64,000 nucleotides of DNA from Heterotrichella gracilis (lineage: Eukaryota; Sar; Xanthophyceae; Tribonematales; Xanthonemataceae), in the NCBI GenBank assembly GCA_032358255.1, contig JAULBX010017303.1:1-64000 (forward strand), in the 5' to 3' direction. Shown in pieces: positions 1-64,000 of the stretch; the stretch's first letter is position 1; the number at the start of each line of letters is the position of its first letter. The notes under the pieces are model-generated. The model made no database searches. It was not told the DNA's origin and saw only the letters and a list, made by a program, of their open reading frames with translations. The position numbers and the translations under genes were made by a program.

Positions 1-132
1 CCTTCCCCCCCACTGCCACCACTCCCCCCACCACCACCACCGCCCCCACCCCTGCCCACCTCCTCCGTCTCCACCTGCTTCCCCACCATCACCATCGCCA
101 CCACCGCCACCACTGCCATCGCCACCTCCACC
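1..132. repeat. CCACC/CCACCA-rich microsatellite
   Basis: Low-complexity pyrimidine-rich tract made of CCACC, CCACCA and CCGCCC units, ending before the TATATAAA-containing stretch near 133. It looks like a degenerate short tandem repeat; no open frame in it looks like a gene. Confidence 0.8.
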
Positions 133-2580
133 TATATAAAAAGATCTAGCTGTCTGTTTATGTGGATCCTCAAGGATAATGAATTGGGGTACAGTTCACT
201 TGGTGGACTTAGGGTCCCCTGATGATACTAGGAGATGTGATTGGTTAACCTTGCAGCAATTGTCTCCTTTGCCATGATGCTGCCCCCAGCTGCTGTCTCT
301 TTCAGTCACAGCATGCTGCAACGCTCAGACAAAAGCTGGAAAATGTACAACGTGGTGAAAGAGGGGCAGGGTTAGTGCTGTTGTGTGACGCCCAGAAATC
401 TGTGCAGCAGATAATGTCATTTTATATGCAACTGCAGGACACTCAATAAAATTTGCACAAGATTGCGCTACAGAAACTCATTGCTGCATGGCATGGCATG
501 CTGCAAATCTTGGACGTCAAGCATATGACATGAGATATGCCGCAAGACAGTGGCATCTTATGCGACTTACAGTGGCAGCTCTGTTAGGGCATTTTGTGCC
601 TGACAAGATGTCTCTGACCTGCTCTGACAGTCGAGCCAGCCAAATTTAATGAAGCAATTTTGATTAATACTCAAGTTTGCTGGTAGCCATAACTGTCTTC
701 ACAGTGATTATGATATGACATATCATAATGTCTAGACAGATGTGAGAGTAGCTTACTGAGTGATAGTAAATGGCTATGTCAAGTTGAATGAGACATTGCA
801 GTTGCAAAATTGTGAGCCGTACGGTGACAACGTACAAAGACTATAGTATACGTTGCAAACAATGGTGTCACAAGAGCTGAGCGGCTGCAGCAATTGCTGA
901 TCGACAATCGTTGCATCAAATGTTTGAGCCCTCACGTGTCCACACGCAACCTGCTGAGCAGGTAATGATTCTACTACGACATTTGCCCTTCATTCATCAA
1001 GCATGCCATTCATTGAACAGGCATGCATGCAAGTCATTGTAAAGCACAGGCTTGCAACATGCCCATGTTCATTCGCCTGCGCCCAAACCTGATCAGCACC
1101 CCCTTGCCGAGACCCCATTATGGGTCCCCGGTCACACCTAAAGGCTGCTTGCACAGTGTGTCACAGCGCACGCAGCATTGGCGCAGTGGCAGCCACACTC
1201 CCTTCAGTGGGCGTGACATTGTGATTATCCATGCATAGGACCCTGCTAGGGTCCTGCCAGGCTGACAACGGGATCCTCACAGTGTGCGCTTTCACGTCAA
1301 CACCATTTCCCAAGCGAGACACTCAGTAGAATATCCTTTGGCCACTGGCAACAGCCTGCCTGCACACACAGGCAGCAACATGTTTCAGTAAGTGAATAAC
1401 TCCTCTCCACTGAGTGTCTGAGCCGCATGCAACTGCACGTGCCATGCAAGATGCAGGACAGGTGGGCCATCACAAAGTGAACTAGCACAAGACGCAAGCT
1501 GGAGCAAGACTTTTAAGGCAGTTTGTCAAACACTGCGGCAGCACAGGCGGGCCTCTCAAACTCACCAATGTGCGCGGCCCGCGTCGCCCACCTCTCCTCG
1601 TACCAGATCTCCTGCACAAAGCAACATTGAAAACTTATCGTCCCTGGCCGTTTGCGTAACGCAATGATTGTCAATGTTGCAAGTGGGTGTGGGATTTGAG
1701 GTCAGTGTGCATGAGCCGGCTTACCGCCTGCAACCACTCCTCCACGGTGGAGGGGCGCCCACACCAGTTAATCTTGATGTCCACGCACCCACTGGCATGG
1801 TCGGTATCAGAATGGAGGAACCACCCTCCAAAAGTCAGGGCAGGCAACAGCAGGTCCAGCCGCACCCTGTAGGGTTACCACGCAGGCATCAGTGACCCAT
1901 ACGTATTGACTGCAGTGGCACCCCATACCACATAGCTGCCAGACCAAGGTGGGCAACCGACATGCGTAGGTAAGGTCCTACTGTATTGGTTTCCAATGGG
2001 CTTAGGTTGGGCGCATGTGGTCGTGTGTGCTGATTGCAGTGTTCACAGAATATTACAACTGCCAGATCCTGCAGACAGCCAGTTTTAAGCACTCACAGTG
2101 GATAGACATGCGTTGCCAGGGATTGTCTACAGAGCATTTCGAAAACAAATATTTAAGGTTTTTGCATTACAATAAATGCCCAAAATAGAATGTTATATAC
2201 ATAAGGCCCTTTCTGAAAAAGCACAAGAAGCAAACTTTATATACATTATAAAATTGTGATAGCAAATGTTTACCAAGGCTACACAACAATAATTGCCATA
2301 ATTTATTATCTTTTGAGATGCCCCTATGTTAAGCAATTTACTCAATATTGTGCACAATACTATTACTCCAGCAGGACCTCAAGTCGCGTGGGATCAATAA
2401 GTGGTTCAAACAGTGCCAGGAAAGAGCTGCGTGGCGCCGCATGTGCAAGACTGACTGCTAATCTGGCTCTATTGCTGGAATGCATGTAAGTAACTAATTA
2501 CCTATTGTGTCAGCTACTTAGATGTATTCCTATACATGTCATTTCATCTTGCAACAAATGACAGTGTGATGTAGCACTGT
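133..2580. other. Stretch without a supported gene
   Basis: About 2.4 kb of mixed AT/GC sequence with only short, unrelated open frames and no run of phase-compatible exons. A TTACA at 2167-2171 reads as TGTAA, the algal polyadenylation signal, on the minus strand. It would lie about 410 bases past the stop of the minus-strand gene at 2581. Nothing else is supported. Confidence 0.5.
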
Positions 2581-4122
2581 TCACCTCTTGCTCCTGATCT
2601 TGGAGTTGCTGTCCCTGTCTGTGGCGATGCGGACCATGTAGCCGCAGGGGAGTGAGTAGCCGCTCCAGTGGGGGACAAAGCTCAGCTCCTGTGACTTGCC
2701 CGTTGTGTCATGGGGGTGACCATAGCAGCAGCAGTGGGAGATCCCAAACAGCAGCATCTCGAAAGCCTGGTCCAGGTGGACCCAGAACTCCTGCACATTC
2801 ATGAAGTACCTTAATCAGTTGCAGCAAGACTTTTGCTGGATTAATTTTTCATTGATGGGGGCGTTCACAGCATACCATGCAGTGCAAGTGAGCCTGGCAA
2901 CCCATGTGGTTTGCAGAGTGTGGGGGGGCTGAAGGTACATCCATCATAATATAACAGAGCAATTTGAATGGTGCATCAATGAAAATCAACATGTTCATCA
3001 TGTCGACAATTGATCAAACAAGCATTATATATACTGCACTTGCACGTTGAACTTGCACAAACCACAAGTGCATCACTGGTTAACTCCAGCACTTCACCGA
3101 GCACTCACCGCCATGACGCTGCCAGCTGGGAACATGGTCCTATCCCCTATCATCAGGCGTGCCAACCCATCCTCCAGGCCTGTGGGCTGCACTGTTTTGC
3201 CCCTGTAGGAGACCAGCTCGCTGTCCCCGTGACCCTCTCGCCACTGCTGCCTCTGCTCTTTTGTCCTCAGCTGCACCAGGCACATGGGGGTCTTGCCTGC
3301 AATGGCTGTCACTGAAAGCTGGTCTGCCTTGGCAAATGCGCGATCATAATAGGCGGGGAAGCCAGCGTACAGTGCTGTGTTCTTGAAGCGCGTGTGTGTC
3401 TCCTTGCGGGGTGTGAAGGGTGGCGCTGTCAAAGGTGGATTAAGAGGTCGAGAGTCCCAATTGAGGTTCTGGTCAGGGCAGCAGTGGTCAAGAGTGGTGT
3501 AGCTCCCTCGGCCCAGGGCGGAAGTGGCACGTGCCCTGGCAGTGGCGTGGAAGTTCGCTGGGTCGTGGGCATAGAGCTTGCAACTGCAGGGCAAACAAAA
3601 CAGCAATGCAGCGGGCTGCAGCTTCTGCCACAGGTGCTAAGGGTTGGTGGGCATTGCCGTCCAGGTAATGAGCTTTTACAGGTATTGCATAGCCTTCCAG
3701 CCAGCTTATGTTCACCCCTGGGTGTACTACCCATGGCCGCTCTGTCCCTGGCACTGCGCATTCGTTTGCCGTGTCCTCACTATCTGGGCACAGTGGCACC
3801 ACTGAAGTTTGAGGTCACCCACCAACCACTGCTAGATAGAATAAAATATCTGACCCACAGTGTGTTTGTGACAGAACAGGAACTTTCGCAAGGTTGATTA
3901 CCAACCTGCATTGTGACAAAAGGGTTTGTTTCAGCGACCTGACAAGGTCGCACATGACGCCCTAAGCAGAGTCTGCAAGCACCTGTATCGTAGTCCTCTG
4001 CTCGCCCAGTGGTCAGCTCAAAGACCAGCTGTCCTGTTGGTTCCGGTGCGGCGTTGGCAATTGGTGCCTGCCACGGACTGTCAGAAGCCCTGTCCTGCCC
4101 CGTCGAAGCACAGATACCCATC
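2581..4122 (-). CDS. Unrecognised multi-exon protein, 5' end unresolved
   Basis: Minus-strand exons with coding character. The last exon (about 2796-2581) ends in a TGA after a basic tail (RSKR) and reads EFWVHLDQAFEMLL and CCCYGHPHDTTGKSQ. It joins in phase 0 to an upstream exon of about 150 residues (about 3583-3117) with GFPAYYDRAFAKADQLS and LEDGLARLMIGDRTMFPAG. Both edges have good GT/AG signals (GCG|GTGAGT donor, GTGCAG acceptor). Two further candidate exons lie upstream (from about 3784, and 4122-3983); the link from the 3784 exon to the 3583 exon is not settled, because the obvious donors leave a different phase from the best acceptor. I find no start codon that is clearly right. I do not recognise the family. 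Composition and lack of stops over two phase-matched exons make it more likely a real gene than chance. The start and total length are unknown. Confidence 0.45.
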
Positions 4123-6246
4123 CTGTACACAGGTATGTGAAAACGCTACTGGGTAACCGTAGGTGGGGAACTCTCGTCTATAAGCTGACAACCACCACCG
4201 TCGTTGGGACAGCTGCTTGTGGCATGGCTTGCATGCCGTACCTTAACTGGAAACAAGTTACAGGTGTCTTGTGGCCTGGCCTGGTGATATGCATGCATGT
4301 GGTGGTTCCCTCGGAGTGTCCAAGCAAAAAATGTTTTCCCCCCTTGTTGTGGCAAAGCTCAGATAACCCCGCTGAAAACCGCGTCATCGGTGATGCATGC
4401 GCTCTAGCTTGCAGCACGCTGTTAGGCAAGCGACTCTGAAAAGGGAAATGACTGTCTGCAAAAAGTGCTCGGCATGTGGCTGGCATGCCGCTGGAACAAC
4501 TGCTGGGAGTTGAGAGGCCGATGATAACTGCCCAACTGGGTAGGCCGGCCATTAGCTTGAAGCGACAGGAAGATTTCGCATGGCGTCTGTGCCCACATCA
4601 ATTGCATAGTACCGCAAGTACCCGAACCATGGCAAAGGTGAACTGCTGTGTATAAGGATATTTGCAAGCATATGCATGCAGTGCCCAATGAAACACACGG
4701 ACGAGACGCTGCGCTGCTGTCACACTTTGCTACACAAATTTAAAGTGAGCGTGCCTATGTTTCACTGGGCGTGCGTGCATGTAGGGGTACACGCTCCAGG
4801 TGCCATCCATCACAATGAGAAGGTAGGCAGTGTGTTGCACTAATTGGGGCACAGTATGACTATATGGGGCATGATCTGGCGTGGAATGAAAGCCATATTG
4901 CAAATCTAAGAGCACAGCCCCCAACAAAATAATATTGCCACCATGCCTTAATTGGACAACGTTAACCAACTGGAATATCTATGATGGCCTAAAACTGCAA
5001 GTCCACAACTGGACCACCCACAAAGCGACATTGGCAAATGGACAACGCTGGGACACCCTGTCGACTGGGATGGCGCCCATTGTGTGTGTGCCCATGCCAA
5101 GGGTCTGCACAATACTGGGGACCAGCAGGCAACTGTTATCTGGCACATTTACACTGCAATTTGTTAGCAGAGCGATGTTCAAGCACGAACTGCCAGAAGC
5201 TTTTGTTCACCTGAAGGATTCCACCCAGAAAACAGGCCTGTAACAGTTTGCCAACTGAATTTATTATGTATTACAATCCTAAATGTCAGTAAAATGTCAG
5301 AAAAATAAACCCCAAATTCAAATAAAATTGAATTTCAGGAAAATTAACTCATTTTTGCTAGGCGACAGCTCGAGACAACGAATGTAACCAGTACTGGGCA
5401 CGCATACCCAAGTTCTTTATTGTCTTAACCTGCTCCCCATTGTTTCAGTTTTGCTTGTGAAATTGGAGACTGGCAGCCACTGCTGACTTTCAGGGAGGCA
5501 GTTGCCACTACCTTCCAAACCGACACAAGTCCTCCTTGTCAAGCTTGTTCTGGTTACCTGATACCTCTGCCGTGGGTTGGCCTATACCCGTGACCCCGCG
5601 TTTCAAGGCGTCTGCTGCAGGGCTGGACTCGCCTGCAGTTGTCTGGACACCGGCGACATCTCTTATAATTTGTGGAGTTGTGTCCACACCAGGTGCGTGT
5701 GTATTGGTATGACTCTGTGGCGTTGCCTTGTCACCAGCGGAGGCCCAAGGAAGTCGTGTAAACCTTGTAGCAATATAACTTCACGTATCAGTTACGGCGA
5801 ACCTTTTTTGAAGCCCGGTTGCATGCACCAACCGTGGCGAGTCTCGCGTGCTGTGCCAGTAGCAACCCTTGTTCTTGGTGCTGGCTACCAGCGTCGTCTG
5901 CAAACTCCCCTGGTGACCTTTTGTGTTGAGGCATAGCTCAGCTGATATGTTTATTGAGCTCACTGGCGTACACAGGAAGTTGATTGCTTGAAAACTGCCA
6001 CTCCCACTCATGACTACTGCCAAGGTAGGGGGCGTGAACCAAAGCAAACTTGCCATAACTGCTCCCACTTGTGATAAACCGCAGAGAGGAAAGCAAGGAG
6101 GTTGTCTGTCCTAGTCCAAGTTACTCCAACATGGGCACCCCCAAAATCCCCCACTTGGCCCCTTCTCCTCAAGTAACCTCCTGTTGCAGGTCATAAGTGA
6201 ACAGAACAGACTTGACCTTATCCACCCAGGAATATATGCTACCACT
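4123..6246. other. Intergenic / possible 5' exons, unassigned
   Basis: Between the minus-strand gene (2581-4122) and the plus-strand SNF2 gene starting at 6247, so it should hold a divergent promoter region and perhaps missing 5' exons of the minus-strand gene. Open frames here are short and show no matching splice phase. An AT-rich patch lies at about 5255-5350. Confidence 0.4.
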
Positions 6247-9200
6247 ATGTCGGGTTTCATAGACTTGACGTGCGACTCAGACGATGAGCGGCAGCGGCCT
6301 ATCAAGCGTCCAAGGGGTGGGGGGACCTACAGCGACAACGAGGTCCAGATAGTGGATGCACCCACTGCAGCGCCAGCACCCGCTGCAACTGAGGACATAG
6401 AAGGGGATCTGGCAATTGTGGGAGAGACAGGCGAGGTATGCTCACGGTCATGCCATGCCTGCTGTGTGTGGCTGCCCTGGCTGTTGGCTACAGCTGCAGT
6501 GAGTGCCTGTGTGTGTTGTCCTGTCGGTCTGGAACCAAGATCTTTTCCACACGCGCAATGTTTGCGGGAAGCACAAGCTGGTGCAGGGAGCAAGCGTCTC
6601 CAATGCCCAACACTGCGACATGGTAAACGCACCTCTCCAGTGCCCTTGGCTATTGCATGCTTTGTATCCCACTTGGGCCTACCTTTTAGTCTCGGTTGCC
6701 TGACTTGGAGACTCCTGTGGCGTGCAGTGTTTCTGCTTTATTTGTGACGAGGAGGCCAGCAAATGCACGTCATGGGGAACAGGTACGCCTGGATTGATGC
6801 AACAGTGTGGCTGCAAGGTGTTGTTAGAGGTTGCCAGTTCTTCAGTGCCTTAACAGGACATACAACACACGGTACCTGTGACTTGCGTACCCACTCCCCA
6901 CTCCTCCCCACCTTCTGCAGGCGCCCATGTGACTCACCACTGCAATGCGGGCCCCCATATGTCTTTCTACATAAACCTGCGCCAAGTGTGCAGGGCGCAG
7001 GGAGCTGTTGCCGCTCAGCGATTTGCCGCCACCCACGGTCCCGCCGCCACCGCCGCTGCCGCTGCCACTCGCCCTGCCCCAGCCCCTAACAGGCCTCCCC
7101 ACATGGCTGGCCTCGATGCCGTCATGCTTGCGAGGCTGATGGCATCCATGGGTGGTGAAGATGACGAGGACGAGGACAACGACTCAGATGATGATCGCTT
7201 ATGTGACTCCTATGGCAACCCCTTCAACATGCTGTTCCCAGGCATGCACCGGCCCGCTGCTGCTGACCGCCCTGAGCCCCCGCCAGAGCCCCTGGTGGAG
7301 CTGCCTGACCCTGCTACTGAGGGGCAGGCGGTGCTCATGGAGCTGGGCACGCTGCGCCTGCCACTGAAGGTGTGCGGCGGTTGTGGTGCTGGTCAGGTGG
7401 ATGTTGAGTTGACATGCATTTGCGTTAGGCTGTCTCTTGGGATGCGATGTGTGAACAACAGACATGCATGGTGTGTCGCGGCCATTGCTGGTGGATGCAT
7501 CCCATTTGCTGCATGCATGGACTTCAGAAGTACAGTGGAGGTGGTACGTGTGGGGTTAAAAGTGGGGATGGGGTTGGTGCTCGGCGGGGCAAGGATGGTC
7601 TTGCTGGCTATTGTGCGCCAGGGGGGAGTGGGGATAATGGCGCAGGCGGGGACGGCCATGGGTTTCACACTGGGATTGGGTGCACGAAGGGTTTATGACT
7701 GGGTTACTCTAAATTCCTCTCCATCTTGAAGAATAGGCGCATCTCAACATGATAATGTTCCCACCCACCGACTTCCCCCGTTTGCGCAGGCTGCTGGCAC
7801 CCACACCATCCCCTCGCTGAAAGCCAAGCTTGCCCCCTTTGGCTTCTATTCAACCATTTCATCCGTACACCGCCACACCATGAACCGCTTCGGGGAGCGC
7901 ATCTGCATCACCAACCTGACCTCAAAGGACTACACGGGTGGGTCAGTTCAACCGAAGTTCGTCGAGTTCCTCCCTTTGGATGGGCCAGCGATCCAGGAGG
8001 AGACCAGCGACATGCGCGTGCGGAGGTGAGTAGAGCGTTGGGTAAAATAAATTTGGAGTTTGTAACAATGTGACATTGAAAAGTGTGCTAAGCGGAATGG
8101 GTTAATGATTCTCAATCCCTGTAGCCATTGGTGATAAGTATTTTCTACAATTGCAAATAATGCGTGCTGGTGGAGTGCCTTGGCTTGGTCTATGGGGTGG
8201 CACATTAACATTGCCTTGTAATACCGGCCACCATCCACATGTGTCATAATTAATATGCCATGGGCCTTTGTGGCGCAGACCAACACGCATTGGGTTTAGA
8301 GCACGCCTCGCATTGAGAACAACTCGTGTGTCTCTGAGCATCGATCTGTGCCATTTTCCCTGTTCAGGGTGCTGGTCTACACCCACAACGGCCCCACGCC
8401 CCCCACCATCATCGGCGTCACTGTCAACAAGGAATGCAAAGGGGAGGCGTTGATGGAGGCAGCAAAGGCCCTGCTAGGGCTCGGGCATGATGAGGAGCTG
8501 CTGCCCGAGCTGTACTACAGCATCACCACCATCACCGCCATCAATGCTAGGGTTTTCAAGGACCCTCTCAAGAACTCAACCACCGCGCCAGTGCTGACGT
8601 TGCACCGCGTGCGCAAAAACATGGTGCCGGGATCTCGCGTCCCCCCTTATGTTGAAATCAACCACTTCATCGGCACCCGGGGGAGCGCAGGTCACAGGAC
8701 CGCAGGCGGGCTCCTGGTGCTGCCCATTTCCTCCGTGGATGTGAACGGTGGGGCGCGCTCCGCGGCATCGCTGAGCGTAGCCATCATCACTGCCATGCAG
8801 AAGTTCCTGAAGCCTGGCCAGGTGCCTGCGAGGCCTGATAGCATCACGCTGGAGCGATGCATCACTGGCTCCACATCACGAAGTGCGTGTGTGTGTGGGG
8901 TGTGTGGCTGCAGCTGCCTCAGCGCCACCGTGCCAACTTGAGGTGGTACCTGTTGCTTCAGTATGGGTCGTTAGTAGAGCACATCCCTGTTCACACATAC
9001 TGCCATTATCACCTGGGTCAGCAACCTGGAATGGTCATCAAACAGCCTCGTGATGACTCGCATGCCTGGGCTGCAATTTCAGGCAGACGCTCAGCTTGAC
9101 GCTCATCTGTCATCAAATATGGTCTTGTGCATTAAATGCCCTTTGCGGCTCTCCACCCCGCTCTCCCCCCCGCCTGCAGCCCTGCACCACATGCGCACTG

Positions 9201-12200
9201 CCTGCTCACTTGCCCCATTGCCCCCTTCCCCCACACCACTGTACCACCACCACCACTCGCAGCCCTGCCCCCCATGCTTACCCGCCTGCTCCTGTGCCCC
9301 GCAGTGCCCTCCAGAGCCAACTTCCGCCAGGCGTCACCAGCGGTGAACAGCGAGCGCCTGACGCTGGCCGCAGATTGGCGCGAGAGTGAGGGGCAGCACT
9401 ATGACTTTGACAAGTGGAAGAATGCCCCAGAGGTGCACCCCACAGCCAACGTGGACACCAACCCAGAGCTGAAAGGTAGGGGGGGGGGGGGGGGGGGGGG
9501 GTTCTGCACGGATTGTCACAACTTCAAGCAATGTGGGGTTGGGCGTTGAGGGCATGTGCATGTCACAATGCCTTCATGGTGCTTGCTGCAACACCTCTCC
9601 CACCACTTTCTCTGTACCGTTGCATTTTACAGCTTCTAGTGAGAACAGCGTCTGAATGCTGTTTTTACCTCGTCCCTCTGCTGTCCCTTCACGCTGCTAG
9701 TCCTTTCAAGATGTCCATTACTGCACTTCCTTGCCAGCACACCCCTGTGCCAACAAAATTCCTACACCTTACACACACCACATGCACCGTTACTGGCAGT
9801 CCAGTTCCCAGCTTAGGCGCTTGGCCAATACAGTTACAGTAACTTCATGCTCAGGTGGAGGGATGTACTTGCTAATGGTGCCCACACGCTAAGCGCTTCT
9901 GTGTCGCAAGCCATTGCAAAGTGCCAGCCTCAAGAAGCTGGTCCGCCCACACCTCACTCACCCCACCCAAATCTCTCCTTGCTGCAGAGAGCGATGCCAA
10001 TGTGGTGCGATGGCGCGAGAGCGAGGCGCAGGCCCAGGAGCTGAAGCGCCTGCCCGAGCAGGTCATGAACGAGCTGGAGAGCCTGTGCGGCGTGTACCCG
10101 CTCATCCACCGCAACAGCCCGCGCGCGGTGCACCCCCAAGTGCGGGTGGCGCTGGAGCTGGTGCCCGCATCGGATGATGCCGAGGAGAAGCTGGGCGAGC
10201 TGGTGGTGAAGGTGGGTGGGAGGGTGTTGGGAAGGGGTCATGCTGTGGCATGGTATGTAGCGTACAGGCATGTGCATATACGTCGCATATACGCTCATCG
10301 TGTGATTAGGCACGGCACCTCTAGTCCTTGTATTTGGTGTGGGCCGGGCAGTGGGCGGGCATTGGAAGCGGCATGTGGTTTGAGTCTCGGTCTCTGAGCT
10401 CCGCCAACTGGGTGTTGCGTTGCAAAGCATGGATGGAAAGGCTTCGTCATGGCAGTCCTCACCCTAAACACTTGCCAACACTCCCACATCCCCAACCACC
10501 CTGTTCAGATGCATGAGGATCGCATGTCCTTGACCCGCCTTCCTCCTACACCCCTGCAGGTGTACACATGGCGCGGCTCTGCCGGCAGCCCCCACCGCGA
10601 CCTGTTCAGCATGCCCAACTCATGGCCCACTGTGGGGCGCCACGAGTCCGGCATGCCCAACTTCCAGCTGGCCAACACCATGCGCGCGCTCCTGCGACAC
10701 GATGCGGCGTACCTGGCCATGCGGGACGAGCAGGCTGCGGCGCTGGACAAGGGGAGCAAGTATGGCAGCAGCCTCAAGGTGAGGGGGCTGTCTGTTTGGG
10801 ATTTATTGTTGGTCTGCTACTCCAAAATTTCTGCATGCTTTTTCTGATTGGCTGGTATGGTGCATGCCATCGGGTGTTCATCCTGGCTCACAATAGAGGG
10901 TGCTGTAGCTAAAATACACGAGCTTCCAGGTGTACTCCCACGTTATCCTTCGACGCAAGTACATGGCTTTGCTGCCCGCTTCCCATGCACATCGCTAAGG
11001 AATTTTACCCAGCGGCCACTCACATTGAGGCGCCTGGGCACCCACCTTGTTGTACCTACCCCGCTGCCTCCTACCAACAACCCCTCCCCCTGCCCCCCCC
11101 CTTGCGCAGGGCCTGCTTGCCTCCATGGAGACTGGATCACGATCAGAGGCGCCCCAGCCACCTGGCCTCACCGTCCCATTGAGATCCTACCAGCGCCAGT
11201 CGCTGCAGTTCATGCTGGACTGCGAGAGGGGAGAGGGTGGATTTAGGCAACACCTGTGGCTCAAGTTCAGCAACAGGTAGATCGCATGGGGCTGTGCGGG
11301 GCAGGAAGTGCTTTGAAGGCAGTTTTGGTACATGGATAATTGCAGGCAGAGGGTGCATGGTGTGTTGGTGCTGGCAGGAGGTGTCTGTGACAACTTGCAC
11401 CATCCTCTCGACTGTACCCTGCCAATCATGCCCATGTACTGCACCCAGCCACTCCTCCTCCCCACTTGTCACTCAGAATTGTATCGAGCCCCTTGTCCTC
11501 GCATTCTTCCCCCTGTGCGCTGGGTCTGGATCACACGATGGTAACCAATTTCATCCCTTTACAATCCCCCCTTGTCCGCCCAGTGCCGGCCAGGAGTACT
11601 GGTACTCTCCCGTGCTGGGCCGCATGGCCCTGGACGTGCCCCCCTCCCCCTGGGGTGGCTTCCTGTGCGAGGAGATGGGCCTGGGCAAGACAGTGGAGGT
11701 GCTGGGGCTCATCCTAGCAAACCCAGCACCGACTGTGCTGCCCGCACCCACGCCGTCCAACCCACGCATACCCTCCAGGTAGGATTATCTGGGGCATGCA
11801 TAGCTGTAACCGAAACCTTGCCCTGCTTTGCCTTCAAAACATCTAGCCGGATACCCCCCCAACACACACACAGCAAGGCTATCTGCTCGAGCATCATCCC
11901 CCCATCGTTCTTGCTGATGCACTGCCCGCCTGCAGGGCCACCCTGGTTGTGTGCGCCGTCTCCTTGGTGGGCCAGTGGGTGGCTGAGGCGCAAGCCAAGC
12001 TGGGCGGCTCGCTGGGCATCCACATGTACCACGGCCAGGGGCGCTGCCGCAGCCCCCAGAAGCTGGCAGCGGAGTACGACCTGGTGGTGACCACCTATGC
12101 CACCCTTGGTTCGGACTACAGCAGCGGGGTTAAGGGTGGGCACGAGCTGTTCCCGCCGCTGGGTGCGGTGCGCTGGCACAGGCTGGTGCTGGACGAGAGC

Positions 12201-15200
12201 CACAGCGTGAAGAACCAGAACGCGACCCACAGCAAGGCTTGCACGGCCCTGCAGGCGGACCGCAGGTAGGGCGCACACATTGTTTTGCTGCATGTTGTAA
12301 AATGTGTTTGGACGCTATAGGCGTGTACACAATTTCAGAATTCACCATGTCAGGAAGTTGAACCTGGCTAGCTGCCACTTAGATATGTGTTTATTGTGCA
12401 CTCTCATGTCATGCCAATTGTTAGCGCTCAACCCTAAACCATTGCTATATACACCTGGCTGTGGTAATATCTATAAAGCCACCAGTGGCACAGCATCCAC
12501 TCCTCCCCCACCATCTCCTGCCCTCTGACCACCCATCCTACCCCCATCTCCCTCCTCAGGTGGTGCTGCACCGGCACCCCAATCAACACCGACGTGTCTG
12601 ACCTGTTTGGCCAGTTTGTGGTGCTGGGCGCAGCCCCCTTCAACCAGGCCACCTTCTTCAATGGCTGGGTCAAGGGAGCGTACGCCGGCTCATTCCGATC
12701 ATCAGCGGGTGCCTTGCACCACATGCTGTCAAAATGCCTCATCAGGTATGCATGTGTGAATCTTGCCTCACATACAGGCATTGCATCCTTTGCTCGGGTC
12801 TGTCATGGCAGCTGTATGTGTTCGCCTAGCTGCACATTTACAACTGTTGCTTGTCCGTAGTCCTTAAAAATATAGCAAACGACCGCGACATTTGAACAGC
12901 TACACATGTGAATTATTTCATGGATATATCTGCTGACGACCATGCCTGCACCCCTTCATCTGCCTGCCATGATCCGCTGGTGTGCTTCCCCTCAGGCACA
13001 CCAAGGAGCAGGTGCTGGATGGGGAGAAGGTCCTGCAGCTCCCGCCGAAGACGGAGGAGAACATCGCAGGTGGGTGGGGTGGGTGGGTGGCGGGTAGCTG
13101 GCTGTGTTGGCATGCGGTGCGTTGTACTGGAGGGTGTGTGGTCTGTCGTGGTACGAGGCGGAGTCAAGTGCGCTGGACAAGCAAGCATTAATGCATGATA
13201 TATCTTCATTCACGATGCCTGCAGATGGTTGAGCATTATAGATCTGGAGGAAGCCCATGGCAAGGCAAAATCCTCTTGCAAGAACGGACATTACAATACC
13301 ACTGCCCATGTCCCCCAGCCATGTCAACACAGATATCAATTTTAATCGGATGCACCCACCCACGCAGTTGTGTTCACGGCTGAAGAGCAGCGCCTGTACA
13401 ACGAGGCATACTCCGCCAGCGAGCGCCAGTTCCGCTCCTATGTGGCCATGGGCCATGCTGCGGTGGCCAAGCGCACCCTCCAGATCATGTCGCTGCTGCT
13501 GCCCATGCGCCGCGTGTGCAGCGGGGGCGCGCTGCGCAGCAAGGACCTGGTGGTTCCTGACCACAGCCGGCACCACGAGGCGGTGGAGGAGGGGCTGGTG
13601 GCGGAGGAGGGGGAGTGCAGCATCTGCCTGGACGCCATGGAGCACCCCACAGTCACGCCATGCCAGCACTGGTTCTGCAGGTGCGGGTTGGCGGGTGGGT
13701 GGGGGGGTTCCCTGGGCCCGTGTTCTGGATGTCTGGTGTCTGCACCATGGTAGTAATGCTGTGGCATTCAGTGTTGGCTGTGGTCTGTCTGCAGTTGGAA
13801 CACCCAGCTGCAGCGCTCTCACGTCACTCCAACGACACCCTGGACCAAACGCAAAACCCTAATGCAATTCGAATCCCCCGCCCGTTACACCCCCACCCTA
13901 TGCCTAAGGCAGCGTCCTCGCCCCTCCACCCAACCCTGCTGTCGGCCCTGTTCAGGGAATGCATCTCCGGCGCGCTGACCTCCAACCCTCGCTGCCCCCT
14001 GTGCCGAGGCCCTGTGAACCCCACACAGCTGAGGCAGGGTGTGACGGCGGCTGAGGCTGCTGCTGCAGCCAGTGTGAAGGAGGAGGGTGGTGGCGCACCC
14101 GCACCCGCAATGGTGACAGTGCACTGCGAGAGCAAGTTGCAGGCGCTGATCAAGGAGGTGGGTGGAGGGCATGTTAGTCATCATGTTCGAGTCAAGGCAT
14201 AAGCACAATCATTATCTGATTTGGTGCTCTATCAGCATTGCAGCATTGTGGGTTTATAATGGCGACGATGCGTGGTGACCAGGACTGCTTGGTGCTCATT
14301 TGCACATCTTTATATTATGTGATGGACAGCGTATTCCCTCCTCCCTTCCCTTCCTAGCGTAGCCCCCCTCCTTCTCCCCTTTACCTCCCACCTCACTCTC
14401 CCACTTCCCCTCTTTCCAGCTGACCCACATGCGCGACACCGACCCCTCCTCCAAGGCGCTTGTGTTCAGCCAGTACGTGAGCACCATAGACTGGCTCAAG
14501 GTGCGGCTCACGGAGGAGGGCTTTGGCTACCGCACCATCTCAGGCTCCATGCCGCTCAAGAAGAGGAAGGAGGTGAGGAGAGGAAGGGGGGAATGGGTGC
14601 GGGAATGTTTTGTGCTCTGCGATGATGGACACTACAGTGTTGTAACGCGCACACACATGGGGGCATTGCTCGCTCAGGATCACAATAAATTGCTCCGTCA
14701 CAAACCGGTGTAAGTCCGTGGTTTCTACGCCGGTTGTTTCCACTCCTGCAGGCCTTTGGGCTGCCGATCCATTTTTGTATCTTTTGTGCTGCTGATTTTT
14801 GTAGACCCACCCCACGCCTCCCATCCCCCGCAGGCCATCGACGCCTTCCAGCTTGCCCCGCCCACAACCGTGTTCCTGCTGTCGGTGCGCAGCGGCGCAG
14901 TGGGCATCAACCTCACGGCGGCATCGCATGTGTTCCTGCTGGAGCCGGCGCTCAACCCGGCCCTGGAGGAGCAGGCAATCGGGCGAAGCTGGCGCATGGG
15001 GCAGACGCGCAGCGTGACGGTTAAGAAATTCTATGTCAAGGTGGGAGGGGAGGGGGACACTTGGCAAAGGTCATGTGGGGCTGGCATCTGGCACCAATGT
15101 AATCAATGGTCATTGCATCCCAACCCAGCTGTGTTGTGGGCATAAATAGAATGCAGGTGCTGCGCATGGTGCATTTGCAGGGCTTTCAACTTTCATTTCT

Positions 15201-16608
15201 ATTGTAATCTTTTCGAGAAGTCAGTAATCTTCCCAAACATATTGCTGTATTATTATTCTTTTATTTTTAGTGTGATTATAGGTGGGTACGTGCATACATA
15301 CTACTGCCCATGCACATGGCGCTGCTGCGCACTTCAAGCTTCGACCCATCAATCGCAACCTGTGCCTACCATACTCAAGATCCTACTGAGCAGCAGTCAT
15401 GTTAGGGCGCATCAACTGCCTTTGCCAGCACAAATGCTGACCATATTCTAACCCCGGTCCCCTATCCCTACGTAGGGTTCGGTTGAGGAGCGCATCATGG
15501 AGGTTGTGAAGCACCGCTTGGAGCACACGGGCAGCTCAGCGGCGCAGCAGGAAGACTACATGCCTGCGCCCCGCCCCCACGCCACCGCCCAGGAGATTGC
15601 CGGATCCCTGCGGGCAGACAGGCAGGTCCTCAAGCTGGCAGAGCTGGAGATCCTGTTCCAGGCGCCGCGCTTCCCGCCGCCTGCGCCACCCCTGCCGCCG
15701 CGACAAGGGCCTGCTTTGGGGGCGGGAACCAGCACTAGGGCTGCCGCTGCCGCGCTAGCGAGCGCCGGCCCAAGCGCTGCTGCGGCAACGGCGACTGAGC
15801 CTGAGTCTACTTTGGTGGCAGCTGCTGCTTCAGCGTCTGCGGTTTCGGCGCCAGTTGTTCCAGCGGTTGTGGCTCCACCGGCTGATGCTATACCAACTGA
15901 GGCTCCAGCAGCGATGGTTTCAGGGGGGATAGCTCCTCCAGCAGGTGTGGCGGCGGCAGCTGAGGATCCCGCATATGTTGCGCCGGTGCCGTTGGGGCTA
16001 GGGGCTGGAGGACTGCTCGGGAACCTGCCTGTGCCGGCGCAAGCCACCACCCCCGCCGCATCGGCCACGCCGGCGGGACGGCCCGCGCTACCGGGGAGCG
16101 TGCTGGCGCCCGTCACCGCTGCCCCTGGGCAGGCGCTGCCGTCGTTGGCAATGATCACGCCGTCGCCCGTCCTGGGTACGCGTTTCTCGAATGTGCACAG
16201 CTCTTGTTGCTACTTGCAATCATTGCCGGTGGCGCCACTGCTGCTTCACGTCTCCTGCAACAGCCTGGCTTCTAACTACATTTGAATTTGAAGAATTTGG
16301 ATATAAAGAAAATGTAAAATAAATGCAAGCAGATGATAAAATGAAATATGAGGGCATGGCTGTGTCACAGAATCAAGCACTCGCGATGTTGCACATCACT
16401 GCCATCTTGTGCCTGCTGGCGGGTAGCGATATCGGCTGATCTAGATGCCAGCCCCCACCATGCGTTCCGCCAGCTGTCATAAACCCCTCACCCCTTGGAT
16501 GTTTGCTGTGCAGATCCCGTCCCGGAGGGGCTCCAGGACCTGCTGCGCGAGCTGCGCCAGGGGATAGTTGCAGGAGGCGCCAGCAGCCACCCACCTCCCG
16601 CACAGTAA
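6247..16608 (+). CDS. SNF2-family ATPase with internal RING finger (RAD5/SHPRH/HLTF class)
   Basis: Nineteen phase-consistent exons: 6247-6435, 6728-6782, 6921-7369, 7790-8025, 8368-8882, 9305-9475, 9988-10211, 10560-10778, 11110-11276, 11584-11778, 11936-12265, 12560-12745, 12996-13069, 13368-13680, 13956-14157, 14420-14572, 14834-15040, 15476-16175, 16514-16608; about 1559 residues. The N-terminus has an acidic SUMO-interaction-like motif (FIDLTCDSDDE), then a CFCFICDEE...C...HHC zinc-binding-like cluster at about 64-90. ATPase motif I is EEMGLGKT (about 771-778), motif II is DESH (about 893), and WCCTGTP follows. A complete C3HC4 RING (C1087, C1090, C1102, H1104, C1107, C1110, C1121, C1124) sits between the two helicase lobes. 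The C-lobe has LVFSQY, GINLTAASHVFLLEP and QAIGRSWRMGQTR. This RING-in-ATPase order is known from RAD5, HLTF and SHPRH, nuclear translocases and ubiquitin ligases in DNA-damage tolerance. The EPALNPALEEQ segment is SHPRH-like. The tail is Ala/Pro-rich low complexity. Orthology to one member is not settled. Confidence 0.9.
9479..9501 (+). repeat. Homopolymer of 23 G at a splice donor
   Basis: An uninterrupted run of about 23 G begins three bases after the exon 6 donor (G|GTAGG) of the SNF2/RING gene. It could form a G-quadruplex in RNA or on the coding DNA strand. Homopolymer length is also a common assembly error. Confidence 0.8.
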
Positions 16609-17923
16609 TCGCAGCCCCAGGCGCAGCAGCAGCCTACCAGCCAGGCAAAGAGCGGCGCAGCCACACTCGTGCAGGTTCACAAGCACAGGACCTGGCTGCA
16701 ACGCGAAAGTTTGCTTGCGCTGCAGAAGCGTACTGCCCAATATGCGATTGTGATTATTGTACGGCCCAATATTACATACTCCACTATATTACACACTCAA
16801 CTACTGTTTTGCCCAACCAGTCAATATTCATGCTGCGGCAAGCAAAATCCAGAAAGAGAATGGAGCGCATTGCGGTGTAGCATGATTTTGGTGTCAAGAT
16901 GTTTGCCTGAACGTTTTGGAGGCCAGCTGTGGCATACAGTCGGGCCGCAGTGGCATAGTGGTGGCAGCAGCAAACAGTACCTCATAAAGCTGCAGCTTGC
17001 TGGTGATGTCAGTTTTATGCCACACTGGCCAGGTGGGCCACCCTAGGGTTTGGACAGTTAGTGCAATGTGTGATTTATGAGTAAACACATAGTGATTATT
17101 TAAAATTATAAGAGGCTACAACACGTATCACTGAATCAGATGCAGAGTATTGATGTGGACCCAGACCTCGCCCAATTCAGGTGGTCTCAGGTCAGTGAAT
17201 GAACTTGCAAAGTGAACTTTATAGTTGGGTTGAAGTGCACACCCTTTGTAAGAACCTCGTTCGTGGTACCCGCTCCCTGGCCAATATCAGGGCCTGGCCA
17301 TTGGTTACCGCATTCGCCATGCATGCAGCAGCTATCAAAGCCGGCCGTGCTGCCCTGCTCTTATTGAAAGCAAATTGGTGACCTGTGCAAATCCCAACTG
17401 GCAGGCCTCCACCCCCAGCAGGAAGGCCTGCCTTCAGGGAAACTTTCGAGACATTGCCATGCCAAAGCCAATTGGTGCACATTTTCAGAGGGGCCTTTTG
17501 TTTTATAAGTATATTATGTTGTAGGGGGTGTCATAAAATTTCGGTTTTGCGCCCATCTTGGTTTTGGACCCTTCCGCTCCCACGCTGGAGTATGCTTGAA
17601 GTTCAAGAGGGATATGTACGGCTTTGCCAGCACTCACATCACTTTGCTACAGATAATCGGTGTTAATTGCATGCCACCGTTGTTGGGTCGGAGCCTGCCG
17701 TGCGCATGAACCAGTATTGAACGCTCTGAAGTGTCAAAAACAGCGGCTGCCAGCATCCCACCACCCACTTATTCAAAGCAGTAGCCTTTCAGCGTTTGCT
17801 GTCTGGCAGTTTCAAAAAGCAGTCTTAACTTTTCAAACCCGTGCCGTGCCAGTTATCCCAGGTTGCAAGCCATTCTGATAGCGTTATGTGTTATGAACAG
17901 CGGCAGTTCAAACACAGCCAGCA
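16609..17923. other. Intergenic, SNF2 gene 3' side to CNOT11 5' side
   Basis: 1.3 kb between two tandem plus-strand genes. It should contain the 3' UTR of the SNF2/RING gene and the CNOT11 promoter. AT-rich patches lie at about 16755-16800 and 17085-17120. No exon with a matching splice phase was found. Confidence 0.5.
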
Positions 17924-20900
17924 ATGCCACCAGTGCTGACACCCACACAAACCGCGTCTCTGTTGTCTGTATTGACAGCTGGGGACAGTGGGATACTTGA
18001 AAGCGTGATTCAGGACTTTGCCCGGGCGTTTGCCCGCGCAACACACTTCAGGGCGCTCTGTGCACTGGTGCTGCTCTTGGAGGTATTGACTGCTGCATGC
18101 ATGCACACGGTCCCACCCATGCAAATTCCGGGGGACAGGGCTCAACCACAAGAGTTTGCTGCGTTGCCTGCAGGACGGACAGCTTTTGAAACCCAGTCAG
18201 AGGTTCTGTGCATATTTCCTGCTCTGCGACAGCTACAAATCCGAGACCATCAACGCCAACCCCTTTGTGCACTTTCTGGTGAAGGTGCGGATGTTTTGCG
18301 AATTTGTGTTGCTCGCCTCCTCCATTCACTTTTATCTTTCCAACACAAGCATTGCACCACTTTCAGGCAGCGAGTGACACTAAAAGGGACCCTCTGGAGC
18401 GCGCTTTTGTTGTCCACTTGCTCAACACTTCCAACCTACAAGCGGTGCGTGCCCACTCCAGCATAGCCAATTCACATCCTGTGCTGTGCCCAACCCAACA
18501 CAATACCTGCAACCCACGCTCCAACCCGCATCGTTGAACGGGTCATGCTCTCATGGCCGCACTGCCTCCTACATGCAAGCCGCTCTCACAATGCCTGCTG
18601 AGTTGTATATGCACAGCTGCAGCTACAGCTACAACCCAGTACAAGCTCACAAATAAAACCCTTCATGTAATGATCAAATTTCACCTGCTGGACCTGCCAG
18701 CAGCCTTGCATTGCGCCCTGGGCCTTGTTAACCCACCTGTGCCATGCCCTCAACAGATTGGCGCCAAGAGCGTGGTTGATGCCGCTCTTGCTGTGGAGCC
18801 CTGGGTGCGCAGCCTGCCAGATGCCGATACGCTGCAGCGCCAGTATCTGGACAGGTGCGCCTGCCATGACCCACACACACAGGGGGGATAATACCATTCA
18901 CTGTACAGCACGCCAGGGTCAGCACCCACATGGTGTGCCCCATAACACACACACACACACCACACCACCACCACATACACACATGTGCATTGCCACCCAT
19001 GTATGGCAGAGACACGTATAATAAATATCCACTATCAGCTTGTGCCCCCCACACGTTTTCCTCCACAGTACACGCACCCTGCGTGCCCCAGGTGGTATGC
19101 GCTTGCCCACAGCATCACATTGCTATTTCAGCCGCTGTCAAGCGCCAGCACCATTTATCTTCTTGTTCTTGTTCTACAACCTATTGTATGAGTAGTATGT
19201 CTTATCGGCCGGGGTCGCGCAGCTCAGCTTCGGTTTTATCACTAGCATGCCATGATGACAACCTGCCTAATCTACTGTCAAATCCAGCAACTGACGTCAC
19301 CATCTGTCCAGCCACTGACTTCAGCTTTATAACCCTGCGCAGGGCTCCCTTTGACCCCCTGGTGAGCTGCTTCCACGCGGCCTCAGCCAGCAGGGTGCTG
19401 CCCGCACCCCCGCCGCCCCATGCGCTGCTCCCGCCCCCCACCGACGCGCAGCGCGCAGCCACCTCCAGCCAGCTGCTTGAGACCCTGTCCCTGCAGGGCC
19501 TGGATCCGCCCTTCATCAGGCCGCGGCCGCCGGTGCTGACGCCATTGGAAGGTGTGAGGAGAGCAGTAGCGTCAATGCGGGCAAGAACCTTGGGCAAAAA
19601 CCCTAATACCTGGCCGCAGCAACCATAGTCACAGGGGCAGGCTGGCCACTGGCCATGGAGGATTGGGGCAGAAGGGTTGTTGATTTAATGAGTCTAAAAA
19701 GGACCTGCTCATCCCGACAGTGGTTGAAAAGAGAGCGGCCTCAGCTAATTGCCACTGCGTTTGCTTAGAAATGCGATATAAATTTTAAATTGAATAATAT
19801 AGGAGAACAGACTATCATGTACTTTAGATAGAAGTACCCTCCCCTTCCCGCTGCGAACGCACCCACCCCTCTTGTCCCCTCCAGGGGAGCTGCAATGGCT
19901 CCACCCCCCACTCCCCCACCACCTGGTGTGGGACGGTGGCGTGGGCGCTGACGTGGCGCAGGCGCAGGCGGTGAAGGACCTCATGACACGCGCATTCAAG
20001 GTGGGTGGAAGTGTGGACCGTGGGGGGGAGGGAGAGGGCACACATCGTGCAAGAAATATGCACAAGTTGGCTAGCCGCACAATGCACATGGAACGGAGGT
20101 GGGGGAAGGGGTGCTGTGTTGGGGCCAGGGGGTGTGTGGGACGGTGGCGTGCTGAGTGTGGGGTTGGGAGGCAGATGGGCATTTGCAATGCAAAAATACA
20201 AAATCCAGCATGAATTTAAATTAGATTATTTTCTCCGGTCGAGTTGCATATGAATTAGTCAAGAAAATGGTTAAATTTCAACGCCGCAAGGATGATGGAG
20301 CAAGGGGGTGCATGCACTAAGGCCACCACCATGATGAGCACAGCGTGTGGTGTCAACTGCTTCAATCAGCACCAAGTGTGGGGGAAATGAGATTGGGGTT
20401 CAGCAATCAGCACCACGTGTGGCGGGAATGGGAGGGATGAGAATGGAATGGCTCTCCTTGACCTCACTCGACCCCACAGGACCCACTGGTCCCATACAGC
20501 AGCAGCAGGTGCATTGCACCCTTTGCGCATTCATTCATTGACCCCCCCACACACACAGTTACCCGGCCACCCCACCCTCCTCCGCAGGGCCCGCTTGTGC
20601 CCTCCCAGCAGCAGCAGGTTCTGGTTGAGCTGGAGTCAGACCCCAAGCTGGTGTACAGATGTGGCCTCAACCCGCAGAGGCTGCCAGACCTAGTGGAGCA
20701 CAACCCGGTCATCGCAATTGAGGTGCGACTGGGGGCGGTGGGGGGTGGTGGGACGTGTGTGGGGGAGGGAGGTGGGGCGCATGGATCAGTGGGACACAAC
20801 CAGTTCATGGCTATTGGGGTGCGGCTGGTGATGTTTGCGTGGGGCGTGGGCTGGAGGTGGCAGTGGTGGTGCCCCACAAACTTTGAAATACGGTGTGCTG

Positions 20901-21669
20901 CACTGATTACCCCACAACTAAAGCGGACACCCACGAATGGACCCACCACCACCACCATCATGTGCGTGATCTGAACCCTCCCTCTCTCCCCTATCCCGCA
21001 GGTTGTTCTCAAGCTGATGCAGTCCCGCGCTGTTGACGAGTACCTTTGTGTGCTTGTGTCCATGGACATGAGCCTGCACAGCATGGAGGTGGTCAATCGC
21101 TTGACCACGGCGGTGGCGCTGCCCGCAGAGTTTGTGCACCTCTACATCTCAAACTGCATCTCATCCTGCGAGAATGCAAAGGTGGGTGGATGGGGCGAGG
21201 AGGGGGGATGGTGTAAGGGGTTGGCTGGGCTGTGGCGGGGCCGGGCGCTGTTTGCAGATTTTCAGAAATGATGCGCATGTACCGATTGGTGATCATTGCC
21301 CGTCACCCTCCCTATGTGCTATGGCCCCCGGCCCCAGTCATGTATAACCGCAACACTGACGCTAACCACAAGCCTAACCACCTCAAGTGTGTTTGTCCAA
21401 TTCACCACCCCACTCCACACCCGCAGGACAAGTACCTCCAGAACCGCCTGGTGCGCCTGGTGTGCGTGTTCCTGCAGTCGCTCATCCGCAACAAGATCAT
21501 CAGCGTGCAGGAGCGGTTCATCGAGCTGCAGGCCTTCTGCATAAACTTCTCGCGCATCAGGGAAGCCGCGGCGCTGTTCAGGCTGCTGAAGACCCTCGAG
21601 CTGGGGGCGCCGCTGCCACCCCCGGAGGGGAACGGGGGAGGCGGTGGGGAGGGCGAGGGAGGGGGGTAG
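17924..21669 (+). CDS. CNOT11: CCR4-NOT transcription complex subunit 11
   Basis: Nine phase-consistent exons: 17924-18082, 18174-18284, 18367-18444, 18757-18854, 19343-19551, 19885-20000, 20588-20722, 21002-21181, 21427-21669; about 442 residues. The C-terminal third is strikingly close to the conserved CNOT11 domain: [68 protein letters not shown] and [17 protein letters not shown]. The N-terminal part matches the helical region ([33 protein letters not shown]), followed by the LDPPFIRP motif. CNOT11 binds CNOT10 and the N-terminus of CNOT1 in the cytoplasmic deadenylase complex. The protein ends in a Gly/Glu-rich tail after LKTLE. The ATG at 17924 is chosen because it opens the frame directly before the conserved helical region; a more upstream 5' exon cannot be excluded. 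Confidence 0.95.
18940..18985 (+). repeat. CA-rich microsatellite in CNOT11 intron 4
   Basis: A run of ACACAC followed by CCACCACCACATACACACA units within the intron between exons 4 and 5. It is a simple repeat with no coding role. Confidence 0.8.
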
Positions 21670-22565
21670 CGCACACGCTAAGTGGTGCCCTGCTGAGGGG
21701 CGCAAGGGTGGCGGTGGGCGGGTGCTTGCCAGGCACGCGCCAGGCTGAGAGGGTGTGCCAATTTTGTCCTTGTGGTGGTCACAAGCATTTGACGGTTGTT
21801 GGTTGACTCGCATTGAACCAAGATTGAGACCTTGACACGGCTCCACACAGCCGCTTCCTGAATGCAGCAGGTGCTCGTTGCACTGAGCGTAGTAGTACAC
21901 CTTGTGCGTGCTCGTTTGGCTGACTCACAGCTTAATCACGAGGCTGAGCTTGAGCAGTGACACGTACGTGGAGGTTGTGCACTCTTGAAGAGATTGCCCC
22001 CAGCAATCTCTGATTAGGCTGGTGCATCTGATGCTTGCAATTGATGCCGCATATCCCAATTGTGGCTAGCCCCAGCTGTGTGGCCGCCGGCGGCTTGCAA
22101 TGATGTACTTGTTCAAGTTAAAATATTTTAAAATTCGAGAAATCAAAATTTGGGAGGTCCAATGTTGCATTGGCAGGCAGAACGTACCGCACCTGCTCGA
22201 GCAGCCTGCCAGTGTCCTTCAACGCTGTGACAGCACCCAGCCTGAGTACATGTGTGTGACCCAGGCCAATTCAAAACCCATAATTCAGTGCAGTTAATCA
22301 CTGCATGCATGCATGATCATCACGCCCAGTGGCACTGTGACAGTCAACACTGACGCACTTGAACTCAGCATCTGTTAGGTGGACGCTCAAGCACTTCAAC
22401 TTCAAGGCTACAGCAAGGGTATATACTAGTTACTACTGTATTTGAATCTGAACAGTGAAGCCGCGCCGCGCCACAGGCATGCCACCACAGCACGTGGGTA
22501 CCGCAGCAAAAGGGGAGGCTGTCCATAAGCGGACTTCCATCCATTATGTTGGTCACCACGTGCCT
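21670..22565. other. Convergent intergenic region
   Basis: Lies between the CNOT11 stop (+) and the stop of the minus-strand gene at 22566, so it holds two 3' UTRs. It includes an AT-rich patch at about 22110-22150 and a TGCATGCATGCATG run at about 22303. No gene is supported. Confidence 0.5.
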
Positions 22566-25500
22566 CTAGCTGTCAAACTGCTGCCTCATGGCCATCTCCG
22601 CTTCAGTCTTCCAGCCATGCACGCTGCTCTGCCCCTTGGCCCGCTTGGCCTTCTCCTTGTCAACCCGGTCACCTCGCTTGCGCGGCAGCTGGGCACCGCC
22701 AACACCCTTCTCTAGGAACTTGTCCACTGGCATGGCGCTGGTGGCTGGGGGAGCAGGGGCGGGTGCGGGTGGTGAGGGTGTGGGAAGTGGCCAGGGGGTG
22801 GTCGAGGGTGCATGCCATGTGCAGGGTGAGATTGCAATGCGTAAAAATGTGCGTGGAATGTGCAGGGTAAAATTGTGATGTGCAGCAATGTGCATGCAAT
22901 GAGCAATGTGCGGGGGGAACATGGTGAATCGGCATGGGCACATCTGCACTTTCATGGGCAGCGGGCAAAGTACTCCTGCCCACAAAGGGGGTGACCATGG
23001 CGTACACCCCTCACACCGTCCCCTTCCCCTGCCCAGCAGCATGCACACAGCTGCCCACAGTGACACCCCAACGCACCCCACCAATTAGCTCTTTGCAACA
23101 AGGTGTACCCCACCCCACCCTACCCTACCATCCTCACCTGGTTTGGGCCTAGGCGGCCCCGGTGCACCCGCGCCCCCCTGTGCGCCCACCCCTTCTGGCG
23201 CCATCCCATCCGCGTTGCCCCCCAGCATTGCGATCTGTGCTGCAGTCACTGTGACCACCCGGTCCTCGGTGCGGTAGCGCACAGCCGCACCCATGATCAC
23301 GCCAGGACCCACCTCGGCTTGGCTGTGGGTGAGGGAGCGGGAAGGGGGTTAAGTGGGTGTGTGGCGATGAGCTGGTAAGGTGTGATGATGAGCTGGTAAT
23401 GTGTGGGTAGATGAGGGCGTGGGTCTTGCGCATACTGTGGTCCTCTTCCTAACCTGTGCCTCTTAACAGTACAAGCCCTTTGGCACCGCCACCAAACAGG
23501 GCTGCCTCATGCTGTCAACATGCCCAGCGCAGAACCAACTAAAGTGTTCCAGAGTGCTGCCAGCATGGTGGCACGTGGCAGTGCATGCCGTGTGCTGTGG
23601 CAGGAGGCAAGTAATATGTAGGAGGTTATATGTGTACCACTCAAAATGCAATATAACTGCCACAAAACAGAGGCTTGCGGCCTACACTACATGTTTGCAA
23701 ATTGCCTGCCGTTGTGTTTCAGAACCAGCAAAAATGGTGCAAATTTACCTACCACCCCAGGCCTGGCAAAAATATGGGAAATCGCCTCAAAAAAAGGCAA
23801 AAGAGAACTGTGCACTGGCCGGATCTGTACCGTGGCAGGGTACTATTCAACCACTAGACCACCAGTGCGGATGCTCCCGCGATATGCACACGGTATCCCT
23901 TTCCTACTGCCAACTGCCTATCAATGGCGGCGTGTCATGCTAACCTGCGCTCTTTCGCAATCACAGCAACAAAACCGCGTTAGCTCACTTTGAAGCCACA
24001 CAAACGAGCCGGTTCCAACCTACACAACACCTCGAAGTGCAGCCTATCCAACTTTATATGTAGCAGGCTCACCTTTGGCCTTTCAGCATGGGGGCCATGC
24101 TGGCGATGTCCCACTCCCCTTTGCCCTTCGCCCCCTTGCCTCCCGCAGCCTCCGCCGCCAGGCCCGCCCCATCGCCGCCCATGGGTCGACCCACATGCAC
24201 AGACTTGGTCAGCTGCCTGCAGGTTCAAAACACCTTGGGTACAGTGGTGTGTGCAGGAACGAGCCCTTGCGTATGAATAAAGCCAGGATGAAATGCTTGG
24301 CGCCGCTTACACAAGCGACCTGCTAGTCTCGCTGCACCACTGGAATGCAAACAAGCACATAACATAGCATGTTGGAATGTGCCAGTGTACTAGGCATGCT
24401 GGACCACATCAGCAATCAGCAACTGTTGACCTCCACCCTGCTCCCGCTACGGTAGTACTGGTGTGGCACCCTTGTCCGAGGTTGCAGTAAGGAGTTGCTG
24501 GGGCGGTTGGGCAATAACTTGTGCTGGGGGGTGCGCAATGGGGCGTGCATGGAGCGCATGCGTGGCCGCACAACCAACATCATATACATGGCTGGCGCAC
24601 TAGCGCAAGAAGGGTGGCGCACTAGCGCACGAAACACACACATGCAAAATGGGCCAAATCACCCCTCAATCCCCACCCCCCCTCACCTGGTTGCCTCGGG
24701 GTCCAAAAAGGCTGGAGCCCCCCCCACTTCATCAAATCACCCCTCAACCCCACCCCCCCTCACCTGGTTGCCTCGGGGTCCAAAAAGGCTGGAGGGCCCC
24801 CCACCTCATCAAATGCTGTGAGCGCCCCAGGGAGTGCTAGCGCAGGCGCCTGCTGCTGATCCTGCCCCCCCCCTTGCGCCGGCTGTGCGCTCTCGCCAAA
24901 GTCCCTCAGCCGCTGCTGCGCCGCGCGCTGGCGCACTGTCGCACTGTCGTCGCTGCACGGGGGTGTTGAACACGTCAGGGTAAACCCTAAACCCTAAACC
25001 CTGTCAGGTGGCCCCTTTCGCAACAAGCCAGGGGCTCGCTGATGGTACAGGGTGCCGGATAGATATGCCCCCGATGGAAATGCACACGCATTTTCAATAC
25101 TCAGCGGCAGCACCAAGCTGTGCAATGCAGGCATGAGCTGCCAGACCATGCCCACTTCCGCCTACGCTCCTGACAACCAGCTGTGTGGCGCCATGATGGC
25201 ACCCTGCTGCCCACCCCTGTACTAACTGGTGCTGTTTGTCCAGTGGTGGTAAGCAGGGCCTAGCAAAGCAATGGCCAGCTCCCGCCGGCCTTGGGATGGG
25301 GAGCTGGCGGGTCGGGGCGCTGGCGCACAGTGGCGCCACCACTCCCCTCGTTGGCAACCAGCCCTGCCCCTGCCAGCCCTATCCCACACCACTCCATGCC
25401 CACGTCACCCCACTACATCACACCGACACCCCCTCCACCGCTCCATCGCCCGCCCTCCGCCACCACCGCCCCACCTCCCCACTCCACCCCACCCCACCTG

Positions 25501-25836
25501 TCTGCGTCTGACTCCACAAAGTAGCTGTCCTCGCTGCTGGAGTAGGCGGGGAGGAGGCTAATAACGGCGGTGGCGGGTTGGCCTGGGGCACACGGCCAGG
25601 GGGTTCGCATGCGTGGTGTTGTGAATACATGCATGCATATGGGGTGTGGAGGTGGAAGTGGCACGAACGTATATGGTGGAAAGTATGCGCAAGGTTGCAG
25701 GAAAACGGCCAGTGGGTTTGTCATGTGGTGTCAAGCTTGGGAACACGGGCGACTTACTGGTGTTGAAGACATCCCACCCGTCATCGTCTTGGGGCTCTCC
25801 GGGCTGGTGGTCCAGTGCTGCCTGGTCTGATGACAT
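22566..25836 (-). CDS. Unrecognised 286-residue protein with conserved-looking C-terminal basic motif
   Basis: Six phase-consistent minus-strand exons: 25836-25758, 25582-25498, 24952-24764, 24216-24073, 23322-23138, 22744-22566. The protein starts MSSDQAALDHQPGEPQDDDG and is acidic at first (DDDGWDVF, SSSEDSYFVESDAD). A middle block reads ALTAFDEVGGPPAFLDPEAT, and the C-terminus is strongly basic then acidic (LPRKRGDRVDKEKAKRAKGQ, WKTEAEMAMRQQFDS). No signal peptide or membrane segment is visible. The charged, Gly/Ala/Gln-rich composition suggests an intrinsically disordered, probably nuclear protein. I feel the two blocks belong to a conserved eukaryotic family but cannot name it, so no function is given. 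Intron 2 carries a telomere-like array just upstream of exon 3, and intron 3 begins with a decayed copy of the exon 3 donor region. Confidence 0.8.
24656..24807 (-). repeat. Tandem duplication (about 76 bp) of an exon-intron junction
   Basis: Two near-identical copies lie side by side. Each holds the end of exon 3 coding for FLDPEATR-like sequence, the donor CAG|GTGAGG and a CCCACCCC-rich intron start (minus-strand sense). The high-coordinate copy (about 24733-24807) is the real junction. The other (about 24656-24732) lies in the intron with small differences and offers a second potential donor. Confidence 0.8.
24978..25002 (-). repeat. Interstitial telomere-like tract (TTTAGGG units)
   Basis: Plus-strand text reads TAAACCCTAAACCCTAAACC, about three units of the plant-type telomere repeat. 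It lies 26 bases before the acceptor of exon 3 of the minus-strand gene. Confidence 0.9.
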
Positions 25837-26561
25837 AGTGAACCTAGAAAGGTTGGGCAGTCTATTTCTATGCGTACGTGAGTCAAAACCCTTGTAAGGT
25901 GTGGGCAGGCTGGGATCAAACGCAACGCGCATGCAGTAATCGCACATGCATGCGTAATCAAGATGGGCAGTCCGGGCAAGGCAAATGCCAGTCAACAAAT
26001 TGTTAGTGGCAGCTTTGATAACGCAAGGACTGGGGTAAACGCTAAACTGGAGTTGCATGCAAGTGTTACTGTGTACATACACCAGCCAACTCGGTGGAAA
26101 GGGCAAGGCATGGAGACAATCAGACACTTGAACTGAAACCCGGGGGTTTGCTCAGCAAGTGGCTGTGCCCTTTTGAACGCTTGGGTGGGTGCGTGCTCTG
26201 GCCCAGAGTCTGGGAATGCCCATAACAAGGTGGTCTGCCCATTGCCAAAGGGTACAATATCGTCTACCGAAACGGGAATGTATTGCCAGGTGTCGCCTGG
26301 CCCTGACTCGTCGAGTCACTCGACGAGTGCTTTGACCAAAACACAAAATGCGCCAGTCTTCCGCGGACATAACTCAGCAAAGCCCTGCAAACCTGTACCA
26401 TAAACACTATTCAGAATCCAATCGTGCACAAAAAAGCGCAACGAGCCTCGAGTGCAAGCAAGAGCCTGTACCGACACCCTTCAAGGGTGACCCTGTCACG
26501 GCCTTGGCCACCCCAATGCCGGCAACAGCCTCTTCCAGTCTCTGAAGGCACCAACAGGAAG
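25837..26561. promoter_or_regulatory. Shared divergent promoter region
   Basis: 725 bases separate the start codons of the minus-strand gene (25836) and the receptor-like gene (26562), so both promoters must overlap here or sit side by side. The one notable element is a perfect inverted repeat at 26306-26328. Confidence 0.6.
26306..26328. promoter_or_regulatory. Perfect 11-bp inverted repeat, candidate protein-binding site
   Basis: ACTCGTCGAGT, one C, then ACTCGACGAGT: two perfect 11-base arms with a one-base spacer. It lies about 235 bases before the receptor-like start codon. The dyad form suits a dimeric DNA-binding protein; that role is inferred. Confidence 0.5.
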
Positions 26562-29500
26562 ATGGGCAGGAAGCTATCCTACGTTGCTTTTGCACTCGCA
26601 TCGGTGCTCTGCATCGCTGCAGCATCGGAACTTTCAGGTTTGGCTCTCGTACCCGCCATGCACATGGTTGCAACCGTTTGTTGGACGACGACCAACAACC
26701 CACAATTGCACTTACTTGTGCAGCCCAGTGGGGTGCATCCACACATAGTGCCCATCAGCCATGTACTACTACCGTTCACAAGCCACTGCCAAGTGCCAGC
26801 GCCATGTTAACGTCTTGATTGAAGGTCCCTCGTGATGCATGCAGACGCCCAACAACCACCCACCTTCCACCAACCTCCACCATCCGTGACCCCTTGCTAT
26901 TGCTGCTGCAGTGACCGATGTGCGGTGCGATGTGGCTCTGTTTGAACAGCCGTTCTTCCAAGGAGAAAGGAAATACCTGCAGACACGCACCACAGCTTCA
27001 GACCTCCCACTCTGCCTCAACTGGGCACCAGACCTCCCCAAGGTACAGACCAACTGCACATCGAATCGCCAACCACTAGCTGCTGCGGAACCGTCTGTAC
27101 CCTTCTTTATCTGTTTCTGAACCTCTGGTTGGTGTGCAGCTTGGATTTGGCAACGCCACCAAGAGCTTTTACTGGGCGTGTTCCTGCGTGAACACCGAGT
27201 GCTACGGTACCCTGCGCAGCTCCCAGCTCCTGTTCTATAATGCACCCTTGCCAACACTGGGTGCCCCACCGGCGCCTATCAGCACGTCCTCGTTCGACTG
27301 GTCACAGTGCAACAGCACCAGCTGCTACTTCAGGTCACCTGTCATGCCAGCAACCCTCGGCAGTGTGCCAGTGCAGGCTGTGCGGCTGTGCCTGGGTGCC
27401 AGTGGTACGTGGCGGGGGACGGGCTCTCTACTTGTGCCTTGCCTGCGTTATTAGTGCATGACAGCAGTAAACAGCCAGTCGGCCCTGCACCAAGTTGCGC
27501 CACTGAGCTCTCTTAGTGGGGCTTTGCTTATAGCTGGTACTATGGGTGTGCTTTGGGTGGGTTGGTGGTGGGGACCGACTAGAGACGATGTTCACGCCTC
27601 CCTTTGTCACATACCAGGCACAGACCAGAGCGTGTGGCTTGGGGTCCATCGTGGGCGGGACGCCAACCTGATCCAGGGCTCCATCCAGGAAGGCTACTGC
27701 CAGATTGGCCAGTTTGTGACCGCCATCACCTACAACACACGCACCGTCAGGGAGAAGTGTGGGAAGTCCCTCTGCACCCACGAAAGAATATACAACGTCC
27801 AGGTGGGTTCACAAACTAGCGCATCACAACCATGTGCTTCCCTAAGCATCTTGCACACTGGGTGTGACATTGACTGGGCTGGTGCTGAGGGTTGAAGCGG
27901 GGCCAGTCGCTCCTTCAGTTGCACAGATTAAACACTCACATACCTGAGACTTTGAAGCCACCTGCTTGCCTGATTTCAAAGACTGGAGTGCTTGGGGACA
28001 CAACTAACTATTGTACCTGATGCACGAACGAACAAAGCTACGATCTATCAGTTGCCCAGCTCTCAGCACCTGCATGGAATGCACCGCAGGCAAACTGCAG
28101 CGACGGTACCGCCTTCGCGGTCGGCTCCAGCCTGCCCACCACCTCCTACGCCCTGCGCGCCTCCCCCAGCGGCTTCACCAGCATCAGCCTGGCCTCCTCC
28201 TGGGGACTGGACCTGCCCCAGGGAGCGCTGCGCAACGCCACGGTGTGGATGGATGTGTGCCCCGAGGGGACCAAGGTCACCGGCTTCAGGGCCCACTGGG
28301 ACCTCAGCCCCTCGGCAGATGCAGGCATCATCCACATGGCGGTGCAGTGCGGGCCCTGCGTGGGAGGCTGCGGTGAGGAAATGACCAATCCTTGCACCCT
28401 CCCGCACACATCCACACGCGGCGCTGGCAACACGCACATGGCAGTGGGGTTTGGGCCATGCCTGGGAGGCTGCAGCGAGGTTGCAAGTCACTCATTTGCA
28501 CCCTTACACGCGCAGCACGGCCACAAACTTTGCTTGTATATCATAAGACTAAAGGACTCGCCCCAGCAATGCAATCCAATGCAGCCCCCAACTATTGCAT
28601 TTCTGCCTCAGCCACCTGATTCAGCCCACCATTCATCCCCTGGCTGCAGACCTGTTCACCACAGACCAGACAGCAGACGGCGCACCCGTGGGCAGCTTCT
28701 GGCTGGGGACGGGCGGCACCCCCGCACCCGCCACCCAGCACATCTGCCCCACAGGGGCCTTCATCTCCCAATTCCTCATGGACGTCTCCTACCAGCCTAC
28801 ACGCTCAGGCATGACCTCACAGCTTCGGGACGTGACAGCTGTATGCAGCACCGGCCTGCAGCTCAAGGCAACCCTAGCTAAAACCCTAGATTTGGCGCTG
28901 TCTGAGAGCGTGACGGTGAACGCGCCCTACGGGTTCAGGAGGGTGCAGACGGCCAGCGACACCCTGCTAGGGTTTGGCAGTGGCGGGGCATTCGACTCCA
29001 CCTACCAGTGCCCGCCCAACATGGTGGTGGCGGGGTATGCGCTGGCTGCGGACGGGGCCAAGGGCCACTCCTTCCTGTGCTCCCCTTGCACCGCCCAGGA
29101 GTGTGGTGCGTTGATGGGAGGAGTCAAACCCATATACTGCAAGCACCATCCCCTTCCCTGTGCTGTCTGGTCTTCCCCTGCCATGCATTGGCCGGGCACT
29201 GGTTCCCTCACACTGGTGGCTGTATGAGGGAATCGTTGAGCATGCATGGCTTCATTTCAATGATTGCACAGGCATGGCGATGATTGGAATCATGGCAATC
29301 ATTGCCAATGCATAGCACCATGAACTCCACTGACCAACCCTTGCGCATGCATGGCCCACCAGAATGGGCGCACACCACCAACATAGGCCTCAAAACGCAC
29401 CATCTGCAACCACGCATCCCTCCCCAGTACTCACCCCTCTCCTTCCCCCTTGCAGACACCATGACCCAGGATGTGCTGCTGAGCTGGCTGTCACCCCACG

Positions 29501-32500
29501 GCCCCACAACCGCACAGCCCCAGCCCGCAAGCGACGCACAGGCGACACCTGGCATTGTCAGCGCAGCCTCTGTGCCCCCCACTGCGGCCACAATTGCAGG
29601 CTCATGCGCAGAGGGTGCTTTCATCACCAGCTTCTCATATGGCTTCCCGCAGGCCTCTGGCTGCCTGGCATGTGCGTGGAACCCTAAACCCTAAGCATGG
29701 GTGACGGTTGGCATGGGGTTTCCAGCATATTGCGGGAAGGGTTCTAGAGGCGGGGTGCAGAGTTTGCATCACACGTCTGTGGTGTTGACCCAGATCTACA
29801 TGGCCATGGCCTGTGGCATTCCCCACAGAGGTCCCATTTTAAATCTCCACCATGTCCGGATACCATGAGCAGTTTCAGTACCTCACGCACCCATACTTAT
29901 GGTGTGCCCCCCCTGCAGCCAACGGGTGGATCACCGGTGCCTGCGCCGACTGGTCCCTCACCGCCCCCTTCAACGTCATGTGCAGCAATGGGCAGGTGCT
30001 TCTGCCGCTCACCACCCTCCCAAACAACACAAGCGTGGCGCAGGTAAGGGTTTTTAGGACTGGAGGGTAATGCCCTAACCTTTGCTATCTCCTCCTTCCA
30101 TGCGCCTGTTCAAGGACAGACAACGTAAATAGTTTGCTGCGAAGTTTTGCTCACACATGTAAACACAAAGTGGTGAGGTGACAAATTTACTCAACACTGC
30201 ATGGATCTTCACCTCTCCACAAAAGGAACCAAATGTTATATCGATCAAAATTCTGAGGTTTTCTTACTTGTTTGCTGTTTATTTTTATTTGCCGCTTTGT
30301 ATGTGTCTCAGGTATCCAGCGGGGATGGCTTCACCTCCATCCGGGGACAGGCCAGCTCTGCGGGGATTTCAGCGGTTGAGTTTGGTGGCAGCATGTGGGT
30401 CCCGGGGAGCAGCTTCCTGGATGTGTGCCCCTTTGGGACCAAGCTGGGAGGGTTCAAATTCAGCACTGAGAAGGATACTGGGGCGCTCATCACAATCCAG
30501 TTTGCTTGCCAGCAAGCAGGTAAGGCTTGGCTAATGGGGCCTTCAAACAGTTTACCGATGCGTTGCAAATAGATCCCATTGCCATAGGAGTGCTCCACAA
30601 TGTCAATGGCATGCAAGGCAAGCGCCCATGCATCAGGTAACCATTGCGCCTATCGCCCGCATGCATGCCCATCCGGCACCACCACGTTGGGCACATTGCA
30701 GCCCCACATGCCACTATGCTCATGACCCGCCACCTAAGCTCTGCATTGGCCCACCAGCCTGCTGACACCCCGTCTCTCAGTGACACTATGAGCATGACCC
30801 CCTACACCAATTTTGCAACTTCCACCTGTGTGTTACAGCGCACCGCCCCTATCTTGTATTTCTACCAACCTCCTACTAACAACCCCCTTCTTCCGCAGTG
30901 ACCGGCACCCAGTCCCAAGTGTGGACCTCCATCAACACCACCTCCACATGGCAGATTGCGGGCAGCCCATACAGCGTGGACATGCTCAGCGACCCATTCA
31001 CCTGCCCCGAGGGGTCCTACATCACCTCATGGCACACGGGGACCAAGGCGGGTGCCCTGCTCACCGTCTCTGCCACCTGCAGCAACGGGGTGGTGCTGGC
31101 GGGCGCGGGCGCACTTACGCGGGGAACTCTGCTGGCCAAGGTGGGGTTCTGGAATGTTAGGTGTGGATGAGACATGGGTATTGTGAGTGGTCTTCATTTG
31201 ACTCCTTTTGTGATTTTGTGACAATGCACACATGGTAGGCCAGCACAGGCAGGGTTTGGTCATCCCAGGTCTTACCCTGTACCCGTACTAAACTAATGCA
31301 CTTTAACACCTGTGCCATCCAACGCACATCCAAAGTGGAGAGCGCGAATGAAATTAATCTGTTATTAAACCTTATGTTTTTTCTTTTTTGTCAGGTTGAG
31401 AACGCCGGGGGTTTCTGGATGGTTGGGGGGCAGCAGACAAAGTCTGGCCTGACCCTGCTGGAGAACTCCGAGGCAGGGGGTATGCCATGGACTGCCAGGT
31501 GCCCCCTCCCGGGGATGCGCATCTCGGGATTCCAGGCCGGGATTGGGTCCCAGATCAGCGCCTTTAGGTTCATGTGCCAGTGCAGCAACTGCGGTAAGAA
31601 CGAGACAGGATTTGTGCATGCATGTAAATGCACCTTGATGACTGTGTGGGCCTCAGGGTCACGCTCTTGATTGCCAATTAGTAATGTCAATATCAATCAG
31701 ATTACGGTAATTACTGGGAGGCCAGCTAGTCCGTTTTTCGCTACAAAAAGATTAAATTTAAATTTCAACTGAATTTATTTTAGCAATAAATTGCGCACTG
31801 AGTTTATTTTAATGCTGTCGCCCAGGCTCCCAAGCCCTGACCTGGCACCAGGCCCGCATGTCCCTCCTCTTCACCGGCGCTGACATGGCCAAGCCAGAGG
31901 AGGTCAAGGCACAGGCGCTGCAGGCTGCGCTGGAGGGCGTGGTGTACGACCAGCTGTCTGCATCGCCAGCTGACCTCACAGTGACGGTGGACGACTTTGC
32001 GGGTGGGTCAGGGTGAATGGCCAGGGGGGTGTGACAGATTATCAGTTTTGTTCACGTACTAAAACATATTTGTTATGTCGTTTATCGACACAGGGCTGAT
32101 GTCTGCCATAGGGGTGTTTGTGTTTCATCTCCCTTGATGCTGTCATGGCTGACAACTGTGGTGCAGTATTTGGTCAACAATGGTGGGTATCAGCGGCTTT
32201 GGATTCAACGTCTGCATGGACTCCAAAGCTTTGGACTGGATTCAAAAATGAATATTTTACTGCCGGGCCCGCAGGTTACACCGCCTCCATCACAGTGTCA
32301 GCCCCCACAGAGCTTGCAGCCGCCACCAGCGCTGAGCGCCTCACCAGTTTCAACCGCCTGGAGCAGGTCCAGCAGGGCCTGCTGAAGCAGGGGGTGAACG
32401 TGTCCAGCATCAATGCCATCACGGCACAGGAGTTTCTGGCGGTGCACAGCGAGACAGGTGGGTAATTGGGCAGCTATTAGGGGCAGATGGCCAATGTTAT

Positions 32501-35500
32501 GGGTTCTTGGCCTGCTGTTTGGGTGTGTACTGTAAGCATGCATGATGGGCTGGCGAGGTTTGCGGTGTGTGCGATTAATTGACCTTTTGATGTCAGAACT
32601 GGACATGTTGTTCGAATGCCAAATTACGTTGGTCACCTACAGGCATTTTCAGAATTGGCAATTACAACCTGCTTACTAAGCCCTAGTTGCCCACTGTTGC
32701 AATGCAGCCCTTACCCTAATACCCAAACCCTTCTCGCGCGACTGATACCGCCCTCCCCTTGCCACGCAGGCTTCTTCCTTCGGCTGCCCGGCGGCCCCAC
32801 CTCCAAGTGCATCACCGTGTCAGAGACCCTGCTCCCCACAGCCGCCAACTACCTGCACCTCCACGAGTGCGCCCTGCCTTCCTTCCCAGACGTGGCCGGC
32901 CAGCAGCTGTGGTCATATGGCCCCAGGGTGCAATCCGTGTGCCTGGCAGCATACCCGTGGCTGTGCCTGGGGGTGCAGGTCTCTGGGAAGGAGGCAGCCA
33001 CGCCCGAGACGCTCACCGGTGCCCCAGTTGTTGCCTACAACATGACAGCGCTGGCGAATGTTCCCATGCTGGCCTACCAGTGGGAGCTGGAGGTGACGCC
33101 ACAGGCGCTGCGGGTGAAGCTGGCGGCCAATGACGGGGTGTGCATCGCTACTGCGGATGGGAACACGGGTGACATGACGTACCTGGCAGTGGGGCCATGC
33201 GCGGGGTCTGATGCCGCCCTGTTTGCTGCTGATGGTAAGGGATGCAATCAAATGGAAAGATTTGTTCATTAAATGGTAGTGCTGGTTGTGTCTGATCTTG
33301 ATGTCAAGGAATGCATAAATGACTTTTATTTTAAGCATCACAAACAATGTCTTGCATGTTCCAGGACTTCATGTGGCTGAACAAATTGGCCGAACGATTT
33401 CTGCACTCGTGAGGTTCCCATGCCATATTGATGGATTTGTGCACAATTAATCCCCTTCCCGCAGCGGTTGGCTTTGTGGGCAACCTTCCCTCCGCCTCCG
33501 CCAACCTCACCCTGCAAGGGGAGCAGTGGCTGTCCATCGGGACCAGCGAGAGCGAGATGATGATGGCATCCATCTACTCCCTGCTGCTGGACAACTCCAT
33601 CAGGGGGGTGAATGTCAAGCTGCAGCCGGGCACTCCCTCGCAAGCTAGGAGGAGGCTGCAGGGTAAGTAGGGTTTTTTTAGGTTTAGGGCTTAGGGCCAG
33701 TATCCACCCCACTGATGTCCCATGACATATAGCGCCCGTTTAATGCCTGTACGCCATGTATCAGAACTACCATCAAGCTTGCCAGTGGATCATGTCATGG
33801 CTGCCTGCATTGGATACATGCTGTTGCTAACCCCTCCACCACTGTGCGACTTACAAGTCAGAGCAATGCTAATCAGTACCCCCCGTGCAGGCGCATTGGA
33901 TATCATGAAAGCACCCGTCCCTGTCATCCCCCTCTCCATCGTCTTCCATGCAAGCGACCCAGCGGTTGTGGCAGAGGCACAGACAACCACGCAGGAGGCA
34001 ATCGACGATGGGTCCTTTGCAGAAATCATCGCTTCAAATGGGTTCCCAGCCGATGGGGTGGTGCCTCCAGGTGAGGACCTCTTTGCTATAAACCAAACAA
34101 TAAACTTCACATTTTGCGTTACATGGATTTAAGGAATACAAACTGACACTGAAGTGCTCATCAAATTGCACTGTTGTTGGAGCCGCGTCCGTGAATGGTT
34201 TGCACCTAAATGTGCAACCGCTCCTCCCGGGTGCAGTCAAGCCATCGCCACCTGCCGTGGTGGGCTCGCCCCCAGTGGTGTCAAAGCCACCTGTCAAGCC
34301 CGTGGAGCGCTCACCACCTAGTGTCAAGCCCCACGCCCCTCCCACTGCGCAGCCCCCAGCAAACACCCTCCCACCCCCACCTGCGGCACCAAATGGTGAG
34401 GATCCCCACTTGCTGCCACGCATGCGCTGCTTGTGCCACCCAAAGTCTGCATGCTGCTGCTTATGCCGAGATCCTGCACTTGCCAACTGGACTGAAACCC
34501 GTAGAACACGTTGTGGATCAAGGACATGCAGACTTTGTGGATTTGTGGATTTGTAGACACGTTGTGGATCAAGGACATGTAGTAAAACACGTTGTGGATC
34601 AAGGACATGCACTTGCCATCTGGACTGAAGCCCTTGGTGGATCCAATGGCCCAGATTCACTTGGGTGACGTGCGCTGCACGGCATCAGTGGCAATCAATT
34701 AAGGCTGCTTTCTTTATGCAGGCAATGTTGCGTACCACAACTCAATGTCTGCAGTGGAGATCTTTGGGATAGGTACGCAGCTACAATCGCCGCCTGCCGC
34801 ATCCATCGCAATACGCATGCAGCACCTTGGTACATTGCTGTCTTTGTGGCAGGCATCACTTCCTGGACAATAGGCCACCCATAGCGTTTGCTCTCACTAC
34901 CATGCTTTTTTCAATGACATGAGTTGTGACAGGATATGTTACTGATCCACCATTCACTTTCTTTTCTTGTTGCCCCTGCAGTCGCCGGATCCCTTGCTGC
35001 CCTCGCCCTCCTGGTGCTGGGATTGGTGTGCATCCCCAGGTGCATTCGCAGCCGCAAGACCAACCGCCTGATGCACAAGCAGGGGCTGCGCAACCTATCC
35101 ACCGCACCCGCCGCCGACACCCCCATCATGAAACCCTCCAAAGCCCCAACCAAGGGCAAGAAGGTGTTCCACATCACCACCACCCCGGCTGGGGAGACCG
35201 GCAGGCGCGGGTTCTGGGGATTCATGGGCAAGGGCAAAGATCCCGAGGAATCGGACATCATCTCGCCCACCACCTACAACCAGTCGGCCAAAAACTCGCC
35301 CATCAAACAGGGGATCAAGTATGATGACCTGGAATCCCCAGATCCCATCGTGAAAGCCCTAGGGTCCAACGCGGCCCTGGCCACACCCTCTCCCACCCAG
35401 CGCCCAATCCCCGTCCACATCTCCGCCCAAGGGGCCCCGGGATCAGCACAAAAGGCTTTCTTCTCACCCACAGCCAGCCCCTTTGACGTTGGCAGCGCCT

Positions 35501-38500
35501 CCCCTTCACCTGCCTCCTCCCCGACCCTCGCCCCACCACCCGCCACCACCCCTGGGGAGGCGCCATCCCCCATCGCCTCCCCCTTTGTGCCCCGCTCGGT
35601 GGTGCGCCCCCTGTTCTATGAGTCAGATAATGACAGCGTGACCTCCTCCCGCATGGCGCAGCAATTGGCCACAGTGACGGCTGCGGCGGCAGGCATGGGC
35701 ATCCAGGAGGACCTCATGCTGTTCGGGAATGACACAGGTAGGGTTTAGGATTGGGAACCCGAAGCTAGGGTTTTGATCACAGCAATGGCTGCGGCAGGCA
35801 TGGGCATCCAGGAGGACCTCATGCTGTTCGGGAATGACACAGGTGGGGTTTAGACTAGGAACCCTACGCTAGGGTTTCAGTCACAGTGACAGCAACAGCA
35901 TGGGCATCCAGGACTGATAGGGTTAAGGGTTTGGGTTGAGACCCTAAGCAGTGGTGTGTAACACAAATGGTGGCCAATCAGTCAGACAGAAGGTCTAAGG
36001 TGGCTAGGGTTTAGACCAAGAACCCTAAACATGTGATGGACAACCGGCGTCCAGCCTGACCTCAAGAACCGGTACCCCAGTCAGAAACCTGTGCCCTGAT
36101 TATAGCAATCTTTGTGTGAATACAGGCAGCAGCCAGTTGGTGGACAACCCCGCCTACAGCCAGACTGAGGGAGAGATTGTCGCTGCGCTGGGTGGCGCCC
36201 GCCTGTACAGCAACCCTAGCTTTGAGAAGGACGATGCCCTCCTGCGGGAGGCCACCGAGGAGTTTGAGACCCCGCACGAGCTGAACGACATCACGGGGAT
36301 GTTTGCGCCAGACGCGCCAGGCGGTAGGTCCAAACTATAAACCCTAAACCCTACACCTGCTAATGGCGTGATTTTTGCACGTGCTGGGCAGTAGGTGTAA
36401 ACCCTATTCCTTAAACTTTGCATTAGCTTAATCGGGTTTCAAGGATGTTTGTGCCAGATGTGTCAGGCGGGAGGTATAAGCCATAAGCCTAAAACCCGCA
36501 CCAGCGTAAATGGGTTACAGGGATACTTGGCCCAGACATGAAACATGTTGCGCAGGAGGTCTAGAGGTTGACCTAGACACCTAGTACCTTCGAGGTTCAT
36601 AAATGTTGCAGGCAATGTCCCGACAGGCCTGCATGGTAAATGTTGCTGGTTGCTGGGAACCCAATTCCATTCATTTTCCTCTTTACTGACTGCTTGTTGT
36701 GCCACTTCAGCAACTTCCTCCTCTCTGCTCGACACCCACACCTCCCTGCTCAACACCTCGGCACTGGCAGATATGGTGCTGCTGCCACAAGAGGCGGTGG
36801 CCATATGCATTGGGGAGGATGGGGCGCCGGTGCTGCTGGGGGCGACTGAGTACGCACAGGTAAGCGGAGATGCTCATGGGGCAAGCAAGCTTTATGTACG
36901 GGTCTTTGCCAATTGAAATGTCATGGAGTTGCCTTTTAGTATAATCCGGTAGTTGCAGTGTATGGTTCCAGCCCATATGCGTGTCAATCTACTCGTGGTC
37001 AAGAAATTTGATGTCCCACAACTCATAATTATTTGCTTTCTTTATATTATGTTGACTTTTGTTATTATCCGCTTTGCAGGTGTTCAAGGGCGTCCTGAAC
37101 GGCAGCCAGGAGGTAGCTGTCAAGGTGATCACCAAGCCCCTGGACGAGGAGCACAAGAAGGCGCTGCTGAGGGAGGTGCTGGTAATGCATGACTGCGATA
37201 AGGACAACGTGGTGGCATTCCATGGGGTCTGCCTCAAGGTAGGGGCACACAGCTGGGCTGTCTAGGTGGTCAATCTCAGCACACGAATATGTTTCAGCAT
37301 AATTTAATATTATTGTCAAAAATGTCTTCTGCTGGAAGTTCCGGTAATACAGTCAGTTTCTGGCCACTTGGCTTTGAATGCCTAGCGCAGGCAGTCCTCT
37401 TCTGTGCCAATATTCAACCACATATGAGCTGGATGATCATGTCATGAGTTCCAATGATGATGAAGTGACACTCAACCACCGGTGCGTATGTGCAGGGTGA
37501 CCAGGTGATGCTTGTGACTGAACTGGTGAGCAACGGCAGCTTGAGGGAGGCCCTTGCATCAGGCACAGAGGACTTTTCATGGAATGGAAGGTGCGGCAAA
37601 TAACAAAGCGTGAAAAAATGCCATCCCAATGCAGTCGGGGGGTACATCGCTGCAATGCCGGCTCGATTGGGACTCCTTAGGCTCAGGCTTTGAAATCAAT
37701 TATGCCAAGTGGCTCTTGTCGCCGTCTTTTTGAAGGCCATGGCATTGCTTATTCCTTCAGGATAATATAATATACATGCCACCCCTGTCCATCCCATAAT
37801 ACGATTTTAAATCCTGACTATTTTTCCCTGTCTCCAGAGGCAAGGCCATTGCCCTGGAGGTGGCCCATGCGCTGCTCCAGCTGCAGAACCACGTGCCCAA
37901 GCTCGTCCACTACAGCCTGACCAGCAACAACGTGATGCTTGGCTCCAGCGGCACAGCCAGGCTGAGCGACGTGGGCATGAGGAGGGCGGTGGCTGGCGAC
38001 TCTGCTGGTAAGAACCAACTCCCAACCCACCCATTGTTGTGAGGGTGGTTTAAATTTTTTTGGTTATTGCGGTATGTATTACAGCAGCTGGATCGGACAC
38101 CAGAACTATCAAGGTACAAAATAGAGAAAGCACATTGGAAAAAGAGCACATATTGCCTGCTGCGTTGAACAAGTACATTCCTCACACTAGCCTGAAATAT
38201 GTGGCAAGAACTTTTACACTGTAATCTCCTGGAGGAATCCATCCACCCACGGTGGGCACAAGCCACCCATTCCTGCCCAGCACCATGATGAATTGCAACC
38301 ACCACATGCGCCTTTGACTCACCTGCCCTTGGAGCCTCATGCAGGGTCCGATGCCTGGTCCTCCCCCGAGGTGCGCCTGGGCCAGCGCTGCAGCGAGAAG
38401 GTGGACGTGTTCAGCTTTGGTGTGGTGCTGTGGGAGATGGTGTGCACGGGGGAGACGCCTGTGCTCGGGAACATGCGGGCACCAAGGTAAGGCATGCCTG

Positions 38501-38825
38501 CAAACCCTGTAGGGTATACGCCTCTGTGCATCCCCTTTCTTTTCTTCTGTGAGGCGTGCCGTAGGGCAGCAGTAGGCGTCTGCATCAGTAATTACAGATA
38601 AAGGCCATTTTAGAGGAAGATATTGTACTGGCCACATTCCTCTCACGCACCATCAACAGAGTCGGTTAGAGGGTGACAGAACATGTGTATTTCCTGCGCA
38701 GGGTGCCCCAGGAGTGCCCCGACGTTGTGTGGAAGCTCATCATGGACTGCATGGACCCGACACCGCAGCTGCGCCCCACCGCCAGGCAAATCATCCAGAT
38801 CCTGACAAATGCGCCCCAGGCCTGA
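26562..38825 (+). CDS. Large receptor-like protein with lectin-like ectodomain and cytoplasmic pseudokinase
   Basis: Twenty-six phase-consistent exons: 26562-26637, 26912-27042, 27140-27404, 27618-27802, 28090-28372, 28650-29105, 29456-29671, 29919-30043, 30312-30519, 30899-31140, 31395-31593, 31826-32002, 32275-32457, 32770-33234, 33465-33662, 33891-34070, 34237-34395, 34722-34772, 34982-35737, 36126-36323, 36711-36859, 37080-37238, 37496-37590, 37838-38007, 38345-38486, 38702-38825; about 1863 residues. It opens with a signal peptide ([18 protein letters not shown]). About 800 residues of Cys-containing modules repeat a CPxGTxIxGF-like core ([33 protein letters not shown]). A block at about 916-1070 has ricin-B-like features ([18 protein letters not shown]). 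A Pro-rich stalk (about 1197-1249) precedes one membrane helix ([17 protein letters not shown], about 1268-1284). The C-terminal kinase domain keeps VAVK (K1649), the Asn of the catalytic loop (N1750), SSPE and [12 protein letters not shown]. Its catalytic loop, however, reads VHYSLTSNN, with Ser1745 where Asp is expected, DFG is DVG, and the Gly loop is degenerate. I infer a surface receptor signalling without normal phosphotransfer. Confidence 0.88.
28337..28485 (+). repeat. Decayed copy of receptor exon 5 donor region
   Basis: The end of exon 5 with its donor (about 28337-28380; CPxC..GGxG coding, then GTGAGG) is echoed at about 28437-28485 in the following intron. The echo has GGGAGGCTGCAGCGAGG in place of the working donor. 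Confidence 0.7.
28868..28980 (+). repeat. Telomere-like units inside coding sequence
   Basis: Within exon 6 of the receptor-like gene, AACCCTAGCTAAAACCCTAG encodes part of [12 protein letters not shown]. About 80 bases on, a second unit of opposite sense (GCTAGGGTTTGG) encodes part of DTLLGFGSG. Both stay in frame. Confidence 0.6.
29678..29695 (+). repeat. Telomere-like tract next to receptor exon 7 donor
   Basis: AACCCTAAACCCTAAG begins about seven bases after the GT of the exon 7 donor. Confidence 0.8.
33663..33700 (+). repeat. Telomere-like tract at receptor exon 15 donor
   Basis: The donor GTAAGTAGGGTTTTTTTAGG runs straight into TTTAGGGCTTAGGG, degenerate G-strand telomere units. Confidence 0.7.
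34476..34640 (+). repeat. Tandem 23-mer repeats in receptor intron 17
   Basis: Three copies of ACACGTTGTGGATCAAGGAC (plus ATG) occur at about 34506, 34557 and 34588. They are bracketed by two copies of a TGCACTTGCCA-CTGGACTGAA block at about 34476 and 34608. It is a compound local duplication with no coding role seen. Confidence 0.8.
35690..35935 (+). repeat. Three echoes of receptor exon 19 donor region with telomere-like joints
   Basis: The real exon end ([15 protein letters not shown], donor at 35738) is followed by TAGGGTTTAGG. A nearly perfect second copy lies at about 35785-35850 and a decayed third at about 35880-35920. Each is linked by TAGGGTTT units. The second copy keeps a GT at the same place, so alternative donor use is possible. 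Confidence 0.85.
36283..36480 (+). repeat. Echo of receptor exon 20 donor region with telomere-like joint
   Basis: The exon 20 end (GMFAPDAPG, donor at 36324) is followed by ATAAACCCTAAACCCTACAC and, about 150 bases on, a decayed copy (AAGGATGTTTGTGCCAGATG, then TCAGGCGGGAGG) at about 36440-36475. Confidence 0.8.
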
Positions 38826-40242
38826 GCCCCTTGCCAGAAGAAAGTAGCACCACCCTTGGGGATGGTGCATGACATGGTTGCGGGTGGACAACTCAAATAG
38901 CCCCAGGGATAATATATGCCATGTTGGCATGGGGACAGGGTTTGGTCTTAACGCGGGGGAGGGGGGAGTGCATTCCACAGCAACATGATGGGTGCTGCAA
39001 TATGCACTGTACATAGCCAAGGTGGATGTACGGGCTAACAAATGCAAACCACGTTGATCAATGGTACATTATGATCTGCGCCTTTGTTATGTGATCCTAT
39101 GTGACGTGATTTACAGTACTCTGCTTGGACCCATGCATTTTTTACTTTTGTGAGCTTCATCTGTCCAATGTGCTATGTGTGTGGCACCCAGTAGACACGG
39201 ACACCTGCTAGTTTATACTGCATGGCCTTAGGCACCCCTAGAGCCCGGCTGGCAATTGGCAATGCCGTCATATATGGCACGGCTAATTTGTACTTACCCA
39301 CTGACCCAAATTAGTAGCATGGTCAGGTTGACGTTTCATCTACAGTCTTCAATGGACATGACATTACACAAGTTGTACTCTCTGACCTTCGATGGATCAT
39401 GATGATCATTAGTTGGGTGACTCAGTGAGACTGTGTTTCTAGTTACCTGTCTAGGGGGGGGGGGTGCTGGCCTTGATAAGCAAGCCGTTAAACACGACAA
39501 TGTAGTAGTTGTGTTTCTTGACTCAATTTGATTGTTGTACACGGCTGCCAGCAAGAGTTGGCAAACAGTCTTCGACCCTACATGCTGCTGCAGCAGCAGA
39601 CATTCTGTAACAGTCGGCAACCTGTAGTAATTGTATTAAAATTTGTTGGTCGGCGGCCTCCTCAAGTCTAGCCCAGGTCAGCTGACTAGCCTTCTCTCAC
39701 GAGAATAAGCGCACAAGTACAGTGCTTGTAAGTAATTGCGGGGCAAACTAAATTTTGCAGCACCTGGCCCACTGGCATTGGTAAGAAAGAAGAAAGAAAG
39801 GGAACGCACAGAAGCGTAGTTAGGGGTAATACTATGCTAGGCAGCAGTGTGCACTTTGGGATTCAAATAGGACACATGTGTAAATTCATGATGAACGATG
39901 CCCAGAACGAATGTGCCAGATGAGAAGTAGTAGTCAACAACAGGGATTCACTAGTACCGTAACGGCAAATAGTTGGGTCTCCGACTCTGCAGCTGCAGAC
40001 TCTGAGCTGACACTGTCAGGCTAAACTGCTGATCAATACATATTGATTCAATGATTCAGCCGGGCGGCCCAGCGGTAGACCAAGTACCATTATGAAGAGC
40101 AATGATGACATGGCGTTCAAGACAAGTGATCATCTGTCCTCAAGACTAAATCTTTGAAGTCTGACAATACCAATCATTATATGCGGTCACAAACGGTTTC
40201 CTACTGGTCCACGATCGAAGCAAAGTACACGCAACATGCTGA
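38826..40242. other. Convergent intergenic region
   Basis: 1.4 kb between the receptor-like stop (+) and the stop of the minus-strand PHD-GNAT gene, so it contains both 3' UTRs. It holds a purine-rich AAGAAAGAAGAAAGAAAGGG patch at about 39783-39805, resembling a similar patch near 47730-47755. No gene is supported. Confidence 0.5.
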
Positions 40243-43200
40243 TCACTCCTCATCTTCCTGCATCCAAGCAAACTGCGCAGCGCAGTCCATTGCAAGGCTC
40301 ACCGGCGTGATGCCAACAGGCGCATCTTTCCCCACTGCTGCGTCTGCTGCAACAGCAGGGAGCACACTCAACGCTGTACGGGCCCCCATGGCGCATTTTG
40401 CTGCTTCCACATCGCCTGCGCCACCCATGGCACTGCTCTGGGGCTGAGGCCAGAACACTATATGAGAGCCTGGAGGTGGTGAAAGTGGTGCACCACCTCC
40501 CTGGCTCTCATTGTCCAATCCACTGCCCGCCATGATGGTTCCGGTTGTCTGCAAGGCTTGCGGTGCAGGGCTAAGCTGGGGGACGTTGTCGGGCTGGGTG
40601 AGCTCTGAGAGGACGTTGCGGTACAGGCCTTGCATGCATGCTGAAACTGACAGGCGCCGGTTGGGTGGGGTTGGTTGACCTGGTGTGCAGTCTGCAGCAG
40701 AAAATGTGGTTTCTGTCAGGTGGTGTGTGGCAGTGCTGTGGGGAGGGGCGGCTTTGGAGCGAGCGCAATAGAGGCGCTGTGTGCAGGGCATGGCACCAGC
40801 GCATGTGCAGATTACGCCATGCCACAGTGTCACAAAGATGTGCACAGTGTGACACAGCTCACGCAAAATGCATAATTGCATATTTGCACATCACATTTTT
40901 GCATATCATATATTTGCATATCACAATGCAATTACCCAAAACTCTCTTATTTTTATATCCTATTGATTTTCAGTAATGGGTAGGCAGCCGTTCATGGCCT
41001 GCATTGATCATGCAAACAAGCCATCCTCCTGGGACCCTACCTGTATGCTCCACAATGTCCATGGCAGAAGGCTCCCTCTCCACCTCACCCCCCTGGCAGG
41101 CCACATTCTCCATGCCACCACTGCCACACGGCGCGACACCTGTAGCAGCAGCCGGCGCCAGGTGGCCCTGCCTGTGGCCATCAAGATCCATGGGCTGTGG
41201 CTCGGCAGCTAGGCTGCCAGCATGCTGTGTCTGTGTTGCAAACATGGAAAGTGAAGCCAGCCGCTGTGGGGTGCTGCCAATGGTGGGACTGGTGTGCGCC
41301 TCAGCTGGGAATGTTTGCCTGCCAGCTGCATGGGGTGGAGCGCCATCAGGGCTGGATTGCATGCTGTGTGGCAGGCCTGGTGCAGGGAGGGGGTTGCTGG
41401 GCTGCAAACTTGCCAGGAGCTGGTCGTATTTGGAGGTTTGTTCCAGGAGTTCAGATTTGACCGACTCCAGCTCCTCTATCAGACTGCAGTTTTCAACTTC
41501 CAACCTGCATGCATTCAGGTTGTTAATAGCTGCCAGCCAGCAACCTGGAAATGGCCTTACATGTACGTCGTAGGGCGGCCCTGGTGCGCCTATCCACTGT
41601 TACGGCGCAGCACAGTCACAGCCATCTGCGCGCTCACACTCCTTGCATGCAGATGGTGAAAACAAACACAATTTTGAATTTGACTCTGCCGCAATTGCAG
41701 ACAGCTGTGCACGGTTGCGTATAGCTGTGATCACAGGAAACTCTAGTTCAAATATGAGTTGATTTACAGTGTCACCTGATCACATCCTTCCGCTACAAGC
41801 ATTGCTACCAGGTGTGATCAAAGACATTTCCAGTTCTAATAGGTATTTGTACAAAACTGATATAGTATATTAATTTATGTACAATGTCACCTGATCACAT
41901 CCTTCCGCTGCCTTGCCACCAGCTGCTGCGCATTTACGACAGCCGCATCACAAAACTGCTTCAGAGCCCCTGCGTGCACGTGCCGCCAAAGTGAAAAGGA
42001 ATCACTACATGTGAGCAAAGTATCCCAGTATTTGTTTCTTTTACTTTACTAGTAGCATATGTATACACCCCCGAGTGCCCCTAGCAATTGCACTGGCAGG
42101 AACTACTCCTGCGCCATGGGCCTATGTTATATACATTAACAGGGTATGTGAAATGAGTTGTGAGGATCACCCGAATACTCCCCGTAAGCACTTAGCAACC
42201 AGGGAAGATGCCATCAAGGGCTTGCAGAATATCTTTTCACTTACATGTGCGCACTGACTCAGATTATCACAGATGATCAAGGCCAATCCTGCAGCCTGTA
42301 CTTGTGCACACTGAACAGAGCATGCACCTGTTCAGGCTGGAGAATCAGCCTTGATCATCTGTGACAGCTTGTGTATGTGCGCGTCACCTGTGTAATGCGT
42401 TCCAAGTGACGTATGCACCAGCGCATGCAGTACTGACGTCAACGGCATGGGTACCTGCTATGGAGGTTGATGTTGCCGCATCCAACTTGAGGACCTCAAG
42501 CTGCTTGGACAGTGTGCACTCCCTGATGAGGATCCCCAGGCCCGCCACTGGGCGAGTGGCTCCAGAAGCAGGCGATGGCCTCTGGATTGGTGTGGCAGCT
42601 TTGTTTCCTGGAGAAATTTCAACTTTACTGGCAGGTAAAGTTGGTGGAAAATACGCCAAGACCTCAAGTATTGACCCATCAACATGCCAGGTATCCTGGC
42701 CCAAAACTACATAGCATGTGGCCCACGGGGTCAGGGTATCAGTTGACAACGTTCTTCACCAAATCTACAGCATCTGAATGAGACATCGTATGTTTAAACT
42801 TACAGCCACTGCATACATATGTTCTCGTGAGATTGCTGCGCGTGCATGGTCATGCTGAGCCCAACAACCCAGGTTTTGGTCAGGCGACAGCACACCTCTG
42901 GATCTCTGCGCAGGCTTTGCTGGCTTGCCTTGTGCCCCCGCTGCCTTGCCAGCAGCGCCCCGCGGTCGAGGGGGCTTCTTGTGCGCTGCTGGGGCTGCAG
43001 GTTTGTCTGTGATAGCTGCCCCTGCAAATGAAACACGGGCGCATGTCAGAGCAGAGGAGGGCAGTGAGGCAGAGGGAAGGACAGGGGTGGCTCTGAGTGA
43101 TATGCAATTGCTGCGTATTTAAATGCCAGGAACCCTCAAGGACAGGTACAGCTCGATACTGTTGCTGTGCAATGGGAAATGCTGCAGTGGTTGCAATGTA

Positions 43201-46200
43201 CACATTCAGAACACATTGTGGTTTTGCACTGGTGGCCCACCAGATAGATACTGCATCACGTTTAACTGTTGTATAAGGTGTGCCGTGGGCTGACGGAGGG
43301 CAGGGTACCCACCCGGTGTGGCAGCGGCAGTGGCAGTGGCAGTGGCAGTGGCGCACTCCACAGGTGTCTTAGCAGCAGGTGCACCAGCCGTAGGTTCATG
43401 CCCTTTGACACCAGCCCCTTTTGGCCCTGCTGGGGTGCCTGGGCGGGGCTGTAATGCAGGTGCCTTCCTGGCTGATGCTGGGGAGGGTGCCGGCGCCTGC
43501 AGTGAACCCTCCTGGGCCTTGGGCAAGCAGCTCCTATGGGCACCGGCCATGTTTTAAGCTTCAATAGCCGTTTTGAAGCAGTGACAGGTGGCATTTAATC
43601 AAGGGACACATAAACAATCATCTTGAGACATCTTGTTCAGCGCACACAATATAAATTAATATTATTTTCAAATAATACCTATTTACATGCAGCGTTCAAT
43701 CTAAATTAGTTGAATGCCGCATGCATAACTAACCAGGTCCTAAGCTCCTTGCCATTGCGCATGCACATTCCATACCTGGCGGTGCAGGGCGCTGCTGCAT
43801 GTGTTGCTGGTGCATGCAGCGCATCCTCCTTGACCTGGCCACAGATCGCCTTCTTGACCAGCACAGCCGACTCCTCGTCAGGCGTCACGATGCGGTCCTG
43901 CAGCGCTGCCTTCTCCTGGGCGCTCAGGGGGGCAAAGCCAAACTTGGCGGTCCACATGGGCAGCAGCGACCTCACAGAGGGTATGACCAGGAAGCGCACG
44001 CCAAGGTGCTGGAGCATGTCCTCAACTGCCTGTGGTGGAATATCATATGCACGGTCAGTTGGCATAGTGCATCTTAAGTAAGCACACTTGTCATTGACAG
44101 TGTGACCACACAGTGCTGTTAATTAACATTAATCACTGACTGACATGATGGATTTGTGGCGGTTGTCATAGTTGTGGGATCATGTGCAATTTTGCCTACG
44201 CGGAGCTTTGAACTCCATGTTCTGCTTATGAATTTAGGAGAAAAACAGTCAGTTTGATCAGCTATAGCTGTTGCGTACATTCACCAGCCGTTTGCAGTTC
44301 CCTTCCCGCCTGTACCCTTGCTTGGTGGCGACGAATGGCAGTTCCGCAAAGTTCCTCCCAAATATCCTGACACAACATCCACACAGTGACTGCGTTTGCA
44401 TACAGATACGCAATCTGCAAACTGCGCAATGTTGTTCATTCTTGTGATGCATGCATGATCATGACGTGAAAAGTGCTTGGATTCAAACAAATTTTACTGC
44501 TATCATGAAGGTACAAACCACCTAGTCAAACATGGCATAGAGAGATGTCCTTCATTTTGAAGACTGCATATGCTTGCAGAGTTGGCATTCAAACTGTGTG
44601 GGGTGGTACAGTAACTCACCGAAGCGAGGCAGCGCTCACAATTGTTGCTCCTTTGCGCAGCACGGCGATCCTGAAATTACCTGCGCATAAACAAGACTTG
44701 TGTTATACATTGCGCAACAAAAACTTCTAACCTGCGCCAGAATACAATTTGAAATGTGTGAGCTTCAACAGCTGGCCCTGTTTAATTTGCATGTTGCCGC
44801 AAGGCTTTTTACGCTATCTGTATAGAGAATGCGGCATATAACAGTAATATCCTTCATGAATCTTAACCAGCACAATCACGTACTGAAATCAAACGTTTCT
44901 TCCTCCTCATCCTCATCTTCTGTGACTTTGTCCTTGGGAGCTGGCATCTCATTGTCGGGGGTTTCATATGATTGGCACACCATTTCAATCAGCTCCCTTC
45001 CATTCTCCATGTCCAAAGGATCTGTGAAAATTGCGTGCACACATTCAGCGCAGGCGCCTAGGATATCAATGATGAAACCAACAGCAGTGGCTTAGCCTTG
45101 ACGTTCCAGCATTTTATAGGTGGCAGTGCAACCATCTGATGAGAATTCGTGCATCTTATGGTTCAGCACCAGATTGGACCATGATACAATTTGCACTCGA
45201 AGTCTTGCTGCAAGTTTCCGGTGTATACTGGTCCAAAACGATCTTGGAATAAATGATGCCAACTATATATATCATGTCACGAGTATACCTTTCTGTAATC
45301 ACTTGTTATGTGATGGCGTGTTATCGTGATTGTGACTGATAGAAACACAACACCAGTGGCTACTGTGACAGTGGCATATGCATTCACCCCATCCCGCATG
45401 ATACTGATGGGAGCAGAGTGCGTGTAGTGTGTAATCAGGGCTGCACACGCACCAAAGCACTCTTTGAAGATCTTCAGTGCCGCTTCAATCGCCCTCTCAC
45501 TTTCTGCAGGTGCATCATGATTCAGAAGCCAGAATAGCAGCAGTCATACACATGCATGATGCACAGTGACTCCAAACACTCTCAGGCGATATGAACAAAC
45601 CAAGCTTGATTCACACTACCGTAGTTTATTATTTTTAAATGTATTAAAAAAGTTGTAACCTCTTGATCTCTGGATATTACTCTACAGTATGTTCTCAGTG
45701 CACATTGTGATTAGAGTGCTGAATAGTTGCAGCGCGTCACCTCTGCGACCTTCAGCATATTTGACAAGTTGTATGCTGTAGTTCCCTGGTAGTTGCTTGC
45801 GCTGCAGGTCAATGTCCTGCAAGTACTTTCCAATCTTGCGACATTCCTGCAAGTGGGTAGCTCATTACTTGCTGTTACAGCGCGTGGGGTGTGCACCACA
45901 TCTGCATGCGGCATTACTAATGAGCATTCAGAGCAATTAAGGCACTGCAAGGTTGCAACACATTTGGCTCATAGTGCATCCGCGGGTGACATCCATATGA
46001 CCTACCCCCAAGGGTAATTTACTGTGACGTGTCCGGCATTTGCCAGGTGGGTTATTTACTGTGACATGCATTGCATTTGCCAGCTGGGTCCTCAGCATTG
46101 ACCTCCTAGGGTTTTTCTAGGCCTGCGGCAAATGCACGCAAAACCCTAGGAGGTCAGTGCTGAGGACCCAGCTGGCAAATGCAATGCATGCATGGCTAGA

Positions 46201-46521
46201 CTCTAGGCGCAGTGCGCCACATAGTACCACATGTTGTGACATTGCTACAATGCATGATGCTCCAGGATATCCAGGAGGCTTCAGGAGTCATCTTTTGCAG
46301 CAGCGTACCTCACTGCAGTAGTATGGGTGGTCCTTGTCTGCAAGCTCTTCTTCTGTGAGTACTGTCCCAGTTGCTGCCACCTCGCATTCCACATGGGCTC
46401 CCATGTCCTGGCATACATCGCAAACCACAAAGCTCCTGGGCCCCCATTCCATCTGAAAATCGTCCTGCCCACAATGGACGCATTTCTCCTGGAGCTCAGC
46501 CCACGCTTCTGAGACCATCAT
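40243..46521 (-). CDS. PHD-finger / GNAT acetyltransferase-like protein (IDM1-like) with long C-terminal extension
   Basis: Thirteen phase-consistent minus-strand exons: 46521-46309, 45846-45741, 45503-45354, 45021-44884, 44680-44620, 44366-44285, 44029-43776, 43533-43313, 43021-42804, 42695-42455, 41969-41891, 41504-41041, 40691-40243; about 891 residues. The first exon encodes the Cys-rich half of a plant-type PHD (CVHCGQDDF, GPRSFVVCDVCQD, AHVECE, YYCSE), completed by ECRK in exon 2. A GNAT fold follows at about 157-310: DPLDMENGRELIEMV, NFRIAVLRKG, SAASLRIFGRNFAELPFVAT, GYRREGNCKRL and LGVRFLVIPSV...MWTAKFGF. This is the order of plant IDM1-type nuclear proteins, which read histone tails and acetylate histones. 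After the GNAT come Ala/Pro/Lys-rich linkers, an unrecognised block (DTWHVDGSILEVLAYFPP), a short coiled coil (about 590-615) and a Gln/Pro-rich tail. The start is uncertain; 46521 is the first of two in-frame ATGs and the family usually has more N-terminal sequence. The exon 3 donor (G|GTGTTG) is weak. Confidence 0.82.
41770..41912 (-). repeat. Duplicated exon 11 donor region in the PHD-GNAT gene
   Basis: The segment CACCTGATCACATCCTTCCG (plus-strand text), which is the end of exon 11 and its donor, occurs at about 41888 (real) and again at about 41776 in the next intron. Confidence 0.8.
42267..42364. repeat. Imperfect hairpin in a PHD-GNAT intron
   Basis: Arms TCACAGATGATCAAGGC (from 42267) and GCCTTGATCATCTGTGA (to 42364) pair perfectly. 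Pairing continues with a few mismatches through CAGCCTG/CAGGCTG, giving about 32-base arms around a loop of about 34 bases. The shape would suit a small-RNA precursor or a miniature fold-back element. Confidence 0.7.
46013..46088 (+). repeat. Tandem direct repeat, two copies of about 38 bp
   Basis: TTTACTGTGAC...GCATTTGCCAG-TGGG occurs twice head to tail (about 46013-46050 and 46051-46088), just before and overlapping the left arm of the hairpin at 46065-46190. Confidence 0.7.
46065..46190. repeat. Long inverted repeat in the first intron of the PHD-GNAT gene
   Basis: The left arm starts CATGCATTGCATTTGCCAGC at 46065 and the right arm ends with its complement at 46190. Arms are about 50 bases with about one mismatch, with a spacer of about 25 bases. 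The inner ends carry CCTAGGGTTTT/AAAACCCTAGG, again telomere-like. Confidence 0.85.
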
Positions 46522-47457
46522 GACTTTCTGAAGGAAATTGCTACCTAGGCTCCTTGGTAACTGCTCCTTGAGAAGGCAGAGAGCAAGACTAGCGCACGCG
46601 TCAAAACTGCTCCCCAACTAGCAAACTGCTGAACTTGTTGAACGCAGGCTGTCTGCTGCTATTGAACCAGCCTTAACTTGGCAACCAACAGCAGTGACTC
46701 AGTCTGGAAGTGAGGCTGCTGACAGGCATGAGGCCTCAGATATTGGAAGGTACAGTTGATTTTCGGATGCACTACCAGTTACTGTTGCCTTGTGGTAGCT
46801 GGCAGCCCACTTTGTTCAATAGCTGTTGAGCATGGTGCTCTTGACATAGACTGAGGCTCACTGTGCTTTCTTCAAGAGTCAACTTGACAGTGTGCCATGG
46901 CCCTTGCAAGTTGGGAAACGGTCGAGGTTCAGCATGGACAGGTTAACCCACATCAAGAAGAACTTGCAATCGCCCGGGAGACGTCCACTGGCAATTAGAT
47001 TTGCTTTCAAAGGTGGCTGGTAACCGACTTTGTGTCAACACACGTAATATGGTGTTCCCATAGAGTTGGGCAACCGTCACTCAGTGGTGTGCCGTAGCTG
47101 TTCCACCTCTCTTCTGCAACCCAAAACCGAAACTGAAACAGTGAGACCACCCAGTTGATATCAGAAGGACCTCAGCATGAGACGTGTGAAACCTTGAGCC
47201 TTTCCTTGCCGTCGACTGTCGAGCTGCAGCAATTTGAAGTCAGCCAATAGAAAAAGGGCAGCAATATTGCAAAAAAATGCATTAGAGCAATATTACTATT
47301 CAGACTTTGAATTATGGTTGGCATTACAGTTGGAGCTAAGAGCTGGCTCTAAGATTTCAATTCAGTTGTCACGCGTTGAAAACAAAAAATGCTGAAGAGC
47401 TAGCTCGAGCTAGGCTCCAGCTGCAAGTTATATTCAGCGACTGCCAGTGGCTGAATA

Positions 47458-47577
47458 TGCCATTTCAAGGATGACTCGAGGGCGTAGTGCGTAGGGTACC
47501 CACGCCTTACTAAGATCATGATGAGTAAGGCGTGGGTACCCTACGCACTACGCCCTCAAGTCATCCTTGAAATGGCA
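47458..47577. repeat. Near-perfect 54-bp inverted repeat (hairpin)
   Basis: Arms 47458-47511 and 47524-47577 pair at 53 of 54 positions around a 12-base loop (AAGATCATGATG). The left arm runs from TGCCATTTCAAGG to CACGCCTTACT. No terminal target-site duplication is evident. Confidence 0.9.
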
Positions 47578-48904
47578 GCGTTGTATGGCATAAGGTTAGC
47601 ATATGGCAGGATGCATGTGCAATGCACATCTTGCTGGGAGACATCGCTGCAGTCAGTGACATCTGTGTAGCACTTCCGCTTTATTGGCGTCCTGTGTGGT
47701 ACCATGCGTATGCTAGGGTCATATAGCCCATAGAAAGAAAGGAAGAAAGAGGACGCGCAAAGGCTGAGTTGAAGGTAAGAGTAATCTTGGCCCAGGGTCA
47801 ACAATGGTATTAGAGATGCAAACTAAAAAACACTCCTGACCATGTCCTGTTCCCAGTGCTGCATGTTGCATGCCTTGGTGAACAGTAATCTCAGCCTGTG
47901 TGGTATCCTCTGCTGTATTTGATCATCAGGACTGCCAAGGTGCGCGGCAGGACTACAGATTGGCATTGAACTGGGTCTGGCACTGTGCGCGCCGTGCAGC
48001 CTAGGGTAGTCTTGGTCATGCTGGTGACCATGTGGTACGATATGACGGATCGTGGCTGGATCATGCCATTGGATGCACAATCATTTAATGCTGCGTGATA
48101 CAATTTTAAATGGTGCGCAATAAGACTCCCTGTGACAAGAACAGGGAACATCCTGCTGTCATGGTGGCACTGTGCATGCATGCGGCAATAACTGGTAGAC
48201 AAAAATCATGATGACATTGTGACACTGATTGATACATGGAAAAGTATGATCTGATTCAGCTGACCAGGGGTCCTCCATCAGTAATGATTGACAACATTGG
48301 TTGCCATTTGGTTGCCGCATGCATTGCAACCAACTGCACTACGCAGCGGCACTAATGGCAGCGGGACAGCATGCACATCGTGATGATGAAGCGTGCAACC
48401 GTTGACCCTTCAATATTGGTCTCACACAGCTGAGCACAGTTGGCAACCGGAAAATTCAATGCATGCAACCAAATTTGCGCCAGGCGAGGCGCCAATTTGG
48501 GCGCCAGTGGCATTGCACTGCTTCAGATCTGGGATTCTGAAGCGCCGTGGCGGTTAGCATGTTCCCCCTTGGTCCTGGAGAGAGTCCCATGTTGTGCATG
48601 ATGGTGCTCATTCCATGTGACTCCGGGTCAATTTGAGAGCATGGCACAGATCCTGGATAGATGGATGGATGTTGCTATGGCCACCAACACTGGGGATTCC
48701 AAGCGTGAGGCTGTGTGCTGCCCATGTGCAGGCACAAATGATGGGGACAATGGGTAGGCACCGGGCCATGCGACGTGTGCTTCATCATCATGATCATGTC
48801 TTGTCGGAGTTCATGGCATGCACCCCCCCCCCAAAAAAAAATGGCGATGCGGATTCATACGTTGACGCAACCATGATTGTGGTACAGGAATAGTAAAATT
48901 TGTG

Positions 48905-48909
48905 TTACA
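48905..48909 (-). terminator. Candidate polyadenylation signal for bL9
   Basis: TTACA on the plus strand, TGTAA in gene sense, about 350 bases past the bL9 stop. TGTAA is the usual poly(A) signal in chlorophyte algae. The assignment rests on position only. Confidence 0.25.
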
Positions 48910-49256
48910 CAAGATTCTGCCATGTCAGGCATCTGCACCACACAATTGGTTGTCCTGAAACCCCTCATAAATGACAATTCATTGGCCAAAGGTCAGGCTG
49001 TTGTGGCTGCTGCTGTTAACATACCCCATGCAAGCTGGGCAAATGATAAACGGCTGGCTTGCCCTGTAAATGAGTAGCATAGAAGCAGTAGTTGGTGCTT
49101 CTCCAGTGTCATTGCACCAACGATGGAAAAACGCTTCTTTTGCATGGCATGTGCCAAAAGATGAACCCATCACCCCATCACCCTCTGCTGCCCCTGGGAT
49201 GAAAGCACTGAAAGCCGCATGCTTGCACAAATTTCCAGCGTCTGTAGCCCCCATGC

Positions 49257-50283
49257 TTATGCGTTCTTCTCCTTTTGGACCACCACCTTGAACACCCCGT
49301 TGACCTCGGGGTGCAGCTTGATGGTCGCCTCGTACGTGCCAAGGGTCTTGATGTCTGGCAGCATCATGTCCTTCTTCTCAAGCTTCCTAGCTGTCTGCTG
49401 GAAGATGGCGTCAACCACCTCCTGGGTCGTCACGCTGCAACAAACAACCCACCGCCATTGTGAGTACCACGCGAGGGTGTGCCTTGCATGGGGCAGGACC
49501 CAAGTACCCAAATTGCTTTGTGCACGCACCTGCCGAAAATCTGGTCCTTCTCTCCGCACTTCTTCTTGATGATGAACTTGCCGATGGTCGCCAGCGCCCT
49601 GGCCATAGCCTCAGCCTTGGCCTTGACCTGCGGTGCAGCGGGTGTCCAGTGGGTTGCTGCGCTGGCCAATTCATTGCGCTGGGGTCATGCTGGCAGCTAG
49701 GTACACAGATGTTGAACAAACAGACGGCTTACCTCAGCCTTTGCCTTCAAGTCTAGGTCCTTCTCCTGCTGGATGCGCCTGAGTGCATAGGGGAATGCAT
49801 GTCAGCAAGAGAACCACAACTGTTGGCCAGCCACCCATGGGCAGCAAGGCTGAACAAGTGCAGTGGACCAACGTACTCCAAGATGGTCTCTGTTGCCTGC
49901 TTGGCATAGCCTTGTGGGGACAGGTAGTTCCTGAAGTAGCCAGTGGGCACGTTCTTGAGCTGACCAGCCACGCCCAGACCCTGGATGTCCTTCACAAGGA
50001 TGACCTGCTGCTTCTTCTGCACCCGCTTCTGGGCAACCACCTGGAAGGGCCGTACCTGCCTGGTGGCACACCTTGACGACGCTGTCAACGCGCTTGTCTG
50101 TGCCTGTGAACATAGGCTGGAGGTGATGCACATGCATAGTACAGGCATGAGCAGGAATTCCTCAACCCGAAAATACCTCACCCACAACACAAACATGGTA
50201 ATAAGCAGTTACATGCACGTGCACACGTCACGTACCGCGCCACTTGCCCGTAGGCCTTCGTAGGCCTTCAGTTGCAAACTCAT
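49257..50283 (-). CDS. Plastid ribosomal protein bL9, nuclear-encoded
   Basis: Five phase-consistent minus-strand exons: 50283-50236, 50103-49873, 49768-49733, 49627-49530, 49434-49257; 196 residues. The mature part starts at about [18 protein letters not shown] and follows with [20 protein letters not shown], the N-terminal rRNA-binding domain signature of bL9. A Lys/Ala-rich connecting helix ([14 protein letters not shown]) joins the C-terminal domain ([30 protein letters not shown]). The first roughly 45 residues are rich in Ser, Ala, Arg and Thr and lack acidic residues except one Glu, as in a chloroplast transit peptide. bL9 binds 23S rRNA at the base of the L1 stalk region. The start at 50283 is the only upstream ATG that splices in phase. 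A mitochondrial destination is less likely but not excluded. Confidence 0.95.
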
Positions 50284-50843
50284 TGTGCAGGGATCAGTAC
50301 TAGCGAGGCTAGCAAGGTTCTATGCAGTGGGGCGCCGCCAGTACCGGGTTGTCACACTCAAGCAAAGCACAAAGACTCTGTAACTTGGCTCGGAGGTGCC
50401 TCTTTGGGCATAAATCCATCCTAGTTCGCAACGCAGCCACCCCTGTGGCTGGCTGAGACTTGGGCAGGGGTAAAACGCAAGCGGGGGCGTCAGTGGGAGC
50501 TGGAGCATGCATGCATTGTGCACTTCACTCCTGTTTGCTAACAGATAGGCCACCTGCCCATTGCTACAAACCGACCGCTTGCAAGCTTGCTGTGTGAATA
50601 CCATACTTGGAAGCAGCTTTGCCTTCAACTGCTTGGCACTGTGTCGTACGCCACGTATACTCTCGATTGTTGGTGGCTGGGTTGTGCTTAGTCAGGGGAT
50701 TTGCTTCCAGGCTGCGACAGCCCACTGCAAATAGAGTTACTTATTGCTTTTGGGCAGGTTAAACACTGTCAGCAGGTGTAACAACCACACCCAAAGTGTC
50801 TCTCTAGTACACGGAGCACTGCACTTTGCCAGAGCCAATCACA
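50284..50843. promoter_or_regulatory. Divergent promoter between bL9 and HYPK
   Basis: 560 bases separate the bL9 start codon (-) and the HYPK start codon (+). Both gene products act at ribosomes (plastid and cytosolic), so shared control is conceivable but not shown. A TGCATGCATGCATTG run lies near 50506-50518. Confidence 0.5.
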
Positions 50844-51621
50844 ATGGAGGACACACCGGAAAAGAAGAAAGACAGGCAGTCCCGGGAACAGGACAAGGCT
50901 CTTGACTCTGTAACAGACTTGGTACGTTACTACAAAGGCTCCCTTCTTTGCAGATGGCAACACTTTGCCACTGTGCCCTGTCGCCCACATCGCTGTGCAT
51001 GTGTTGTCCTGCACAGCCGCTAGTTTATGCACAGCGGTGGTCGAGTTACATGTTTTATTCTGCACTCAGCTGTATGTGCCTGCACTTACTTGATTGCACA
51101 CACAGGTGGAGGAAAAGGAGCTCAACCAGTCAAAGGTACAGAAGGCAATGGAAGCACTGCATGCCTCACAACAAGCAGACCGACAGGCACAACGTGCAAG
51201 GTAATGCTTATGTACGAACATATGGTATGAACATGGGTACTCAACCGTTCCTCATAGGCAGCAGGGTGGTTATTGGTTTTGAAAGTATTTGTGGTTTCAT
51301 TTTCATCCCGTGGGTCATGGTTCCATTTGCGAAACTGTTCATGGCATATGGGCGCGCACGCTCAGCACACCTCTGCTGTTTGTCCCGCCCAAGCGTGTTG
51401 CATATGGATTAAAAGAGCCGCGACGGGGGTACCCATCTTTACTCTGAACCATACTAATGGTTTGGTGCAGGGAGAAGGAGCTTGCTGCTGTCAAGGTTGC
51501 CAAGGAGGACATCGACCTGCTGGTGTCAGAGTTTGAGGTGGACAAGCGGCTAGCTGAGCTGCGGTTACGGGAGAACAAGGGGGACGTCAAGCAGGCGCTG
51601 CTGTCCTTCCTGAAAGTATGA
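50844..51621 (+). CDS. HYPK: Huntingtin-interacting protein K homologue (NatA chaperone-like subunit)
   Basis: Three phase-consistent exons: 50844-50921, 51106-51200, 51471-51621; 107 residues, close to the usual HYPK length. The N-terminus is charged (MEDTPEKKKDRQSREQDKAL), then comes a helix with VEEKELNQSKVQKAMEAL. The C-terminal UBA-like domain reads REKELAAVKVAKEDIDLLVS and LAELRLRENKGDVKQALLSF. In animals, fungi and plants HYPK binds the Naa10-Naa15 NatA N-terminal acetyltransferase on cytosolic ribosomes and tunes its activity. Divergent from bL9. Confidence 0.9.
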
Positions 51622-52617
51622 GTCGGAGGTGTGAAGGGAGACGGCGGGGGGCAATGCGAAGCTACTGCTACTGTTCAGCATGCTGGGTTCAGCACGGCTG
51701 GCTGCTGGTGGTGTGTCGTAGAGTGGTGATGGGGTTTTAGTGGGTTCTGGTGTAAGCCAGCTGTGGCAGGTGACTTGCTCGCCAGGACAAGGTACCACGC
51801 CTGCTGCAGCGCTGGGTGGTGCTGCTGTCAGATTACGGTTCTCTCTGACGGTAGCCAGACAAAATTGAGCAGAATTTGGTTTATTTACTGTCAAAGGCTG
51901 CAGACAGTCTACCAGTCGTAGCCAGACAATGGTTGTAATTGTATGGTGCACCCATGCACGGGAGTGGTGTTTGGTTGCATCGTATGTACTTTACTGCCTT
52001 TTGGCTTGCAAGACAGTGATTGTGCGTTGGTGACTGATGTTATGCATGGTATTCCTGCTAGTGCGCAGACTCATCTGCCACTAGATGGCTGTTGTGGTGT
52101 GGCGCCTCTAGCAGTGCAGCCGTCAAGGGGGTTTTGCAGGTTTCCCGGTTCAGCAAATACGCCTTACGGGGCTGCCAATGCATGGGAACGATGGAGCTAT
52201 TATTAATCTGCTTTGCATTATTACTCCAGCCTTGGGACACTGGCTCTGAACAAGCATGCCTTGTAATCATCCATCATTCCTGAACAAGAAGATAAAGAGC
52301 AATAAATAAATAAAAGTCGATTTATAGTAAAATTCCAGGCAATTTTAATTAAATATGGCATCCACGAGCTTGCAGGGCTGCTGTAACCCACACCACTGAT
52401 ATAACCGTTCGACTTCAACAACGAGGATTCACTGCAGTAAAGCTACTCGCCTGGAAGCAGAGAGCGTCGCAAATCCAATACAGTTGCTAGCAATGTGCAC
52501 AGATTTTACTTGAGACTGCTGCCTGTGCTGCCCGGTTCATCCCCTCACTGGGAAGCTTTTTGCCCTTGGTTCGTCAACCAGTGCCACTTTCCCGTGTTGG
52601 GCAGGGTTGGACAAAGC
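51622..52617. other. Intergenic, HYPK to Fra a 1-associated-like gene
   Basis: About 1 kb between two tandem plus-strand genes, including the HYPK 3' UTR. A TGTAA at 51934-51938 is the best poly(A) signal. An AT-rich patch lies at about 52290-52360. No gene is supported. Confidence 0.5.
51934..51938 (+). terminator. Candidate HYPK polyadenylation signal TGTAA
   Basis: TGTAA about 313 bases after the HYPK stop, the usual chlorophyte poly(A) signal. Positional evidence only. Confidence 0.35.
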
Positions 52618-53485
52618 ATGGGTTCCCTGCCTACTCCCTGGTGGGAGCGCTTCACGTATACGTCGGACGTCACGCCACTGCCCAGCTGTTCAACCCACAC
52701 TGTCTTGCACACTTCCTGCAAGGTGGAGGTCAGCCCAGAGGGGATTCCAATCAGAAAGTGTGAACGATTGTTTGAGAAGTTCCTGCGCTGCCCTGGCAAG
52801 CAGGATGAGCTCGTTGAGAGCTTGAGCGAGCACTCAGAGGAGGAGCTCCCATGCTCGTCCGGGCAATCACCGCAGGGCGACGTGGATCTGAAGCAAGGCC
52901 AAGTGATAGCCTCCAACCCTGGACAGGTTGGTGTCCCTGGTTCCAGCTCCGTACTCTGCCCATGCAGCAGTACACTGTTGCTTTCCCAGTACAGTGCCAC
53001 AACCAGGATAGTGCCCTGGGAGTTCAAACAACTTTGCCTTTGTGACATGGGAGTCCACCATTGCAGGCCATCGAGGACTTCATCGCCAGCTTTGCAGCAG
53101 AAGTACTCAGCTCTGCTGCTCAACAGGCCATGGACGGCAGTAGGCAGGAGCACGGGGACCGAGGGTTGCATGGCTTTTTCAGCAAGCTGTTTAAGCGGCC
53201 GGCAGGTGATGCACAAACAGGTGGGTTCATGAGATCTCCAGCTAGCTTGCATGTTGCCTAGGTCACCCTACCACCTTGGTTTATTACCAGTTCTGCCACT
53301 AGGCTGTTGACCATGATGCACACCTACCGATGCCTTGGTGCCTTGGTGTCTATGCAGATGGATACATTGTCGCACGTCGATGCATCAACCTCCTGGGCTG
53401 AGTGCTTGTTGCCATACGTGCAGGAGACAAGAACAAAAAGCGCAAGGCCTGGGAGGAGTACTCCAAGAACTTCCAGGAGGTTTGA
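52618..53485 (+). CDS. Fra a 1 / Mal d 1-associated protein-like
   Basis: Three phase-consistent exons: 52618-52926, 53067-53220, 53424-53485; 174 residues. It begins MGSLPTPWWERFTYTSDV and has a core CKVEVSPEGIPIRKCERLFE then FLRCPGKQDELVES. This recalls the plant Fra a 1-associated family, where a conserved Cys-containing pattern (VRKCEKTEE...CIGRP) is followed by an acidic stretch. A helical block with two Phe-rich turns (IEDFIASFAAEVL, GFFSKLFKRP) comes next, then a basic Lys-rich end (DKNKKRKAWEEYSKNF). No membrane span or signal peptide is seen. The biochemical role of the family is not established, so none is claimed. The start could lie further upstream, since the frame stays open back to about 52495. 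Confidence 0.7.
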
Positions 53486-54906
53486 GCCACGGACAGACCC
53501 GATGTCAAGTGCGTCAGCCTTGGTCTAGGCAAGTCTGCCCATGGGTGGCTAGTTGACAGTTGCGCCACAGCATGGGTTATATTGATGCCACAGCGGTAAA
53601 CGAGGCATGGTTGGGTAAGCATAGGCCAGTAGCACCTTTGGACTTTCAAGGTCTTGTTAGCAGGCGGCACTCCTTCTGGGTAGGTTTTCAGTTTGAGATA
53701 GATGCCCTTGCAATGTTCAACCATGCTATCAAGTGCCCTTTTCCAGTGTAGTGAACTGACTGCCGTAGTACGTGCCGCAACTGATATTTTGACAAAAGCA
53801 AGCCTCGTAGTTCCCTGGTTTCGCACAGTTGTACAGTTTGCTGTGGAAAACCGTTGTACCTTCGGCCATGCTTGGAATTTTAGGGCCCTGCCTGTGCTGG
53901 GTGTGTGAACAACGACTGCTTTAGAGTTTGAAGAGTTGAATTATAGCCATAGGATGTTACAGCACTTTCTCACTTGATACAATTTCTGAAAAGCGAAATT
54001 CAAGCGCTCTTGCCTAAGTGCTCATTGTTTTCAGTGTGCTATTTCCATACCAAGCTTGCCCATATCAAAAACACGGTGAAACACTTGAAAGTAGATACGA
54101 GCAGTGGTTTCAAGGCTCCCACCGGCTGACAAAAGGTGAACTTTGCGTGTTGTTGACAGCTAGTGTCTCGTCGATGTGCTTTAAAAAGACTCCACGGAGC
54201 TGGCCAACCAGCTTGCGGCATTTTTTGCAAATACTTGCTTGTTGCTGTGCTTGCGCTAAATTGGCGCCTGTTTTGTGGTGCATGCTGTGCATATACTTGT
54301 AACCAGACCATTTGCAGTTGCATTTTGCAAGCAAACCTTGTTGGGTGCTCGCTGTCTCACTCAGACCTTTGCGGCTGGGCTACTGTAATAGGTGCCATGC
54401 CTTGGGCGGCCCATGGCATCGAGTGCAGTACACGCGCCCTATCACGAGGCACCACGAAACTGAGTGCATTTTGTCACCAGCAACGTTTGCACTGCACCCA
54501 CCTGATGCACTAGTGGTTCATAAACCCTAGCTTTAAACCCTAGGCCAGGGTTTATCCACACGAGGGCAGGCAGCGGAGGTGCAGCCGTCAGAGCGGTCAG
54601 GTCTTGGAAGCCGTGACCCAGGGCTTAAGCTTTGTGGTGTCAAAGCAGTGCTAGGCGCTTTTTGGTGACATAATCTCGTGCAGCTATTGTCCGCTGCATT
54701 TGCTTAGCTGAAGAGGGGAACGGTGTCGTAGCTCGACGCGCAGCCAGTCAATAGCCACTTCCGAAAGAGCTTGTGGTGGGCGACCGTGGTAGCCTAACCC
54801 CGAAACTAGTTGTCGTCAAACGCATATAGTTGCGGGCGTTTGCCATACGCATTAGGCAGCTATATTGTATTTGAAACTTCCGCGCGACTAGCGGGGATAG
54901 TGCAGG
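53486..54906. other. Intergenic, upstream of the PHOX-like gene
   Basis: 1.4 kb without exons of matching phase. It contains the 3' UTR of the Fra a 1-associated-like gene and the promoter of the PHOX-like gene, including a cluster of telo-box-like motifs at 54521-54556. Confidence 0.5.
54521..54556. promoter_or_regulatory. Telo-box-like cluster upstream of the PHOX-like gene
   Basis: Three AAACCCTA / TAGGGTTT units (ATAAACCCTAGC, TTTAAACCCTAGG, CAGGGTTTAT) lie within 36 bases, about 360 bases before the start codon. In plants, AAACCCTA telo-boxes are known promoter elements bound by Myb-type and other factors. Here it may instead be one more interstitial telomere tract. Confidence 0.45.
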
Positions 54907-57900
54907 ATGGGCAAGAAGTCGAGAGCATCGCCCACTGGGCCTGCAGTGGTTGATGAAGTGAGTGGTGCACACACTCACCAGCTGCCCTGAAAGCATCCTG
55001 GTTACCCCGGGCTCGGTCGTTTCCAACCACCTTGACGGTGCTGTGTGTTTGCAGGCGGCTGTGTCGGCAATCGCTCAGCTGAAGGACGACGGGAACAAGC
55101 ACTTTGGTCGCAAGGAGTACCAGAAGGCGCTGGAGAGCTATGAGAAAGCCATCAAGCTCATTCCCGAGAACCACGCAGACGGTGCACTCCTGCACAGCAA
55201 CAGGGCGGCGTGCTTCATGATGTTCAAGAGGTACGTGCGGCCCTGGTTGCGGGGTACGGAACCCTGCACAGCTCATGCCATGTAGTCCACACAACCTTTG
55301 GTACTGTACGCAACACTTGGGGGGGGTGGGGGGGTAATTTACAAAACCACGCTCGTGTATGAGTATGAATTCGTTTTTGTTGGGCTCTGCTGTCGTGAAT
55401 AATACGTAGTTTTAGTGGGCAGTACTGTTTATCAGCTTTCATCTGGGGGAGGTCTCAGGTTGTCAGTTGCATGCATTCCAGCAGTGCAGCTGTGGTAGCA
55501 CTTCACCAGCTTTGCGTTACACCAGCTCTGCACTGGCAACCAGCACCTATCCTGCTGCGGTCCATGTAGTTGCACAGTGAAACCCCGTCCTAGCTTTCCC
55601 TCAGCAACCCGCTAATCCCCCGATCCTCCAAGCACACGCTTGCGCCATTGCCAATGGCTGTATTGACGTTTCACAAGGTTGAGCAACGGCAGTGATCTGA
55701 ACTGGACACCGTCTGGGTGTGACGCTACTGGTTGACAATGCTCCAGCTCGAAACCCGCCACCAGCAGCCCATTTAGCAAGCTGGTGCCAGTTTCTCACTA
55801 TCATGGTGGTGATCTGCGTGCAAGCGTTTCTGTTACGTGTGTTGCCAGCTATCGTGCCCGTTATTGACGCTGAGTTTCGATTTTGGCAACAAGCGCAAGT
55901 AACCCCTTCTCTCGCGTAAGTGCAGTAACCGAGCCATGCACGGTCCACCCGACCCAGCCTGGCAATAATCACCTCACCACCTCTCACCCACTCACCACAA
56001 TACCCCTGCACGCACTCACACTCTCGACTCTCCCACAATTTGTGCACCCACCACCCACCACCCAGGTGCCGTGAACCTTAAACCCTAAACCCTAAACGCA
56101 ACCCTTAACCCTACTCCAGGTTCAAGGAGGCTGTGAAGGAGTGCACCGCTGCCCTGGATGCCCAGCCTGGCTACCACAAGGCGCTCATCCGCCGCGCCAA
56201 GGCTTACGAGCACATGGGCCAGTTCAAGCAGGCGCTGTCGGACATCCAAAAGGTCAACAAGACGGACAGCGCCACAAAGGACACAGCGGTGCGTGGCGAC
56301 AGGGGGTTTAGGCGCAGGGTTCAAAATGGTTTAGGGTATTAGGGTTTGGGGTATTTGCGGTGCCAAGGACCATTGTCAGCAGACTCTATGCATACAGAAG
56401 GTCAAGTAGGTGAACAGCGCCACAAAGGAAACAGCAGTGCGTGGTTGAAGGGGTGCAGGGGGTTTTCCAGGTCCAGGGTAGGGTTTTCATGGGCGGTGGG
56501 TTTGGGGTTGAGGGTTGAGGCTGCGCCAAGGCCTGCGAGGGCATGGGCCGGGTTAAGCAGGCGCTGTCAGGTATACAAGGGGTCAGGTAGGCGGTCAACG
56601 CCACAAAGGGCACAGCGTTTAGGGTATAGGGTTTAGCGTTTAGGGTATAGGGTTCAGGGTCAAAGCAATTGACAGTGGGATGGACCTGCGGTATGTTGGA
56701 GCGGGAGGGCTTCGGTAGGGGCGGGTGGTGATGCTGCCTTTGGCACGGGTTGGGGTGGTGGCGGGTGGGGGTGTTGCGTGGTGGGGATTGGTGGGGGTGC
56801 TGCAGTAATGCCTGCCCACTGCATGCATGACACATTTAGGAGGGTGCATGCATAACACGCATGGGTAAAGTCAGGAAACATGAAATTATCACAGAAATAT
56901 TCCGGGGTGTCTAAGGTGGAGGCTACACATTCGTCCTCCCCACATACAGCATCTGGATTCCGGGCAAATGCGCAGCTGCCATATCCATCCGTGCCCCTCT
57001 TCCCGGCCCTCCCCTCCTACACACACGTCCCCCCTCCCCCTTGCAGGAGTCTGAGAAGCGCCTGCGGGAGGCGGTGGCGGGCAAGCGCACAGCGGCACTG
57101 GCCAACGGGGCGCCCCAGCTACCCCAGCGGGCCCCAATCTTCCAGGTGCGCCTAACCCTAAACCCTAAACAGCTACCCTAGCCTAGTCTTCCAGCGTGGG
57201 GCTGAGACCAACTCCCTAAAACCCTGCAAACCCACCACCCAAACGGGGCGCCAATTTGTGGCCGACCACTGCATTGCTTTAATCATGATATGCCCATGCA
57301 GAGGGTCTTGTTGGCGCAGCATACTGACCGCATGTGGCCATGGGGCCTGTGTGGATGGCCCAAGGGTCGAGGATCTTAAATTCTGGGTTGAATGTGGTGG
57401 TGGCGGCATGGCAATTTAGAAGTGGCGCTGGGGGAGGTGGATGGGTGGTGGGGGGGGGGCGACATGGACTCGCAATCTGTCCTACCCACCCCCACACATT
57501 CTCCGTCCCCTCCCGCATGACAGTGGAGGGCACCGCCAACCAACTCCCCATCCACACACCCATACTGGCGCACCTGCACCTGCGTCCCCTCCCCTTCCCT
57601 ATACCCCCCACAAGGATGACGTAACCCCCCCCCTGGGCTCGTCTCTAGGCCAAGTGCACGCTTGGCAACGAGACGAGCGTGGTGGAGGGGTGGGTGGGGA
57701 GGTGGGTGGGTGACATGGACTCGCAATCTGTCCCACCCACCCTACAGACATCCTGCGCCCCACCCCCACACTGCCGCATCTGCGTACCCTCCCCTCCTAA
57801 TGTCCCCCCCCAATCTCCCTCCCCCCTCGTCTCCAGGCCAAGTGCACGCTTGACAATGAGACGCGCGTGGTGCACATGAACGAGACCGTGTCGTACGCCG

Positions 57901-60900
57901 ATCTGCTCAACGCGGTGCGCCAAAAGTTCCCTGGGTCGGGCCCAGTCATCCTCAAGTACCTGGACAAGTGAGTGAGGGTTGGAGGCTTTGAGGGCTTAGT
58001 TACTTTATTGTGGGTGATTAATGTGCGGCAATGGTTCCCTGGTTCCGTCGGAGTCCTTCTCATGTACCTGGACAAGTGAGTGAGGGTTTGGAGACTTTGA
58101 GGGTTTAGACAGCTAATTGTGGGTGGTTAGTGTGCGCCAATGGTTTCCTGGCTCCGTCCCAGTCATGCTAAGTACCTGGGCGGGGGGGAGATGAACCCCG
58201 TTCCTGCTTTGTGTATCGTCTTGCTGGGTTGGCCAGCGCATGTAGTTGTCAGGGTAGTGAGTTTGAGCAAAACGGGGTATGGTAGCTATGAAAGGTCTTA
58301 ACAAAGTAGGATTTGGTAACTACAAAAAGGTACTGATTTACAAATCATTATCTCGTTTTTCTGAACAATAAAACACAATCAATATCCACATTCTAGGGAG
58401 GGCGATCTGGTGACCATCACAGAGCGCGGCGACCTGCACAAGGCTCTGCGTGAGCTGGTGGAGACCAGCGAGAGGATGGGCCAGCTTCAGCGCGGCTACC
58501 CTGCGCTCATGACACCCCTGCGCATCCAGGTCATCAAGGTGGCCTCAGAGGTGGGTAATAAGAATAAGAGAAACTAATAATAATGTGGATATTTTTTGTA
58601 AAATAATCATGTGGTCATCAAGGTGACCACAGAGGTGGGTACTGGCGCTGGGGGGGAGGGGGGGGGTTTTGGGCGTTGTGGGCCCGGCACGCATGGCGAG
58701 GGTTGGGGCGAGGTTGAGGCGGCTAGAGCGCATAGGTCAGCCGCAGGGTGGGTAGCCTGCACTTTGGAACCCCACTGGGTTGTGGGTCCCGCAAGGCTTC
58801 ATGCGCCCTCGCGAGGATCAGCACCAACTTGAAAGGCATGGCGCAACCATGTTTTCACACGGCGGTTTGCAGGAAAGTCTAATGCAAGTGCTGTGTTCCT
58901 GATGTCCCAAAGCATTGAACGAGCCCAGTTATTTCCTCTCGTCTCCTCTTATCCACACATTTTCTCCCCCTCCCAGGCTGATGTCCCCCGCCCCCCTGAT
59001 GTGGAGCTGGCCCAGATCGCGCGTGCGCAGGCCGCGTTGGCTCAGAGCCACAAGCAGCAGCAGCTGGCACTGGAGCAGGCAACAAAGAAGGTAGGGGCGC
59101 AAACCCTAAATCCTAAACCCTAAACCCTTACCCTTAGCAGCAGGCACAGGCGCAGGCAACAGAGAAGGTGGGGGCACAAACCCGAAACCCTAAGCTCTTA
59201 ACCCTTTAACCCTTAGCCTTAGCAGCAGGCACTGGAGCAGCAGACAAAGAAGTGTCACCTTTGCCTTACACGCTAGTGTGCGCTTGCAAGCATGAGGCAT
59301 GCAAATCCACCTCAACGCGTGGCAATCTAGCCCAAAGGTGGTTGGGTGGCGGCAGGTGAAGTTGCTGCATGGGCTGGGTTGCACCTAAACCTGTAGGCCT
59401 CCAAAGCCTGATAGCCTATATCATTCGAATACTGGTGCATGTATACGTGCATCTGCGCAGTACGGTATGCAATACATGCGCAAAGCTCCCCCCTTGCCAC
59501 TAACCCTGCCATACCCTCCTCACCCCCCACCCACCCCCCACCCCCCTTGCAGGAGGAGCCCGACCAGGTGTATGAGGTTGAGGAGTGGCTGGTGGACTTT
59601 GCAAATCTGTTCAGGGACCAGCTCAACATCGACCCAGAGAGGTAAAACCCTAACCCAAACCCTAGAACAAGCCAGCAAAACCCTATCACCAAAACCTGTT
59701 TAAGAGCCAGTTCAACATTGGCCCAAAGAAGCAAAACCCTAATTTGAATAACCCCGGCATGCCTCTGGGCAACGTGTTGCGCACACTCTACCTACCAAAA
59801 CCTGGTCACTAATCTGAGTACAAACCACTCTTGCTAGAAAGCGCTGGCAGATGAAACATCACAAATAAACAGATATGCAGCTCGGTGATGCTGCAAAACC
59901 CCTAGGCACATGCGCCGCGGCAGTCACTCATGCAGCCCTAATCGCCACCCCCTCTAGGCACCTGGACCTAAACCCTAAACCCCAAACCTGTTGCCTACAC
60001 CCTAAACCCTTGCCACCCTGCAGGCACCTTGACCTGGTTGCCGAAACCCTATACTTACACCCAAGACTCTAAACCCTTGCCACCCTGCAGGCACCTTGAC
60101 CTGGTTGCCGAAACCCTATACCCTACACCCAAGACTCTAAACCCTTGCCACCCTGCAGGCACCTCGACCTGCACGCCATTGGCTACGACAAGTGCACGCA
60201 GGCGCTGGACGCTGCAGTGAAGGATGAGAAGGCGTTGCCGCTGTTTAGGCAATCGGCGGACAAGTTCATGGTAAGGGATGGGACTCTGGTGGACCCAGGG
60301 GCTGTGCAGGCAAATGCCTGCGATTGACTGTGCATGGCTTGACAAGGGTGTTGGGGGTGGTGATGGTGGGGGTGGCGCAGAGTAAGTGCACACTGCTGTG
60401 GTGGATGAAGAGACGCAGCCGCTGTCCAGGCAAATCAGAGGGCGCGTGTGTGTGTAGGAGTAGACAACCCTGAACTCTGAAACCCTACCCTAAACCCTAC
60501 ATCCCACCCCTCGCAGGGGGTGACCATCACGGGTCTGTACAACTGGGGCCAGTCACTAAACCCTATATTCCTCCCAGTAAACCCTAAAGCTGAACCCTTA
60601 ACCCCTGCAGGAGGTGACCATCACCGGGTCTGTACAACTGGGGCCAGTCAATAAACCCTAAGTTCCTCCCGATAAACTCTAACGCTGAACCCTTAAACCC
60701 TGCAGGAGGTGACCATCACGGGGCTGTACAACTGGGGCAACATCCACCTCTGCCTGGCCCGGCGGCTGGTGGAGCAGGCACAGGCCGCAGGCACGCCACT
60801 GGCTGAGGCGCTGCCAGCTGTGCTCAAGGAGATGGACGAGGCGGAGCGGAGGTGGGCACCGTTTTTCTACTATTAGTTAGACTACTGGACTAGGATGTAT

Positions 60901-63121
60901 AGTTCTTAGAGTCTTTTTAGCTCAGAATAATGGCGAGGTGGACCGCAGCCGATTGTGGAAAGGGGGGCATGTAGATATTGACATGTATAAATATGTCTGT
61001 CGCCGATGGGTTAGTGGGTTGACTGAACCATAGTTATCGGGCATTTCCACACTGACCCCCCACCATCGCATAAAGGTGAACAAGAAGGATCTACAACCAA
61101 AAGTTTCTCAAGCTTTTGGTGTCTGTTGCAGGTACAAGCAGGCCCTTGAGTTCAAGAGCGACTTCTACGACGTGCTGCTGGGCATGGCCACGCTGGAGTT
61201 TGAGCGGGCAAAGCTGGTGGCGGGCTTTGTGCCAGAGTCTGTGAGGTGGGTGGGGCGCTGGCGGGGGATAGGCGGAGGGGGTGGGGGGGGGTGCAACATG
61301 TGGCAGCGGTGAGGCCACTTGCCATGTGTGCAAGTGGCTACACGCACGCATTGGCTGGGAGATGTGGCGACGGCAAGCACGGGTTTTACCCTCAAAATCA
61401 ATGAGGACCAGACCCGGCCCCTCATTTTGCCCAGAGCGACATCTACTAGATAGCTTCTAAACCAGCTTTCCACACGATGCATACAAGACGCCACCCTCCT
61501 TCAGCACCTCTCGTCCAAAAAACTCAAAACACCCCCGCTTCCCCATGCAGGCCGGCGCCCCCCGCCGAGGGCTCTGACAAGCCCCCCCCCGAGGCGGTTG
61601 AGGAGCTCCAGAAGGCCACCCATGCGGCCAATGCAAAGGCGCTGGCGGGGCTTAAGGCGGAGGATGTGGAGGCGGCTACAGCGCACTTTGAGGCGGCGCA
61701 GTCCTGGGGGGGCCTGGCGCTGGAGGCGGCTCCCGGGCTGCAGGTGGCTATGGAGAAGGAGCAGCAGGTGGGCGGCAAAATGTAACAATAATAAATAATG
61801 ATAATGATATCAATAGAGTTATGAGGCGGCTCCCGGGCTGCAGGTGGCCATGGAGAAGGAGCAGCAGGTGGGTGGGAGGAAATGGTGATAATAATATTAC
61901 GTAATAACATAAAGTATCTAATAGAATTGTCAATGGCAATGAGAAGAAAGTAACAGCAGGTGGCCATGGAGAAGGAGCAGCAGGTGGGTGGGAGGAAAAT
62001 GTGGTGGAATAATTATAATAGAAACACAGAATGCATATAATGGCGCGGCTCCCGGGCTGGAGGTGGCCATGGAGCAGCAGCAGTATGTGGGTGGGAGGAA
62101 AGCAAGAAGGGATATGGTTTGGGGTCTGGGGCTGAGGTCCAGAGGAGCCTTGGGGTAGGCAGGCGTTGGAGGCGCAGCAGTGGATTTGAGCTTGAATATG
62201 GTCCTGCGGCTAGCCATGAATGCATCATGACACTCCCTCTCCCTATCCACATGCCCCTCGTTTTTCAACCCGTTCCACTCCACCCGCCCACCCCCCTCCT
62301 CTCCCCCCTCCAGGAGCGCATTGAGAGCTTGACTGGCTGGTTTAGGGTCCAGGATTAGGGTTCATGGTCCAAGGAGGATATTTCCTGTATGTCACTAATA
62401 ACTCCCCACTTCCCCCCCCCCCAGGAACGCATCGAGAGCTTCAAGGCCGCTGGCCAGGAGCCCCCCACCTTTGACACGCTTGACGCTGCTGCCAACGTGC
62501 ACCTCAACGTGGGTAACCACCTGTTTGAGTGGAGCCAGATCACGGGGGCGGTGGGGGCCAAGGGGTGGAAGGAGGCGGTGGTGGCGGCGGTGGAGAAGTT
62601 CCGCACCGCAAAGTGCCCAGAGGTGAGGGTTTAGGGTTTAGGGTTTGGGGATGAGGGTTTCGGCTCAGGATAGGGGTTTGCTTGGACATTCTGAATATTG
62701 CTAATTGCGCAGAGGGAAGGCGTATCTGGCTGGGTCACTTATACAAGGGTCAGATGCAGCACTGCAGGACGACCTAGATGGCGTAGGGCCACATTAGGCT
62801 GGGGACCCTCAGATTGCACATCATTATTAACACGTCTGCCCAGCGATTGTATGTCAGGCTGGCTCATGCCCTTGGTGTATGACCTGGAATGCACCTAAAC
62901 TACCGTAATAACCAATCGCCCTGCCCCAGGTGGACATCCGCAACGCGCTGCTGACCCACACCCTGAAGGACCAGCTGGATGACGTCATCCCCCCTGCACC
63001 CGAGCCAGTGCCGGAGCCAGAGGCAGCGCCAGCACCAGCGGCTGAGGCTCAGCCGGCAGCGGAGGCGCCCAAGGGGTTGCCTGCCCTGGGGAAGCCCAAG
63101 GGGAAGAAGGCGGAGGCTTGA
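54907..63121 (+). CDS. TPR-PB1 domain protein (PHOX / CLMP1-like)
   Basis: Fourteen phase-consistent exons: 54907-54957, 55055-55230, 56120-56288, 57047-57145, 57837-57967, 58397-58550, 58977-59090, 59553-59641, 60159-60270, 60706-60851, 61132-61245, 61551-61767, 62425-62622, 62930-63121; about 653 residues. The start MGKKSRASP is typical of the family. An N-terminal TPR array follows (KDDGNKHFGRKEYQKALESY, LHSNRAACFM, ALIRRAKAYEHMGQFKQALS; about 25-130). A PB1 domain at about 166-245 has its acidic OPCA motif YLDKEGDLVTITERGDL. The C-terminal part is helical and TPR-like (GLYNWGNIHLCLARRLVE, YKQALEFKSDFYDVLLGMA, VHLNVGNHLFEWSQI), ending in an Ala/Pro/Glu-rich and Lys-rich tail. In plants, PHOX proteins are putative HSP90/HSP70 co-chaperones, and CLMP1 acts in chloroplast separation in the cytosol. 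The introns are full of decayed copies of exon edges and telomere-like tracts. Confidence 0.93.
56085..56119 (+). repeat. Telomere-like tract running into an acceptor (PHOX exon 3)
   Basis: AAACCCTAAACCCTAAACGC, then TTAACCCTACTCCAG, ends exactly at the exon 3 acceptor. The repeat itself serves as the polypyrimidine-like end of the intron. Confidence 0.85.
56194..56660 (+). repeat. Echoes of PHOX exon 3 donor region with telomere-like joints
   Basis: The exon 3 end (about 56194-56296) is echoed at about 56392-56446 (AACAGCGCCACAAAGGAAAC) and at about 56521-56620 (CTGCGCCAAGGCCTGCGAGG onward). TTTAGGGTATTAGGGTTTGG and similar units lie between and after the copies. Confidence 0.85.
57145..57172 (+). 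repeat. Telomere-like tract at PHOX exon 4 donor
   Basis: The donor CAG|GTGCGCC is followed at once by TAACCCTAAACCCTAAACAG. Confidence 0.85.
57460..57850 (+). repeat. Tandem duplication carrying a decayed first part of PHOX exon 5
   Basis: Two copies of GACATGGACTCGCAATCTGT followed by CCCACCC-rich intron end in an acceptor and GGCCAAGTGCACGCTTG. The second (at 57837) is the real start of exon 5. The first (about 57649) carries an AKCTLGNETSVVE-like start but runs back into the repeat. Confidence 0.85.
57925..58190 (+). repeat. Three copies of the PHOX exon 5 donor region
   Basis: TACCTGGACAAGTGAGTGAG occurs as the real junction at about 57956 and as a copy at about 58065. A third, more decayed copy (TAAGTACCTGGG) lies at about 58169. 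The intervening CAATGGTTCCCTGG...TCC blocks repeat too. Period about 110 bases. Confidence 0.85.
58532..58640 (+). repeat. Echo of PHOX exon 6 donor region
   Basis: GTCATCAAGGTGGCCTCAGA with donor GTGGGT (real, 58551) is repeated as GTCATCAAGGTGACCACAGA with GTGGGT at about 58614-58640. Confidence 0.8.
59040..59255 (+). repeat. Echoes of PHOX exon 7 donor region with telomere-like joints
   Basis: The exon end (CAGCAGCTGGCACTGGAGCA, real donor at 59091) is echoed at about 59139-59170 and about 59221-59250. The joints are AAACCCTAAATCCTAAACCC and related units. Confidence 0.85.
59612..59760 (+). repeat. Echo of PHOX exon 8 donor region
   Basis: AGGGACCAGCTCAACATCGA (real) is echoed as AAGAGCCAGTTCAACATTGG at about 59702. 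Both are followed by GCAAAACCCTAA- or GTAAAACCCTAA-type sequence. Confidence 0.8.
59955..60180 (+). repeat. Repeated acceptor of PHOX exon 9 with telomere-like joints
   Basis: CCACCCTGCAGGCACCTTGA occurs at about 60014 and 60081, and the real CCACCCTGCAGGCACCTCGA at about 60149. A looser copy (CTAGGCACCTGGACCTAAAC) lies near 59955. Spacers are CCCTAAACCC-rich. Frames from the earlier acceptors meet stops. Confidence 0.85.
60475..60750 (+). repeat. Three copies of the PHOX exon 10 acceptor region
   Basis: GGTGACCATCACGGG...GTACAACTGGGGC follows a CAG at about 60518, about 60612 and 60706; only the last opens into the full exon. Joints contain CAGTAAACCCTAAAGC and similar telomere-like units. 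Period about 94 bases. Confidence 0.9.
61726..62100 (+). repeat. Four echoes of the PHOX exon 12 donor region
   Basis: GGCGGCTCCCGGGCTGCAGG with ATGGAGAAGGAGCAGCAG|GTGGG (real donor 61768) is repeated in full or in part at about 61823, 61955 and 62043. AT-rich ATAATAATAA spacers separate the copies. Confidence 0.9.
62310..62445 (+). repeat. Echo of PHOX exon 13 acceptor region
   Basis: CCAGGAGCGCATTGAGAGCT at about 62311 precedes the real CCAGGAACGCATCGAGAGCT at about 62421. TTTAGGGTCCAGGATTAGGG lies between them. Confidence 0.8.
62622..62652 (+). repeat. Telomere-like array starting within the PHOX exon 13 donor
   Basis: The donor GAG|GTGAGGGTTTAGGGTTT continues as AGGGTTTGGGGATGAGGGTT. 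The G-strand repeat supplies the intron's first bases (GTGAGGG). Confidence 0.9.
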
Positions 63122-64000
63122 CCGGGGAGCGTCTTCCTGAATCGGTTCAATTCTAATCCTCCTGGTGTTGGGGCCGATGGCAGAGGTGGTTGTGGCTGTG
63201 GCTGTGGCTGTGGCTGGTGCGTGCAAGGGGTTGCCTGCCCTGGCACCAAACCCAAGGGGGGAGAGGTGGAGGGGATGGGGAGTGTGGGTGTGAGGGGACA
63301 TGTGAGGGGGCTTTGGGGTGAATGGCAGGCCAGAAGAGGTGGGACGTGGGGGGTTGCGCGGGGTCCGCCAGTAGGGTCGTGGCAGGGCAGGCATGTGTGG
63401 TCTACAGAGGCTCGGCACCCTAGAGGGGTTAATTGTGTTCGCCAGGATGCGCCTTTTTCTGAAGGCTGGGTGGCAGGGCTACCTTAGGGTGCGCCGAGGC
63501 CATAGTAGGTAGGGTGGACGAATTGGACCACATGCAGTGCTGCGACATCATGTATGGTCACCAGTGCATTTACCATGATTGCATTCACTGCAATTCGGGC
63601 CACGGCGGAGTCACGTACTAGTAGGGTTGCATGGCATTGCGGTTCATTGTTGCATGGACCATGGCGCTGGAGCACAGTAGCAGGGAAGATTTGTACGTAC
63701 ATGGCGTATATGGCAAGAGTGCCGCACAGGTGGTAGCGGCTACCAGGCTGCCGCACAGTTTTTCATTGCTGCAGCCTCACTGGTATGGGGTTTGCATGGC
63801 AGGTTTCAGCCTGAGCCACGGTGGTGCCTTGAGGTGTGACCATCACGGTATGGTACGGGATTTACGTTAATAACGTGTTGGCAATCATTCACAATCATGT
63901 GGTGTCCGAGAATGATTATCGTTGACGCACTGCTGCGGCAGTTGACAACAATGCGAGACCCTAGATGTTCTTTCAATGTTTGTCGTTGGGTCACTACATT
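63122..64000. other. Stretch after the PHOX-like gene, no gene supported
   Basis: Contains the 3' UTR of the PHOX-like gene, a short GGTTGTGGCTGTGGCTGTGG microsatellite at about 63188-63217 and a G-rich tract at about 63250-63380. Open frames are short and unconvincing. Confidence 0.5.

Follow-up and report, generated by a model that had tools for sequence, protein, structure and literature searches.

How do copies of exon ends come to lie in the neighbouring introns of a gene, and why are so many of them joined by telomere-like repeats? This question is raised by a PHOX-like gene (gene I; 54907-63121, plus strand), which has 14 exons and 13 introns, is open throughout and codes a product of 653 aa with TPR and PB1 domains (PB1 E 6.8e-14). 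It lies in a single 64-kb stretch of DNA, called here the window, which is the whole of the sequence analysed. Seven genes with 72 introns were modelled in it by a dynamic-programming gene finder and then curated by eye, the models being sequence-based. All introns (72/72) are of the GT-AG type, and the coding sequences of all seven genes are open. A Pfam scan of genes A, B, C, F and I identified gene A as a SNF2/RING helicase and gene B as a CNOT11 homologue, and gave no match for gene C. Gene F, on the minus strand and with introns, codes a plastid-type bL9 (best PDB match 28jw, bL9c, E 2.7e-52). By sequence the window is eukaryotic, and gene F together with the TTTAGGG form of the internal repeats makes an origin from a green alga likely. 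The 25.5 kb that we count as unannotated contain gene E, modelled in part, and several smaller genes. Introns are labelled by gene letter and intron number (I6, C3, D17 and so on). Exact short peptides, which reach close relatives only, found no relative of the CNOT11 part of gene B in viral_contigs and none of the PHOX-like protein in viral_contigs or genome_contigs.

Self-alignment of the PHOX-like gene revealed copies of an exon edge, or echoes, at all nine exons for which the sequence-only reading had claimed them (3, 5, 6, 7, 8, 9, 10, 12 and 13). Donor edges are echoed for exons 3 (two copies), 5 (two), 6, 7 (two), 8, 9 and 12 (three), and acceptor edges for exons 5, 9 (three), 10 (two) and 13. 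The donor echoes do lie downstream and the acceptor echoes upstream, as that reading had it, but this is mere geometry, the intron being on that side.

On the donor side, the first echo of exon 3 (56364-56444, plus strand, as are all features of this gene) aligns without gaps at 83% over 56391-56444, and the second (56520-56617) stops at the exon end and continues into a TTTAGGG-like tract at 56617-56660. The end of exon 4 has a weak echo (p = 0.04, exon-edge test) at 57171-57195; it directly follows a telomeric tract at 57154-57170, the two together occupying 57154-57195, and a direct repeat flanks this tract at distances of 0 and 0 nt (p=0.038). The two echoes of exon 5 form a tandem array with a period of 108 (58023-58179), and the single echo of exon 6 (58613-58641) is preceded by an AT-rich joiner. 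Behind exon 7 (59101-59252), copies starting at 59136 and 59221 are separated by CCCTAAA tracts at 59101-59128 and 59178-59205. In the region 59645-59742 a telomeric tract begins 3 nt past the exon 8 donor and is accompanied by an echo of that edge (59692-59742). Exon 9 has left a decayed donor echo at 60387-60433, and exon 12 has three (61823-62101) with AT-rich joiners and spacings of 100, 116 and 103.

On the acceptor side, exon 5 is echoed at 57576-57684, where the exon part covers 57649-57684. The three echoes of exon 9 (59925-60158), each followed by a CCCTAAA-like tract, repeat with a period of 66-68; they hold just 12-19 exon bases, and the exon-only test failed for them (p = 0.17), the match reaching 68 bits once the intron part was added. 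Two echoes of exon 10 (60480-60705) have CCCTAAA-like joiners and a period of 95, and one echo of exon 13 runs on into TTTAGGG-like sequence at 62339-62362 (whole feature 62290-62362). Two further tracts stand at splice sites with no detected echo, one 6 nt upstream of the exon 3 acceptor (56074-56113) and a TTTAGGG tract 3 nt past the exon 13 donor (62626-62660). The observation that some tracts touch splice sites was correct, as the exon 8 and exon 13 donors illustrate.

The joining sequence is of several kinds. Telomeric joiners follow exons 3, 4, 7 and 8, precede exons 9, 10 and 13, and occur in introns D19 and D20; those that follow exons 6 and 12, and the one in gene E, are AT-rich; the exon 5 donor array and a duplication in gene C are plain tandem repeats. 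The CCCTAAA/TTTAGGG joiners described earlier are real for many copies and do not extend to the AT-rich and plain cases.

The pattern had been described within one gene. It is present there, but edge copies turn up in B, C and D as well, and probably in gene E. Gene C (minus strand, 24655-24814) carries a tandem duplication of 77-78 nt over a donor junction, 95% identical and with no filler; by eye its copies share a 5-nt microhomology, ATTTG, and this is the sole junction read at both ends. In gene D (plus strand) we found a donor-edge echo of exon 5 (28423-28480), telomere-like sequence 1 nt past donor 19 with a donor-edge echo at 35788-35913 (together 35739-35913), and behind exon 20 CCCTAAA tracts with decayed donor-edge echoes (36338-36590), where further copies were seen by eye. 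Gene B (plus strand) has a donor-edge echo of exon 6 (20788-20828) and an acceptor-edge echo of the edge after intron 5 (20461-20510). The probable donor-edge echo in gene E, with its AT-rich joiner, is on the minus strand at 41752-41814.

These matches exceed chance. When introns with 80-nt flanks were matched to themselves at E < 0.01, 17/72 gave a match, compared with 1/216 dinucleotide-shuffled introns. At 21 of 142 exon edges the match in the own intron beat every one of 150 control segments taken from other introns, where chance would give about 0.9 such edges; 11/26 are in the PHOX-like gene and 10/116 elsewhere, and the acceptor edge of exon 9 falls outside this set. Arrays of at least 30 bits are found in 8/13 introns of the PHOX-like gene and 8/59 elsewhere, and this gene, with 20 of the 33 intronic telomeric tracts, is the richest in the window. 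Array pairs below 30 bits (F3 and one I9 pair) were dropped from the divergence, period, tract and edge counts. Since the gene was picked for its pattern, it is the tests made outside it that count; several tests draw on common data, and the arrays make counts non-independent.

What was duplicated, and when? Fourteen of the 23 repeat periods lie within 77-111 nt and the others within 133-245. Among 18 edge pairs the exonic share of the unit varies from 0.10 to 0.66 and is non-uniform (KS p=0.002); the unit is centred at a median depth of 18.5 nt in the intron, with extremes of -12.5 and 64. In I5, I12, C3 and the acceptor array of I9, copy two begins where unit one stops, so that the copies are adjacent and direct. 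Pairs of at least 25 nt are 71% to 97% identical, which means that the duplication events differ in age. Introns with arrays are longer (a median of 432 nt, against 270 nt in the rest; p = 5e-6), in agreement with the lengthening of introns supposed before, but longer introns also offer arrays more room. The exon part of the echo is nearly intact in D19 and I12 (1/55 and 1/45 mismatches) while the intron part has diverged (12/71 and 37/210); these echo exons may be real alternative exons or may have been gene-converted. The low gap rate of exon parts in general (2 in 678 vs 40 in 828) was left unused because local alignments end at indels, and the longer ones are gapped.

We also considered other origins of such repeats. 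Window self-BLAST (E<=1e-3) showed no dispersed direct repeat of the kind that introner elements would leave, and these were rejected as a source; its three far matches are self-inverted palindromes. Hairpins of this type were seen in unannotated DNA at 46065-46190 (87% self-inverted), 47458-47577 (93%) and 42249-42382 (74%). Intron gain, whether through insertion or through tandem duplication, should leave the upstream exon end at the intron end or the intron start at the downstream exon start; this signature reached the 95th percentile in 4/72 introns per comparison, like mismatched introns (5.6%, 6.3%), and this origin was rejected.

The telomere-like tracts have their own distribution. Telomere 14-mers with at most two mismatches number 31 in the window vs 0.31 expected, and 35 tracts, telomere-like by sequence, pass the threshold over the 64 kb, compared with 1 when the window was mononucleotide-shuffled once. 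Introns hold 33 of the 35, exons none, and the remaining two lie in the 25.5 kb of unannotated DNA, which includes unmodelled genes; 25/26 exact CCCTAAA or TTTAGGG units are intronic. The enrichment near splice sites that had been predicted is present in the window as a whole, where 11/33 intronic tracts are no more than 20 nt away from a splice site and 3.4 would be expected (p=0.0003); outside the PHOX-like gene (4/13, 1.7 expected, p=0.08) the closeness is only suggestive. Direct repeats flank tracts more often than chance would have it: 10/33 tracts, in six introns, pass a level that 5.8% of randomly chosen intron positions attain, and 5/33 pass the 1% null level. By eye the D7 and C2 tracts also have short flanking repeats, which are not above control (p=0.5 and 0.3). 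Read on the coding strand, tracts of the donor side include 9 C-type and 9 G-type, those of the acceptor side 12 and 3, these counts being non-independent.

Upstream of the PHOX-like start codon, at 54521-54554, telomere-like units are closely spaced; we presume that they may be a telo-box-like promoter motif. A donor-plus-telomere pattern had 0 matches in genome_contigs. Telomere-pattern matches in IMG/VR comprised 22 stretches, which we took as viral or other non-algal contigs and left out of the analysis; three of these contigs (L002, L018, L019) contain runs of about 15 TTTAGGG or CCCTAAA units.

If duplications arise everywhere, then we can ask: Are the exon-edge ones just the visible ones, exon-internal events having been purged and an exon copy keeping the pair recognisable? 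Purely intronic duplications exist (D17, A3), and 15/94 random intron-interior 60-mers have a copy in their own intron, a rate similar to that of exon edges. Nine of these 15 are in introns with an exon-edge array and six are not (D17 twice, D6 twice, A3 and D9), which shows that purely intronic duplication also happens. But the strongest local duplication of an intron takes in an exon edge in 14/16 cases (5.84 expected, p = 3e-5) and, outside the PHOX-like gene, in 6/8 (3.14 expected, p=0.04). With exons masked, 13/72 introns have an internal duplication, and the strongest one still lies within 6 nt of a splice site in 7/13 (0.81 expected; 0/200,000 simulations reach 7); outside the PHOX-like gene the same is true of 3/6, where 0.54 would be expected (p=0.006). 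Because this excess persists, exon conservation by itself does not create the edge pattern. The exon and intron parts of the duplicate pairs are also equally diverged (96 mismatches in 678, or 14.2%, and 121 in 828, or 14.6%), and few units are mostly exonic, contrary to what exon-initiated events followed by selection would give. As the whole explanation such ascertainment is ruled out by the masked search and the equal divergence, and as the main one we consider it unlikely. The process acting at exon edges that had been proposed is hence recurrent and junction-centred, though it coexists with duplication inside introns; outside the PHOX-like gene the evidence for the junction preference is moderate. 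Two repeats of the intronic kind are a unit of 30 nt in gene D intron 17 (34501-34611), which recurs at about 97% identity away from splice sites, and a direct repeat of acceptor-like sequence before a helicase exon in A3 (9150-9305), which ends 4 nt from the splice site.

A possible, though less than convincing, alternative is replication slippage or unequal exchange, in which unstable tracts, present first near splice sites, would stall replication forks, so that the adjoining exon edge would be copied with them as part of the unit. It agrees with the position of the tract inside the repeated unit, copied with it before exons 9 and 10 at the periods given above, with the enrichment of tracts in array introns (9/16 vs 10/56 other introns, p=0.004), and with the 23/33 tracts that have no flanking direct repeat above the 95% null level. 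Yet duplications occur in introns with no above-threshold tract (I6, C3, D5, D17, B5, B6, A3), co-occurrence of tract and array outside the PHOX-like gene is not above chance (2/8 vs 8/51, p=0.61), and the position of tracts near splice sites is left unexplained. Retention of the copies for function, whether as reserve splice sites, as alternative exons in frame or as splicing elements of telomere-like sequence, seems very improbable to us. Several donor echoes do retain GT, and the gene finder calls four echoes in-frame exons (35798-35842, 57649-57693, 59144-59167 and 61844-61867; 45, 45, 24 and 24 nt); the nearly unchanged exon parts in D19 and I12 and the mostly C-type tracts of the acceptor side (12/15) point the same way, and such tracts may resemble pyrimidine-rich, branch-point-like splicing elements. 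Several other echoes, however, are truncated or have no GT, both exon 3 echoes have a stop in the original frame when read by eye, and periods divisible by 3 are at chance level (8/23). By the same count of periods an intronised coding tandem repeat was rejected. An assembly or sequencing artefact is scarcely credible: short repetitive units misassemble easily, but exon parts of the pairs differ from their exons by 0-26%, in five by more than 20%, some longer alignments contain indels, and the exon frames are open in all seven genes.

We regard as the best explanation, at a probability of about one half, that staggered breaks had both overhangs filled and were end-joined, sometimes with repeats added by telomerase, giving junction duplications. 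The tandem duplications are centred on junctions, recur at different ages and have telomeric tracts in both orientations between their copies. Double-strand breaks with staggered ends would have occurred repeatedly, centred around the exon-intron junctions; the two overhangs, in most cases roughly 100 nt long, would be filled in and end-joined, and a tandem duplication of the junction would result. If the 3' overhang was first extended by telomerase, or otherwise telomere-capped, telomeric units would come to lie between the copies, and which end was extended would decide between TTTAGGG and CCCTAAA. A 3' overhang is a substrate of telomerase and of CST, and because it serves both, the order copy, telomeric tract, copy would follow in either orientation. 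Later rounds would amplify the duplicated unit. The outer splice site would still join the original exons, so that the protein would stay intact and a junction-spanning product be tolerated, while the copies stranded in the intron would decay and lengthen it.

The clearest young exon-edge duplication, that of gene C, counts against this model, having microhomology and no telomeric filler; polymerase-theta joining or slippage would account for it equally well. AT-rich joiners must come from something other than telomere addition. Also on the debit side are the 23/33 tracts with no flanking repeat above the 95% null level, the chance-level co-occurrence of tracts and arrays outside the PHOX-like gene, and the local copies of intron-interior windows. 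The fill-in model also leaves the centring of breaks on splice junctions unexplained. Candidate causes are transcription pausing, R-loops, nucleosome edges and base-excision patches; for R-loops, a link with GC skew was not established (array introns have a mean skew of 0.027 and the others one of -0.045, p=0.08). On balance, the interpretation offered by the sequence-only reading is partly supported.

Each of these repair steps has precedent elsewhere, and it is their concentration at splice junctions that looks new among the literature matches listed. In mammals break repair inserts telomeric repeats, and 6/130 rodent and 4/25 primate loci show a duplicated target (PMC2246262); human interstitial telomeric sequences are intronic in 31% of cases, which was judged compatible with random insertion (PMC7215372). 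Like those of primates, rodents and horse (PMC2246262, PMC7215372), the tracts studied here are short and internal and sometimes stand between target-site duplications; unlike the human ones, they are intronic in 33/35 cases, clustered near splice sites and often within multi-copy junction duplications. In mammalian cells, small tandem duplications form through 3'-overhang fill-in that requires CST, Pol alpha-primase and end joining (PMC8355091, PMC5730883), and they too are short direct tandem copies of local sequence. Such fill-in could plausibly leave telomeric filler behind, since CST is itself a telomere complex. That system, by contrast, is mammalian and uses nickase breaks, and telomeric filler and splice-site preference are not reported in the available portions of the two papers (PMC8355091, PMC5730883).

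The nearest published idea among the matches listed is donor duplication through repair of 3'-overhang breaks in Lipomyces (PMC7138796), where stwintron formation duplicates a splice donor as we propose. The Lipomyces duplications, however, measure 4-7 nt and lead to nested introns, and the same partial text reports no telomeric sequence (PMC7138796). In the direct repeats near splice sites of Rogers and Bendich 2025 (PMC11782384), exon-intron border sequence is likewise repeated; they are 4-30 bp long, pair an intron's 5' border with its 3' border and are read as insertion scars, whereas here copies of one border, up to about 98 nt, lie inside the intron. Intron gain by tandem duplication of exonic AGGT is similar in that the duplication takes in splice signals. 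It makes new introns, whereas here existing introns grow and the gain signature is absent. Tandem duplications in rice were reportedly treated by Vaughn and Bennetzen in 2014. Among the literature matches listed, by titles and abstract openings, no description of exon-edge duplications joined by telomeric repeats was found, which is a weak sign that none exists.

How introns lengthen is poorly known, and junction-centred duplication marked by telomere repeats would link intron growth to break repair. More broadly, splice junctions could be places where staggered breaks, programmed or linked to transcription, arise especially often in this alga and are healed by telomerase and CST-Pol alpha, with introns being built outward from their ends; we put this forward very tentatively and hold it to be doubtful. 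If it were true, intron length would partly record telomere-type repair at exon edges. In any case, exon-edge copies within introns can mislead gene finders, and they might yield alternative exons.
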